NCBI GenBank assembly: GCA_021810565.1
Contig: JAJZIM010000021.1
Coordinates: forward strand, 1-43,191
DNA: 43,191 bases
Source of the DNA: Bacillota bacterium
GTDB lineage: Bacteria; Bacillota; Sulfobacillia; JAJZIM01
Direction of reading: 5' to 3'
Below, one piece after another: positions 1 through 43,191 of this stretch (positions within the stretch are counted from its first letter, which is position 1; every line of letters begins with the position of its first letter). Made by a program: the position numbers and the translations under genes. The notes beneath the pieces were generated by a model, which saw nothing but the letters and a program-made list of their open reading frames with translations, made no database searches and was not told the DNA's origin.

Positions 1-99
1 CGTCACCGTATCCCGGGAAACGCCGCAGCTCCTGGCGATCTGCCGGAGAGTGCGGCCCATTCCCCATTTCTGCCGCAGGACCTCACGCACCTGACGCAT
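1..99 (-). CDS. IS21-family transposase IstA, N-terminal fragment (cut by window edge)
   Basis: The minus strand from the ATG at 99-97 reads 33 codons to the window edge without a stop. The peptide starts MRQVREVLRQKWGMG and continues into RQIARSCGVSRDTV, a helix-turn-helix segment typical of the extreme N-terminus of IS21-family IstA transposases, which bind the element ends through this domain. A ribosome binding site (GGAGG) lies about 6 bases upstream. The rest of the gene and its IstB partner would lie left of the window. The call rests on a short but characteristic motif; another HTH transposase of the same class is possible. Confidence 0.75.
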   Translation of the reverse strand, partial: MRQVREVLRQKWGMGRTLRQIARSCGVSRDTVT

Positions 100-680
100 G
101 GGCAACCTCCTTTGCAAATCGGTTTCCCTCCCTCCGAGATTTTGCACTGTTACTTCGGAAGGTGAGGGTAGGAAACCTTCGATCTGACGATTGCCCAGCA
201 TCGCTTCTTGGTTATTTCTTGCCAATTACCATTTCCCAAAGCTGGTTGCAAAGATGGCCGGTTTGCTCCGGAATCTCCAGGTGGCGATGAGCACCGCCGG
301 GAAGCGGGCAACGATGCCCCAAAGCGTCCCGGGGCGGAATTGCCGGGCGACTGCAGCGGGTTGGCGGCTTTCGGGCGTAGGGGAAGGACCAGCTGACCGG
401 AACGGGAGGATCAGGCTGAGGTATGCCGCGGAGTGGCTGGCGGCAGGTGCGAAAGCCGGGCGTGGTTCGGAGCAGTCCGGGCAGGCGGTAAGGTATCAGC
501 GAAGGGTCTGAAGACGATGGAGCACTGGGCCGCCGCAGCCAATGCTGCCGATGTTACCGGACTACGGCAGGGAGGCGCTGGCGCCAATGGCGGGCATTGG
601 CCGGTCAGAGGAAAAGCGATAAGGATGTCGAAGTAAGAAAGAACTTGTCTCTTGGATTACACGGCAATAGACGGAAAACG
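100..680. other. Intergenic stretch between the transposase and the BREX operon
   Basis: No convincing gene is seen here; the short open frames have no recognisable motifs and lack good ribosome binding sites. An imperfect inverted repeat lies just upstream of the transposase: GGTTTCC at 121-127 is matched by GGAAACC at 171-177, with further partial pairing inside. TTGCAAA occurs at about 112 and again near 246. These could be transposase binding sites at the end of the IS21-like element, but the terminus itself cannot be located by eye. The promoter of the BREX operon should lie in the right half; no strong sigma-A box pair stands out. Confidence 0.4.
121..177. repeat. Imperfect inverted repeat upstream of the IS21-type transposase
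   Basis: GGTTTCCCTCCCTC at 121-134 is partly the reverse complement of GAGGGTAGGAAACC at 164-177: seven outer bases pair perfectly, then two mismatches, then five more pairs. IS21-family elements carry repeated transposase binding sites near their ends, so this may belong to the element. It could equally be an operator or chance. Confidence 0.3.
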
Positions 681-737
681 ATGGAGGCAAAATATGCCAA
701 CGCACCCTGGGATGAGCGGCTCCTCTCTCGGGACGAA

Positions 738-1499
738 ATGAAGTTGAAAAAGGACTATTCGTCTGGCGCCATTCGGGCGGGAGCTTTACTTCCAGAAAGC
801 AGGCAATTCTTGGGTGGTTCCGAGGCAAGTTTTTCATTGGGGCGCAGATCGGCAAAGTGGACGGCATCTCTGCAGCGGATCCTGAGGAGCCGTTTCGATC
901 TGGAGCCAGGTGCGCTGCGGTCCTTGCAGCAGTTGACGGCAAGCAATCTGGACGCTTTGGTTATGCGCAAGATCATCTATTATCATGCCGCCAGAGCGGA
1001 TAAGCTGCTGTATGATTTCATTACTGACGTTGTTTATAACGCGTACTTTTTCGGGAGGCGCGAGATAAACGTGGAAATGGCATCGCAGTTTGTAGATGGC
1101 GTACAGGTGGCAGGTGCAAGTGCCGATCATTGGTCGAGCAAGGTGCGGGCTCGGGTTGCTCGGGGTTTGTTATCAGTAGGACGGGATTTCGGCGTACTTG
1201 AAGGTAAGGCACATAAATACATCGCTTCGCCGTATATGCCCTTTGAGGCCTTTGTGTATGTGGCTTTCTACTTGAAGCACCACGTACGCTCAGCAAAACG
1301 TCTGATGGAGCACAGAGACTGGCGGCTCTTTTTAATTGGCGAACAGCAACTTCACGAACTGTTTATCCAAGGGCATCAGGCTGGGTTCTGGCATTATGCT
1401 GCGGCCGGATCATTGGTGCGGCTGGACTGGCGCCTGAAGACTTGGGAGGAGATGGCTCATGGCGTCCTTGCAGGAACGCATGGCTTTGTTGGAGCGTGA
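738..1499 (+). CDS. brxA: BREX system protein BrxA (DUF1819)
   Basis: First gene of the BREX operon, 253 residues from the ATG at 738. BrxA is a small DNA-binding helical protein of type 1 BREX, required in some systems for full phage resistance. Near the N-terminus it carries YSSGAIRAGALLPESR, the usual opening of the DUF1819 family, followed by a helical body. In-frame starts also exist at 681 (ATG) and 597 (ATG). None has an ideal ribosome binding site; 738 was chosen because the family consensus begins there. The 3' end overlaps brxB by 41 bp. Base composition is much less GC-rich than in brxC (27 of 60 bases are G or C at 1021-1080, against 52 of 60 at 4381-4440), which suggests a different recent history for this end of the operon. 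Confidence 0.85.
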   Translation: MKLKKDYSSGAIRAGALLPESRQFLGGSEASFSLGRRSAKWTASLQRILRSRFDLEPGALRSLQQLTASNLDALVMRKIIYYHAARADKLLYDFITDVVYNAYFFGRREINVEMASQFVDGVQVAGASADHWSSKVRARVARGLLSVGRDFGVLEGKAHKYIASPYMPFEAFVYVAFYLKHHVRSAKRLMEHRDWRLFLIGEQQLHELFIQGHQAGFWHYAAAGSLVRLDWRLKTWEEMAHGVLAGTHGFVGA

Positions 1500-2031
1500 T
1501 TTGGCCGACCCGAAAAAGCGCCTTAGCGACCAAATGATGGTGCCGATGGCGGTGTTTCTCTATGAGCCTCGAGACGAGTATGTCTTACGTCGAGAAAAAG
1601 AACTCCTGGCGATACGTCTGCGCAATAGCGGAAAACACATAGTAGAGGTGGATTTATGTGAATTGTTATGGTCAATGATTACCGAGGTGTTTCCCAAAGA
1701 GGAGTTTTTCCAAGCCGAGCGGAGCCAGGGCCTGCAGCCGGTGCTGGAGACCATAATCAACATCTTGGGGGGCACGGGGGAGCGGCCATCCCTGGAAGAG
1801 CGGATAGCCCAACTGGTGGGTGAGCTGCCGGCAGATTCGGGGGTGGTCTTGCTTTGGCGGCTGGGGGCCCTCTACCCGGTGTACAACGCCTCACACCTGC
1901 TGGCGCGGCTCCAGGGAAAGGTGAAGCTGCCCGTGGTCCTCTTTTATCCGGGCACCCAGGAGGATCGTACTACCCTGCGCTTCATGGGCAAGTGGGCACC
2001 TGGCGGAAGCTACCGTGAGCGGATCTACTGA
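1459..2031 (+). CDS. brxB: BREX system protein BrxB (DUF1788)
   Basis: 190 residues, about the usual length of BrxB. The family is a conserved BREX core component of uncertain biochemical role, thought to act with the other Brx proteins in the defence complex. Recognisable family features are the opening segment RLSDQMMVPMAVFLY, the central helix VLETIINIL, and the closing RTTLRFMGKW...YRERIY, which ends at the natural C-terminus. It overlaps brxA by 41 bp and is followed after 21 bp by brxC, so translation is probably coupled. The first half is AT-richer than the genes that follow; composition shifts to the operon's normal high GC around 1780. Confidence 0.88.
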   Translation: MASLQERMALLERDLADPKKRLSDQMMVPMAVFLYEPRDEYVLRREKELLAIRLRNSGKHIVEVDLCELLWSMITEVFPKEEFFQAERSQGLQPVLETIINILGGTGERPSLEERIAQLVGELPADSGVVLLWRLGALYPVYNASHLLARLQGKVKLPVVLFYPGTQEDRTTLRFMGKWAPGGSYRERIY

Positions 2032-2052
2032 CGCATCCGGGGAGGTGGTCGG

Positions 2053-5000
2053 GTGGCAGACCTGCAGATCAAGGAGCTTTTTCTACGACCGATTGACCGG
2101 CCCATCGAGGAAGTCACCAAGGTTGACCAGAACCAGGAAGACATCGTGCGGGGAGAGCTGGCGGAGTACGTGGTCACCGACAGCCTACGCAAGCATTACC
2201 GGACGGTGCTGGAGAGCTACCGCTCGGCGGCGGACAACCCCACGGAGCGGGTGGGTGTGTGGGTGTCCGGCTTCTTCGGGTCCGGGAAGTCCAGCTTCGC
2301 TAAAATCCTGGGCTACGTGTTGGAACCGCGCATGGTGGTTGGGGAATCAGCTGCCGAATTGTTCGCAGATCGGGCTGAGGATGATGCCGTCCGGGCCCTT
2401 TTGAGCATAATCGTCCAGCGGATGCCCGGCTTCTCCGTGATCCTGGACTTGTCCACCGACCGGGACATCCGCAGCAACGCCGAAGGCGTGGCCCAGGTGA
2501 TGTATCGCGCCCTCCTGCGCGCCTTGGGTTATGCCCGCGACTTGGATCTGGCCCATTTGGAGATGGATCTCGAGGACATTGGGAAGTTCGATGAATTCCG
2601 GCAGCGCTACGCCGCCGCTTTCGGGACTTCCTGGGAGCAGGACCGCGACCTGGTGATCCGCGCCTTCCCCCGGGCCAGCCAGGTGATGCACCAGATGGAG
2701 CCGGAGACCTATCGTGACGACAACGCCTGGCTTCAAACCAGGAAGCCGGTACCTGTCACCATCAACGACTTTGCCGACCGGGTGCTGCCCCTCGTCCGCC
2801 GGAGGCGCGGGGACTGCTTCGTGGTCTTCGTGGTGGACGAGGTCGGGCAGTACGTGTCCTCCTCCACGGACCGGATGCTGGAACTGCAAGGAATGGCCGA
2901 GGCCCTGGGCCGGGCCGGGCGGGGTCGCCTGTGGTTGGTGGTGACCTCCCAGAAGAAGCTGGATGAAGTGGTGGATGATTTGACGGGCCGCCAGGTGGAG
3001 CTGGCCCGCCTGATCGACCGCTTTCAAATCCGGGTGGATCTGTTGCCGTCCGACATCTCCGAGGTGGCCGCGAAGCGCGTGTTGGCCAAGAGGGCGGCAG
3101 GGGAGCAGTTGCTGAAGGAGCTGTACGACCGGCATCGCGGCACCCTGGAGACGCACACCAAGCTCCAGGGCGGCGTCCGCCGACCGGCACCGTTGGACCG
3201 GGACTCCTTCATCCGGCTCTATCCCTTCCTGCCCTACCAGATCGACCTGATCATCGACGCCGTCTCGGGGCTGCGCAGCCGCAGCGCGAGTCGTTTCACC
3301 GGTGGCAGCAACCGCACGGTGATCAAGCTGGCCCAGCAGATGGTGATCCACCCCGCCGTGAACCTGGGGGTACGGCCGATAGGCCATCTGGTCACCCTGG
3401 ACATGGTCTACGATCTGAACCGGGCGGATATCCCCCAGGAGCGGGCGTTGGACGTGGCGGCGGTGGAGAAGAACTTCGGGGAGGACTCCCTGGAGGCACG
3501 GATAGCCAAAGTGCTTTGCCTTTTGGAGCCGGTGAGCTGGATGCGTCGCAGCAAGGAGAACGTGGCAGCCGTGCTCTACCCAGCATTGGGGAGCGCCCCG
3601 CTGATCCTCGAGGTGGAGCGGTCGCTGGAGAGGCTGCGCGAAGCTCGCTTCGTGCGGGAGGCGGAGGACGGCTGGAAGCTGCAGACCGAGCTGGAGAAGG
3701 GTTGGGATCAGGAACGCCGGGATATCTCTCCCCGGCCCCGCGATCTGGAGGAGTTGCGGGACAAGGCCTTGGAGCAGATCCTGGGGGAACTGCCGGGTTG
3801 GCGGTGGGACAGCTATCCGGGAGGAGAGTTTCGGGCCGAGGTCCGGTTGGGGGAGAAACGCCTGGGTCGGGAGGGCGACCTTTTGCTCCACCTCACCTTG
3901 GTGGAGGACGAGCGCCTGGGGGACGAGGAGGCCAAGCTCCGGCGGCGCAGCCGGGAGGAACCGCAGGCGGCATTTTGGCTGGCGCCGGAGCCGGAGCAGG
4001 CTACTTCTCTGTGCCGTGAGGTGTTCCGTTCCGCCCGGATGGTGGAGATGCACGAGCGCGGGCATCAGGCGGGAGCGGAGAGCCTGCTGGTCCGTGAGGA
4101 GGGGCGGCGGCGGGAGCAACGGGAGCGGCAATTGCGGACGGAGTTGACCACGGCGCTGCTGCAGCGCGGACGGGTGCTGTTTCAAGGGCGTCAGGTGGAG
4201 CTGCGGGGCAAAGAGCCTGGGGAAGCGGTGCGCGGCCTCCTGGAACAGGCGGTGCCCCAGATATTCGACCGTTTTCCCCAGGGGGCGGCGGAGGTGGGCC
4301 CTAAGGAGGCGGTCAAGCTCCTGGAGTCCCACAACCTGCAGGGGTTGCCGGCGGCACTGACCGAGGAGGGCCTGAAGCTGGTGGCCACGCAGGAGGGGCG
4401 CCGGGCGGTGGACCCGGAGGCCCCGGCGGCCCGGGCGGTGCGCGATGTCGTGGAGCGCTTGCACGGGACGGGAGCGGCGGCGGAGGGCCACAAGCTGGTG
4501 GCCTACTTCCAGAGGGCGCCTTACCGTTGGCACCCCGACGTGGTCTTGGTGGTGACGGCGGCCCTGTTCCGGGCGCGTCATGTGGAACTTTTGTGGCAGG
4601 GGAAGCGTTTCCGGGATCCGGCTGAGGCCAGGGAAGTGTTCCAAGGACAGCGCAACTTTCGTCAGGCGGTGTTCACCCTCCGGGAGAGCCTGGGCATCGA
4701 GCACCGACGCAGAGCGGCCCGCTTCTACCAAGAGCTGACCGGCAAGGAGATCAGCTTGGAGGAGGTGCCCCTGGCCACGCAACTGCGGCGCTGGCTCGGG
4801 GAACAACGCCAGCGGTTGGCTCCCCTGGCGGCGGCGGCCCGGGTGGAGGGACTGCCGGGCAGCGAGCAACTGGGGGAGTTGGAGCAGGTTATCGAGGGGC
4901 TCCTGTCCGGCGGGGACGAGGACCTGGTGCAAAGCATTGCCGACCAGGGGGAGGAGCTTACGGCCCGGCTGCGCCGCCTGCCGGCGGTGGAGGTGGCGCT

Positions 5001-5616
5001 GCAGCCGGCAAACCAAGCGTTAGTCCGGCGCTGCCGTAGGCTGTTGGAGGTGTGGCCAGAGTATCTGCGCCAGGCCGGGGAGGCGGCGCAGGCTGTCGAG
5101 AGTGGGCGCCTGGTCCAGGAGATCTTGGCCGGGGAGAGCCTCTTCGAGCGATTGGCGGACCTGACTACCGCAGAGCGGGCAGCGTCCAAGGCCTACGCCG
5201 ATTTCTACGCCACAAGGCATGCCGCACGGGAGAAAGCCTTCGCCGGGTTGGTGCAGGAGCTGGCGAACCTGCCCGGTTGGACCGAACTGCCGGCCCCAGC
5301 CCGGGAGCAGCTGACCGATCCCCTGCGGCGGCGCTCCTGTGCCGCCCAGGAGATGGACGGCACTTGCTGCAAAGCCTGCCGGGCGTCCCTGGCTCAGATG
5401 GAATCCGATCTTGCCGCTGCCCCTTACCTGGGGGAGAAAGCCAAAGAGGGCCTGCTGCAACTTTTGCGCCCGGCCCAAACGGTGGAGCGTTTGCAGGCTG
5501 CCCGCTATTTCGGAAGTTCCGTAGAGACTCCGGAGGAGCTGGAGGCGGGTATTCAGGGCCTGCGGGAAGACTGCGAGAAGCTTCTGGCCCAGGGGGCGCG
5601 GGTGATCATCCAATGA
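2053..5616 (+). CDS. brxC: BREX system P-loop ATPase BrxC
   Basis: 1187 residues, the usual size for BrxC. It starts with GTG at 2053, preceded by GGGGAGGTGG. BrxC is the large ATPase of BREX, needed for both methylation and restriction phenotypes. The Walker A loop GFFGSGKSS lies at about residues 73-81, and a Walker B-like segment VVFVVDEVGQYV at about 256-267. The C-terminal half is rich in charged helices, and near residue 1095 there is a cysteine cluster (C...CCxxC) that could bind a metal. The stop codon overlaps the pglX start (ATGA, 5613-5616). Opposite-strand open frames in this gene are products of its extreme GC content. Confidence 0.95.
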   Translation: MADLQIKELFLRPIDRPIEEVTKVDQNQEDIVRGELAEYVVTDSLRKHYRTVLESYRSAADNPTERVGVWVSGFFGSGKSSFAKILGYVLEPRMVVGESAAELFADRAEDDAVRALLSIIVQRMPGFSVILDLSTDRDIRSNAEGVAQVMYRALLRALGYARDLDLAHLEMDLEDIGKFDEFRQRYAAAFGTSWEQDRDLVIRAFPRASQVMHQMEPETYRDDNAWLQTRKPVPVTINDFADRVLPLVRRRRGDCFVVFVVDEVGQYVSSSTDRMLELQGMAEALGRAGRGRLWLVVTSQKKLDEVVDDLTGRQVELARLIDRFQIRVDLLPSDISEVAAKRVLAKRAAGEQLLKELYDRHRGTLETHTKLQGGVRRPAPLDRDSFIRLYPFLPYQIDLIIDAVSGLRSRSASRFTGGSNRTVIKLAQQMVIHPAVNLGVRPIGHLVTLDMVYDLNRADIPQERALDVAAVEKNFGEDSLEARIAKVLCLLEPVSWMRRSKENVAAVLYPALGSAPLILEVERSLERLREARFVREAEDGWKLQTELEKGWDQERRDISPRPRDLEELRDKALEQILGELPGWRWDSYPGGEFRAEVRLGEKRLGREGDLLLHLTLVEDERLGDEEAKLRRRSREEPQAAFWLAPEPEQATSLCREVFRSARMVEMHERGHQAGAESLLVREEGRRREQRERQLRTELTTALLQRGRVLFQGRQVELRGKEPGEAVRGLLEQAVPQIFDRFPQGAAEVGPKEAVKLLESHNLQGLPAALTEEGLKLVATQEGRRAVDPEAPAARAVRDVVERLHGTGAAAEGHKLVAYFQRAPYRWHPDVVLVVTAALFRARHVELLWQGKRFRDPAEAREVFQGQRNFRQAVFTLRESLGIEHRRRAARFYQELTGKEISLEEVPLATQLRRWLGEQRQRLAPLAAAARVEGLPGSEQLGELEQVIEGLLSGGDEDLVQSIADQGEELTARLRRLPAVEVALQPANQALVRRCRRLLEVWPEYLRQAGEAAQAVESGRLVQEILAGESLFERLADLTTAERAASKAYADFYATRHAAREKAFAGLVQELANLPGWTELPAPAREQLTDPLRRRSCAAQEMDGTCCKACRASLAQMESDLAAAPYLGEKAKEGLLQLLRPAQTVERLQAARYFGSSVETPEELEAGIQGLREDCEKLLAQGARVIIQ

Positions 5617-7367
5617 GCGCCGGTCTGGGCCAGGGCGAGCGGGACGAGTTGCGCGCCGCGGTGCTGGCGTTGCGGAACGTGTTGGAGCGGGACGTCGCTC
5701 AGCGCCTGGAGGGGGACTTCGGCCTCCACCTGGACGGCAAGCGGGAGCCTGCGGCGCAGCTGGCCGCCGATCCACAGATTCAGAAAATCCGTCACGAATT
5801 GGACAAGCTCTTGGAGCATGAGGAGGCCAAGGGGCTTAAGCCCGCCGTGGCCGTGGAGCGCTACCGCCGAGAGACGGCCTACACCTGGCTCAACCGGCTG
5901 GTGGCCCTGCGGCTGCTGGAGGAGCGCGGGGAGGTGCCCGAGAGCGTCCGTGCCGGGGATGCCTCGCGCGGCTTTCGCGACTTTCGCCAGCTACATCCGG
6001 ATGAGTGCCGGGACCGCTCCGACGGTGGCTACGCCCACTACCTGCTGGGGCGCATGGCGGAGCAGCGGGACAAGCTCCCCGACCTGTTCGACCCAGCGGA
6101 TCCGGCCGGCTTGGTCGAGCCCAGCCCGGCGGCGATGAGAAGGGCCGTCGCCATCCTGAACGACGGCAAGCTGGCGGGCATCTGGCGCCACGCGGAGACC
6201 CTGGGCTGGACCTACCAGTACTTCAACGCCCAGGAGAAGGACCAGGTGCGCGAGGCCGGCAAGCCGACCAGCTCCGAGGATCTGACGGTGATCAACCAAT
6301 TCTACACCCCGGACTACGTGGTGCGCTTCCTGGTGGACAACACCCTGGGCCGGCTGTGGCGGCAGATGCATCCGGAATCCGGCATCGCGCAACGCTGTTC
6401 CCTGCTCTTGCCGGATAGAGACGGCGGGTCCCGGTCGGCGAAGGACCCGCGTCAGCTCAGGGTCATCGATCCGGCGGCGGGCAGCGGCCACTTTCTCCTC
6501 TACGCTTTCGACGTATTCGCCGCCATCTACGAGGAGGCGGGCTTCCCGCGGGACGAGATCCCGGGGCTTATCTTAGGGGGCAACTTGTTCGGAGTGGATA
6601 TCGATCCGCGGGCGGTGCAGCTCGCGGGGGTGGCCCTGCATCTGAAGGCCGCCGCCTATCACCCGGGCGCGCCGTTCCCTCCGGCGCAGATCGTCTGGGC
6701 CGAGGCGGCCCCCCGGGAACCGCAGCTTCTAGGCGAGGTGCGCGCCGAACTGGGAAGCGAAGAGCGGCGGCGCGTGTTCGACCAGATGTGGCGCTGGCTG
6801 TCCCAGGCCGATGAGTTGGGTTCCCTCCTGCGGCCGGCGAAGCTTCTGGGGGCCGCCGTGGACCACGGGCGCCGGAGCGCGGCGGATGCCCAGGGACGCT
6901 TCGATTTCCATGAGGACTTGGCCCGCCAGGCGGAGGCCGGCATCCGGCGGGGGCTGGAGCGGATGGCCGAGGGCACCGACGGCATGGCCCGCCGGCGCTT
7001 CGCGGCCGAGGGGGAGGAGGACCTGCGGCTCTTGCGGCTATTGTCCCAGGACTACGACGTGGTGCTGATGAACCCGCCCTACGGCGAGGCCACGCCGGTG
7101 GGCCGGGAGCACCTGCGGGAGCACTTCTCCAGGTCGCGCCACGACATCTATGCCGCCTTCGTGGAGCGGGGCCTGGACTTCCTGCGCCCTGGCGGCTATC
7201 TGGGGGCCATCACGCCCCGCAACGGCTTCTTCCTGGGCAGCTTCGAGGACTGGCGGGAGATGATCCTGGAGCGGGCGCAGGTGATCAGCGTGGCGGACCT
7301 GGGCTTCGGGGTGCTGGACGGCGCCACGGTGGAGACGGCGGCCTACGTACTGGAGGTGCGTAAATGA
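5613..7367 (+). CDS. pglX: BREX adenine methyltransferase PglX, N-terminal (catalytic) half
   Basis: 584 residues from the ATG at 5613, which overlaps the brxC stop. PglX is the BREX site-specific adenine-N6 methyltransferase that marks host DNA. SAM-binding motif I (DPAAGSGHF) lies at about residue 286 and catalytic motif IV (NPPYG) at about 487, followed by the IYAAFVERGLDFLRPGGYLGAI strand-helix and GVLDGATVETAAYVLE. In canonical PglX (roughly 1,150-1,250 residues) this continues directly into the target-recognition half. Here it stops at a TGA that overlaps the start of a different gene, and the second half is encoded separately at 7999-10101. A Shine-Dalgarno sequence for the inserted gene (GGAGGTG) is built into the last codons, so this looks like a settled arrangement and not decay. 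Confidence 0.9.
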   Translation: MSAGLGQGERDELRAAVLALRNVLERDVAQRLEGDFGLHLDGKREPAAQLAADPQIQKIRHELDKLLEHEEAKGLKPAVAVERYRRETAYTWLNRLVALRLLEERGEVPESVRAGDASRGFRDFRQLHPDECRDRSDGGYAHYLLGRMAEQRDKLPDLFDPADPAGLVEPSPAAMRRAVAILNDGKLAGIWRHAETLGWTYQYFNAQEKDQVREAGKPTSSEDLTVINQFYTPDYVVRFLVDNTLGRLWRQMHPESGIAQRCSLLLPDRDGGSRSAKDPRQLRVIDPAAGSGHFLLYAFDVFAAIYEEAGFPRDEIPGLILGGNLFGVDIDPRAVQLAGVALHLKAAAYHPGAPFPPAQIVWAEAAPREPQLLGEVRAELGSEERRRVFDQMWRWLSQADELGSLLRPAKLLGAAVDHGRRSAADAQGRFDFHEDLARQAEAGIRRGLERMAEGTDGMARRRFAAEGEEDLRLLRLLSQDYDVVLMNPPYGEATPVGREHLREHFSRSRHDIYAAFVERGLDFLRPGGYLGAITPRNGFFLGSFEDWREMILERAQVISVADLGFGVLDGATVETAAYVLEVRK

Positions 7368-8002
7368 ACTACGCGGAGACGATCGCCCACTGGTACCTGC
7401 GGCTGAACGGCTTCTTTCCGTTGAGCGACTTCGTGCTGCATCGGACGGGGGAGCCGGGGAGGGAGCTGGACGAAGGAATGGCGCATTCGGCCGACTGCGA
7501 CCTCCTGGCGGTGCGCTTTCCCTACACCTACGAAGAGATCGGTGGGCAGAAGAGGGACTGGGATCCGCAGTTTGCGCAGGATTGGGGCATCGATGTGGCG
7601 ATCGAGACTTTGGGGCTGATGGTGGAGGTCAAGAGCGGGAAGAGCGTGGCGCCCGAGGATGTGCGCACGGCTTTCCAGCCCGCGCGGCTGTGCGCTGCGG
7701 TGCGGCGCCTGGGCATGGCGCCGCGGAAAAAGGCGCAGGATTTGGCCCGAGCATTGGACAGCGAGCGCGTGGTGTCTTGCAGCGAAACCGGGAGGCGGAA
7801 GATAGCCAAGCTGCTGGTGGCCAGGCAGGCGAATAGAAGCACAACCGAGGGGCCGTGGTTCTTCCTGGCCCTGGAGGATGCGGATCAGTTCATCCTCCGG
7901 CGAATGAAGAAATACCGGGAGGCCAAATCGCGCGACCGCATGTTTTTCCCTTCGGAGCTGATCCAGTACCTGGCATGGAAAGCCGGGGTGGATGTGGGAT
8001 GA
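7364..8002 (+). CDS. PD-(D/E)XK nuclease-like protein embedded between the two pglX halves
   Basis: 212 residues, starting at the ATG that overlaps the pglX-N stop (ATGA at 7364-7367) and ending at a TGA that overlaps the pglX-C start (7999-8002). The layout fits a small PD-(D/E)XK fold: an N-terminal helix with a conserved Glu (YAETIAHWYLRLNGFF, E5), a strand with acidic residues (SADCDLLAVRFP, D44 and D46), then the core EVK (GLMVEVKSGK, E88 and K90). This pattern is shared by Holliday-junction-resolvase-like and restriction-like nucleases. Similar short proteins occur alone in bacteria; I do not know the family as a BREX component. Its exact placement inside pglX suggests co-expression and perhaps a complex with PglX. 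Catalysis is inferred from the motif only. Confidence 0.7.
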   Translation: MNYAETIAHWYLRLNGFFPLSDFVLHRTGEPGRELDEGMAHSADCDLLAVRFPYTYEEIGGQKRDWDPQFAQDWGIDVAIETLGLMVEVKSGKSVAPEDVRTAFQPARLCAAVRRLGMAPRKKAQDLARALDSERVVSCSETGRRKIAKLLVARQANRSTTEGPWFFLALEDADQFILRRMKKYREAKSRDRMFFPSELIQYLAWKAGVDVG

Positions 8003-10101
8003 GGGAGGCGGTTTTTCTGCGGCTCCTGGCTGCGCGGGACAAGGAGGCGGCCCTGACCGAGGCTGTGGTGGCCTTGCGGCAGGGGGCGGGTCACCACCCG
8101 GCGGCCTACCGGATGGACCCGGAGCACTTTCGGGAAGTGCCGGGAAGTCCCTTCGCCTATTGGGTGTCGGAGCGGTTCCGCGAGGCGTTCGTGAAGCTGC
8201 CCTCCCTGGAGGGTAGCGGCCGCACGGTGAAAGTGGGTTTGCAAACCTCCGACGACTTTCGTTTCCTGCGGGCCTGGTGGGAGGTGCCGGAGGAGCGCTC
8301 GGCCCACAGCGCGGCGGAGACCAGGGAGGGGAAGCCCTGGGTGCCCTTCGCCAAGGGCGGCGACTACTCCCCATACTATGCAGACGTATATCTCCTGGTG
8401 GATTGGGGCAACGAGGGGGAGCGGATAAAGAGTTACGTTTGCTTACGTTACCCTTATCTAAAAGGTAAGTGGGAGTGGGTGGTTAAGAACTTGTCCTTCT
8501 ACTTCCGCCCCGGCCTGACCTATTCGAGGGTAACAGTGAAGGGCTTAAACGTGCGGCTCATGCCGGAAGGCTGCATTTTTGCCGACAAAGGACCGGCGCT
8601 GTTTTTCGCCGACGAGGTGGACCGCTGGTATGCCCTGGGCCTGCTGAACACTCGTTTAACCCGCGCCTTCCTTCAGGTGCTAACACCCAGCCGCAGTTGG
8701 GAAGTCGGCTATGTGCAGCGGCTTCCCTGGGCGTCTCCTCCGGCACAGCTGCGCGACGAGGTGGCCCGGCTGGCGCGCGAATGCCACGACCGCCAGCGGG
8801 AGCTGGATGGCGGCCGGGAGACCTCCCGGGAGTTCCTGCGGCCCTTCCTGGCGCGGCTGGAGTTTTGGCCGGAGCAGTTCTCCCTGGAGGGCACCTTCCG
8901 CCGCTATCTGCAGTGGCGGGAGGCCAACGAGGCTGCCCTCCTGGAGGCTTCCTGGCGCATCGAGGCGGCCGTCCTCGACCTGTACCAGGTGGATGCGGCG
9001 GACCGGGCGGCCCTGGACGCCGAGCTGGGGCCGCACCCCGGCGCCCTGGCGCAGCGGGGCCTCTCCGCCGCAGACGCTGCCGCCCTGCGCAGAGCCTACC
9101 TGAGCAGGGAGGCAGTCGAGGAGACCGGCGATGGGGAGGAAGGGGAGCGGCCGGCGCGCGGCAAAGGAAAAAAGCGGCGCTATCTGGAACTGGGAGAGCT
9201 GGCCCTGACCTTGGGCTGTGCGCCGGCCCAGGTGGCAGCTTGGCGCTTGCAGCTGGGGTTGGTACGGCCCGAGGAACTGGAGGAGCAGGCGGTGCGCCTT
9301 GCCTCTTATGCTTTGGGCGTGGCCTTCGGCCGCTTCGACCTGCGCGGGGGCGGCCTTTTGGGACCGGTGCCAGGGGACTACCCGCTGGAGGTTTCCCCCG
9401 ACGGGCTTCTGGCGGATGACCCCGGGCATCCCTGGGACTTGGGGACGCGCTTGTCTGCGGCCATGGAGGCCATCTTCGGTTCCAAAAACGCGCCGCGGGC
9501 CGAGGAGGAGCTGTGCGCCCTCCTGAAAGTCAAGCACCTTAGGGATTTCTTCCGGGACCGCTTTTTCCGGCTGCACCTCGGGGACTACAGCCGCCGGCCG
9601 CGCAAGGCGCCCATCTACTGGCAGCTGTCCTCGCCCCGGCGTGCCTACAGCATCTGGCTGTATTACCCGCGCCTGACGGGGGACACGGTCTTTCGCATCC
9701 TGCGGGACTTCGTGGAGCCCAAGCAGCATTTGGAGGAGCGGCACCTGCAAGAGTTTCAGGAGCGGCGCCGGGCGGCGGAGGAGGGTTCTCCCCGCGAGGC
9801 CAAGGCCTTGATGCAACGGGAGGTGGAGGCGGAGCACCTGCTGGAGGAGCTTGCGAGCCTGCGGCGGGGACTCGAGGAGGTGGCCGCCCTGCACTTGTCG
9901 CCGGATCCCGATGACGGGGTCGTCCTGAACGCGGCGGCTTTTCATGGTCTGCTAGCCTGGCCGGAGGCGGACAAAAAGTGGGGTGAGATCAGCGCCGGAA
10001 ATTATCCTTGGGCCGCGGTGACAGCCCAGGTGCTGCAGGCAGCGGAGCAGCGGGATCCCCAGTTGGCGTCGAAACTGCGGCAAGCCCTGGAGAAGAGGTG
10101 A
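7999..10101 (+). CDS. pglX: BREX methyltransferase PglX, C-terminal (specificity) half
   Basis: 700 residues. The start ATG overlaps the nuclease stop and has GGGGTGG about 7 bases upstream. The protein opens with FLRLLAARDKEAALTEAV and continues with PGSPFAYWVSERFREAF and VKVGLQTSDDFRFLRAWWEV, the segments that in intact PglX follow directly after the catalytic domain. Next come the target-recognition region (LTYSRVTVKGLNVRLMPEGC, ALGLLNTRLTRAF) and the helical C-terminus. It has no SAM-binding motif and should depend on the N-terminal half for activity. The two halves add up to 1284 residues, close to a full PglX. A lysine/arginine-rich linker (GKGKKRR) lies near residue 392. The stop is 4 bases before pglZ. 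Confidence 0.88.
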   Translation: MREAVFLRLLAARDKEAALTEAVVALRQGAGHHPAAYRMDPEHFREVPGSPFAYWVSERFREAFVKLPSLEGSGRTVKVGLQTSDDFRFLRAWWEVPEERSAHSAAETREGKPWVPFAKGGDYSPYYADVYLLVDWGNEGERIKSYVCLRYPYLKGKWEWVVKNLSFYFRPGLTYSRVTVKGLNVRLMPEGCIFADKGPALFFADEVDRWYALGLLNTRLTRAFLQVLTPSRSWEVGYVQRLPWASPPAQLRDEVARLARECHDRQRELDGGRETSREFLRPFLARLEFWPEQFSLEGTFRRYLQWREANEAALLEASWRIEAAVLDLYQVDAADRAALDAELGPHPGALAQRGLSAADAAALRRAYLSREAVEETGDGEEGERPARGKGKKRRYLELGELALTLGCAPAQVAAWRLQLGLVRPEELEEQAVRLASYALGVAFGRFDLRGGGLLGPVPGDYPLEVSPDGLLADDPGHPWDLGTRLSAAMEAIFGSKNAPRAEEELCALLKVKHLRDFFRDRFFRLHLGDYSRRPRKAPIYWQLSSPRRAYSIWLYYPRLTGDTVFRILRDFVEPKQHLEERHLQEFQERRRAAEEGSPREAKALMQREVEAEHLLEELASLRRGLEEVAALHLSPDPDDGVVLNAAAFHGLLAWPEADKKWGEISAGNYPWAAVTAQVLQAAEQRDPQLASKLRQALEKR

Positions 10102-10105
10102 GGTC

Positions 10106-12544
10106 ATGGGGGCGGTGAGCGACGAACTGTGCAGGCGGGTGCGGGAGAAGCTTCGCTCCCGCGGCCTGGTGGTCTGGTACGATCCGGGCGGACTGGGCCA
10201 GCCGGTGGCGGAGCAGTTGGCATCGGAAGGGGAGCAGGTCTTGCAGGACACCGGCAGCATCTACGAATTGCTGTACGCCGCCGAGAAATACCTTAGGACT
10301 CCCGATCCTCCCCGCCTTTTGTGCTACGTCCCCCGGACCTTGACGCCGGAGCAAAACCCCCTTTATCCCTTGGAGCAGGCGGGCGCCGTTTTTGGGCTGG
10401 ATCGCGGGGAGCAGCTGGCTGCGGTGGCCGCCAAAGTTCTGGGACAGGGGCCTGACGTCTGGGAGGGCATGTCCCTGGCGGAGCTGGACCGGGCGGCGGA
10501 CCGGCGCGGGACGGACGACCTGATCCGGATGAAGCTGGGCACCGACGATCCGGCGCAGATCGCCTGGAAGGTCATCCTGGAGACCCAGGAGACCACTGGC
10601 GAGCTGCGGAAACTGCGGGAGGAGTTCCTGCGAGAACGGCTGGCGATGGCGGACGGGGCAGGAGCCTTCTCGCAGCGGCTGAAAGAATGCATTCTACTGG
10701 GTGAACTGGCGGCGGTGCAGCCGGAGTTGGCCCTGCCCGGGTTCACTCCGACGGCGACGGCGGCCGGCGTGTGCCGCGGGGTGGCTGAACGCTGGCGTGA
10801 CTCGGACAGCAAGAGCGCGGCCTATGTGGAAACGGCCCGGTCGCTGGAGCGAAAACTGCGCTTGGCCGAGTTGGCCCGGCAGGGGCCCGTCGGGGTGGCC
10901 CAGACCTTCCCCTGCAACGAATGGCGCCGCCTTGCGGAGGCGACCCGGCTGGCCGAAACGCAGAAGCTGGAGGAGGCAGCTCGGCTGTGTGAGGAGGGGG
11001 TGAAAAGCTTCTGGTCCCGCCGGGACGAGGATATCCGGCGGGCCTGGCAGGGATGCCACGCCGCGGTGCGCCTGTTGGCCGAAGTCGGGCGGGTGCGGGC
11101 GGAGCTTGCTGACGCAGGGGGGGCTTCGCCAGCCGAGCTGGTGCAGCGCTACACCCGGCCGGAGGGCGGCTGGCACGTGCTGGACCGGGTGGCCCGGCGG
11201 CTGCCCGCAGACCAGACGGACCGGGCGGTGCGCAACCTGCTGCGGGTGGCGCACAAGGGCTATGACGACTGTTGCGCCGAGATGGCGGAGCATCTGGCAG
11301 ATGCCGTGGAGCGGGAGGGGTTGGATTTCCCGGGCCTGGCGCACCAGCGCGAGTTCTGGCGGGAGCAAGTGCAGCCGCTGCTCTCGAAAGGGAGAACGGC
11401 GATTTTTTGGTTGGATGCCTTGCGCTACGAGATGGCGGTGGAGTTGGAAGCGATGTTGGAGGGAACAGCGCATATAGACCTGACTTTTGCCGTGGCCACC
11501 TTGCCGGCGGTGACGCGGGTGGGGATGGCTGCCCTGCTGCCGGGGGCCGAGAACGGCTTGTCCCTGGTGGACGCGGCTGGGACGCTGCGGGTGCAGGTGG
11601 GGGATAAGGAGCTTGCCGATAGTGCGGCTAGGGACCGCTACCTGGCTGAGCGGCTGGGCCGGCCGCCGCTGATCCTCTCCCTGGACGAGGCCGTGAACTT
11701 GGATCCGGAGGTACTGGAGCACCGCCTGGCTGGGGAAAGCCTGGTATTTCTGCGTTCCCCGGAGATAGACCGGGCGGGGGAAAACGACTCCGCCTACCAG
11801 GGGCGTCGGACCATGAGCCTGCTCCTGGACGATCTGCGGCAGGCGGTAGGACGGCTGGCGGCGGCCGGGGTGGAGCACTTTCTTCTGGCGGTGGACCACG
11901 GCTTCTTGCTTCATGAGCCGATAGCGCTGGAGCGCTTCGTCTCTTCGCCTGGGGGACACCCTTTGGAGGAGCATCGGCGGGTGTGGATCGGCAAAGGGGG
12001 GAGGGCCGATCCGGCCTACCTTCGCTTCCGAGCCGATGAATTAGAGCTGGGCGGGGACCTGGAGTTCGCCTTCCCCAGAGGGCTGAATGTGTTTCGGGTG
12101 CGCGGCGGCTCCAAGACCTATTTCCACGGTGGCCTGTCCCTGCAGGAACTGGTGGTGCCGGTATTGCGGCTGCGTTTGGCGGCGGGCTTGGGTGATGCCG
12201 GGCAGGAGGAGGTGGAGGTGCGTTTGGAGAAGGGGAAGATCACCAACCGACTATTCAGCGTGTTCTTGACCTGGTCCAGGAAGGATTTCCTGACCCCGTC
12301 AGTGCGCCTGCGCTGCAGAGTCGTGGCGGGGGAGCGCGTCATCGGGAGCCTCGTAGGGGGCGATGCCGGCTTTCATGCGGACAGTGGCGAGTTGGAACTG
12401 AAGGGGACGGACAAGGTGCGCGCCTTCATCCAATTGGACGAAGAGGCGCCGCCCCAAGGGGAATTGCGGGTGGAAGTGCTGGACGCGGCCACGGGGGCGG
12501 TGTTGTGCCGCTCGCCGCAGGTGCCGTATCTGCTGACGTTTTGA
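10106..12544 (+). CDS. pglZ: BREX-1 alkaline-phosphatase-superfamily protein PglZ
   Basis: 812 residues. PglZ is the hallmark BREX protein; its core is an alkaline-phosphatase-like fold thought to act as a metal-dependent nuclease or phosphodiesterase and needed for defence. The N-terminal region has LVVWYDPGG at about residues 21-29. The PglZ domain begins near residue 433 with FWLDALRYEMA, whose Asp is a presumed metal ligand, continues through ATLPAVTRVGMAALLPG, and carries a second ligand pair in AVDHGFLLHE near 594. It starts 4 bases after pglX-C with GAGGTC upstream, and brxL follows after 29 bp. Length and domain order agree with the type 1 (PglZA) family. Confidence 0.95.
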   Translation: MGAVSDELCRRVREKLRSRGLVVWYDPGGLGQPVAEQLASEGEQVLQDTGSIYELLYAAEKYLRTPDPPRLLCYVPRTLTPEQNPLYPLEQAGAVFGLDRGEQLAAVAAKVLGQGPDVWEGMSLAELDRAADRRGTDDLIRMKLGTDDPAQIAWKVILETQETTGELRKLREEFLRERLAMADGAGAFSQRLKECILLGELAAVQPELALPGFTPTATAAGVCRGVAERWRDSDSKSAAYVETARSLERKLRLAELARQGPVGVAQTFPCNEWRRLAEATRLAETQKLEEAARLCEEGVKSFWSRRDEDIRRAWQGCHAAVRLLAEVGRVRAELADAGGASPAELVQRYTRPEGGWHVLDRVARRLPADQTDRAVRNLLRVAHKGYDDCCAEMAEHLADAVEREGLDFPGLAHQREFWREQVQPLLSKGRTAIFWLDALRYEMAVELEAMLEGTAHIDLTFAVATLPAVTRVGMAALLPGAENGLSLVDAAGTLRVQVGDKELADSAARDRYLAERLGRPPLILSLDEAVNLDPEVLEHRLAGESLVFLRSPEIDRAGENDSAYQGRRTMSLLLDDLRQAVGRLAAAGVEHFLLAVDHGFLLHEPIALERFVSSPGGHPLEEHRRVWIGKGGRADPAYLRFRADELELGGDLEFAFPRGLNVFRVRGGSKTYFHGGLSLQELVVPVLRLRLAAGLGDAGQEEVEVRLEKGKITNRLFSVFLTWSRKDFLTPSVRLRCRVVAGERVIGSLVGGDAGFHADSGELELKGTDKVRAFIQLDEEAPPQGELRVEVLDAATGAVLCRSPQVPYLLTF

Positions 12545-12573
12545 TCCTGCCGAGCGAGGAGGTGACGACGACG

Positions 12574-14616
12574 ATGCCCGGTCAGCAAGGGTTGGACGAG
12601 AAGTCTAATGGGGTGTTTGCCGGCAAGGTGGTCCGCAAGGATCTGGTCCGCAAGGTGAAGGTGGGGGCCAACGTCCCGGTCTACGTGCTGGAGTACCTGT
12701 TGGGCAAGTATTGCGCCACCGATGATGCTGCGGCGGTGGAGGCCGGGCTGCGCACGGTGAACCGGACTTTGGCCGACAACTTCGTGCGTTCCGACGAAGG
12801 AGTGCGCGCCCAGTCCCGGGTGCGGGAGGAGGGCAGCCACAGCTTCATCGACAAGGTGAAGGTGCGGCTTTTGGTGAGCGAGGACAGGTACTGGGCGGAG
12901 CTCGTCAACTTCGGTTATCGCTACGTGCACATCCCCGAAGAGTATGTGCGCCGCTACGATCGGTTGCTGGCCGGTGGCATCTGGGCCAGGGTGGACCTGG
13001 AATACCGCCCTGAGGAGTCCGTGGGGGGCAAGATCCAGCCTTTTTTCATTACCCAGCTGCAGCCGATCCAGTTGGCCGCCTTCGACCTTGACGATTTCAT
13101 GCGGGGCAGGGGGGAGTTCAGCACCGAGGAGTGGCTGGACTTGTTGGTGCGCAGCGTGGGCCTGGAGCCGGCTCTGCTCACCCGGCGCCAGAAGCTCTTG
13201 GTGCTGGCGCGGCTTATCCCCATGGTGGAGCACAACTTCAACCTCATCGAGCTGGGACCGCGCGGCACGGGCAAGTCGTTCGTATACCGCGAGGTTTCCC
13301 CTTACTCTATCCTGGTATCCGGCGGCAAGACCACCACGGCCAACCTGTTCTACAACATGGCCACCGGCAAGATGGGATTGGTGGGGCTTTGGGACGTGGT
13401 GGCTTTCGACGAGGTGGCGGGCATACGGTTCGAGGACCGCACGGCGGTGCAGATCCTGAAGGACTTCATGGAGGCCGGTTCCTTCAGCCGGGGCAAGGAG
13501 GAACTGGTGGCCGACGCGTCGCTCAGCTTTCTCGGCAACATCAACACTCCGGTGGAGGTGCTGGTGCGAAGTGCGCACCTGTTTCAGCCGTTGCCGTCGG
13601 ATATGGGGAGCGACATGGCTTTTCTGGACCGCCTGCATTTCTATCTGCCGGGCTGGGAACTGCCCAAGCTGTCAACCGAGCTATTCACCAACGGCTACGG
13701 CTTTGTTTCCGACTACCTGGCGGAGGCTTTGCGGGCACTGCGCAAGCAAAATTTCACGGAACTGATAGACCACTACTTCTCCCTGGGGCGAAGCCTCAAC
13801 GCGCGGGATGTCAAGGCGGTGCGCAAAACGGTTTCGGGCTACATCAAGCTCATGCATCCGGACGGGGTGTTGTTTACCCCGGAGGAGTTGGCGGAGTACT
13901 TGGAACTGGCCCTGGAGGGGCGACGTCGGGTCAAGGAGCAGCTCAAGAAGCTGGGAGCTTTCGAGTATTACCAAACCAGCTTTTCTTACTTGGATGCCCA
14001 TACCCGGGAGGAACGCTTCGTAGGCGTGCCGGAGGAGGGCGGAAATAATCTGATCTCACCGGATCCGCTGCCACCGGGTTCAGCTTACGCCCTGGTGCTG
14101 CGGGAGGGGGACAAGCTGTCCATATCGCGCATCGAGGTTGGCAAGATGCCGGGCACCGGGAAGTTGCGGATCAGCGGTGGCCTAGGCCGCTCTATGCGGG
14201 AGTCCATCCAGACGGCCTTTGATTTCCTGAAGTCCCACCGGCGGGAGATGGCCTTGGGCGAAGACATGGACAGCTATGACTTCCATGCTCAGGTGGTCGA
14301 CCTCATGAGCGCCAAAGAGGGAAGCATGGGCGGGGTGGCTTTCTTCTTGGCGCTGTACTCGCTCATGCGGGGGACTCCCATTCAAGCGGGGATGCTCGCG
14401 TTGGGGGAGATGACCGTGCAGGGGCGCATTCTTCCGGTGAAGTCCTTGACCGAAGCGCTGCAGCTGGCCATGGACAATGGGGCGAGAAAGGTACTGATCC
14501 CGCTGGAAAACAAGCGGCAATTCCTGGAGGTGCCCGGGGAGATCGTGGAGAAGGTAGATCCGGTCTTCTATTCCGATCCGCTGACCGCGGCTCTCAAGAG
14601 TGTGGATGTCAGATAG
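12574..14616 (+). CDS. brxL: BREX Lon-like AAA+ protein BrxL
   Basis: 680 residues from the ATG at 12574, chosen because GAGGAGGTGA lies 8 bases upstream; an in-frame start at 12505 would overlap pglZ and lacks such a site. BrxL is the last gene of type 1 BREX, an AAA+ ring-forming DNA-binding protein with a Lon-protease-like C-terminal domain. Walker A is LGPRGTGKS near residue 230 and Walker B VVAFDEVAG near 275. The Lon-like domain covers roughly residues 490-680. In an ungapped comparison with bacterial Lon, KEGSMGG puts Met where Lon has its catalytic Ser, and LPVKSLTEAL puts Thr where Lon has the catalytic Lys, so proteolysis looks unlikely. Confidence 0.94.
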   Translation: MPGQQGLDEKSNGVFAGKVVRKDLVRKVKVGANVPVYVLEYLLGKYCATDDAAAVEAGLRTVNRTLADNFVRSDEGVRAQSRVREEGSHSFIDKVKVRLLVSEDRYWAELVNFGYRYVHIPEEYVRRYDRLLAGGIWARVDLEYRPEESVGGKIQPFFITQLQPIQLAAFDLDDFMRGRGEFSTEEWLDLLVRSVGLEPALLTRRQKLLVLARLIPMVEHNFNLIELGPRGTGKSFVYREVSPYSILVSGGKTTTANLFYNMATGKMGLVGLWDVVAFDEVAGIRFEDRTAVQILKDFMEAGSFSRGKEELVADASLSFLGNINTPVEVLVRSAHLFQPLPSDMGSDMAFLDRLHFYLPGWELPKLSTELFTNGYGFVSDYLAEALRALRKQNFTELIDHYFSLGRSLNARDVKAVRKTVSGYIKLMHPDGVLFTPEELAEYLELALEGRRRVKEQLKKLGAFEYYQTSFSYLDAHTREERFVGVPEEGGNNLISPDPLPPGSAYALVLREGDKLSISRIEVGKMPGTGKLRISGGLGRSMRESIQTAFDFLKSHRREMALGEDMDSYDFHAQVVDLMSAKEGSMGGVAFFLALYSLMRGTPIQAGMLALGEMTVQGRILPVKSLTEALQLAMDNGARKVLIPLENKRQFLEVPGEIVEKVDPVFYSDPLTAALKSVDVR

Positions 14617-14640
14617 GGCGAAACGGCGGAAGAAAAGGCA

Positions 14641-15054
14641 TTAAATCTCACCGGGCGTCTGGGATATCACAGTTAGGTTTGGGATATCTCGAAAATCGCG
14701 GTTGTTATGCGTTATGAGCGGTATTCTATAAAGCAAGGCCGTAGCGGCAATCCAGGCGTCATTGGCCTTTATGTCATGACCGGATTGCCTGCATTGGCAT
14801 GACACCTGGGCCCATAATTTACACAGCTCTTTGTTGAATGGGATTATCAGGTAGTTGCGCAGAGCATCTTCCATGGCGGCGATTCGGGAAGGGCCCCATT
14901 TGCGAAGGAACATCCATCGGTATAATTCAGCAACCGTGACGAATGAGATTGCAGGAAGCCGACCGACTATGTGCGCCGCATAGTAGGTGGCTCTACTGTC
15001 TTTCTTCAGGAGAAAAGAGCATACGTCTGTGTCGAGCAAGACGAAGTCCTTCAA
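14641..15054 (-). CDS. PIN-domain toxin (VapC-like ribonuclease)
   Basis: 137 residues, converging on brxL with a 24-bp gap. It has the PIN order of acidic residues: LLDTDVCSFLL near the N-terminus (D8, D10), VTVAELYRW in the first third (Glu), DIKANDAWIAATAL in the last third (Asp pair), and THNNRDF near the end. PIN toxins are Mg-dependent RNases that cut tRNA, rRNA or mRNA when free of their antitoxin. The ATG overlaps the stop of the upstream 319-residue gene (ATGA), so the two are co-translated; that gene is the likely antitoxin. The gene is noticeably AT-richer than its neighbours, as is common for mobile toxin-antitoxin modules. Confidence 0.85.
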   Translation of the reverse strand: MKDFVLLDTDVCSFLLKKDSRATYYAAHIVGRLPAISFVTVAELYRWMFLRKWGPSRIAAMEDALRNYLIIPFNKELCKLWAQVSCQCRQSGHDIKANDAWIAATALLYRIPLITHNNRDFRDIPNLTVISQTPGEI

Positions 15055-16010
15055 CCGTTTGTGCTCCTATCCCTATCCCGCCAAGCGCGTATGGCTACCA
15101 AGAATTCGTCGAGTGATTCTTCCTGCGGCCAGGCGCCGGCCAACTGGCCGATGCCCTTGGGCACCTCGACCTCCTGCTCGGATGCCAAGGCGTCCAGGCT
15201 CAGCGGCTGCCAGAAATCGTAACCTTCCCCGGGCTCCGCAACATGTTCCGGATCCAGCACCTCCAGACCGGAGATGGTCAGGTGCGTCAGCTCGCCGGTC
15301 ATCGGATCGACGTCCGCCGAACCCCAGGCCCGTACCCAATGGCCCAGGGTCGCGAGAACCGCTTGGCGGTGAGCCTCATCGAAGCTGCACGGCAAGGGCT
15401 TGCCGGCGGGGGGGTGGATGCGGCAGCGGTACGCACCCTCCCGCAGGTCGGCCATGAGCAGGCGCCCCTCCACGGTATCCAGGTTGACGGCGCGGGGACG
15501 CGCCAGCTCGAGGAGCCGTTGGTGAGCCTGGGGATCATAGGTGGCACCGGAGTGTGCGCGCCGGGTGACCAAGTCGAGATCGATCCGCTCGACCCCGCGC
15601 CCAAAGAGAGCGCCTATGTCGCGCCAGCGCGCCAGGACGCCGGCATCGTAACCCCGAGGCATCTCCCGTAGCCCCGAGGTTACAGAGGACAAGCCTGCCA
15701 CGAGTTGCTCCAGGGCCGCCTCGCCGGGGTCCAACTCCTGGACCAGGAACTGGTCGCGAGGCAGGACCAGCTCCAGCGACACGCTGCCCCGATGCATGCC
15801 GCGAAGCGCCAGAGAGCAAAGCCGGCGGACCTTTTTGGGCAAAGGGCCTGGGTGCCGTCCTTCTCCCTGGATCAGGCCCGACCCTATCCGGTCCAAGGCT
15901 CCCTGCAGGTGGTGGGACAGATGCGCGAGGTCTTCCAGCAGGATCTCCCCGCGGTCCACGGCGGGGCCTTCCAGGTGAACGGTCAACCGGGGCGTGATCG
16001 TGTCGGCCAT
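15051..16010 (-). CDS. Putative large antitoxin for the adjacent PIN toxin (uncharacterised family)
   Basis: 319 residues, ATG at 16010-16008, ending in a 4-bp overlap with the PIN toxin gene. The N-terminal part (LTVHLEGPAVDRGEILLEDL, then a helix HLSHHLQGALDRIG) has no fold I recognise. A beta-rich middle follows. The last 30 residues (WPQEESLDEFLVAIRAW, then RDRDR) look like the toxin-wrapping tail of VapB-type antitoxins (acidic, Leu/Phe, Trp-Arg pattern). The gene order and this tail point to an antitoxin, but at more than 300 residues it is far longer than usual VapB proteins (60-100). The large N-terminal portion may add a sensing or regulatory role. Confidence 0.55.
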   Translation of the reverse strand: MADTITPRLTVHLEGPAVDRGEILLEDLAHLSHHLQGALDRIGSGLIQGEGRHPGPLPKKVRRLCSLALRGMHRGSVSLELVLPRDQFLVQELDPGEAALEQLVAGLSSVTSGLREMPRGYDAGVLARWRDIGALFGRGVERIDLDLVTRRAHSGATYDPQAHQRLLELARPRAVNLDTVEGRLLMADLREGAYRCRIHPPAGKPLPCSFDEAHRQAVLATLGHWVRAWGSADVDPMTGELTHLTISGLEVLDPEHVAEPGEGYDFWQPLSLDALASEQEVEVPKGIGQLAGAWPQEESLDEFLVAIRAWRDRDRSTNG

Positions 16011-16063
16011 GGGGATGCACCCGCCTTTCGGGGAAAACTCGGTACTTCAGCATGTGGACGGCT

Positions 16064-16468
16064 TTAGGACGAGGGCGGTACTGTCCCGGCCAAGCGGCGC
16101 AGCTTCGTCGCGTGCTCGGGCGGGGGAACGGCCCCCGTCTCGTAGCGGCGCACGGCGGCCGCGTCGCAGCCGAGAAGACGGGCGAAGCCCTCCGGGGTTA
16201 GACCAAGCCTGCGGCGCAGGGCGCGGATCCGGGAGGGGAAGGGGATCTGGTGGCGGTGCCTGTAGATGTTGTAGGCGCGCCGGAAGTTGGCATCGTCCAG
16301 GACGGCGTCGTACAAGTGCGCGCCGCACTCGGAGCAGACGCAGATGCGCACTTGGAGCCTCACCGGTTCGCGACCGAAGACCCGGAAGATCCCTGGCCGC
16401 TCCGCGACCTGGCAGGGCACCTCGCGGCGGCACTGCTCGCAGAACCTGCGTTCCGGCATCGTGGACAC
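16064..16468 (-). CDS. MqsA/YgiT-like zinc-finger and HTH regulator
   Basis: 134 residues, from GTG at 16468 with AGGGG just upstream; an in-frame ATG at 16459 is the alternative. Two CxxC pairs (FCEQC near residue 10 and VCSEC near 45) form a YgiT-type zinc finger. The C-terminal half is a helix-turn-helix (RRRLGLTPEGFARLLGC, then AAAVRRYETG), the combination found in MqsA-type antitoxin-repressors. No MqsR-type toxin is next to it; 53 bp downstream is the large putative antitoxin and then the PIN toxin. It probably autoregulates this three-gene unit from the promoter at 16497-16525. Confidence 0.75.
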   Translation of the reverse strand: MSTMPERRFCEQCRREVPCQVAERPGIFRVFGREPVRLQVRICVCSECGAHLYDAVLDDANFRRAYNIYRHRHQIPFPSRIRALRRRLGLTPEGFARLLGCDAAAVRRYETGAVPPPEHATKLRRLAGTVPPSS

Positions 16469-16496
16469 CTACCCCTCTAGTTTCACCTTCCATAAA

Positions 16497-16525
16497 AAGA
16501 TAGCACGGCGGGGTCCGCCTGTCTA
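16497..16525 (-). promoter_or_regulatory. Promoter of the MqsA-like/antitoxin/PIN toxin operon
   Basis: On the minus strand there is TAGACA at 16525-16520 (five of six bases of the -35 consensus), a 17-bp spacer, and TATCTT at 16502-16497 preceded by TGC, making an extended -10. The expected transcript start is near 16490, about 22 bases before the GTG start at 16468. Confidence 0.55.
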
Positions 16526-16557
16526 TAGATATTGGCAGTCGTGGTTTCGAGGTCCAT

Positions 16558-16577
16558 CCGGGGCAGGCTGCCCCCGG
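16558..16577. other. GC-rich hairpin between two divergent toxin-antitoxin operons
   Basis: CCGGGGCA at 16558-16565 pairs with TGCCCCCGG at 16569-16577 with a single bulged base. There is no following T run, so it is not an obvious terminator. The rest of 16526-16808 holds no gene that I can support. It separates the divergent promoters of the MqsA-like/PIN unit and the MNT-HEPN unit. Confidence 0.35.
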
Positions 16578-16808
16578 TGGTGGAAGTCGTCGGCCGGGCA
16601 GCAACGGCCCTCCACTAAAGGCACGGATAACTGTATAGGCGGCCCAGGCTCAAAGGCCCCCGGAACCCGCCGTCGACGGTGTTTTTCCGGTGGCCACGGT
16701 TTTGCCGGTCATGGGGCATCCTTTCTCTTTCCGGCGTCCGGCGGGCGCAGATCCGGGCAGATGGCATCAACGGCTGCATGCGCTGTCAACGGCTGGATGG
16801 CTACGCCC

Positions 16809-16837
16809 TTCGTTTTTTCCCCCCGCCGTGCTATACT
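16809..16837 (+). promoter_or_regulatory. Promoter of the MNT-HEPN operon
   Basis: TATACT at 16832-16837 is preceded by TGC, giving an extended -10 box that tolerates a weak -35. The corresponding -35 position (TTCGTT, 16809-16814, 17-bp spacing) matches poorly. The start codon of the MNT gene is 33 bases downstream, with an AAGGGAG ribosome binding site between. Confidence 0.55.
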
Positions 16838-16869
16838 ACTCCTAGGCGGTCTAGAAGGGAGTTGACCTC

Positions 16870-17322
16870 GTGCAGCCTGCGGCGGCGATATACACCGGGA
16901 AGCGGCGGGGGGAGCTTTGGCAGCTCGACCTGCGGCGGGTGGAGGAGCGGATCCGTGCCGTATTACCCGACTTCCCGCAGGTGGCCGGCGCCTATCTCTT
17001 TGGGTCGGTGCTGGACTTCGTGCGCCCCCAGTCGGACATCGACCTGGGCCTGATCCTGCGGCGGGAGAACCCCGATCCCTGGGAAGAGGTGACGGATGTC
17101 CTGGTGGAGACCCGGCTGGGCCGCATCGGGCCCCATCCCTTCCAGGTCACCGTGTTGCGCCGAGCGCAGGGCAACTTTGCCTTCCGGGTCCTCACCAGGG
17201 GCCGGCTGGTCTATGTGGACGATCCCCTCTGGGTGGCGGACTTCATCGAGGCGGTGGCCAGAAACCATGAGGACTGGGCACCTTTCCTCCACACCTACGA
17301 GGCGGCCCGAGGTCGCGCATGA
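16870..17322 (+). CDS. MNT-domain nucleotidyltransferase (MntA-like antitoxin)
   Basis: 150 residues, GTG start at 16870 with AAGGGAG about 9 bases upstream. It has the minimal nucleotidyltransferase signature GS(x10)DxD: LFGSVLDFVRPQSDIDLGLIL, with Gly-Ser at about residues 42-43 and the catalytic Asp pair at about 54 and 56. In MNT-HEPN toxin-antitoxin systems this enzyme transfers AMP from ATP to a tyrosine of the HEPN toxin and silences it. The stop overlaps the start of the HEPN gene (ATGA at 17319-17322), the arrangement expected for this pair. Confidence 0.85.
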   Translation: MQPAAAIYTGKRRGELWQLDLRRVEERIRAVLPDFPQVAGAYLFGSVLDFVRPQSDIDLGLILRRENPDPWEEVTDVLVETRLGRIGPHPFQVTVLRRAQGNFAFRVLTRGRLVYVDDPLWVADFIEAVARNHEDWAPFLHTYEAARGRA

Positions 17323-17807
17323 CGGCGGGGCGCGTGGATACCGGTGCGGTGGGAGGGCGTCTGGACTACCTGCACCGCCAGGCCGAACTGCTGCGGCAGT
17401 TGCCGACAGATCAAGGAAAGCTGGCGGAAAAGCTCCGTGATCCCTTCGTATACAACGGAGCCGTCCATCTGTTGCAGACCTGCATCGAAGCGCTGATCGA
17501 CATCGCGTATCATCTGTGTGCTCGCTTGCATGCCACCGCTCCGGAGAACGGCGTGCAGGCCTTCGAGATTCTGGCTTCCCACGGTGATCTTCCGCAGGAC
17601 TTCCTGCGCCGCGCCATCCCGATGGTTCGTTTCCGCAACTTGGTGGTGCATGGCTACCTGCCCACCGATCCCGCAGCCGTGCAGCGCATCATCAGCGGTC
17701 ATCTGGAGGACTTCGCGGTGGCGGAGCGCCTTATCCGCGCGATCGTGGCGCGCCCCGGCGGCGAGGTCCGTTCGGAGGGCCCCCCGCAACCCGGCAAAGG
17801 AGACTGA
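17319..17807 (+). CDS. HEPN-domain ribonuclease toxin (HepT-like, DUF86)
   Basis: 162 residues. HEPN toxins of the DUF86 type are dimeric all-helical RNases. The active-site motif Rx4HxY is intact as RNLVVHGY near residue 110; its Arg and His are catalytic, and the Tyr is the residue AMPylated by MntA in characterised systems. The helix YNGAVHLLQTCIEALIDIA matches the family core. It follows the MNT gene with a 4-bp overlap. Only 11 bp separate its stop from mqnP, so readthrough into the menaquinone genes is possible. Confidence 0.88.
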   Translation: MTAGRVDTGAVGGRLDYLHRQAELLRQLPTDQGKLAEKLRDPFVYNGAVHLLQTCIEALIDIAYHLCARLHATAPENGVQAFEILASHGDLPQDFLRRAIPMVRFRNLVVHGYLPTDPAAVQRIISGHLEDFAVAERLIRAIVARPGGEVRSEGPPQPGKGD

Positions 17808-17818
17808 AAAGCAAACCG

Positions 17819-18676
17819 ATGGCCACCAAGGCTTCCGTCTACGCCGGCTTCGTGAAGTTCGAGCACACCGTGTTCGCCCTGCCCTTCGCCTATGCCGGGG
17901 CCTTCCTGGCGGCGGGGGGACTGCCCTCCTGGTGGGACCTGGGGTGGATCACCGTGGCCATGGTGGGCGCCCGCAGCGCGGCCATGGGCCTGAACCGGCT
18001 CATCGACCGGGAGATCGACGCCCGGAATCCCCGCACCGCCCAGCGCCACCTGCCCCGGGGGCTTTTGTCCGCCTCCGAGGCCCTGGCCTTCAGCCTGGCC
18101 TCCCTGGGGGTGTTCGCCCTGGCCGCCGCGGAGCTGAACCGGCTGTGCCTGGAGCTATTGCCCCTGGCGGTGGTGGTTCTGGTCATCTACCCCTACACCA
18201 AGCGCTTCACCTGGACCTGCCACTACTTCCTGGGAGCGGCCCAGTTCTTCGCCCCCTTCGGCGGCTGGATCGCCGTGACGGGGCGCATCGCCCCCGGGGC
18301 CCTCATCCTGGGGGCGGCCGTGGGCCTGTGGGTGGCCTCCTTCGACCTGATCTACGCCCTGCAGGACCTGGACTTCGACCGGCGCCACGGGGTATTCTCC
18401 ATCCCCGCCCGCTTCGGCCCCGCCGTGGGCTTGGCGGCGGCCCGGCTGGGCCACCTGCTGGCCTTCGCCCTGCTGCTATCCCTGTATTTCTACCTGCACC
18501 TGGGCCCGGTGTACCTGGCGGGGGTGGTGCTCACGGGTCTGCTCCTGGTCTACGAGCACTCCCTGGTGTCGCCTCGGGACTGGTCCCGCCTGCCGGTGGC
18601 CTTCTTCCACGTCAACAGCGCCGTCAGCCTGGTGTACTTCGTCTTTCTGGCCGCCGGAATGCTTTGGGTGAGGTGA
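17819..18676 (+). CDS. mqnP: Menaquinone biosynthesis prenyltransferase MqnP (UbiA family)
   Basis: 285 residues. It is a membrane prenyltransferase that attaches the polyprenyl chain to the bicyclic intermediate of the futalosine menaquinone pathway. Both UbiA aspartate motifs are present: NRLIDREIDARNPRT (residues about 60-74) and DLIYALQDLDFDRRHG (about 177-192). Seven to nine hydrophobic segments surround them. The N-terminal FVKFEHTVFALPFAYAG is typical of the MqnP branch and not of HemE- or chlorophyll-type UbiA proteins. No good ribosome binding site lies next to the ATG; AAAGGAG is about 17 bases away, so translation may depend on the HEPN gene upstream. An M50 peptidase gene follows after 4 bp. 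Confidence 0.88.
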   Translation: MATKASVYAGFVKFEHTVFALPFAYAGAFLAAGGLPSWWDLGWITVAMVGARSAAMGLNRLIDREIDARNPRTAQRHLPRGLLSASEALAFSLASLGVFALAAAELNRLCLELLPLAVVVLVIYPYTKRFTWTCHYFLGAAQFFAPFGGWIAVTGRIAPGALILGAAVGLWVASFDLIYALQDLDFDRRHGVFSIPARFGPAVGLAAARLGHLLAFALLLSLYFYLHLGPVYLAGVVLTGLLLVYEHSLVSPRDWSRLPVAFFHVNSAVSLVYFVFLAAGMLWVR

Positions 18677-18680
18677 GGAT

Positions 18681-19115
18681 ATGCTCCTTTTGTTCCAGCT
18701 GGTCGGCGGGCTGGTGCTAGCCATGGCGGTCCACGAGGCGGGACACGCCCTGGCGGCCTGGCGGCACGGCCTGGTGCTGCAAGAGGTGCGCCTGGGAATT
18801 GGGCGGGCCTGGGCGGGGGTGCGCGTGGGGGCGGTGGTGGTGAGCCTGGGCCGGGTGCCCATCGCCGTGTCCATCCGCTTTCAAGGCACGGACCTCACCG
18901 CCGGGGACCGGGCCAGCATCGCCGCCGGCGGGCCGGTGGCCACGGCGGTGCTGGGGGCGCTAGTATTTCTGGCGGCGTACCTTGGGCACTCCCCCCACCC
19001 GTGGTACTTCCTCTCCGCCGTCATCGGGCTGGGGGCCTGGGGCGAGCTTTTGCCCGTGTTTCCCCTGGACGGCTATCGCGTGGTGGCGGCCTGCCGCGAG
19101 GCCTCGGGCCGGTGA
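18681..19115 (+). CDS. M50-family membrane metallopeptidase
   Basis: 144 residues with GAGGAT just before the ATG. The zinc-binding HExxH motif is HEAGH near residue 18, inside the first hydrophobic segment as in site-2 proteases. The second zinc ligand is supplied by FPLDGYRV near residue 129 (the LDG motif of M50). Two to three further hydrophobic segments follow. It is much shorter than typical site-2 proteases (about 350 residues) and has no PDZ domain, so it belongs to the minimal M50 group. It sits between mqnP and ubiX, overlapping ubiX by 4 bp; this small-peptidase position suggests co-expression but does not reveal a substrate. Confidence 0.8.
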   Translation: MLLLFQLVGGLVLAMAVHEAGHALAAWRHGLVLQEVRLGIGRAWAGVRVGAVVVSLGRVPIAVSIRFQGTDLTAGDRASIAAGGPVATAVLGALVFLAAYLGHSPHPWYFLSAVIGLGAWGELLPVFPLDGYRVVAACREASGR

Positions 19116-19702
19116 GCCGATTCCTGGTCGGGATCACCGGGGCCAGTGGCGCCGCCTACGGCCGCCGCCTGGTCGAGGTGCTCCTGGAGCGGGGACAGGA
19201 GGTCTGGCTGGTGGTGACTCCCGCCGGCCGCCAGGTGCTGGGTCAGGAGGGCGGCATCCACCTGCCCGAGGATCCCCGGGACGCCGCCCGGGTGGCCGGG
19301 GAGGCCTTCGGCGCGGGAGTGACCTACTTCGACGCCGCCGATTTGAACGCGCCCCCCGCCAGCGGGTCGGTGCCCCTGGACGGCACGGTGCTCGTCCCCT
19401 GCAGCATGGGGGCGCTGTCCGCGGTGGCCACGGGCGCGGCCCGCAACCTGTTGGAGCGCGCCGCCGACGTGGCCCTGAAGGAGGGGCGCCGACTGGTCCT
19501 GGTGCCCCGGGAGACGCCCTTGTCCCTGGTCCACCTGCGCAACCTGGTGGCCGCCGCGGAGGCGGGGGCCCGCATCGTGCCAGCCATGCCCGGCTTCTAC
19601 CATCAGCCGCGCCGGGTGGAGGACCTGGTGGACTTCGTGGTGGGCCGGGTGCTGCGGGCCTTGGGGCTGGCGGACGACTTGGTGCCGCCCTGGGGGGCGT
19701 GA
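19112..19702 (+). CDS. ubiX: Flavin prenyltransferase UbiX
   Basis: 196 residues, from the GTG that overlaps the previous stop (GTGA at 19112-19115). UbiX makes prenylated FMN, the cofactor of UbiD-type decarboxylases, used here presumably in the futalosine menaquinone pathway together with MqnP. Conserved motifs are GITGASGAAYGRRL (residues about 7-20, FMN binding), VPCSMGALSAVATG (about 96-109), and LVLVPRETPLSLVHLRNL (about 129-146). Length is the family norm. The matching UbiD-like decarboxylase is not in the window. It converges on the helicase-nuclease gene with a 34-bp gap in which I see no clear terminator. Confidence 0.93.
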   Translation: MSRFLVGITGASGAAYGRRLVEVLLERGQEVWLVVTPAGRQVLGQEGGIHLPEDPRDAARVAGEAFGAGVTYFDAADLNAPPASGSVPLDGTVLVPCSMGALSAVATGAARNLLERAADVALKEGRRLVLVPRETPLSLVHLRNLVAAAEAGARIVPAMPGFYHQPRRVEDLVDFVVGRVLRALGLADDLVPPWGA

Positions 19703-19736
19703 CCTCCTCCTGGGGCCGGGCTGCGGCAAGGATGGT

Positions 19737-22700
19737 TCAGCCGGGGGTGGTCGGGGGCCACTCCCAGGCCTGGCACAGGAGGTTGACCAGGCGCAGCTCG
19801 TCGACGGTGCCGCAGTTTACGTCCAGAAGTTGCGGGCTGGCCAAGAGCAGGCTTAGGCAGCGGGCGCGGGAGATCGCCACGTTCAGGCGGTTGCGGCTGA
19901 ACAGGAACTCCAGGTCGTGGGGGATCTCCTCCCGGGAGGAGGTGGTCAGGGATATCATCACCACCGCAGCCTCCTGGCCCTGGAACTTGTCCACGGTGCC
20001 CACCCGGGCGCCCTCGGGCAGCGCCCGGCGCAGGGCGTTGACCTGCACGTTGTACGGCGCCACCACCAGCACGTCGGCGGGGCCGAGAGGATGCTCCCGG
20101 CCTTGAGCATCGCGCCAGCGCTGTCCCTGCAGGTTCGTCCAAAGTTGGTGGATCAGCTCCACCTCCTCGGGGGAGTGTTGGGAGCGTCCGGCGTGCTCCA
20201 CCGGCACGAAGGCGAGGCCGTGGGGGGAAAGCAGCGGGTGGGCGTCCGCGTCCAGCACTAGGCGCTGGCGCTCGGTGGAGGGATGGGCGCCCAGGCGCCC
20301 CCGGTAGACGGCCTGGGAGATGAAACCGCAAAGCTGCGGGTGCATGCGCCAGGTGAGGTCCAGGAAGATACCACGGGAGGCCGGGACGACGGCGTCCCCC
20401 TGCAGCAGGTGGTCCAGGACGCTGACCCCCGACCCGTCGGGATGGGTACCCTGGATGGGCTGGCCGAGCTGCATCTGGTCACCCACCAACACGATGTTCC
20501 GGGCGGCGACGCCCATGGCCACCAGATTGGCCAGGCTCACCTGGCCGGCCTCGTCCACGAAGAGGTAGTCAAAGGCGCCCTCGAACTCCGGCCGGGCGAA
20601 GAGCCAGGCCGTGCCGGCCACCAGGGTGGCGTCAGGCGGTATCTGTTGGGCCTCGGTCACGTCCACGATCAGCTCGCCACCGTGCCGGGAGTCCGGATCG
20701 CCCCCCGTGGCCTTTTTGTATCCCGCGAAGACGTATCCCTGTTCCCGGGCGGCCTGCTCGACGCCGGCCAGGAGGTTGTTGATGGCCTTATGGGAGTTGG
20801 AGGACACGCCGACGCGCCGGCCCCGGCGCAAAAGCTCCACGATGACGCGGCTGGCGGTGAAGGTTTTCCCGGTGCCCGGCGGACCCTGGATGAACAGGTA
20901 GCTGTCCTCCAAGGCGGTCACGGCCGCGATGGCGGCCGGGATGGGCTCGGTGCCCGGGGCCGCCAGGGGCTCGTACCGACGGCGCCCGGCTAGACGCGGC
21001 GGATCTCGGCGCAAGAGGGCTTCGAGGGCGGCGAAGCGCCCGTCGCCGTCCGCCACGCTTTGGGCGAAGCGGCGCACCGCCTCGCGCAGCACCGCGTCGT
21101 TGACCGGGCCGGGGGGCCCCAGGCTGAGGGAGTCGGGCAGGGGCCCTTGCGCCGCGCCCCGCTTGAGGAGCAGGCTGCCTCGGGCCGGGTCCAGGGCCTC
21201 GATGGTTCCGGCCGACTCCAGGGTGTCGACAAGGAGCGGGTGGGATCCCCGCTTCAGCTTCGTCTCCTGGGGCGGAAAGCGGTAGGGATAGAGGAAGGAG
21301 CGCTTTTCCGGCATCGGCGGGCCGGCCAGGGTGAGATCGCCCAGGCACTCGGCGTCCTCCACCAACTCCTGCGGGTCGCGGCCGCGGCGGTCGAACAAGG
21401 CCCACCAGGCGGGCTTTTGCTCACGGCGATGGAATTCGACCAGCTGGGCCACCAGCCGGCGAAACGGCTGCTCCTCGTCCGCCGCGCCGTCCAGCAGGGC
21501 GGCTTCCAGGGCGGCGTGCCCGTCCTGCGCCGCGGCCTGGCGGGCCAGGGCAGTCTCGTCGGGGGCGGCGGCTTCCGTCTCGAACCAGGGGACGTCCGCC
21601 GGTCGCACGCCGAGCAGCCAGTCGCGCAGGGCCGCCGTGGAGCGGCAGTCCAGGGCGTTGTACCGCTCGATCTCCTCCAGGATGGCCGGGTCGCCCGTCA
21701 CCCGCCACCGCTCATAGGCGACGAGGGAGTCGCCGGCGGTGGCCACCTCGCCCTCCCGGGCGGGGAGGTAGAAATGCTCGATGTTCTTCAGCGAGTACCG
21801 GGGCTCGCCGATCAACAGGGCCTCCCGCACCACCCGGAACAGATCGACGAATTTCTCCCGGCGCAACAGCTCGTCCACCTGCGCCTCGCGGGTGGCGTGG
21901 CGCATGGCCAGGCGGCGCACGGCCGTGACCTCGTAGTGGTTGTAGTGGTAGATGTGGGCCTGGGGGTGTCGCGCCAGCTGGTCGAAGACGAAATCCAGGA
22001 ACTGCTCCAGGGCCAGCCTTTCCGCCGCGCGGTCGTGGGCCCAGAAGGCCTGGAAGCGGCCAGCATCCGGGGGTCCCTGATGCACGCCGAACAGGTACTC
22101 CAGGCCGCGCTCCCCGCCGTCCGGGGCGACGTACAGCGGGTCGCCCTCCATGTCGAAGAACAGGTCTCCCGGATCCGGAGGCGGCAACCTGGAAAAGCCC
22201 CGGCCCGGCTCCGCCGGCAACAGCTCCCACACGCCGCGACCGGTGCGGCGGGCCTCCAGCTGCACCCGGGCCTGGGCCTTGAGCCTGCTCCAGGCCTGGG
22301 GTGCCATGCCGCGGACCGGAGGGTCCGCCGGGGCCTCGGCCAAGGCGGTCAGGGTGGTGATCCCCGCCGCCGTGAGCCGGTCCCGCTGGGAGCGGCGGAT
22401 GTTGGCCACCAGGGAGAGGTGGTCGGCCTCCTCCCACGCGGCGGCGCACCGGTCCTGCCAGGGGCACTGCTCGCAGTGGGCGCACGGCTCCGGCGTCGTG
22501 TGCCGCCAAAGGGCGGGGTCGGAGAGGAAGCGCTCCAAGCGCCCTTGGGCCAGCCGGACGTAGGAGGCGAAGTCGGCGGGGCGAAGCTCCGCGGTGCGCC
22601 CGTCGCCCAGGACGGCGAGCATCCGCCGGGGGAGGAGACCCTGCACCGCCGCCAAAAGCTCGGCATATATGGTGAGCTGCACGGCGTGCCGCGGCAGCAC

Positions 22701-23114
22701 CGTACCGGAAAGCTTGGTGTCGGCCGGCTCGTAGGACCACGCGCCCAGGCGGGAGGGCACCTCGACCCGCAGCAGGAAGTCGGCGATCCCCAGCCAGGAT
22801 CCGCTCCGCAGCACCGCCTGATATATGACGTCGGCGCCCTCCCGCAGGGCATTCCCGGTCAGCCGCCAGCGTTCCGGCAGGGGTGCCCCGCCGGGGATGC
22901 GCACCACGTGCCGCCTTTCCCTTTGGAGCTCCGTCAGGAACCGACGCTCCCGGGCCAGGCCCAGGTCCTGGAGCAGTTGCGCGGTGGTGGTCTCCTCCGG
23001 CACCGGCAGGTCCTCGTCCAGGCCCCGGCGGGACAGGGCGCAGCGGTGGCGGCAGGCGAGGAAACCCGTCAGATCGGCGGGAGACAGCAGGATTCCGTCC
23101 TCCGAGCGCTGCAC
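19737..23114 (-). CDS. TM0106-family RecB-like nuclease / RNase H-like / SF1 helicase fusion
   Basis: 1125 residues from GTG at 23114, with GGGGGTG upstream. Three domains can be read. First, a RecB/Cas4-like nuclease (about residues 10-230) with ADTKLSGTV, QLTIYAELL and cysteines (CRHRC near the start; CAHCEQC...C near 215-225) that could hold an iron-sulfur cluster. Second, an RNase H-like exonuclease domain starting DLFFDMEGDP near 325 with YNALDCRST near 490. Third, a superfamily 1 helicase with Walker A GPPGTGKT near 740, DEAG near 860, and FQGQE and NRLNVAISRAR near the C-terminus. The family is linked to DNA repair and defence; no partner gene is adjacent. Long open frames on the opposite strand are composition artefacts. 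Confidence 0.88.
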   Translation of the reverse strand: MQRSEDGILLSPADLTGFLACRHRCALSRRGLDEDLPVPEETTTAQLLQDLGLARERRFLTELQRERRHVVRIPGGAPLPERWRLTGNALREGADVIYQAVLRSGSWLGIADFLLRVEVPSRLGAWSYEPADTKLSGTVLPRHAVQLTIYAELLAAVQGLLPRRMLAVLGDGRTAELRPADFASYVRLAQGRLERFLSDPALWRHTTPEPCAHCEQCPWQDRCAAAWEEADHLSLVANIRRSQRDRLTAAGITTLTALAEAPADPPVRGMAPQAWSRLKAQARVQLEARRTGRGVWELLPAEPGRGFSRLPPPDPGDLFFDMEGDPLYVAPDGGERGLEYLFGVHQGPPDAGRFQAFWAHDRAAERLALEQFLDFVFDQLARHPQAHIYHYNHYEVTAVRRLAMRHATREAQVDELLRREKFVDLFRVVREALLIGEPRYSLKNIEHFYLPAREGEVATAGDSLVAYERWRVTGDPAILEEIERYNALDCRSTAALRDWLLGVRPADVPWFETEAAAPDETALARQAAAQDGHAALEAALLDGAADEEQPFRRLVAQLVEFHRREQKPAWWALFDRRGRDPQELVEDAECLGDLTLAGPPMPEKRSFLYPYRFPPQETKLKRGSHPLLVDTLESAGTIEALDPARGSLLLKRGAAQGPLPDSLSLGPPGPVNDAVLREAVRRFAQSVADGDGRFAALEALLRRDPPRLAGRRRYEPLAAPGTEPIPAAIAAVTALEDSYLFIQGPPGTGKTFTASRVIVELLRRGRRVGVSSNSHKAINNLLAGVEQAAREQGYVFAGYKKATGGDPDSRHGGELIVDVTEAQQIPPDATLVAGTAWLFARPEFEGAFDYLFVDEAGQVSLANLVAMGVAARNIVLVGDQMQLGQPIQGTHPDGSGVSVLDHLLQGDAVVPASRGIFLDLTWRMHPQLCGFISQAVYRGRLGAHPSTERQRLVLDADAHPLLSPHGLAFVPVEHAGRSQHSPEEVELIHQLWTNLQGQRWRDAQGREHPLGPADVLVVAPYNVQVNALRRALPEGARVGTVDKFQGQEAAVVMISLTTSSREEIPHDLEFLFSRNRLNVAISRARCLSLLLASPQLLDVNCGTVDELRLVNLLCQAWEWPPTTPG

Positions 23115-23970
23115 GGTGGCACCCCCAACCTCTCGGTTATGAAGCCGGCGTCCCGAGCCGACGACGCTCTTCGACGCCCATCGGGGAACTCCTCCCCCTG
23201 GGAGTGCCGGCCCGTCCTGGCGCGGATCGGGGCGCACCCGCCGGCATCCTGCCGGCTGGCAAGGATCGAGGCCGACTAGGGAATATCGGGACATCGGACC
23301 AGGGTGTTTGCGGGTATTGATGGGGCTTGATCCGGGAGAGACCGCATCGTCATGATGGAGGCGCCGGCCACCCCGGAAGGCGCTGTCGAACCGAGGGCTC
23401 TCGCCGGGGGAGCCAGGGGAAGGAGGGCGGGGTCAGGTCGGAGGAAAAGCTGGAGCCGAGAGGCCGGGGCGTTTCCGGAACGGTGCCGTCCTCGGGTATC
23501 GGCCGGGCCGTCCATCGACCTCGGAGCGGGTGAGATCCGCTGGCGGCTAGAGAGATAGTGGAAATTGGGGCGAGAGTCTAAGAATTATATGATTGAGCAA
23601 AAGAAGATTCGGCAATACTTAAATGCTTAAGGAAAAGATAACGGTCTTAAGTATTATCTAGGTATACCAACAGGAAGAGCGATGCTGCGGCTGTGGCTCA
23701 AGAAAAGCGGCGACCTCGCCCAATTACCGGAGGTAGACCAGCGGGTAGTCGTAGTTGTGCCGTAGACTTTCTTCTCCGTGTGAAACGTCACAAGGGCGGG
23801 CCAACGGTTGTTGTCCACCGGACGAAAATCCGTCCGGGGACCGCGGGACGGATCGGGATGGCGGTGAGATGCGGGCGAGCTGACGAACGATAAGCCTGCG
23901 TACCGGGGAAGCTACCCGTAGCGGGCGACAGGGGCCTGCGCGCAACGGTATGCTGACCCTTGGGGGTTGC
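23115..23970. other. Gene-poor region with an AT-rich patch and possible structured RNA
   Basis: No intact gene is supported. From 23575 to 23690 the DNA turns abruptly AT-rich and holds a nine-base inverted repeat, AATACTTAA at 23614-23622 and TTAAGTATT at 23647-23655. From 23770 to 23960 several short hairpins are stacked: TGTG/CACA, CCGGACG/CGTCCGG (about 23817-23836) and CCGTCC/GGACGG, which is an alternative partner. The pattern could be the remains of a mobile element or a structured non-coding RNA; I cannot match it to a known RNA family by eye. Confidence 0.35.
23589..23765 (+). pseudogene. Possible broken small coding sequence in the AT-rich patch
   Basis: Reading from the ATG at 23589 gives 13 codons (MIEQKKIRQYLNA), an in-frame TAA at 23628, and then 44 further codons in the same frame to a TAG at 23763. 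These include YYLGIPTGRAMLRLWLKKSG and DLAQLPEVDQRV. The peptide on both sides of the TAA has a normal amino-acid mix, and the AT-rich composition differs sharply from the surroundings, so this may be a decayed foreign gene. The family is not recognised, and chance cannot be excluded. Confidence 0.25.
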
Positions 23971-24384
23971 TCAAAAGGGGTTGCTGACTGCCACCCCGCC
24001 AAAGTTCTGCCCCGCATTCAAGTCTTCCGTCCAAAGTACGTCGGCCCCAGCTTTTTGAGCCGCGGTGACGATCATTGCGTCCCAGAAGGATAAATGGTGT
24101 TGTGCGGCCAGATCGATTGCCGCCAGGACGGACGGGCCGTCCGGGGCCACCGTGTGCCAGGAGGCCAGGTCTGCGACGATGCCGCGAGCCTTCTCCCACG
24201 GCAACGGTATGGGCAGCTTTCGGGTCAAGGTGACGAATAGCTCTTGGAGCACTTGAACACTGACGGCGCCGTTTCCTTTCCGCCACAACCGGGATAGCAG
24301 CTCTTTGGCCGCCAGGTGTTTGTCTGAGGCGGTGACGTCATAGGCGTAGATGACTATGTTGGTGTCGCAGAACTCAACGCTCAT
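23971..24384 (-). CDS. vapC: VapC-type PIN-domain toxin
   Basis: 137 residues. Acidic PIN residues are seen in FCDTNIVIYAYD (D7, D16), VSVQVLQELFVTL (Glu), HHLSFWDAMIVTAA (Asp) and LWTEDL (Asp). It is a predicted Mg-dependent RNase toxin. The ATG at 24384 has GGAGGAT upstream, and the gene overlaps its antitoxin gene by 11 bp. It is a different PIN subfamily from the one at 14641-15054: the two proteins share the fold motifs but little sequence. Confidence 0.9.
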   Translation of the reverse strand: MSVEFCDTNIVIYAYDVTASDKHLAAKELLSRLWRKGNGAVSVQVLQELFVTLTRKLPIPLPWEKARGIVADLASWHTVAPDGPSVLAAIDLAAQHHLSFWDAMIVTAAQKAGADVLWTEDLNAGQNFGGVAVSNPF

Positions 24385-24616
24385 GCAGATCCTCCCGCCG
24401 CCAAGGGGCGTGACCGCGGGTGCCCAACTCCAGTCCCTCCTGCAGCAAGTCGAGCTGTCGCCGACAGGCCGCCCGATAGCGGCCGGCCTCCCCGATCTGT
24501 TCCTGCAGGAGGAGGGTCAGGAACCCGGACAGAGAGAGGCCTTTATCGACCGCTAAATGGCGGGCCAGGCGCAAAAGGCTGGAGGGTAGGGAGATGGTGA
24601 CATTCTGCCGTTCCAT
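24374..24616 (-). CDS. vapB: VapB-type ribbon-helix-helix antitoxin
   Basis: 80 residues, from the ATG at 24616-24614 with GAGGTGG upstream. It opens with QNVTISLPSSLLRLARHLA, a beta strand followed by a helix, as in CopG/MetJ-type ribbon-helix-helix antitoxins, then GLSLSGFLTLLLQEQI. The C-terminal part is charged and probably wraps the toxin. It likely represses its own promoter by binding the palindrome at 24630-24654. An upstream in-frame ATG at 24757 would run through the promoter and was not used. Confidence 0.85.
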   Translation of the reverse strand: MERQNVTISLPSSLLRLARHLAVDKGLSLSGFLTLLLQEQIGEAGRYRAACRRQLDLLQEGLELGTRGHAPWRREDLHER

Positions 24617-24629
24617 AGCAACCACCTCA

Positions 24630-24654
24630 GTGAGACAGTGTTTCACGGTCTCAC
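24630..24654. promoter_or_regulatory. Operator palindrome of the vapBC operon
   Basis: GTGAGACAGTG at 24630-24640 and CACGGTCTCAC at 24644-24654 form an inverted repeat with 11-base arms, one mismatch, and a three-base centre. It lies directly between the -10 box and the vapB start codon and touches the -10 box, the expected place for autorepression by a ribbon-helix-helix antitoxin. Confidence 0.7.
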
Positions 24655-24682
24655 TATACCATCCGCGGACTAGAGAAGTCAA
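24653..24682 (-). promoter_or_regulatory. Promoter of the vapBC operon
   Basis: On the minus strand TTGACT at 24682-24677 (five of six consensus bases) is followed after 18 bp by TATAGT at 24658-24653 (five of six). The predicted transcript start falls inside the palindromic operator, about 30 bases before vapB. Confidence 0.75.
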
Positions 24683-24684
24683 CG

Positions 24685-25494
24685 ACCCGATGGAAGGGGC
24701 ATCCGAACACGCGCACAGCCCCTCCTGGTCCTTGCGCGCGACCGTCTCGAGCCGCAACTGCCGTAGGTGTCGTGCGCCCCCTTGATCTGTTCCCGGTTGC
24801 CGCCGGTTAGCACGTTGGGGATTATCTCCTGGGCGTCGCCTCCGACGTCCGGGGTCTGCGGCAGATGGTTGCGGAACAGATGGCGGATCAGATCCGGCAG
24901 GGGCTTTCCGCCACCGGCGGAAGTATCCGTTCCTTGGGCACGTTTTGCACCGGGGCGGCCCCCCGGACCGGCGAACCGCCCCGCCCTCCGCACCTCACCG
25001 TCGGCCGCCGCAAAGGGATGCTTGCCGCTAGCCGTCCTCCCCCAGCTCCTCCGGCGCGCGACCCCGGGGCGATGGGCGAACGGCTTGGGCCGCCAGGTAT
25101 GTCCCGGCTACGGTGAGGACCCCGCCCGCCAGGTCGGCGGCGGACCTGTGCTCACCGCGAAAGAGGGTTGGCAACCGCTCGCGACTTTATTGAAAAGCGG
25201 TACCAATATATTTGTGGCATTTATCGGCAGCTTGTGCTTCCTTCGTGCCGAGCGGGCGACGAGCACACCTTTATCTTAGACTTATCCTCCAGTAATATCA
25301 AGTAATGTCTAATTTTTTGCGTGCAGTTTCTACCCCCTCCCAACACTAGGTGCAGGCGGCGGCGGGCAAGGCGTGAGTTGACCCAAGAGCTGCTCGGCCG
25401 GCGCGTGGGGACCACCCCCCGACCGTGGCGCAGCCGGCCCCATGGGGCGGTTTCCCCGGACAGGCCGGGCTGCAGGTGCATGCCTCCCGCGGGC
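24685..25494. other. Gene-poor spacer between vapBC and the Ehr operon
   Basis: No gene could be supported on either strand; the open frames are short, lack ribosome binding sites and show no family motifs. Composition is mixed, with an AT-rich patch at about 25170-25330. Within it TTAGAC at 25276-25281 pairs with GTCTAA at 25307-25312, followed by six T residues at 25313-25318. This resembles a weak intrinsic terminator on the plus strand, but there is no plus-strand gene upstream for it to serve. No clear terminator was found for the minus-strand operon that ends at 25495. Confidence 0.4.
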
Positions 25495-26892
25495 TCAGCC
25501 GGCCAGGCGCGCCCCCTGGCGCAAGAGTTCCAGCAGGGAGGTGGGCAGGTGCAGGCTCAGAGCCAAGAGCGCCGCCGCGGCGAGAAGGGCGCCGGCGTAG
25601 GGCCAGGGGCCGGCCCTGCGGCGGCGAGGTGCCCCGGGACCGAAGACCAGGCGCGTCAGGCGATGTATCAGGCCCACGAACACCAGGAGCAGCACGGCCA
25701 ATAGCGCCGCCGCCAGCGCGGGCGAGGCGGCGAAGGCGGCCGCCAGGATGCCCAGTTCCCCCAGGAAGTTGCCGAAGGGAGGGCTGCCCGCAGCGGCGAA
25801 GCCGGCCAAGAGCAGCACCGCGGCCGCCACGGGGGAGCGGCCCAGGGCGCCCGCGAGGGCGGACAGATCCCGGGAGCCGCCCTCCTCCGTGATCAGGCCG
25901 GCGGACAAAAAGAGACTGCCCTTGGCCAGGGAGTGATAAAGCATCTGCGCCAGGGCGGCCCCGGCACCCAATAGCCCGCCCAAGCCCAGGCCGAAGACGA
26001 TGACGCCCATGTTCTCCAAGGTGGAGTAGGCCAAAAGGCGCTTCAGGTCCCGGCTGACCAAGAGCATCAGCGCCCCGGCCCCGGCCGAGGCCAGCCCCGC
26101 GGCCAGGAGCAGGTCGCCGCTGAAGGCGCCCAGCACGGGTCGCGCCAGCAGCAGATAGCGCAAAAGGGCATACACCGCCAGGTTGAGCTCCGCCCCGGAC
26201 AGCAGGGCGGAGACCGGCGCGGGAGCCTCGCTGTGGGCGTCGGGCAGCCAGGGATGCAGTGGGAAGAGGCCGATCTTGGCCCCGAAGCCGACCAAGGCCA
26301 GCAGGAAGGCGGCGGCCAACAGGTCGGGCCGCATGGTGGGAGCCTGGCGCAAAAGCGCCGACCAGTCGGGATCCGCGACGGGAGCGGCCCCCAGCAAAAA
26401 ACCCAGGGCGAGCAGGGAGACCAGGCTGCCGGCACCGGTGAGCAGCACGAACTTCCAGGCGGCCTCCACCGAGGAGCGGGTGCCGGCGTGGTCCACCAGC
26501 AGCACGCCGGAGACGGTGGTCAGCTCCAAGGCCACCCACAGGAAGATCAGGTTTCCCGCCACGGCCACGGCCGCCATGGCGGTCAGAAAAGCCGGGAAAA
26601 GGGCGTAGAACGCCCGGTCCCGAGGCTGGGGATCGCTTCGCCAAACTGCGGTGGCGGCGGCAGCGCCCAGGATCCCCACCGGGAGCAGGAACAGGGCCGA
26701 CAGGGCGTCCAGCTGGAAGAAGCCCGCTGCCTGCGTTCCCAGGGTGGCCACCCGCAGGGCTGCGGCGATGGTCGTCCCCAGCAGCACCCAGCTAGCGGCG
26801 AGGCAGATCCAGCGTCCCCAGCGGGGACCGCCGGCCCCGGCAAGGAAGACGCCGACCAGCGGCGGGCCCAGGAGAGCGGCGATCCAGATCAT
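25495..26892 (-). CDS. hyfF: Hydrogenase-4 subunit F-like antiporter subunit (HyfF/NuoN-like)
   Basis: 465 residues, from the ATG at 26892 with GAAAGGAG upstream; last gene of the operon. It is a multi-spanning membrane protein of the MrpD/NuoL-M-N family thought to carry protons or sodium. Key polar membrane residues are kept: Glu in WVALELTTVSG (near 120), Lys in GFGAKIGLFPLHPWLP (near 195), His in WLPDAHSEAPAPVSALLSG (near 210), and Lys in YHSLAKGSLFL (near 310). The strict PDAHSEAP motif shows that this copy is the conserved one; the next gene upstream is a diverged paralogue. About 14 transmembrane segments are likely. Confidence 0.85.
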   Translation of the reverse strand: MIWIAALLGPPLVGVFLAGAGGPRWGRWICLAASWVLLGTTIAAALRVATLGTQAAGFFQLDALSALFLLPVGILGAAAATAVWRSDPQPRDRAFYALFPAFLTAMAAVAVAGNLIFLWVALELTTVSGVLLVDHAGTRSSVEAAWKFVLLTGAGSLVSLLALGFLLGAAPVADPDWSALLRQAPTMRPDLLAAAFLLALVGFGAKIGLFPLHPWLPDAHSEAPAPVSALLSGAELNLAVYALLRYLLLARPVLGAFSGDLLLAAGLASAGAGALMLLVSRDLKRLLAYSTLENMGVIVFGLGLGGLLGAGAALAQMLYHSLAKGSLFLSAGLITEEGGSRDLSALAGALGRSPVAAAVLLLAGFAAAGSPPFGNFLGELGILAAAFAASPALAAALLAVLLLVFVGLIHRLTRLVFGPGAPRRRRAGPWPYAGALLAAAALLALSLHLPTSLLELLRQGARLAG

Positions 26893-26923
26893 GTACCGTT
26901 CGGCTCCTTTCGGCGCACCGGCC

Positions 26924-28270
26924 CTAGGTGAGCAGGGCGGCACCTTTTCGGATCAAGTGGTCCAGGGGGAAGGGCAGGTGCAGGCTCACCCCCAACAGCG
27001 CCACCGCGGCGGCGGCCGCCAACAGCTCCCGGCGCCGCCAGGGTCCCCAGGATCCCGACCGGGAAGCCGGGCCGAAGATCCCGGTCAGTCGGCGCAGGAA
27101 GGCGGCCAAGAGGCAGCACCAGGCGACGAGGAAGACCCCGGCCGCGGCGGGACTCGCCCTGAACAGGCCGCCGGCCACCCCCAGGTCGCCGAAGAAGCCC
27201 AGGAACGGGGGAAAGCCCAAGACGGCCAGGCCACCACCCAACAGCAGCAGAGCGCCGCGGCGCCCCGACCCAGGCGGCGGATCGGACGGCGCGGCGTCGG
27301 GGGCAGACATCGCGTCGGCGGCGAGGAAGAGCATGGGCTTGGCCAGGGCGAAACCCAGCACCAGCAGCAGTCCGCCGGCGGTGCCCCACCCGGTCCCGGA
27401 GCCGATTCCGGCCAGGGCGACGCCCATGCTCTCCATGGTGGCGTAGGCCAACAGTCCGCGCAGGTCCCGGGCACCGGACAGGAACAGTGCCCCGGCCAGG
27501 GCCGTGGCCAACCCCGTGAGCAAAAGAGCATGGGTCACCAACGGGCCCAGGCTGGGCCGCAGGAGCGAGGCGTAGCGGATCAAGGCATACAGCACCAGGT
27601 CCAACTCGGCGGCGGAGAGGAGCACGGCGCCAAGCGGGGCCTGGCGGTAGGCGGCGGGTAGCCAGGGGTGCAGCGGGAACAGGCCGAGCTTGGCCCCGAA
27701 GCCCACCAGGGCCAGGAGGAAGGCCGCCGCGGTCGGAGCGGGAGCCAGCGGGATCCGGCCCAAGACCGACCAATCGGGGCTGATCCCGCTTGCACCGGAC
27801 AGGAGGATGCCCAGGGAGAGGAGACTCACCAACCCGCCCGCGCCGATGAGCAGCACCGACTTCCAGGCCGCCTCCAAAGAGGCCGGGGTGCGGCACCGAT
27901 CCACCAACAGGGCGAAACTCAGGGCGGCCGTCTCCAGGGCGGCCCACAGGAGGACCAGGTCGTCGCTGGCGGCGGCCAGCACCAAACAGGAGAGGAGCAG
28001 GGCCGCCAGACTGCGCTCACGGCGCCCCAGATCGGCCAGGGCGGCGGCCAGCGTACCCGCCACCCCCACCGGCAGCAGGAACAGCACGGAGAGCGCGTCC
28101 AACCGCAGGGGGCCGAGGGCCGGGGGCACACCGTGCACGGCCAGGATCAGGACCCCGGCCAGGGTGCCCCCACCAGACAGAAGGAAGCCCCAACGCCCCC
28201 CTCGGCCGGGCTGCAAGGACCAGGCCAGGCCGAGGGGAGCCGGAACCAGCAAGCACAGCCACCAGAACAT
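26924..28270 (-). CDS. Second, diverged HyfF/NuoN-like antiporter subunit
   Basis: 448 residues, ATG at 28270 with AGGGGG upstream. It is clearly a paralogue of the following gene: GFGAKLGLFPLHPWLP, LLAYATMESMG and the C-terminal pattern SLHLPFPLDHL correspond segment by segment. Membrane Glu (WAALETAALS) and both Lys positions (GFGAKLG, FALAKPMLFL) are kept. The motif PDAHSEAP has become PAAYRQAP, so the conserved His and its acidic neighbour are lost. This copy may have altered ion coupling or a structural role. NuoN would be the alternative name, but the order next to HyfB-, HyfE- and HyfC-like genes favours the hydrogenase-4 family. Confidence 0.8.
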   Translation of the reverse strand: MFWWLCLLVPAPLGLAWSLQPGRGGRWGFLLSGGGTLAGVLILAVHGVPPALGPLRLDALSVLFLLPVGVAGTLAAALADLGRRERSLAALLLSCLVLAAASDDLVLLWAALETAALSFALLVDRCRTPASLEAAWKSVLLIGAGGLVSLLSLGILLSGASGISPDWSVLGRIPLAPAPTAAAFLLALVGFGAKLGLFPLHPWLPAAYRQAPLGAVLLSAAELDLVLYALIRYASLLRPSLGPLVTHALLLTGLATALAGALFLSGARDLRGLLAYATMESMGVALAGIGSGTGWGTAGGLLLVLGFALAKPMLFLAADAMSAPDAAPSDPPPGSGRRGALLLLGGGLAVLGFPPFLGFFGDLGVAGGLFRASPAAAGVFLVAWCCLLAAFLRRLTGIFGPASRSGSWGPWRRRELLAAAAAVALLGVSLHLPFPLDHLIRKGAALLT

Positions 28271-28291
28271 GACGATCGCCCCCTCTCCAGC

Positions 28292-30331
28292 TCAGCGGTA
28301 GCCGGCGGCCACCGCCAGGGCCAGCAGCACCGCCAGGAGCAGCCACGCCAGATACAGGCCCAAGGACCCCGTGTGGATCCGCTGCAGGCCGCGGGCGAGG
28401 CGCAAGACGGTCCGCGCCACGGGCCGGTAGAGGAGTTCCTCCTGCAGGGCGCGCACGTCGTAGCGGTGCCGCGCGGGGGTCCCCGCCGCCTCAGGAGGCG
28501 CCAGCTCCGAGGAGACCCCCAGCATGCCGCGCACCAGGGTGCGCACCGGACCGGCATAGCCGAAGGCGGTGTACTGGAAGAGCGCCGCCGGCGGCAGATA
28601 GCCGCCGTTCCACGCCGGCACCTCCCGGGAGCGGTACCGGCCCAGCCGGGTCAGCCGCCAGGCGAGCAGCATGCCCACTACCAGGGCCAGCCCCAGCAGG
28701 AAAGGGGCGGTGCTGGAGAAGGTGGGGGTGGGGGCCAGGACCAATCCCGGCAAGGGCAGCCAGGAGAACAGCCCGCCGCCCAAGGACCACAAAAGCTGGA
28801 ATTTATGCGGCTCGGCGAAGACGGGCGGGGCGATCCCGGCGGCCAAGGTGCCGAAGGGCACCCCGACCACGGGGGCGAAGCGGACCACCAGGGCGGTGGG
28901 GAACGCACCGGCCGCCAGGCAGGCCATGGCCAGGAGGACCAGTCCCGCAGCCATCCAACCGGAGGGCTCGCGGGCCCGCTCGGCCTGGCGGCTGCGCGGC
29001 AGGCCCAGGAAGGCCACGCCGAAAAGCTTTACGAACAGCGTCACCGCCAGGCCGGCGGTGAGCGCCAGCAAGGCGGCGGCCAGAACCAGGAGCAGGCGCA
29101 GGTCCGCGCTGGGCAGGGCGAAGGCCTGCATGAAGGACTCCAGGGTCAGCCACTCGCCGGGGAAACCGTTCAAGGGCGGCAGCCCGGCGATGGCCAGGGC
29201 GCCCAGGAAGAAGGCCGGAGCCGTCAGGGGCAGGCGCCGGGCCAGCCCGCCCAACAGATCCACCACCTGCACCCCGGTGGCCCGATCGACGCTGCCGGCG
29301 CCCAAGAACAGCAGCCCCTTGAAGAGGCCGTGGTTGAACAGGTGGATGAAGCCCGCCAGGGCGGCGAGGGCGGCCAGGGACGGCAGGTGCGCCTCGGCGA
29401 AGAGGAGGGCGGCGCCCCAGGCTGCCAGGACGATGCCCATGTTCTCCAGGGTGGAGTAGGCCAGGATCTGTTTGAGTTCCCGGGACAGCAGGGCATACAG
29501 CACCCCCAGGAGGGCGGTGACGACGCCCAGGGCCAGGATGAGTCCGCCCCACCAGGCGGGGCCGGGCCCCAACAGCAGCACCACGCTGCGCCACAGGCCG
29601 TAGAGGCCGGCCGCCACCAGCACCCCCGAGAGCAGGGCGGAGAAGTTGGCGGGGCCGGCGGGGTGGGCCCGCGGCAGCCAGATGCCCAGGGGGAACACCC
29701 CGATCTTGACCCCGAAGCCCAGCAGGAAAAGCACGAAGGCCAGATCCCGCCAGGCCGGGGCCAGGCTGCCGGACGCCGCCGCCAAGGCGGCGAAGGAGAC
29801 GGCATGGGCATGGAAGGCCAGGAGCAGGAAGGCGAGCAGCAAGAGCCCCGAGCCCACCTCGGTCATGGCCGTCATCAGGTAGGCGGCCGCCGGGGCGTCG
29901 GGATGCTCCGGCTCCAAGGTCAGGAGCAGGTAGGACAAAAGGCCCATGAGCCCCCAGGCGAACAGGAAGGAGATCAGGTCCCGGGCCAGGAAGACGGCCC
30001 CCAGGTCCAGGAACAAGAGCTGCAACGCAGCCGCGAAGGCGCGCGAGCGCCGAGGGCCGTAGGGGTTAAGGTACCCCAGGCTGTACAGGCTCACGGCCAC
30101 GCCCACCAGGGAGGTCAAAAGCAGGAACAGCCGGGACAGGGGATCGAGGCCGAAGGTGAAGTCCAGGCCCGGCAGGGGCGAGGGGGTGCGAAAGGTGGGC
30201 GACCCGGGTAGGGTCAGGGCGGCCACCGCCGCCGCGGCGAGGCCCGCCGCGCCGCTCAAGAGGCCGGCCCGCCAAAGGCCGCAGGCCGCCAAGACGGCTC
30301 CCAGGACCAGCAGGAGCACCGTCGGCGTCAT
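28292..30331 (-). CDS. hyfB: Hydrogenase-4 subunit B-like antiporter subunit (HyfB/HycC-like)
   Basis: 679 residues, close to HyfB/HycC (about 670). The start is the ATG at 30331, which overlaps the previous gene by 4 bp and has GGGGGTGA upstream. It is the large NuoL/M-like membrane subunit. Conserved polar positions are Lys in GFGVKIGVFPLGIWLPRAHP (near 210), His in RAHPAGPANFSALLSG, LKQILAYSTLENMG (near 285), and Lys in HLFNHGLFKGLLFLGAG (near 340). The hydrophilic loop near 520-545 and the C-terminal extra helix (AGYR terminus) agree with the family. It probably forms the distal ion-translocating module of the complex. Confidence 0.9.
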   Translation of the reverse strand: MTPTVLLLVLGAVLAACGLWRAGLLSGAAGLAAAAVAALTLPGSPTFRTPSPLPGLDFTFGLDPLSRLFLLLTSLVGVAVSLYSLGYLNPYGPRRSRAFAAALQLLFLDLGAVFLARDLISFLFAWGLMGLLSYLLLTLEPEHPDAPAAAYLMTAMTEVGSGLLLLAFLLLAFHAHAVSFAALAAASGSLAPAWRDLAFVLFLLGFGVKIGVFPLGIWLPRAHPAGPANFSALLSGVLVAAGLYGLWRSVVLLLGPGPAWWGGLILALGVVTALLGVLYALLSRELKQILAYSTLENMGIVLAAWGAALLFAEAHLPSLAALAALAGFIHLFNHGLFKGLLFLGAGSVDRATGVQVVDLLGGLARRLPLTAPAFFLGALAIAGLPPLNGFPGEWLTLESFMQAFALPSADLRLLLVLAAALLALTAGLAVTLFVKLFGVAFLGLPRSRQAERAREPSGWMAAGLVLLAMACLAAGAFPTALVVRFAPVVGVPFGTLAAGIAPPVFAEPHKFQLLWSLGGGLFSWLPLPGLVLAPTPTFSSTAPFLLGLALVVGMLLAWRLTRLGRYRSREVPAWNGGYLPPAALFQYTAFGYAGPVRTLVRGMLGVSSELAPPEAAGTPARHRYDVRALQEELLYRPVARTVLRLARGLQRIHTGSLGLYLAWLLLAVLLALAVAAGYR

Positions 30332-31113
30332 CGGGCCGTCACCCCCGGGAGGCGCTTTGGCCCTCGGCCCGTCGCCAGCAGCAAGGCCTCCAGCAGCGCG
30401 AGGGGGTGGGGCGGACACCCGGGGACATAGACGTCCACCGGCAGCACCTGATCCAAGGCGCCGTGGGACAGGGGGGACGGCGGGAAAGGCCCGCCGGAGG
30501 CGGCGCAGGCGCCGGCGGCCACCACCAGGCGGGGCGCGGGCAGGCTGAGGTAGGCCTGGCGCAGCGGCTCCAGCATCCCGGCGGTGACCGGGCCGGTTAC
30601 CAGCAACAAATCAGCGTGTTTGGGGGTGGGGGTGAAGGAGATACCCAGGCGCGAGCAGTCGTAGTAGGGATTGGCCAGGGCCTGGATCTCCGCCTCGCAG
30701 GCGCCGCAGGAGCCGGCGTCCACCGTGCGCACGGTTAGGGAACGGGCCAGGATCCGGTGGGGTCGGACGGACTCGGTGGGCCGGGCGGGGGTGCCGACGG
30801 TCTCCCGCAACGCGCCGCGCCGGCGCACGGCTCCGAGCGGGGTGGCGGCGAAGGATATCCGCTCTTCGGGACACACCTCCCGGCACCGACCGCAGCGCAG
30901 GCAGCGGGCGTGGTCCAGGTGGCCCCGGGGGCCGGTCCAATACACGGCCGAGACCGGGCAGACCTCCTCGCAGCGGCGGCAGCTCCCGCCGCAACTCGCC
31001 CCGGGCAAGACGCGGACGAAGCCGCGAAAGGCTCCGGTGGGCGGCAGCGGTCCCCGGGGGTAGCGGGTGGTCACGGTGCCGGTGCGCAGCACCTCGGTCA
31101 TCCAAGCCAGCAT
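30328..31113 (-). CDS. Ferredoxin-NuoB fusion subunit (HyfA/HycF + HyfI/HycG-like)
   Basis: 261 residues, ATG at 31113 with GAGGAGGG about 8 bases upstream. The N-terminal part (about 35-85) is a two-cluster ferredoxin: CRRCEEVCP and CLRCGRCREVCP each supply a [4Fe-4S] site. The C-terminal part (about 125-255) is NuoB-like, with the ligands of the terminal [4Fe-4S] cluster all present: GSCGACEAEI, GACAASGG and PGCPPHP. In E. coli hydrogenase 3 and 4 these are separate proteins; here they are joined. Its role would be to pass electrons to or from the large subunit at the membrane interface. Confidence 0.88.
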   Translation of the reverse strand: MLAWMTEVLRTGTVTTRYPRGPLPPTGAFRGFVRVLPGASCGGSCRRCEEVCPVSAVYWTGPRGHLDHARCLRCGRCREVCPEERISFAATPLGAVRRRGALRETVGTPARPTESVRPHRILARSLTVRTVDAGSCGACEAEIQALANPYYDCSRLGISFTPTPKHADLLLVTGPVTAGMLEPLRQAYLSLPAPRLVVAAGACAASGGPFPPSPLSHGALDQVLPVDVYVPGCPPHPLALLEALLLATGRGPKRLPGVTAR

Positions 31114-31132
31114 CGCTGGTCCCTCCTCGCGT

Positions 31133-32611
31133 TCAAAGGCTCACCCCGGCATAGGCCAGGCCGAAGCTGGCCGCGATCACCGGGAAGTCGGTCAGGATGT
31201 TGCCGGGGACGGCGGCGGGCAGGGCCAGGGCGTTGGGCATCGAGGCCGCGCCGACGCGGCAGGTGCCCACCCGGTCCTCCCGGGGAGCCAGCAGGTAGGC
31301 CACCTGGCCCCGCGACCCCTCCGTCAAGCCCAGGGCCAGGGGCAGTGCCGGCTCGGTGAACGGCTGCCCAGACCGAAACGGTCCTTTCAAGCGCGGCAGC
31401 GCCGCGATGATCAGGTCCGCCGCCACCGGGATCTCCTCCAGGCGTACCTGGAAGCGGGCCTGGGCGTCCCCCTGCTCCTGGCGGACCACGGGGCAGCCCA
31501 GTTCGGCGTACAGGGCGAAGGGCTGGTCCCGGCGGGTGTCGCAATCGAGCCCCGAGGCCCGGGCCACCGGCCCCCGGGCGCCCAACGCTCGGGCGCTTTC
31601 GATAGTTAGTCGTCCGGTGCCCTCCAGCCGATCCCGGTGGCTGTGGGTGGCGAGGCTCTGGCGTCCCAGGCGGGGCACCTCCCGGCGCACTCGGTCCAGG
31701 AAGGCGGTGAGCACCCGCCTACCCTCCTCCGGTAGGGGACGGGACAGCCCGCCCGGGCGGATCATGCCGCGCAGGAAGCGATGGGCCGTGAGGGCCTGGG
31801 CGGTGCGGCGGCTATCCTCCTCCAGGCGACGGAAACCGGCCTCCCCAACGGCCAAGCCGGTGGCTTGATGGAGGCGGGCCAGATCCCCCAGGTGGTTGGC
31901 GATGCGCTCCAGCTCCAGGAGCACCACCCGGGCCGCCAGGGCTCCGGTGGATGGGGTGATCCCCCAAGCCGCCTCCGCCGCCTGGGAGAAGGCCAGGGCA
32001 TGGGCCACGCTGGAGGTGCCGGAGGCCAGTTCCGCCAGGACGGCGCCCGTGTCGGGATCGACTCCCGCCAACCGCGCCTCCAGACCCCGGGTCTTCAGGT
32101 TCAGTTGGAACCACAGGTGGTGGATGTCCTCGCCCGTCACCTCGAACAGGAGGAACCCCGACTCACCCACCCAGCTGGACACCGGTCCCAGGGGCACCCG
32201 GAACACCCCCGGCCCCTCCACCGCGCTTTGGGGTGCCAGCGGCTCCAGGGGGGGCGGCAGCGGCAGGTCGCAGCCCTCCAGGGGCATGGTGTCGGGCCAG
32301 CCGCAGGGCAGCCGCCAGCAACCCGGCGTGCCGCCGCGAAACTCCCGACCGTATTGCTCCCGGAAGGCCACCTCCCAGGGCCAGGCGGCGGGGAACTCGG
32401 GACTGAGGGCCGGCAGGCCCTCGTCGGGCCAGGGGGTGGTGAAAAGCTCAGCACCGCCCTTGCGGGCCAGCGCCAAGGCCAGGGTTGGTCCGGGCAGGCC
32501 GGACAGCAAAGCGAGGTGGGCCCCAGCCGCCAACCGACGAACGGCCGCGGCGCAAAAGGCCGCAGGGTCCAGGGCGCGGGGGGCGGCGACGGATCTCGGT
32601 TGGGTGGACAA
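31133..32611 (-). CDS. Hydrogenase-like large subunit lacking nickel ligands (Ehr type)
   Basis: 492 residues from a TTG start at 32611 with GGAGG about 8 bases upstream. The N-terminal 130 residues are NuoC-like, and the rest is NuoD/HycE-like (DIHHLWFQLNLKTRGLE, LELERIANHLGDLA, ALGARGPVARASGLDCDTR). In true group 4 [NiFe] hydrogenases the first nickel motif reads RxCGxC just before SxxHAxAxCQA; here the aligned segment is LASGTSSVAHALAFSQA, with both Cys replaced by Ser. The C-terminal DPCxxC is replaced by FGLAYAG. Without these four ligands the protein cannot bind the NiFe site, so the complex is unlikely to make or use hydrogen. Confidence 0.88.
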   Translation of the reverse strand: MSTQPRSVAAPRALDPAAFCAAAVRRLAAGAHLALLSGLPGPTLALALARKGGAELFTTPWPDEGLPALSPEFPAAWPWEVAFREQYGREFRGGTPGCWRLPCGWPDTMPLEGCDLPLPPPLEPLAPQSAVEGPGVFRVPLGPVSSWVGESGFLLFEVTGEDIHHLWFQLNLKTRGLEARLAGVDPDTGAVLAELASGTSSVAHALAFSQAAEAAWGITPSTGALAARVVLLELERIANHLGDLARLHQATGLAVGEAGFRRLEEDSRRTAQALTAHRFLRGMIRPGGLSRPLPEEGRRVLTAFLDRVRREVPRLGRQSLATHSHRDRLEGTGRLTIESARALGARGPVARASGLDCDTRRDQPFALYAELGCPVVRQEQGDAQARFQVRLEEIPVAADLIIAALPRLKGPFRSGQPFTEPALPLALGLTEGSRGQVAYLLAPREDRVGTCRVGAASMPNALALPAAVPGNILTDFPVIAASFGLAYAGVSL

Positions 32612-32624
32612 GTTGATGCCTCCT

Positions 32625-33281
32625 TCAGCCGCGCAGCCGGTTCAGCCGGGACACGTCGGTGCTGCCCAAGCGCTCGTACATGCGCCGGATCAGCACGCCC
32701 AGCACCAGGGCGGCCAGCCACAGGTCCAGGAACAGCCCCAGCTCCGGCAGGAAGGGGAAATCATAGATCAGGGCGGCCACCGCGGCGATGACGCCGTTCT
32801 CGCCCAGGAAGAAGGACAGCACTTGGGGCAGCGCCTCCCGCCGGGCGCTCATGGCCGCCAGCGCGAAGAGCAGGGTGGTCACCCCCGCCACCAGCAACAG
32901 GTGCAGTCCGCCGGCCGCGGCGGGGGGCAGCAGGATGAAGGAGCAGGCCAGCAGCACGGCCGCGGTCAGCATGGCCGCGGGGGCGGAGAGGTAGGAGCCG
33001 AAGGCGGCGCGGTCCAACAGCTCGCGGTGCAGCCGGCGGCGCAAGAGCCGCGGCACCAGCCAGGCCTTGCCCAGCGCGGTGAAGGCGGCCAGGGCCAGGA
33101 GGGGCCAGCGTCCGGTGCCCACGCCCAACAGGGCCAGGATGCCGGCCAGCGCCAGGGATTGGCCGGCGTAGGCGGCGAAGATGCCGCTGGTGGTCCGGCC
33201 GACCAGTCCCGCCAGAGCGAAGGCCAACAGCAGCACGGCCGACAGGTCCAACCAGGGGAGAAAGGCTTGCAGCAAGGTCAT
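32625..33281 (-). CDS. hyfE: Hydrogenase-4 membrane subunit E-like (HyfE/NuoK-like)
   Basis: 218 residues, the usual HyfE length. It is a small membrane protein with about six to seven hydrophobic segments; the C-terminal half resembles NuoK, with a membrane acidic residue in FFLGENGVIAAVAALIYDFP. It belongs to the ion-translocating arm. The annotated ATG at 33281 lies only one base after AGAGGAG; a TTG two codons later (33275) would have the better spacing of seven bases and may be the true start. Seven bases separate it from hyfC upstream. Confidence 0.85.
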   Translation of the reverse strand: MTLLQAFLPWLDLSAVLLLAFALAGLVGRTTSGIFAAYAGQSLALAGILALLGVGTGRWPLLALAAFTALGKAWLVPRLLRRRLHRELLDRAAFGSYLSAPAAMLTAAVLLACSFILLPPAAAGGLHLLLVAGVTTLLFALAAMSARREALPQVLSFFLGENGVIAAVAALIYDFPFLPELGLFLDLWLAALVLGVLIRRMYERLGSTDVSRLNRLRG

Positions 33282-33288
33282 GCTCCTC

Positions 33289-34236
33289 TCAGTAGGTGCC
33301 GAAGACCCGCGCCAGGGCGGCCAGAAGCGCCACGCCGAAGGCGGCCCCCAAAAACTCCGGCACCCGGAACAGGCGGATCTTGGCGCCGGACACCTCCACC
33401 AGCACCAGGGCCAGGGCCGCCAGCAGGAGCTTGGCCAGCACCGCTCCCGCCGCCGCCAGCAGGGAAAACGGACCCGCGGCGCCGGTGAGCCCCCAAGGGG
33501 TCGCCAGGACGTTCATCAGGATGACCAGCAGCACGGTGAGCTTCATGGCCCCGCCCCAGCGCAAAAGGGCCAGGCGCGGCCCGGTGTACTCCAGGGCCCG
33601 GGCCTCGTCGATCATGGACAGCTCGTGCAGGCTGTCGGGGTTGTCCACGGGGATGTGGCCGGTCTCGGCCAGGATCACCATGAAGAGGGCCAGGAGGATC
33701 AACAGGTGCGAGGGATAGAAGAGGTAGGCGGGCCGCACCAGCACTTTTTGCACCACGTAGGGGACGGTGGCGTGGGCCGTCAGGGCCACGGTGAAGATGA
33801 CCGTGATCAGCACCGGCTCCGCCAAAAGCGACACCAATCGTGAGCGGGAGGATCCCACCCCGCCGTAGGGGCTGGAGGGGTCCAGGGCCGCCAGCACCAG
33901 GAAGAAGCCGCCCAGGGTGAGCACGAAGCCGCCGGCCAGCATGTCGCCGGTGAAGGCGAAGTAGAGGGGAAAGTCGGTGAGGACCGGGATCAAAAGCGTC
34001 ACCACCAGGGGCGCGGTGAAATACACCAAGGGGGCGATGCGCCACAGCCAGGAGGTGCCGATGGGGACCAGGTCCTCCTTGCGCAAGAGCTTTGCCAAGT
34101 CGAAGTAGGGCTGCAGCAGGGGCGGACCGCGCCGGCCCTGAAAGCGGGCCTTGGCGGTGGCGATGCAGCCCTTGACCAAAGGGGACAGGCCCAGGACGAA
34201 GGCCAGCTGGAACAGCTGCGGCACGATGCGGTCCAA
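33289..34236 (-). CDS. hyfC: Hydrogenase-4 subunit C-like membrane anchor (HyfC/HycD/NuoH-like)
   Basis: First gene of the Ehr operon, 315 residues from a TTG at 34236 that has GGAGGAGG seven bases upstream. A longer frame from 34302 would start inside the riboswitch terminator and was rejected. NuoH-family features are GRRGPPLLQPYFDLAKLLRKE near residue 35, ETGHIPVDNPDSLHELSMIDE near 200 (charged loop contacting the soluble subunits), and YTGPRLALLRWGGAMKLTVL. About eight membrane segments are visible. It anchors the peripheral arm to the membrane. Expression is controlled by the fluoride riboswitch just upstream. Confidence 0.92.
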   Translation of the reverse strand: MDRIVPQLFQLAFVLGLSPLVKGCIATAKARFQGRRGPPLLQPYFDLAKLLRKEDLVPIGTSWLWRIAPLVYFTAPLVVTLLIPVLTDFPLYFAFTGDMLAGGFVLTLGGFFLVLAALDPSSPYGGVGSSRSRLVSLLAEPVLITVIFTVALTAHATVPYVVQKVLVRPAYLFYPSHLLILLALFMVILAETGHIPVDNPDSLHELSMIDEARALEYTGPRLALLRWGGAMKLTVLLVILMNVLATPWGLTGAAGPFSLLAAAGAVLAKLLLAALALVLVEVSGAKIRLFRVPEFLGAAFGVALLAALARVFGTY

Positions 34237-34269
34237 ACCACGACCTCCTCCAGCGTCCACCGGGGGCAC

Positions 34270-34299
34270 ACAAAAACTCCTGTCCAAAAAGACAGGAGT
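34270..34299 (-). terminator. Intrinsic terminator in the Ehr operon leader (riboswitch expression platform)
   Basis: A perfect nine-base-pair stem, ACTCCTGTC (34299-34291) with GACAGGAGT (34284-34276), has a six-base loop and runs directly into TTTTTGTG. It sits about 40 bases before the hyfC start, so it can only act as a regulated stop for the operon's own transcript. Confidence 0.88.
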
Positions 34300-34380
34300 C
34301 ATCAGCCGCTAGGCGGTTTGGGAGCTTCGCGCTCCGCGGGCGGTTTCCCCATCGCCCGAGGATCCGGACGGGATCCTGGA
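34270..34380 (-). promoter_or_regulatory. Fluoride riboswitch (crcB motif) with overlapping intrinsic terminator
   Basis: The leader of the Ehr operon carries the fluoride aptamer consensus. GGGCGATG at 34357-34350 with its pairing partner GCCC, AAACCGCC at 34319-34312, and GGCTGATGACTCCT at 34307-34294 come in the family order and spacing. The aptamer's 3' end (ACTCCTGTC, 34299-34291) is also the 5' arm of a terminator hairpin whose other arm is GACAGGAGT (34284-34276), followed by five T. Fluoride binding should stabilise the aptamer, prevent the terminator and switch the operon on. A hairpin made of two GGATCC boxes (34376-34371 and 34365-34360) precedes the aptamer. The original description of this motif lists genes annotated as formate hydrogenlyase among its targets. 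Confidence 0.9.
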
Positions 34381-34384
34381 CCGC

Positions 34385-34414
34385 AGTGTACCATGGGCGT
34401 CGGCGGGCAGTCAA
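34385..34414 (-). promoter_or_regulatory. Promoter of the fluoride-riboswitch/Ehr operon
   Basis: TTGACT at 34414-34409 and TACACT at 34390-34385 are separated by 18 bp, a good sigma-A-type pair. Transcription is predicted to start near 34379-34377, at the first GGATCC box of the riboswitch leader, which fits the start of the structured RNA. Confidence 0.75.
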
Positions 34415-34461
34415 TAGCGGCCCGGGGTTTTTTTCGCCGGCGCGGCCCCCGGGCGGCGCTC

Positions 34462-34493
34462 TTGCCAGGGCTCCCTGGCGCATGTGCTAAGAT
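34462..34493 (+). promoter_or_regulatory. Candidate promoter of the ECF sigma operon
   Basis: TAAGAT at 34488-34493 is preceded by TGC, giving an extended -10 box. TTGCCA at 34462-34467 would be the -35 but lies 20 bp away, longer than usual. A palindrome CCAGGGCTCCCTGG (34465-34478) overlaps the spacer and might be an operator. The sigma gene starts 89 bases downstream. An ECF-type self-promoter was not recognised. Confidence 0.35.
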
Positions 34494-34581
34494 TAGGGCG
34501 AAAACCCCGGTCAGGACCGGTCGACGGAGTGAACCGCGGGCCCTTTTCCCGAGTCTATTCTTTGGGACGGGAGGGACGGCC

Positions 34582-35109
34582 TTGGATTTGGGCGAGGAGC
34601 GGGAGGCCCTGCGGCGGGCCTGCGACGGGGACCAGGAAGCCCTGGCGATCCTCTTCGAAGCCCACCGCGCCACCGCCTACCGCGCCGCCTACGCCGTCCT
34701 GCGCGACCGCCAGCTGGCCGAGGACGCGGTGCAGGAGGCCTTCGTACGGGCGTTCCTGCACATCCGCCGCTGCCGGGGCGAGCGGGGCTTCGCTCCCTGG
34801 TTCCACCGCATCGTGGGCAACGTCTCCCGCACCATGCGCGCACGAAGACGGGAATTGCCCACCGCGGTGCCGCCGGAGCCGCCCGCCGCCGGCGGGCCGG
34901 ATTGGAGCGAGAGCCTGGCCGTCTGGGAGGCCCTGGCGCGATTGCCGCCGGGGCAGCAGGAGGTGCTGCTGCTGCGCTACCGCTACGACCTGTCGGAGGC
35001 GCGGATGGCGCAGGTGCTGGGCTGTCCGCCGGGTACGGTGAAGTCCCGGCTGCATGCGGCGCGGCAGGCTTTGGAGGCCGTCTGGAACGGGGAGGGGGGG
35101 CGGTCATGA
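34582..35109 (+). CDS. ECF-family RNA polymerase sigma factor
   Basis: 175 residues from a TTG at 34582 with GGGAGGG about six bases upstream; this start gives the standard ECF length, whereas the longer frame would run back through the riboswitch region. Region 2 is LFEAHRATAYRAAYAVLRD through AEDAVQEAFVRAFLHI, followed by APWFHRIVGNVSR. Region 4 is LPPGQQEVLLLRYRYDLSEARM, then GCPPGTVKSRLHAARQAL, which contacts the -35 box. The stop overlaps the next gene (ATGA at 35106-35109), whose product is probably the cognate anti-sigma factor. Confidence 0.92.
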   Translation: MDLGEEREALRRACDGDQEALAILFEAHRATAYRAAYAVLRDRQLAEDAVQEAFVRAFLHIRRCRGERGFAPWFHRIVGNVSRTMRARRRELPTAVPPEPPAAGGPDWSESLAVWEALARLPPGQQEVLLLRYRYDLSEARMAQVLGCPPGTVKSRLHAARQALEAVWNGEGGRS

Positions 35110-35915
35110 GGCTGACGGAGGAGCTTTTGCGGCGGGCCCTGTCGCCCGGGGCGAGCGAGGACGGCCCGGCTTGGGACCAGGTGCGCCGGGCGCTGGACCG
35201 GCGCCGCCGCTCTCGGCGGCGGCTTTGGGGCGGTCTCGCCGCGGCCCTGGTGCTGGCGGCGGTCACGGGCGCCCTGGCCCCCGGTCGTCTGGCACCCCGG
35301 CATTCCGCGGCGGTGCGCATCGCCGCCCCGGCGCCACGCCAAAGGCTTGCCACGCGGGCGACGGCGGGGCAGGCGGCACCCGGCAAGGCGGTCTTCGCAG
35401 TGGTCAGCCGGGGGGCTGCGGTGCAGGCGGCCTTGCCCTACGCGCCGCCCTTGAGCCTGGAGCAGGTCCAGGAGGCGGCCAAGGTGCCCCTGGTGGTGCC
35501 GCGGGGGTTCTCCGCCAACTTCCTGCGGGCATATCTGACCAGTGGTCCCTACCCCGGGGGCGATCCCCGGCGCCGGGTGCAAAGGGCGGTGCTGGTGTAT
35601 GGCTTTGCCGGCGGTGAGGTGCGGGTCAGCCAGACCGAGGTGATCAGCGACCGCACCGGGACTTGGCGCGTGGCGCGGGAAGACCGGATCGGGTTCACCC
35701 CCGCGGCGGGGGAGGTGCGTTCGACCAGCGTGGCGGGGATCCCGGTGCTTTCCTGGCGGGGCCTGCGCCGGGGCCGGCCCTGGTGCCGGCTCGTTTTTCA
35801 CCGCGCGGGCACCCTTTGGGAGCTGGGCGCGCCGCCCCAACTCAAACCGCAACTGTTGGCCGTGATCCAAAGGCTCGCGGACCAGGGGATAGGATCAGGA
35901 GGTGGCGCAGGATGA
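35106..35915 (+). CDS. Probable membrane anti-sigma factor
   Basis: 269 residues. A short cytoplasmic N-terminus (about 37 residues, ending in a block of arginines) is followed by one membrane helix, LWGGLAAALVLAAVTGALAPG (about residues 40-60), and an extracytoplasmic domain of about 200 residues. The outer domain includes VQEAAKVPLVVPRGFSANFL and a strand-rich C-terminus ending before LLAVIQRLADQG, similar in feel to DUF4367-like sensor domains. The gene overlaps the sigma factor gene by 4 bp and the next SIMPL gene by 4 bp. No HxxxCxxC zinc motif is visible, so it is not a classical ZAS anti-sigma factor. The role is inferred from position and topology. Confidence 0.65.
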   Translation: MRLTEELLRRALSPGASEDGPAWDQVRRALDRRRRSRRRLWGGLAAALVLAAVTGALAPGRLAPRHSAAVRIAAPAPRQRLATRATAGQAAPGKAVFAVVSRGAAVQAALPYAPPLSLEQVQEAAKVPLVVPRGFSANFLRAYLTSGPYPGGDPRRRVQRAVLVYGFAGGEVRVSQTEVISDRTGTWRVAREDRIGFTPAAGEVRSTSVAGIPVLSWRGLRRGRPWCRLVFHRAGTLWELGAPPQLKPQLLAVIQRLADQGIGSGGGAG

Positions 35916-36580
35916 GTCTCAAGGGATGGATCGGGGTGGCCCTGGCCGGGGTGGTGGCTCTGGTGGCCTTGGGGTTGGCCCTGCGGGGCGCTCCGCCGCC
36001 CTCGCGCACCATCACGGTGACCGGCCAGGGAGTGGTGAAGATCGGGACCGGCGCTGCAGACCGGCAGGTGAACCTGTTCCTGCAGGTCAGCGGTTCCAGC
36101 CAGGCCCGGGTGGTGGCGAGGCTGCAGGCGCAACGCAAGTTGGCCCAGACGGTATTCACCAAGGACCAGGTGCCCGCGCAGGACATCCGGATCCACAACT
36201 ATGCGGTCAACCGGTACGGACCGTACGCCAAGACCGCCAAGCCGTACGCGGGCAACCAGAACATCCAGGTGAAGAACCTGACCCGCTCGGCGGCCGACAA
36301 GCTGGTGGGTGACCTGCTGGCCGCGGGCATCACCGGCAACGTCAACGCGGGCACCGTCTACCCGCCGCCCATCGACGCCGCCGAGCGCGCCAAGGCCGAG
36401 GAGGCCGCCCTGGCGGACGCGCGCACCCAGGCCCAGGCCCTGGCGGCCAAGCTGGGCTACACCCTGGGACCGGTGCTCAAGATCACCGCTCCGCCCAACA
36501 ACCAGAACCCGGTGATGTACAACACGCCGCAGCAGGGGGAGATCACCGCCACCGAAGAGGTGACCTTCGAGCTGCGTTGA
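35912..36580 (+). CDS. SIMPL-domain (DUF541) membrane-anchored protein, copy 1
   Basis: 222 residues, from an ATG overlapping the preceding stop. An N-terminal membrane helix (GVALAGVVALVALGLALRG, about 8-26) anchors an outer SIMPL domain. Its start, RTITVTGQGVVKIGTGAADRQ, is the usual opening strand, and the C-terminus EITATEEVTFELR is the usual closing strand. The segment AEEAALADARTQAQALAAKLG matches the conserved SIMPL helix. The SIMPL fold forms oligomeric rings in characterised members; its molecular task is unknown. It is the third gene of the ECF sigma operon and therefore a likely member of that regulon. Confidence 0.85.
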   Translation: MSLKGWIGVALAGVVALVALGLALRGAPPPSRTITVTGQGVVKIGTGAADRQVNLFLQVSGSSQARVVARLQAQRKLAQTVFTKDQVPAQDIRIHNYAVNRYGPYAKTAKPYAGNQNIQVKNLTRSAADKLVGDLLAAGITGNVNAGTVYPPPIDAAERAKAEEAALADARTQAQALAAKLGYTLGPVLKITAPPNNQNPVMYNTPQQGEITATEEVTFELR

Positions 36581-36640
36581 GCGCAAAGGCCAAGCGCTGA
36601 CTACCGCCCTCGTCAGGGCGGCACGGAGGTGGAGCGGAAA

Positions 36641-37393
36641 ATGTCGCGCATGGGATGGGCCGTGTTCGCGGCGGTGCTGATCATGGCCCTGGCCGCGCTC
36701 CTGGCCGCAGTGCGCATCGTCCAACCGGCGCGCACCATCACGGTGTTGGGGGAGGGCGTGGCAAAAAGTACCCCGAGTCAGGGCCACCTGCTGAGCATCT
36801 CCCTCACGGCGCGGGATACCAACGCGGCGGCGGCGTGGAGTAAGCTGGGGGGGGAGCGCCGCCGTGTGCTGGCGCTGTTGGCGGCCCAGGGGGTGAGCGC
36901 GTCGGCGGTACGCTGGCAAAACCTCGACGTGAGCAAGCCCAGCCCCCTGGTGGTGCAAAAGCTGCAGTTGGCGCGTCCCCCGGGGGCGAAGTTCGTGCCG
37001 CCGGCCTACTTGGACGAATACACGGCGAGCGAGACCCTGCAGTTGACCCATCTGTCGGGAGCCGAAGCCCAGAAGCTGTCCCAGGCAATTCTGAACGAGG
37101 GGGTCGCGGCGGGGGTGAACACCTTCCAGGACCAGGGGCCGGAGGTGTCCGCGCAGGTGCGGATCCGGGCCTTGGAGGCGGCGCTGTTCGACGCGCGAAC
37201 CCAAGCGGCCGCCCAGGCGGGGAAATTGGGGCTCGGACTGGGGCCGGTCCTGCGCGTGGCACCCCCGCCTGCGGTGCCGATCAAGCCATTTCCGAACGCC
37301 ATGGGCAACGGCCCCGTCGTGCGTCCGATGTTCCGGGTGTTGGCGCCGGGCAAGGTCGCCGCCACCGTGGAGGTTACCTTCGCCCTGCGCTGA
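36641..37393 (+). CDS. SIMPL-domain (DUF541) membrane-anchored protein, copy 2
   Basis: 250 residues from the ATG at 36641 with GGAGGTGG upstream. A GTG at 36629 is in frame but has no site in front of it. The layout repeats that of copy 1: a membrane helix (AVFAAVLIMALAALLAAVRIV), the opening strand ARTITVLGEGVAKSTPSQGH, the conserved helix ALEAALFDARTQAAAQAGKLG, and a closing strand GKVAATVEVTFALR. Internal sequence differs strongly from copy 1, so this is an old duplication. It is 60 bp downstream of copy 1 and converges on the lipoprotein gene with a 10-bp gap. Confidence 0.85.
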   Translation: MSRMGWAVFAAVLIMALAALLAAVRIVQPARTITVLGEGVAKSTPSQGHLLSISLTARDTNAAAAWSKLGGERRRVLALLAAQGVSASAVRWQNLDVSKPSPLVVQKLQLARPPGAKFVPPAYLDEYTASETLQLTHLSGAEAQKLSQAILNEGVAAGVNTFQDQGPEVSAQVRIRALEAALFDARTQAAAQAGKLGLGLGPVLRVAPPPAVPIKPFPNAMGNGPVVRPMFRVLAPGKVAATVEVTFALR

Positions 37394-37403
37394 CGCCGGC
37401 GGC

Positions 37404-38282
37404 CTAGCCGCCCTGCGGCGTCCCCGTCGGGCTCGTGCCGGGGAGGGCGCCATACAAGGACTTGGTGCCGCTGGGCAGGCTGATGCGCCAAGCGCCCGAG
37501 GCGGACCGGCGCAGGTGGAGGACGACCGACTTGTAGGTCAGGGGAAGCTTGCCGGAGTTCAACGCCATGGTCATGGCGGGCAAGAACACCAGCGCGAATT
37601 CGGCGCCGACTTGACTGCCGGAGGAGGAGCTGTGGCCGTTGCACACCTGGTGCATGCGGTTCAGGGCCGCCTGCGCCGCCGGGGTGGATAACTCCCGCTT
37701 CAGCTCCTGTTGATAGGCTCGCGCAGTCCGCCCGCTTTGGGGCGCGCCGAAGGCCTGGGCCAGGGGGTTGGCCGCGCCGTTGCCGGAGAGCTGCTTGGTC
37801 GAGGGCAGGCCCAGGGATACCTGCACCGTGGCTTGTGCGCCCAAGACCTGGGCCGGAGCGAGCCGCCAGCGGGCGTGGCCTGCCAGGGCCGCCCATAGGT
37901 GTTGGAACAGCACCGTGTCCACCTGGGTCAGGGCGACCGCGCAGGGGCCGTGGGCCGTCCGCACGGCTCCGGCGGCCTGCCCCGCCCAGGGAGCCTGGGG
38001 GGAAACCACCTTGCGATCCGCGCTGGTCAGCAATTCGTAGGCGCGATGGAAATGGAAAGGCGTCCGAAAGATGTCGGTCAGATACGCCTGGACCACGGCG
38101 TTTGGCGAGGCGACGGGGGATGCCGCCGGCTGAGCGGCGGGGGCCCCGCAGCCGGCCAGCAGGGCGACCGCCAGGACGCCCCCCAGCCCGCGCCGGAAAA
38201 TGCCGGCCCTGCCTCCTTCGCGCGGCAGGCGAAGCAGGCGCCCGAGCGCAGCGCCCAACCGCGAGACTGGCCCCCTCCCCAT
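37404..38282 (-). CDS. Predicted lipoprotein of unknown function
   Basis: 292 residues from the ATG at 38282, with GGAGG eight bases upstream. The longer in-frame reading from 38432 has no such site. A basic N-terminal region is followed by a hydrophobic run and lipobox, GVLAVALLAGC (Cys near residue 45), so it should be attached to the outer face of the membrane. The mature part begins with a low-complexity Ala/Pro linker, then SPNAVVQAYLTDIFRTPFHF, which resembles the first helix of NTF2-like lipoproteins (DUF4878 type). The remaining sequence is not recognised. It is transcribed toward the SIMPL gene and away from sigI. Confidence 0.75.
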   Translation of the reverse strand: MGRGPVSRLGAALGRLLRLPREGGRAGIFRRGLGGVLAVALLAGCGAPAAQPAASPVASPNAVVQAYLTDIFRTPFHFHRAYELLTSADRKVVSPQAPWAGQAAGAVRTAHGPCAVALTQVDTVLFQHLWAALAGHARWRLAPAQVLGAQATVQVSLGLPSTKQLSGNGAANPLAQAFGAPQSGRTARAYQQELKRELSTPAAQAALNRMHQVCNGHSSSSGSQVGAEFALVFLPAMTMALNSGKLPLTYKSVVLHLRRSASGAWRISLPSGTKSLYGALPGTSPTGTPQGG

Positions 38283-38575
38283 GTATGTGGCCTCCGGAGG
38301 CGTCCTGGACACAGCCGCCACCCCCTCCAAGAATTGATGCCAGTTTAGACTGGCAAGTGTGACTATTCGTTGCCGCCTGGGAATCTCCTGCAACGACTTT
38401 CCGGCCGCCCCGCGGGCTGGGCGGTGAACCAAACGTTCCCGTGGGGGAGTCCACCTTATCAGGGGATGGCGCGCGGGGAGGGGCAGCCTTCCCCGGGACG
38501 TGCCCGCATGGCGGTGGAGCCCGAGGGGATCTTGCCGGCGGCGGTCGGGGCGGGATGGGGCGGGGAGATGGTGGC
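38283..38575. promoter_or_regulatory. Divergent control region between the lipoprotein gene and sigI
   Basis: About 290 bp without a gene. It contains a perfect palindrome, TGCCAGT at 38338-38344 and ACTGGCA at 38349-38355 with a four-base centre, a likely regulator binding site. CACCCCC at about 38319 resembles the -35 core of SigI-dependent promoters, but no matching CGAA -10 is found at the right distance. Standard sigma-A boxes are not convincing on either strand. Confidence 0.4.
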
Positions 38576-39376
38576 ATGGGCGCCCAGACGGCGGCGGAGA
38601 AATTGGCGCGGCTGTTGCCGACCGCTCGCGCGGGGGACGCGGCCGCCCGGGAGGCGCTGATCGAGTTCTTCTTGCCTTTCATCCTGCGGGTGGCCAGCCC
38701 CCAGACGGGCCGCTACCTGCGGGTGGGCGAGGACGAGGAGGTGGTGGAGGGGATGCTGGCCTTCAACGAGGCCGTGGACTCCTACGATCCCCGACGCGGC
38801 CGAAGCTTCCTGGGCTTCGCCGCCCAGGTGATTCGCCGGCGGCTGATCGATGGGCAACGGCGGCGGCGGAGCGAGGGGCGCGAGGTGAGCTGGAGCCGCT
38901 TAGCGGAGGACCGGCACCTGCACGACGTCCTGCTGCGCCGCTCCTTGGAGGCGCACCGCTCGGTCCAAGAGGCCGCGGCGATCCGGGAGGAGATTCGCCG
39001 CTGCGACACCCTGTTGCGCGAGTACGGCATCACCTTCCGGGAACTGGCGGCCCGCTCCCCTCGCCACCGGGATGCCCGGGAGGGCGCTCTGTGGGCGGCC
39101 AGGGTCTTGGCCGAGGACCCGGCCTTGGCCGCAGCCCTCGGCCGCACCCGGAAGCTGCCCTTGGCGCAGCTGTGCCGGAGGGTGGACCTGAGCCCCAGGA
39201 GCCTGCAGCGGCATCGGAGCTACATCGTGGCCCTGACCTTGCTCCTTTTGAGCCGGGATTTCCCGGGGGTGCGGGAGTTCCTGCGGCCTCCTCCCGCAGG
39301 AGTCCGCGCGGGCAGGGCGGGCCGGAGCAGCGCCCGGGTTGAGGCAAGGGGAAAGGGAGGATTCGGATGCGGATGA
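38576..39376 (+). CDS. sigI: RNA polymerase sigma factor SigI
   Basis: 266 residues from the ATG at 38576 (GGGGAG about ten bases upstream); in-frame starts at 38555 and 38441 are less well supported. SigI is the sigma factor for heat or cell-wall and extracellular polysaccharide responses in Bacillota. Typical segments are VGEDEEVVEGMLAFNEAVDS and YDPRRGRSFLGFAAQVIRRR (sigma region 2), and REYGITFRELAARSPRHRDA followed by RVDLSPRSLQRHRSYIVAL (the SigI-specific C-terminal DNA-binding part). The last residues after REFLRPP form an unusual basic tail. The 3' end overlaps the next gene by 10 bp; in other Bacillota the partner there is the anti-sigma factor RsgI. Confidence 0.88.
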   Translation: MGAQTAAEKLARLLPTARAGDAAAREALIEFFLPFILRVASPQTGRYLRVGEDEEVVEGMLAFNEAVDSYDPRRGRSFLGFAAQVIRRRLIDGQRRRRSEGREVSWSRLAEDRHLHDVLLRRSLEAHRSVQEAAAIREEIRRCDTLLREYGITFRELAARSPRHRDAREGALWAARVLAEDPALAAALGRTRKLPLAQLCRRVDLSPRSLQRHRSYIVALTLLLLSRDFPGVREFLRPPPAGVRAGRAGRSSARVEARGKGGFGCG

Positions 39377-40716
39377 GGCTTGGCCCGCCCGGCGCGTCCC
39401 CGGGGAGGGTGGTCGGCATCGCGGCGGCGGCCTTGGTGCTGGCGGGGGCGGCGCTGTATTTGATCCTGGCGCAGCAGCGTGCGCCCCGTCCGATGCTCGC
39501 CCACGGGGAGGTGGCCTATGTGGCGGACAGCTCATTGTATATACGCAACCTGGCCGGGGGTGCGCCGCGGCGGCTGGTCCACGGCAAAGTTCGCTATTTC
39601 GCCTGGGCTCCCGGCGGCACCCGGCTGGCCGTGCTGCGCCGCGGGAAGCTCCTGGTGGTGAACTATCCCTCCGGCGGCTCGTCCAAAGTGGGGGCGGCGG
39701 ACTGGTTCGCCTGGAGCAACGCCGACGCCTTGGCCTTGGCGGCTCCGGGAGGTGGATTGTCCGTGGCCAGGCCCTCGGGCGGCGCATGGCAGGTACATCG
39801 GGTGAGCGCCACGGCCCGGTCGGCCGTCTGGTCGCCCCGCGGCGGAAGATTGGCCTTCGTGCCCCATGGGGGAGGCGTGGCCGTGTACACCCTGGCCGGC
39901 GGCGCGCGGCGGGTATTCTTGGCCGGCGTGGGCGTGACCGCCTCCTATGCCGGCCGAGAGCAGCTTTTTTGGGCGCCGGACGGGCGCGAGCTGGCCTTGG
40001 TGGAGCCCTGGGGGCGCAAGACCGTGCCCCCCGGCTACGCCCTGGCGCTCTTGTCCCTGAGCACGGGGCTTTCCCGGGTGCTGCTGCCCCAGGCCAAGGG
40101 GAACCTGGTCCTGGCCGGGTGGTGGCCGGGCGGCGGGCGGGACGCCCCCTTGGACAAGCGGCTCTGGGTCCTCTCCCACCATGGCGTCGAGTCGCGGGTG
40201 GTGGCCGGCGGGTCGGGCACCTCGGCCCTGTACCCCGCCTGGTCCCCCTTCGCCCGCGGTCGGCGCCTGGCCTGCCTGAGCATGCCCTCCGGCCCCTACG
40301 ACTACCCGCGCCTAGTGACGGCCACGAGCCAGTTTCGCTGGTCGGTGGCCTTGGTGGGGGCCGACGGCAAGGGGCGCCGGCAGCTGCTGACCCCGCGGGA
40401 CGGCAGCTTTCAATGGGTGCGCTTGACCTCCGGCGGAAGACACCTGCTGGTGGTGGAGCGCCGGAAGGGCCGCTTCGGGGGCTACGGCGCGGGGGCCAGT
40501 TCCTTGGGCGGGGCACGATTGCTCCTGGTAAGGGCGAAGACCGGTCGGGCAGTGCCCCTGGCCCAGTCCCTGGGCCTGCGGCGGATCCCGCCGCAGCTGG
40601 GCCTCACGGAGCGGGGCATGCTGCGCAATTGGCCGGTGGGCTACTACGGCCAGGTGAGCTGGCGGGGTCTGGTGGCGCTGCGGCCCAGGCCGCAGCGGCG
40701 AACCAAACGGATCTGA
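39367..40716 (+). CDS. Membrane-anchored beta-propeller protein, candidate SigI regulator
   Basis: 449 residues, ATG at 39367 with GGGAGG six bases upstream and a 10-bp overlap with sigI. A 14-residue basic cytoplasmic tail leads into one membrane helix (VVGIAAAALVLAGAALYLIL). The outer part has repeated strand units such as VRYFAWAPGGTRLAVLRRG, ARSAVWSPRGGRLAFVPHGG and EQLFWAPDGRELALVEPWG, the TolB/WD40-like pattern of a beta-propeller. Position suggests regulation of SigI, but the RsgI N-terminal domain of about 50 residues that normally binds SigI is not present, so the mechanism would have to differ. It could also just be a SigI-regulated envelope protein. Confidence 0.65.
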   Translation: MRMRLGPPGASPGRVVGIAAAALVLAGAALYLILAQQRAPRPMLAHGEVAYVADSSLYIRNLAGGAPRRLVHGKVRYFAWAPGGTRLAVLRRGKLLVVNYPSGGSSKVGAADWFAWSNADALALAAPGGGLSVARPSGGAWQVHRVSATARSAVWSPRGGRLAFVPHGGGVAVYTLAGGARRVFLAGVGVTASYAGREQLFWAPDGRELALVEPWGRKTVPPGYALALLSLSTGLSRVLLPQAKGNLVLAGWWPGGGRDAPLDKRLWVLSHHGVESRVVAGGSGTSALYPAWSPFARGRRLACLSMPSGPYDYPRLVTATSQFRWSVALVGADGKGRRQLLTPRDGSFQWVRLTSGGRHLLVVERRKGRFGGYGAGASSLGGARLLLVRAKTGRAVPLAQSLGLRRIPPQLGLTERGMLRNWPVGYYGQVSWRGLVALRPRPQRRTKRI

Positions 40717-40759
40717 GGGGCGTCTAACGGTTTAGAGGAGCATGAAGAGGAGGGGCAGC

Positions 40760-41530
40760 GTGAATTTCCTGGAACGGATGGGGCGTGATTGGGCTTTGGT
40801 GGCGGCGGCCGTGATCCTTGGCGTGAGCCTGATAGTGGGTACGGTGATCGTGAGCCGGATGGTGACCTATGTGAAAACCTTCAACACGTCGCTCTTGTCG
40901 GTTAATGGCACGGCCCAGGAGCAGATCACCTCCGACGAGGTGAAATGGACCGGGGACTTCTCGGTGCATACTGACCGATCCACCCTCAAAACCGGGTACG
41001 CGCAGTTGAACCGGGATCAAAGCCTGGTGATGGCCTTTCTGAAGCAAAACGGGGTGGCCGCCTCGCAGGTTACCCTGTCGCCGATCAGCATGACCCGCTC
41101 CTTCATGAACTGCAAATTCAATCCCCAGGCGTGCACCAAATCCGCGCTCACGGCCTACACCCTCAGCCAGACGGTGGTAGTGCAGTCGTCCCACGTGCAT
41201 CGGATCACCGCCCTGGCGCAAAAGACGACCACCCTGATCAACCAGGGGGTGGTCTTCACCACCCAAAGCCTCAAGTACTACTACACCAAGCTGCCGACCT
41301 TGCGCAATCGGCTCATCGCGGCGGCGGTGACCGACGCCCAGCACCAGGCCCAAAGGATCGTCGCCGCCACGGGTACCCGGCTGGGGCCGTTGGTGTCGGT
41401 GACCACGGAGCCGCTGCAGTTGACCCCGGTCAACTCCACCCAGGTATCCAACATGGGTTCCTACGACACCAGCACCATCCCCAAGGAGCTGACGGCCATG
41501 GTGCGGGCCACCTTCCGCCTGGCGGGGTAG
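40760..41530 (+). CDS. SIMPL-domain (DUF541) membrane-anchored protein, copy 3
   Basis: 256 residues from the GTG at 40760, which has AGGAGG six bases upstream; the ATG at 40742 has its purine stretch only one base away. A membrane helix (LVAAAVILGVSLIVGTVIVS) precedes an outer domain that starts TSLLSVNGTAQEQITSDEVK and ends ELTAMVRATFRLAG. The conserved helix is LIAAAVTDAQHQAQRIVAATG. Unlike copies 1 and 2 it contains two cysteines (MNCKFNPQACT) that could form a disulfide. It lies 43 bp downstream of the beta-propeller gene and may be co-transcribed with sigI. Confidence 0.83.
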   Translation: MNFLERMGRDWALVAAAVILGVSLIVGTVIVSRMVTYVKTFNTSLLSVNGTAQEQITSDEVKWTGDFSVHTDRSTLKTGYAQLNRDQSLVMAFLKQNGVAASQVTLSPISMTRSFMNCKFNPQACTKSALTAYTLSQTVVVQSSHVHRITALAQKTTTLINQGVVFTTQSLKYYYTKLPTLRNRLIAAAVTDAQHQAQRIVAATGTRLGPLVSVTTEPLQLTPVNSTQVSNMGSYDTSTIPKELTAMVRATFRLAG

Positions 41531-41567
41531 CGCGGCCGCGGCGAGCTGGCGATGGCGAAGGATCGGG

Positions 41568-41924
41568 GTGACGGTCCTGACCGCGGGGCGGGTCGCCTGG
41601 CCGCTGCGCGCTCCCGAGGGGCTCGGGTCTTTCCGGGCGGGGGCTTTCGGCGGTTGGGTGACCCGCGCCGTGGCGGGGAAGGGCTTGGCGGTGGAGCAAC
41701 CGACCGGGGTCGACCGGTTTGAACGCAGACGTGGGCTGGGTGGTCACCCGGCGGCTCGTCCCGGCCACCGCCGACGCCGGCCGCTCATGGACCGCCTATC
41801 GGCTGCCGGGGGTGTATCCCTACGGGTGGACTTGGTCAGCGCTTCCGAGGGATGGGGCGTCACGCTCGGCGGCAGGCTTTTCGTGACCCGGGACGCAGGG
41901 CGCAGCTTCACCTGGGTCCCCTAG
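41568..41924 (+). pseudogene. Frameshifted Ycf48-like (BNR-repeat) protein fragment
   Basis: Two Ycf48-type repeats are visible but lie in different frames. The first, from about 41719, reads GLNADVGWVVTRRL then ATADAGRSWTAYRLPG. The second, in the frame of 41568, reads VDLVSASEGWGVTLGGRLFV then TRDAGRSFTWVP and a stop at 41924. The change of frame is at a run of five G (41808-41812) and equals one missing base. The segment before 41700 (AGAFGGWVTRAVAGKGLAVE) is again in the frame of 41568, so a second, compensating shift is likely near 41710. Ycf48-like proteins are secreted propellers; only a small part of a full protein is present. Real decay and sequencing error cannot be told apart here. 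Confidence 0.6.
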
Positions 41925-41958
41925 CGGTCGGGAAACCCTGGAAGGGAGAGGATGCCGG

Positions 41959-43035
41959 TTGCCGAGAACCGCGCGCCTTGGGAGGGCGGCCAGGCTGCTG
42001 CTGATCGCCGCCTTGCTCTTGGGCTTGGCCGCAGGCCGCGCCAGGGTTCCCGCCGCGCCGGGCCCGGTGGGCGCTCCAGCCCCGGCCTTCCTGCTGGCGG
42101 AGCCGGAGCTTTTGGCCCGCTCGGGGATCCCGGTGCGCTTGCCCCGGCAGGTGCCGACCACTCCCTTCTATACTGCCGCGCTGCGCCACGGCTTTGCGGC
42201 GGTGGACACCGCGGTGGGCCGCCACGGCTACCGAGTGGCTTTCCCCTTCGGACAGACACGAGTGCCGCCTTGGCACGATCCTGCCGTTTACCGCGGCTTC
42301 GTGCCCGCCCGCACCGAGTTGAGGGTGGCCGGGGCGGACCTGACCCCGGGGGCCGCCACCCGCTACTTGGGTTTGCCGGCCGGCTTGGACCTGCGTCGGC
42401 TGCCGGGACTGGCCGTGCCCCTGGGCGCGGCTCGTACCGGCTATCTGAGCTTCTACAACGACTGGGGCGGCAACGGCGGCAGCCTGACGCGCCTGACCTG
42501 GCGGCAGGGCGCATACCTCTATCAAGTGGCGTATCCCGCGCCCGCGGGGGAGGGCGGCCGGCGCGCCGTCCTGGCCATGGCCCGCGGCATGGTGGCGCTG
42601 CGCCAGATCCAAGGCGGCAGCTTCTCCTTCGTCCTGGTGGACCGGCGCCCGGGGCGGCCGACCGAGCAAGAGACAGTGCAACTGTCCCCCGTATCCCTCG
42701 CGGCGGCCCAATATCCTTCCCTGGCGCCGGGGGCGCGGCAGGGGGTCGGGCAGGGCGGCGGCTGGCGCTACCGCTTCCGGCTCCGCGAGATTTCAACTGC
42801 TCCCGTGCGGCGCACCATCCTGGCCCAAGCTTCGGGACCAGCGCTGGCGGGCCGCTGGGTGACCATCCGCGCGGCAGCATCCGCCCGGCCCCGGCGGGCG
42901 GCTACGTGGGCGCTCAATGGCTCACCACCGGACCCCGGTGCGTCGCGGTCTACCCGGCCGACCAACCCGTGGCCTACTGGGACCAGCCTTTCAGTGGTGT
43001 CAACAGCTGCCATGCCTCAGGCCGGCAAGGCCTGA
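41959..43035 (+). CDS. Predicted exported protein of unknown function, probably frameshifted
   Basis: Starts with TTG at 41959 behind GGGAGAGG. A basic N-terminus and hydrophobic run (RLLLIAALLLGLAAGRARV) form a signal peptide or anchor. The body includes PAFLLAEPELLARSGIPVRL, GYLSFYNDWGGNGGSLTRL and GSFSFVLVDRRPG, with no family I recognise. Up to about residue 295 the sequence is protein-like; from about 42840 it becomes a low-quality Arg/Ala/Pro mix ending at 43035. In the next frame a good peptide (GGYVGAQWLTTGPRCVAVYP, VAYWDQPFSGVNSCHASG) starts at 42897 and runs open to the window edge, which indicates one missing base near 42820-42870. The true protein therefore continues beyond the window. 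Confidence 0.55.
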   Translation: MPRTARLGRAARLLLIAALLLGLAAGRARVPAAPGPVGAPAPAFLLAEPELLARSGIPVRLPRQVPTTPFYTAALRHGFAAVDTAVGRHGYRVAFPFGQTRVPPWHDPAVYRGFVPARTELRVAGADLTPGAATRYLGLPAGLDLRRLPGLAVPLGAARTGYLSFYNDWGGNGGSLTRLTWRQGAYLYQVAYPAPAGEGGRRAVLAMARGMVALRQIQGGSFSFVLVDRRPGRPTEQETVQLSPVSLAAAQYPSLAPGARQGVGQGGGWRYRFRLREISTAPVRRTILAQASGPALAGRWVTIRAAASARPRRAATWALNGSPPDPGASRSTRPTNPWPTGTSLSVVSTAAMPQAGKA

Positions 43036-43191
43036 AAGCGGGCCGCCAGTTGTTCGTGCCGCCTCTGCGCGGGGACCGTTTCCGGGCCGATCCTCCGGTG
43101 CGCCAGTTCGGATCGGCAACCCGCAGGGAGTCGCGTTGTGCCTCTGGGGGCATGCCCCTGCACCATTCACACAACGCCAACACCAGCCCCA

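Follow-up and report, generated by a model that had tools for sequence, protein, structure and literature searches.

We report a type 1 BREX operon in which the methyltransferase PglX is encoded by two genes with a third gene, here called NUC, seated between them. PglX is split at this locus, the split recurs in other genomes without an insert, NUC is modeled with a nuclease fold and has a conserved active site, and relatives of NUC are found in other BREX loci as well as outside BREX. The operon occupies the first 14.6 kb of the stretch of DNA analyzed here (the window, 43,191 nucleotides from a Bacillota bacterium). The explanation that we favor, and regard as fairly probable, is a type 1 BREX system whose PglX is naturally made as two chains and whose pglX stop-start junction has taken in the gene of a portable auxiliary PD-(D/E)XK nuclease.

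All genes of the operon (597-14616) lie on the plus strand in canonical order, and the six core genes, brxA-brxB-brxC-pglX-pglZ-brxL, are present. brxA (597-1499; Pfam BrxA, 7.5e-15), whose start codon is uncertain, is followed by brxB (1459-2031; Pfam BrxB, 1.7e-16; PADLOC BrxB, 1.2e-32) and the brxC/pglY ATPase gene (2053-5616; NCBIfam BREX_BrxC, 760 bits, cutoff 400). Then come pglX-N (5613-7367), NUC (7364-8002) and pglX-C (7999-10101), and the operon closes with pglZ (10106-12544; Pfam PglZ, 4.9e-12; PADLOC PglZ, 4.1e-97) and the Lon-like brxL (about 12574-14616; TIGR02653, 972 bits, cutoff 628). An earlier note on this DNA had given coordinates, lengths and motifs for the three middle genes, all of them correct. 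It had also drawn attention to 4-bp ATGA overlaps on both sides of NUC. These are indeed present (7364-7367 and 7999-8002), but they are not special: brxC and pglX-N are joined by ATGA as well, and its occurrence at three junctions points to a habit of the operon, with nothing unique to NUC. The Shine-Dalgarno sequences described for both overlaps differ in quality, i.e., that before NUC is good (GGAGGTG), but that before pglX-C is weak (GGTGGATGTGGG).

The two pglX genes encode proteins of 584 and 700 amino acids, in place of the single chain of about 1200 residues that is typical of type 1 BREX. pglX-N comprises the N-terminal domain and the N6-adenine methyltransferase domain, with motif I (DPAAGSGHF) and motif IV (NPPYG) intact; it matches BREX_1_MTaseX with 379 bits (profile positions 4-610) and aligns with solved PglX/BrxX up to about residue 610. 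Type 1 BREX systems methylate N6-adenine on a single strand of a 6-bp non-palindromic motif. pglX-C comprises the target recognition domain, spacer helices and the C-terminal region; it matches the same model with 317 bits and aligns with PglX from about residue 648 (648-1213). Judged by these alignments, the halves are consecutive parts of one protein and jointly cover the PglX profile. Type-1 PglX is also their best match among the typed NCBIfam models, and the PglX of the window is a PglX-derived two-chain variant, not another family.

At the junction, pglX-N ends with VLEVRK and pglX-C starts with MREAVFLRLLA. Compared with a fused relative (...VETAAYVVAKGSASDAPAVFLRLLKEKDK...), the window reads ...VETAAYVLEVRK up to the stop codon of the first chain and MREAVFLRLLAARDK... 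from the start of the second. The cut falls in a variable loop just upstream of the hinge between the two jaws of the enzyme; the hinge loops span residues 638-675 in E. coli BrxX (PMC11842806), and the hinge is at residues 654-659 in Salmonella PglX (PMC11341690). With the cut before the hinge, the methyltransferase jaw would be completed by a short segment of pglX-C, which is a plausible reassembly interface. In the explanation that we favor, PglX would thus consist of a methyltransferase chain and a specificity chain, which may reassemble into a working enzyme, since the break lies in a variable loop immediately before a flexible hinge. The C-terminal domain of Salmonella PglX could not be expressed alone (PMC11341690), a reason for caution, as the C-chain may need its partner.

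The split is not confined to the window. Another genome of the same class (G054) has an identical split without an insert: its N-chain ends with ...VETAAYCLEVVE and its C-chain starts with MSEILFLRLLQ, with an ATGA overlap between them. This junction is the empty-site equivalent of the NUC-bearing junction in the window. In two genomes from other lineages of the phylum (G320 and G433), the cut is at almost the same position and there is no nuclease. Of the other PglX proteins in 398 genomes of the phylum, most are fused, with open frames mostly of about 1137-1423 amino acids, and four same-class relatives (G016, G477, G045 and G532) are fused across the cut-site loop. In a PglX tree with G320 and G433 as the outgroup, the window, G054 and a further genome with a split pglX (G035, see below) fall outside a fused clade (support 100/98). 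Of the split and the nuclease, the split is the older or the commoner, and insertion of NUC as its necessary cause is rejected, since splits without an insert exist. PADLOC contains half-length PglX models (593-682 amino acids), each matching one half, which indicates that annotation pipelines have met split PglX before.

These comparisons also bear on the possibility of an assembly or sequencing artefact. The source assembly is fragmented (115 contigs), but the three genes are intact and in three different frames, a similar layout exists independently in G035, and the empty junction is found in G054. With the halves in separate frames and a whole gene between them, no single frameshift or sequencing error explains the split; we reject this explanation and consider an artefact of any kind hardly credible.

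NUC, a protein of 212 amino acids, had no match in Pfam or NCBIfam and no convincing match in PADLOC, and a first round of single-sequence pattern scans for relatives found nothing. An AlphaFold2 model built with 61 homologues (pLDDT 90, pTM 0.87) has a helix at residues 3-14, strands at 18-25, 43-51 and 82-90, and then helices and a strand at 145-153, i.e., the alpha-beta-beta-beta-alpha-beta core of PD-(D/E)XK proteins. In VIA-align the first match of the model was AF1548 (1y88; 115 residues, 2.6 A, Z 9.7). The matches ranked next were mostly PD-(D/E)XK nucleases with Z of about 5-7.4, including EndoMS/NucS, BspD6I, Can2, Card1, XisH, MspJI, HamA, McrC, VRR-NUC, Hjc and Cap4. Each individual match was middling. 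Foldseek found no significant match to the model in either PDB or BFVD. The acidic and lysine residues expected of the active site, proposed in the earlier note from the letters alone (E5, D44/D46 and E88-V-K90), are conserved across the 62 homologues compared: E5 in 60/60, D44 in 59/62, D46 in 62/62, E88 in 59/62 and K90 in 62/62. Because the structural matches agree on one superfamily and these residues are conserved, we judge the assignment of NUC to PD-(D/E)XK secure and regard the protein as a predicted nuclease; a fold prediction that was not nuclease-like had been named as grounds for abandoning this idea, and the prediction is nuclease-like.

Relatives of NUC occur in BREX loci of two other genomes. 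One is a Bacillota MAG of the same class and another family (G035/L105), with the order pglX-N, a 288-amino-acid gene, NUC, pglX-C. Here NUC and pglX-C share a stop-start overlap, as in the window, and the further gene and about 320 bp separate pglX-N from NUC; the product of this gene had no Pfam or PADLOC match. The search for a conserved order that the earlier note had proposed thus found it in a second lineage, except for the additional gene, and the arrangement is not the decay of one genome. The other is an Acidobacteriota MAG of the Pyrinomonadaceae (L129), one of two NUC matches among 247 genomes of that phylum and the one whose neighborhood was read. Its pglX is fused (1400 amino acids), NUC begins 55 bp downstream, a GmrSD-HNH gene and pglZ follow, and a 281-amino-acid HEPN gene, with no similarity to the 288-amino-acid gene, precedes pglX. 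More remotely, a distant relative lies just after brxL in L154, and in L175 the gene is about 2 kb past brxL and on the opposite strand. With the window excluded, 2 of 81 other NUC loci are inside BREX operons, compared with about 0.016 expected if 10% of genomes carry BREX and there are 7 gaps and 3500 genes; by this rough estimate, NUC is inside BREX operons more often than chance would predict. The split and the nuclease, which had been taken as one unit, are separable: the split exists without NUC, NUC exists without the split in L129, and most relatives have no BREX at all.

The window and G035 are 46% identical in NUC, 45.5% in pglX (pglX-N 48%, pglX-C 44%) and 43% in brxC, as expected for joint descent. 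Between the window and L129, NUC is 50% identical and the core genes are less so (pglX 40%, brxC 34%, pglZ 30%), which suggests separate movement of NUC. In the NUC tree, G035 is placed beside Dictyobacter and L129 beside free-standing genes of the Moorella type. An AU test did not reject the pairing of the window and G035 (p = 0.17) and was borderline for all three BREX copies together (p = 0.065); a single shared origin of all BREX copies is disfavored by the tree. The simplest reading is one recruitment in the line of the window and G035 and another in L129. These distances also weigh on the view that a mobile orphan gene merely landed in the junction and was tolerated, or that it marks a decaying pglX. 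Such an event could be imagined for a family that is scattered over phyla and contexts and sometimes broken, and decayed pglX loci do exist (G478 and G074). We nevertheless consider it unlikely, as both PglX halves are intact with their motifs, the active site of NUC is kept, the overlaps are exact, and an identity of 46% to the similar arrangement in G035 represents a long time for unselected DNA.

Most homologues of NUC lie outside BREX, some in sugar-biosynthesis or other non-defense loci. Across 84,980 scanned species there were 80 NUC loci. Within the phylum of the window, 16 of 398 genomes had matches, nearly all without BREX and often in polysaccharide or flagellar neighborhoods. With BREX absent around most homologues, we reject the idea that NUC is a BREX-specific invention. 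A viral origin was considered and set aside: only two distant relatives were on viral contigs, and none were found in annotated phages. Defense genes near NUC include Avs4 (L107), MkoC of Mokosh (L122 and L130), ZorD of Zorya (L140) and an Mrr-type endonuclease (L110); in one locus (L103), NUC lies 21 bp after DrmMI of DISARM, with a CBASS cyclase also nearby. About 16 of 79 genes adjacent to NUC and about 9 of 73 genes further out were defense genes (Fisher p = 0.14), and a random-position control had hits as well, with clustered CRISPR, methyltransferase and helicase genes. An excess of defense genes beside NUC is suggestive, and general enrichment in defense islands is not established.

The recurrent neighbor of NUC in several of these loci raises the possibility of a three-chain modification-plus-cleavage enzyme, in which NUC would dock on the reassembled PglX and cut at or near unmethylated BREX sites. 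In four loci, those of the window, G035, L129 and L103, the immediate neighbor of NUC is a methyltransferase of the MmeI/PglX type, and in both split cases, the window and G035, NUC overlaps pglX-C. Against this, most NUC relatives have no adjoining methyltransferase, the extra gene and spacer in G035 part NUC from pglX-N, and the BREX copies are not demonstrably one lineage; we consider such an enzyme possible, though rather doubtful. Extended to the family, the same idea would make NUC a plug-in cutter for MmeI/PglX-type methyltransferases that forms a three-subunit enzyme in split-PglX BREX and also serves DISARM-type DrmMI and perhaps other defense systems, a proposal that we put forward only tentatively.

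Since NUC belongs to a roaming family whose members are usually located elsewhere, the most likely view is that it adds a plug-in weapon to the system and is not a new part of the enzyme. According to a 2026 survey, auxiliary PD-(D/E)XK nucleases are the commonest extra effectors embedded in BREX loci (PMC12839542). In the explanation that we favor, then, the portable NUC gene would have been recruited into the pglX stop-start junction, where co-translation would allow it to be made in step with both PglX chains. It would not be an obligate part of the methyltransferase and may degrade DNA during infection as an auxiliary effector, alongside PglZ. The premise that cleavage has not been shown for BREX is outdated, as PglZ has metal-dependent endonuclease activity and takes part in defense (PMC12205998). 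The coupling of NUC dosage to PglX through its position inside the pglX cistron would also suit a guarded toxin. In that case PglX or the BREX complex would hold NUC in check until a phage protein, for example Ocr, interfered with PglX and set NUC free; BREX loci have been proposed to carry back-up effectors of a suicidal kind (PMC12839542). Free-standing homologues without BREX genes, however, would need another antitoxin or be non-toxic, and we think this role very improbable. Since most of the family is found outside BREX, and part of it in non-defense neighborhoods, NUC might also have no role in BREX.

As far as the literature was searched, three things appear to be new: a recurrent two-chain PglX, the seating of a nuclease at the PglX junction, seen in two lineages, and the identification of a PD-(D/E)XK family, without a model in the databases, in BREX of two phyla. 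A natural two-chain PglX marks the division point between the methyltransferase jaw and the recognition jaw. It should be useful for studying how recognition, methylation and restriction are coupled in BREX and for swapping specificities. The nuclease family, previously undescribed and widely spread, has members next to several other defense genes as well as in the BREX operons of two phyla. Should NUC act together with PglX, a single small operon would allow tests of how phage DNA is stopped by BREX.

The locus can be compared with several known systems. Rakesh and Krishnan (2026) catalogued nucleases embedded in BREX operons across thousands of taxa, PD-(D/E)XK being the commonest (PMC12839542). 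The window likewise has a PD-(D/E)XK protein inside the core operon, but within pglX, at the boundary between methyltransferase and specificity parts; the main text of that survey does not contain the word 'split', nor does it present a split PglX. The statement in the earlier note that no BREX type with this layout was known appears to hold for the layout itself, as far as our literature searches go, which found no description of a split PglX, but not for auxiliary PD-(D/E)XK nucleases in BREX core loci. The window has all six core genes of type 1 BREX in canonical order, but its pglX is divided into two genes that flank a nuclease gene. NUC resembles AF1548 (1y88), EndoMS/NucS and XisH, small stand-alone PD-(D/E)XK proteins, in predicted fold and active-site layout, but shares no sequence family with them. 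As in the HsdM and HsdS subunits of type I restriction-modification systems, methyltransferase and specificity are on two chains, but here these derive from a PglX-type single protein and there is no HsdR motor. In MmeI (type IIL), a nuclease, a gamma-class N6 methyltransferase and target recognition are combined in one chain, and enzymes of this type cut at a fixed distance from unmethylated sites. The window locus brings together the same three components, but as three separate genes, and no sequence match was found between NUC and the nuclease domain of MmeI. If the three-chain enzyme were true, the composition of MmeI would be restored in a BREX operon.

PglX is split with nothing inserted at two loci from other lineages of the phylum (L069 in G320 and L070 in G433), where the halves overlap; these split proteins belong to a second, distant BREX lineage. 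The pglX of G074 is decayed and serves as a contrast: at L071 (2543-10790) other genes divide it into three pieces, and by appearance the interrupting genes include a Mrr-type endonuclease-like gene (4704-5969) and a transposase-like gene (7330-8328). A pglX relative from the same clade, at L100 in G478, is heavily fragmented and apparently a pseudogene.

In G035, a Bacillota MAG of another family, the pglX junction contains a second extra gene besides that for NUC, the predicted PD-(D/E)XK-fold protein. This gene, encoding 288 aa (L105 8814-9680, corresponding to L004 10945-11811 on the reverse strand), starts at the pglX-N stop and is separated from NUC by approximately 320 bp.

Two reverse-strand genes were identified in the BREX flank of the window. 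A PIN-domain (VapC-like) protein is encoded shortly past brxL and convergent to it (14641-15054), and a 1185-aa protein with RNase_H_2 and AAA_11/AAA_12 helicase domains (19737-23294) is possibly an additional DNA-handling or defence gene.

The core BREX operon of an acidobacterial MAG (L129) carries three additional putative nucleases, arranged in the order HEPN, pglX, NUC with a GmrSD_N-HNH protein, and pglZ; these three include the genes at 4889-5734 and 10608-11918. A single 495-aa open frame in Phenylobacterium (L158 9176-10663), in which an unrelated N-terminal part precedes a NUC-family domain, is a possible fusion. Rapid turnover of the family is suggested by one genus, g177, because it has many, partly broken NUC copies (L030, L033, L034, L035 and L037). 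Outside BREX, NUC occurs in a Geobacteraceae island (L103 3247-15173), 21 bp downstream of DrmMI, which follows a DpdE/DrmD-type helicase, and ahead of CBASS cyclase and E1-E2 genes.

Follow-up and report, generated by a model that had tools for sequence, protein, structure and literature searches.

What does a fluoride riboswitch control when it stands in front of an apparent hydrogenase operon? The window analyzed here, a stretch of 43,191 nucleotides from a member of the class Sulfobacillia (Bacillota), holds an operon of seven co-oriented genes with hyfC first and the last hyfF-like gene ending at 25495. A first-pass annotation of this DNA described a seven-gene hydrogenase-like membrane complex at this place, and the seven genes stand, except that hyfH and hyfI form one fused gene. 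It also noted that formate hydrogenlyase had been listed as a target of fluoride switches, and "genes encoding formate hydrogen lyase" are indeed named among the targets of the crcB-motif RNA (Weinberg 2010, PMC2864571). Beyond that mention, we found no link between fluoride switches and hydrogenase- or complex-I-like genes in the open-licence literature. The regulatory elements and genes of the operon, in the order of transcription, are the following.

34385..34414 (-): sigma-70-type promoter TTGACT-18-TACACT with extended TG, 9/12 matches
34286..34365 (-): fluoride riboswitch aptamer RF01734, 36.7 bits, gathering score 34
34275..34300 (-): intrinsic terminator GACTCCTGTC-TTTTT-GGACAGGAGT TTTTG, its 5' arm containing the aptamer 3' end
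33289..34236 (-): hyfC, NuoH/HycD-like membrane subunit, PF00146 E 2e-31, TTG start
32625..33281 (-): hyfE-like small membrane subunit, NF008556 E 2e-20, under the model cut-off
31133..32611 (-): hyfG, large subunit without Ni ligands by alignment, predicted fold matching HycE with Z 44
30328..31113 (-): fused hyfH (two 4Fe-4S motifs) and hyfI (NuoB-like), Fer4 and PF01058
28292..30331 (-): hyfB, antiporter-like subunit, PRK06521 hydrogenase 4 subunit B E 3e-152, under the cut-off
26924..28270 (-): hyfF-like antiporter subunit 1, divergent, seen outside the window in the order-mate genome G041
25495..26892 (-): hyfF-like antiporter subunit 2, PF00361 E 1e-49, Lys/Glu pathway residues conserved

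Several other genes of the window were recognized by eye. An ECF-type sigma factor-like gene (34484-35109, +) is divergent from the operon promoter, and a PIN-domain toxin-like gene with a small antitoxin-like gene upstream (23971-24757, -) lies just past the operon. Three paralogous SIMPL/DUF541-like genes are found within 6 kb (35663-41530, +).

The RF01734 match covers the full model (1-64, 34365-34286 on the minus strand, E 1.1e-6), and the fluoride aptamer proposed from the letters alone is thus borne out by a covariance-model score above threshold. This score is modest, and the position of the aptamer is kept across phyla, which rules out a chance aptamer. The proposed promoter, about 20 bases upstream of the aptamer start, likewise holds, with one such site found against 0.1 expected from shuffles. 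The terminator consists of an 11-bp stem followed by a T run (fold z-score, -2.9), and the conserved GACTCCT of the aptamer 3' end falls inside its 5' arm GACTCCTGTC, as had been claimed, so that terminator and aptamer exclude each other through the shared arm. Both the conserved aptamer and a terminator overlapping its 3' end are familiar from the crcB-motif RNA (RF01734). The TTG start of hyfC is preceded by the ribosome-binding site GGAGGAGG. Since aptamer and terminator are mutually exclusive, their anatomy indicates that fluoride should switch the operon on.

The product of this operon is not a conventional hydrogenase. In an alignment of large subunits, HyfG of the window carries SGTSxxxH and LAYA in place of CGxCxxxH and CxxC; the switch-linked large subunits have SGTSxxxH with LSVA or LAYA, or close variants, and every one inspected has other residues at all four Ni-ligand cysteine positions. 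True NiFe group 4 subunits of the host class (L063 and L099) contain both CGxC and CxxC, and such NiFe paralogues, with their Ni ligands kept, have no switch. G041 encodes both types, the Ni-less one behind a switch and the Ni-ligated one without. By Pfam, the large subunit contains the complex-I 49-kDa domain and has no match to the NiFe domain PF00374. In an AlphaFold2 model (mean pLDDT, 88.6), the predicted fold is normal and intact despite the loss of the Ni ligands, its best match being E. coli HycE (Z 44.4, 2.3 A over 469 residues).

Because all four Ni ligands are absent, the complex is, as judged from the alignment, of the energy-converting-hydrogenase-related (Ehr) type rather than a formate hydrogenlyase. 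"Hydrogenase-like" remains apt for the related subunits, and since the Ni site is gone it should not be read as hydrogen metabolism. The operon encodes the membrane and soluble subunits of group 4-type complexes; it lacks the NADH-oxidizing module NuoEFG, which sets it apart from complex I, and it contains hyfG and hyfI, whereas Mrp antiporters have no NuoB-/NuoD-like subunits. E. coli formate hydrogenlyase 1 (PDB 7z0s) provides the closest solved large subunit (profile E 2e-70) and also the closest relative of HyfB; the complex described here differs in having no Ni site, no formate dehydrogenase among the seven genes of its operon, and a fluoride switch. We consider it very improbable that a formate hydrogenlyase or group 4 NiFe hydrogenase of the ordinary kind stands behind the switch by happenstance, a reading that similarity-based annotation, the 2010 target list and HycE as nearest solved relative would favor but that the replaced Ni ligands, the switchless NiFe paralogues, the missing PF00374 match and the missing formate dehydrogenase gene all oppose.

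Ehr clusters have been described before in Sulfobacillus, without Ni motifs and with unknown function, and fluoride is not mentioned there (Justice 2014, PMC4378227). They share the NuoH-, NuoL-, HyfE- and HyfB-like subunits and the large and small subunits, the large subunit also lacking Ni-binding motifs. What distinguishes the present complexes is that they form one clade tied to the fluoride switch, with another gene order, whereas Ehr relatives outside this clade have no switch.

In the host class, RF01734 is found in 88 of 154 genomes, and a listed switch precedes 52 of the best 104 large-subunit matches (in 45 genomes), lying on the same strand and no more than 7 kb upstream, with a few further pairings where contigs end. 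The distance from switch to large subunit is nearly always 3.0 to 3.8 kb, and 1.7 to 1.8 kb in the window and G041. For a survey blind to the RNA, 84,980 species were scanned with the large-subunit alignment, which yielded 80 loci from many phyla. The automatic structure of our RNA model R1 holds only the long-range GGAG/CTCC pairing and missed several true switches, so the loci missed by R1 were rerun with the Rfam model. With both models, a switch is present upstream in 45 loci and absent in 27, and 8 loci are untestable. Of these 45 switches, three score less than the Rfam threshold requires (L103, 33.7 bits; L129, 28.1 bits; L171, 26.1 bits).

The pairing recurs across phyla, as the first-pass annotation had proposed to check: a switch is found in 45 of the 48 testable loci of one clade and in none of 24 outside it, some of the latter judged with R1 only (Fisher P 4e-16, or 7e-14 with the three sub-threshold matches counted as absent; genomes and families are related, which overstates independence and makes all P values given here optimistic). 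The test is restricted to the 80 unselected loci, as rows L063-L102 were mostly picked for having a switch; among these, the class row L101 was scored positive on a weak match (R1, 16.5 bits). Within the clade, L107, L114 and L116 show no switch even at E<=1. In a tree of 112 large subunits, every switch-positive row falls into a single clade (SH-aLRT 99) spanning Bacillota, Pseudomonadota and other phyla, with two changes of switch state overall. Of the 48 clade aptamers, 26 have a terminator-like hairpin, compared with 8 after shuffling. Relative to the 2010 list, the target proves to be a complex other than formate hydrogenlyase, and its link to the switch tracks a single clade through several phyla. 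Taken from these sequence comparisons, one Ehr clade is very probably dedicated to fluoride stress, with the pairing near-universal inside it.

Gene order separates the same groups. Clade operons begin with hyfC (switch-C-E-F-G-(H)I-B) and those outside begin with hyfB ((I)-B-C-E-F-G); the order in the window is C-E-G-HI-B-F-F. In the flanks examined, CrcB, CLC, DUF190 or MutS-like neighbors accompany 32 of the 53 loci in the clade and none of the 27 beyond it. In some loci, namely, in three Proteobacteria, the switch instead heads a crcB-HIT-DUF190-Ehr operon. The Paraburkholderia and Caballeronia loci continue with a second switch and with a CLC gene. One of these CLCs was read out and has the motif GGNNLL, at a position where fluoride-type CLCs have GNNLI. 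Ownership of the switch by a neighboring exporter, with Ehr as passenger, is judged unlikely, since in most loci the switch directly precedes hyfC, and since neither CrcB nor CLC is found in the host. Regulation of the complex by fluoride, and its dedication to fluoride, are strongly supported.

Other genes recur around these switches. Directly after the Ehr operon in L065 lies a gene for a 605-residue protein (10139-11956, +) with relatives in L067, L068 and L102 and no Pfam or NCBIfam match; the aptamers before it are the highest-scoring of the class, with up to 63.7 bits. Fluoride switches and Ehr operons of several phyla have genes for dynamin-family GTPases behind or next to them (L166:354-2165:+, PF00350; L101, L108, L140, L204, L223, L251, and L254). 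Finally, in L226, L234, and L250, switches precede a MoxR-like ATPase gene and a second gene that is DUF58-like by eye.

The first-pass annotation had noted that neither crcB nor eriC is in the window, and this absence extends further. The host genome (G000) is 99.4% complete, and six-frame HMM searches at E<=0.001 return no match to CrcB (PF02537) or CLC (PF00654) in the whole genome; both are likewise missing from G041, and three further class genomes with a switch-controlled Ehr have neither. G000 contains two fluoride switches, one before the Ehr operon and one (contig C91:51870-51945) before a gene for a 188-residue CxxC/CxxH protein (L002:918-1484:-) that is weakly DUF6062-like (E 0.04). 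At least six further loci (L221, L223, L227, L241, L248, and L253) encode similar proteins behind switches, sometimes adjoining dynamin-like GTPases, and by these positions the proteins represent a candidate fluoride-regulon family that is as yet undescribed.

The subunits themselves retain what ion transport would need. Across 78 to 81 clade sequences, K206, H320, K324 and E379 are kept in HyfF and K209, H334, K338 and E393 in HyfB. HyfB also shows clade-specific changes, H158 being replaced by E in 77 of 78 sequences and His216 and His223 not being conserved, and His177 of HyfC is invariant within the clade and not outside. Read from these residues, the transport parts of the complex are intact. 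The redox parts are more variable. All four cysteines of the HyfI proximal cluster are present in 72 of 82 clade rows, including the window; at least one is lost in the other 10, and all four in two (L101 and L171), so redox driving is not universal. HyfH has eight cysteines in Proteobacteria and in the window, and four or none in most Bacillota members. Electron transfer is therefore likely in most clade members, going by their cysteines, and a need for it in all of them is not certain.

We lean, at somewhat better than even odds, toward a reading in which fluoride relieves termination and thereby induces a Ni-free complex-I-like pump for protons or cations that would restore pH and proton-motive force. 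HF would enter the cell and then dissociate; bound fluoride would stabilize the aptamer, so that its 3' end does not form the 5' arm of the terminator, and the operon would be transcribed only under fluoride. Its product would be a Ni-free complex-I-like membrane complex (Ehr) with two Mrp-type antiporter subunits, or three in the host, belonging to a clade specialized in the fluoride response. By moving protons or cations across the membrane, this complex would undo the acidification and the loss of proton-motive force that HF entry brings, and it may fill the job that switch-controlled Na+/H+ antiporters have in other families of the class. We infer the ON direction, as we do the transported ion and the electron source and acceptor.

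HF entry is known to acidify the cytoplasm and to lower proton-motive force; among the targets of fluoride switches, Na+/H+ antiporters form the second most common class, with pH homeostasis proposed as their role (PMC11139923). These are likewise membrane ion transporters under a fluoride switch; they are single-gene CPA-type exchangers as opposed to the multisubunit Ehr, and in the host class the two never share a genome. Switch-controlled Na+/H+ exchangers (PF00999 in reference members) occur in 11 genomes, switch-controlled Ehr in 48, and both in none (exclusion P 3e-5 by genome, 0.01 by family). The annotation had offered restored ion balance as one of two possible mechanisms, and it emerges as the best supported, since antiporter-type residues are kept and Na+/H+ antiporters occupy the same slot in other families.

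A second, rather improbable reading makes redox chemistry the main role, with the complex serving as an alternative electron route (for example, ferredoxin/quinone) when fluoride blocks enolase, pyrophosphatase or ATPase, and with pumping secondary. The four HyfI cysteines in most clade members, the two HyfH 4Fe-4S motifs in the window and in Proteobacteria and the intact predicted large-subunit fold are consistent with such a role, as is the presence of enolase and pyrophosphatase among the switch targets of the host class. However, most Bacillota members have a HyfH with reduced or absent electron-input clusters, two members have no proximal-cluster ligand at all, and no partner dehydrogenase recurs in the operons.

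The other mechanism raised by the first-pass annotation, in which the complex itself expels fluoride, would make it a third kind of exporter, exchanging F- for H+ via the antiporter-like subunits, redox driven or not. If the internal pH were only raised, more HF would be drawn in, so that a pure proton pump needs an exporter, and the host has neither of the two known ones. Together, these points keep direct export by the complex alive. In acidophiles, the membrane potential is reported to be inside positive and cells to be anion sensitive (PMC12831704); given such a potential, a passive channel such as CrcB would probably be unhelpful. The host and G041 carry switches and no CrcB or CLC, and, by the families found, only the Ehr locus of the host's two switch loci encodes membrane proteins. 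The altered ion pathway of HyfB, the clade-specific His177 of HyfC and the missing proximal cluster of some members would also fit. Yet the H-to-E change adds negative charge, no anion-binding motif was identified, and the genomes of most clade members have CrcB or CLC, often adjoining, which would make an exporter redundant there; in addition, eight other class genomes with a listed switch have neither exporter nor Ehr. As its one item of positive evidence is the joint absence of CrcB and CLC in 5 of the 45 genomes of the class that show the pairing, direct export was not upheld and we regard it as unlikely. That the whole clade should be a multisubunit complex-I-like fluoride pump, a third exporter kind with some members lacking a redox center, appears more doubtful still.

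With the pH-restoring pump as the preferred reading, two puzzles are joined: the Ehr complexes, which have no known function, and the listing of formate hydrogenlyase in the fluoride regulon, unexplained since 2010. The result is a testable assignment across phyla, in which Ni-free relatives of complex I would be devoted to fluoride stress; it also makes available complex-I-like pumps that come with a natural on-switch. Members without the proximal cluster could reveal whether such a machine works without redox driving, and the complex hints at what may serve bacteria that have neither CrcB nor CLC.
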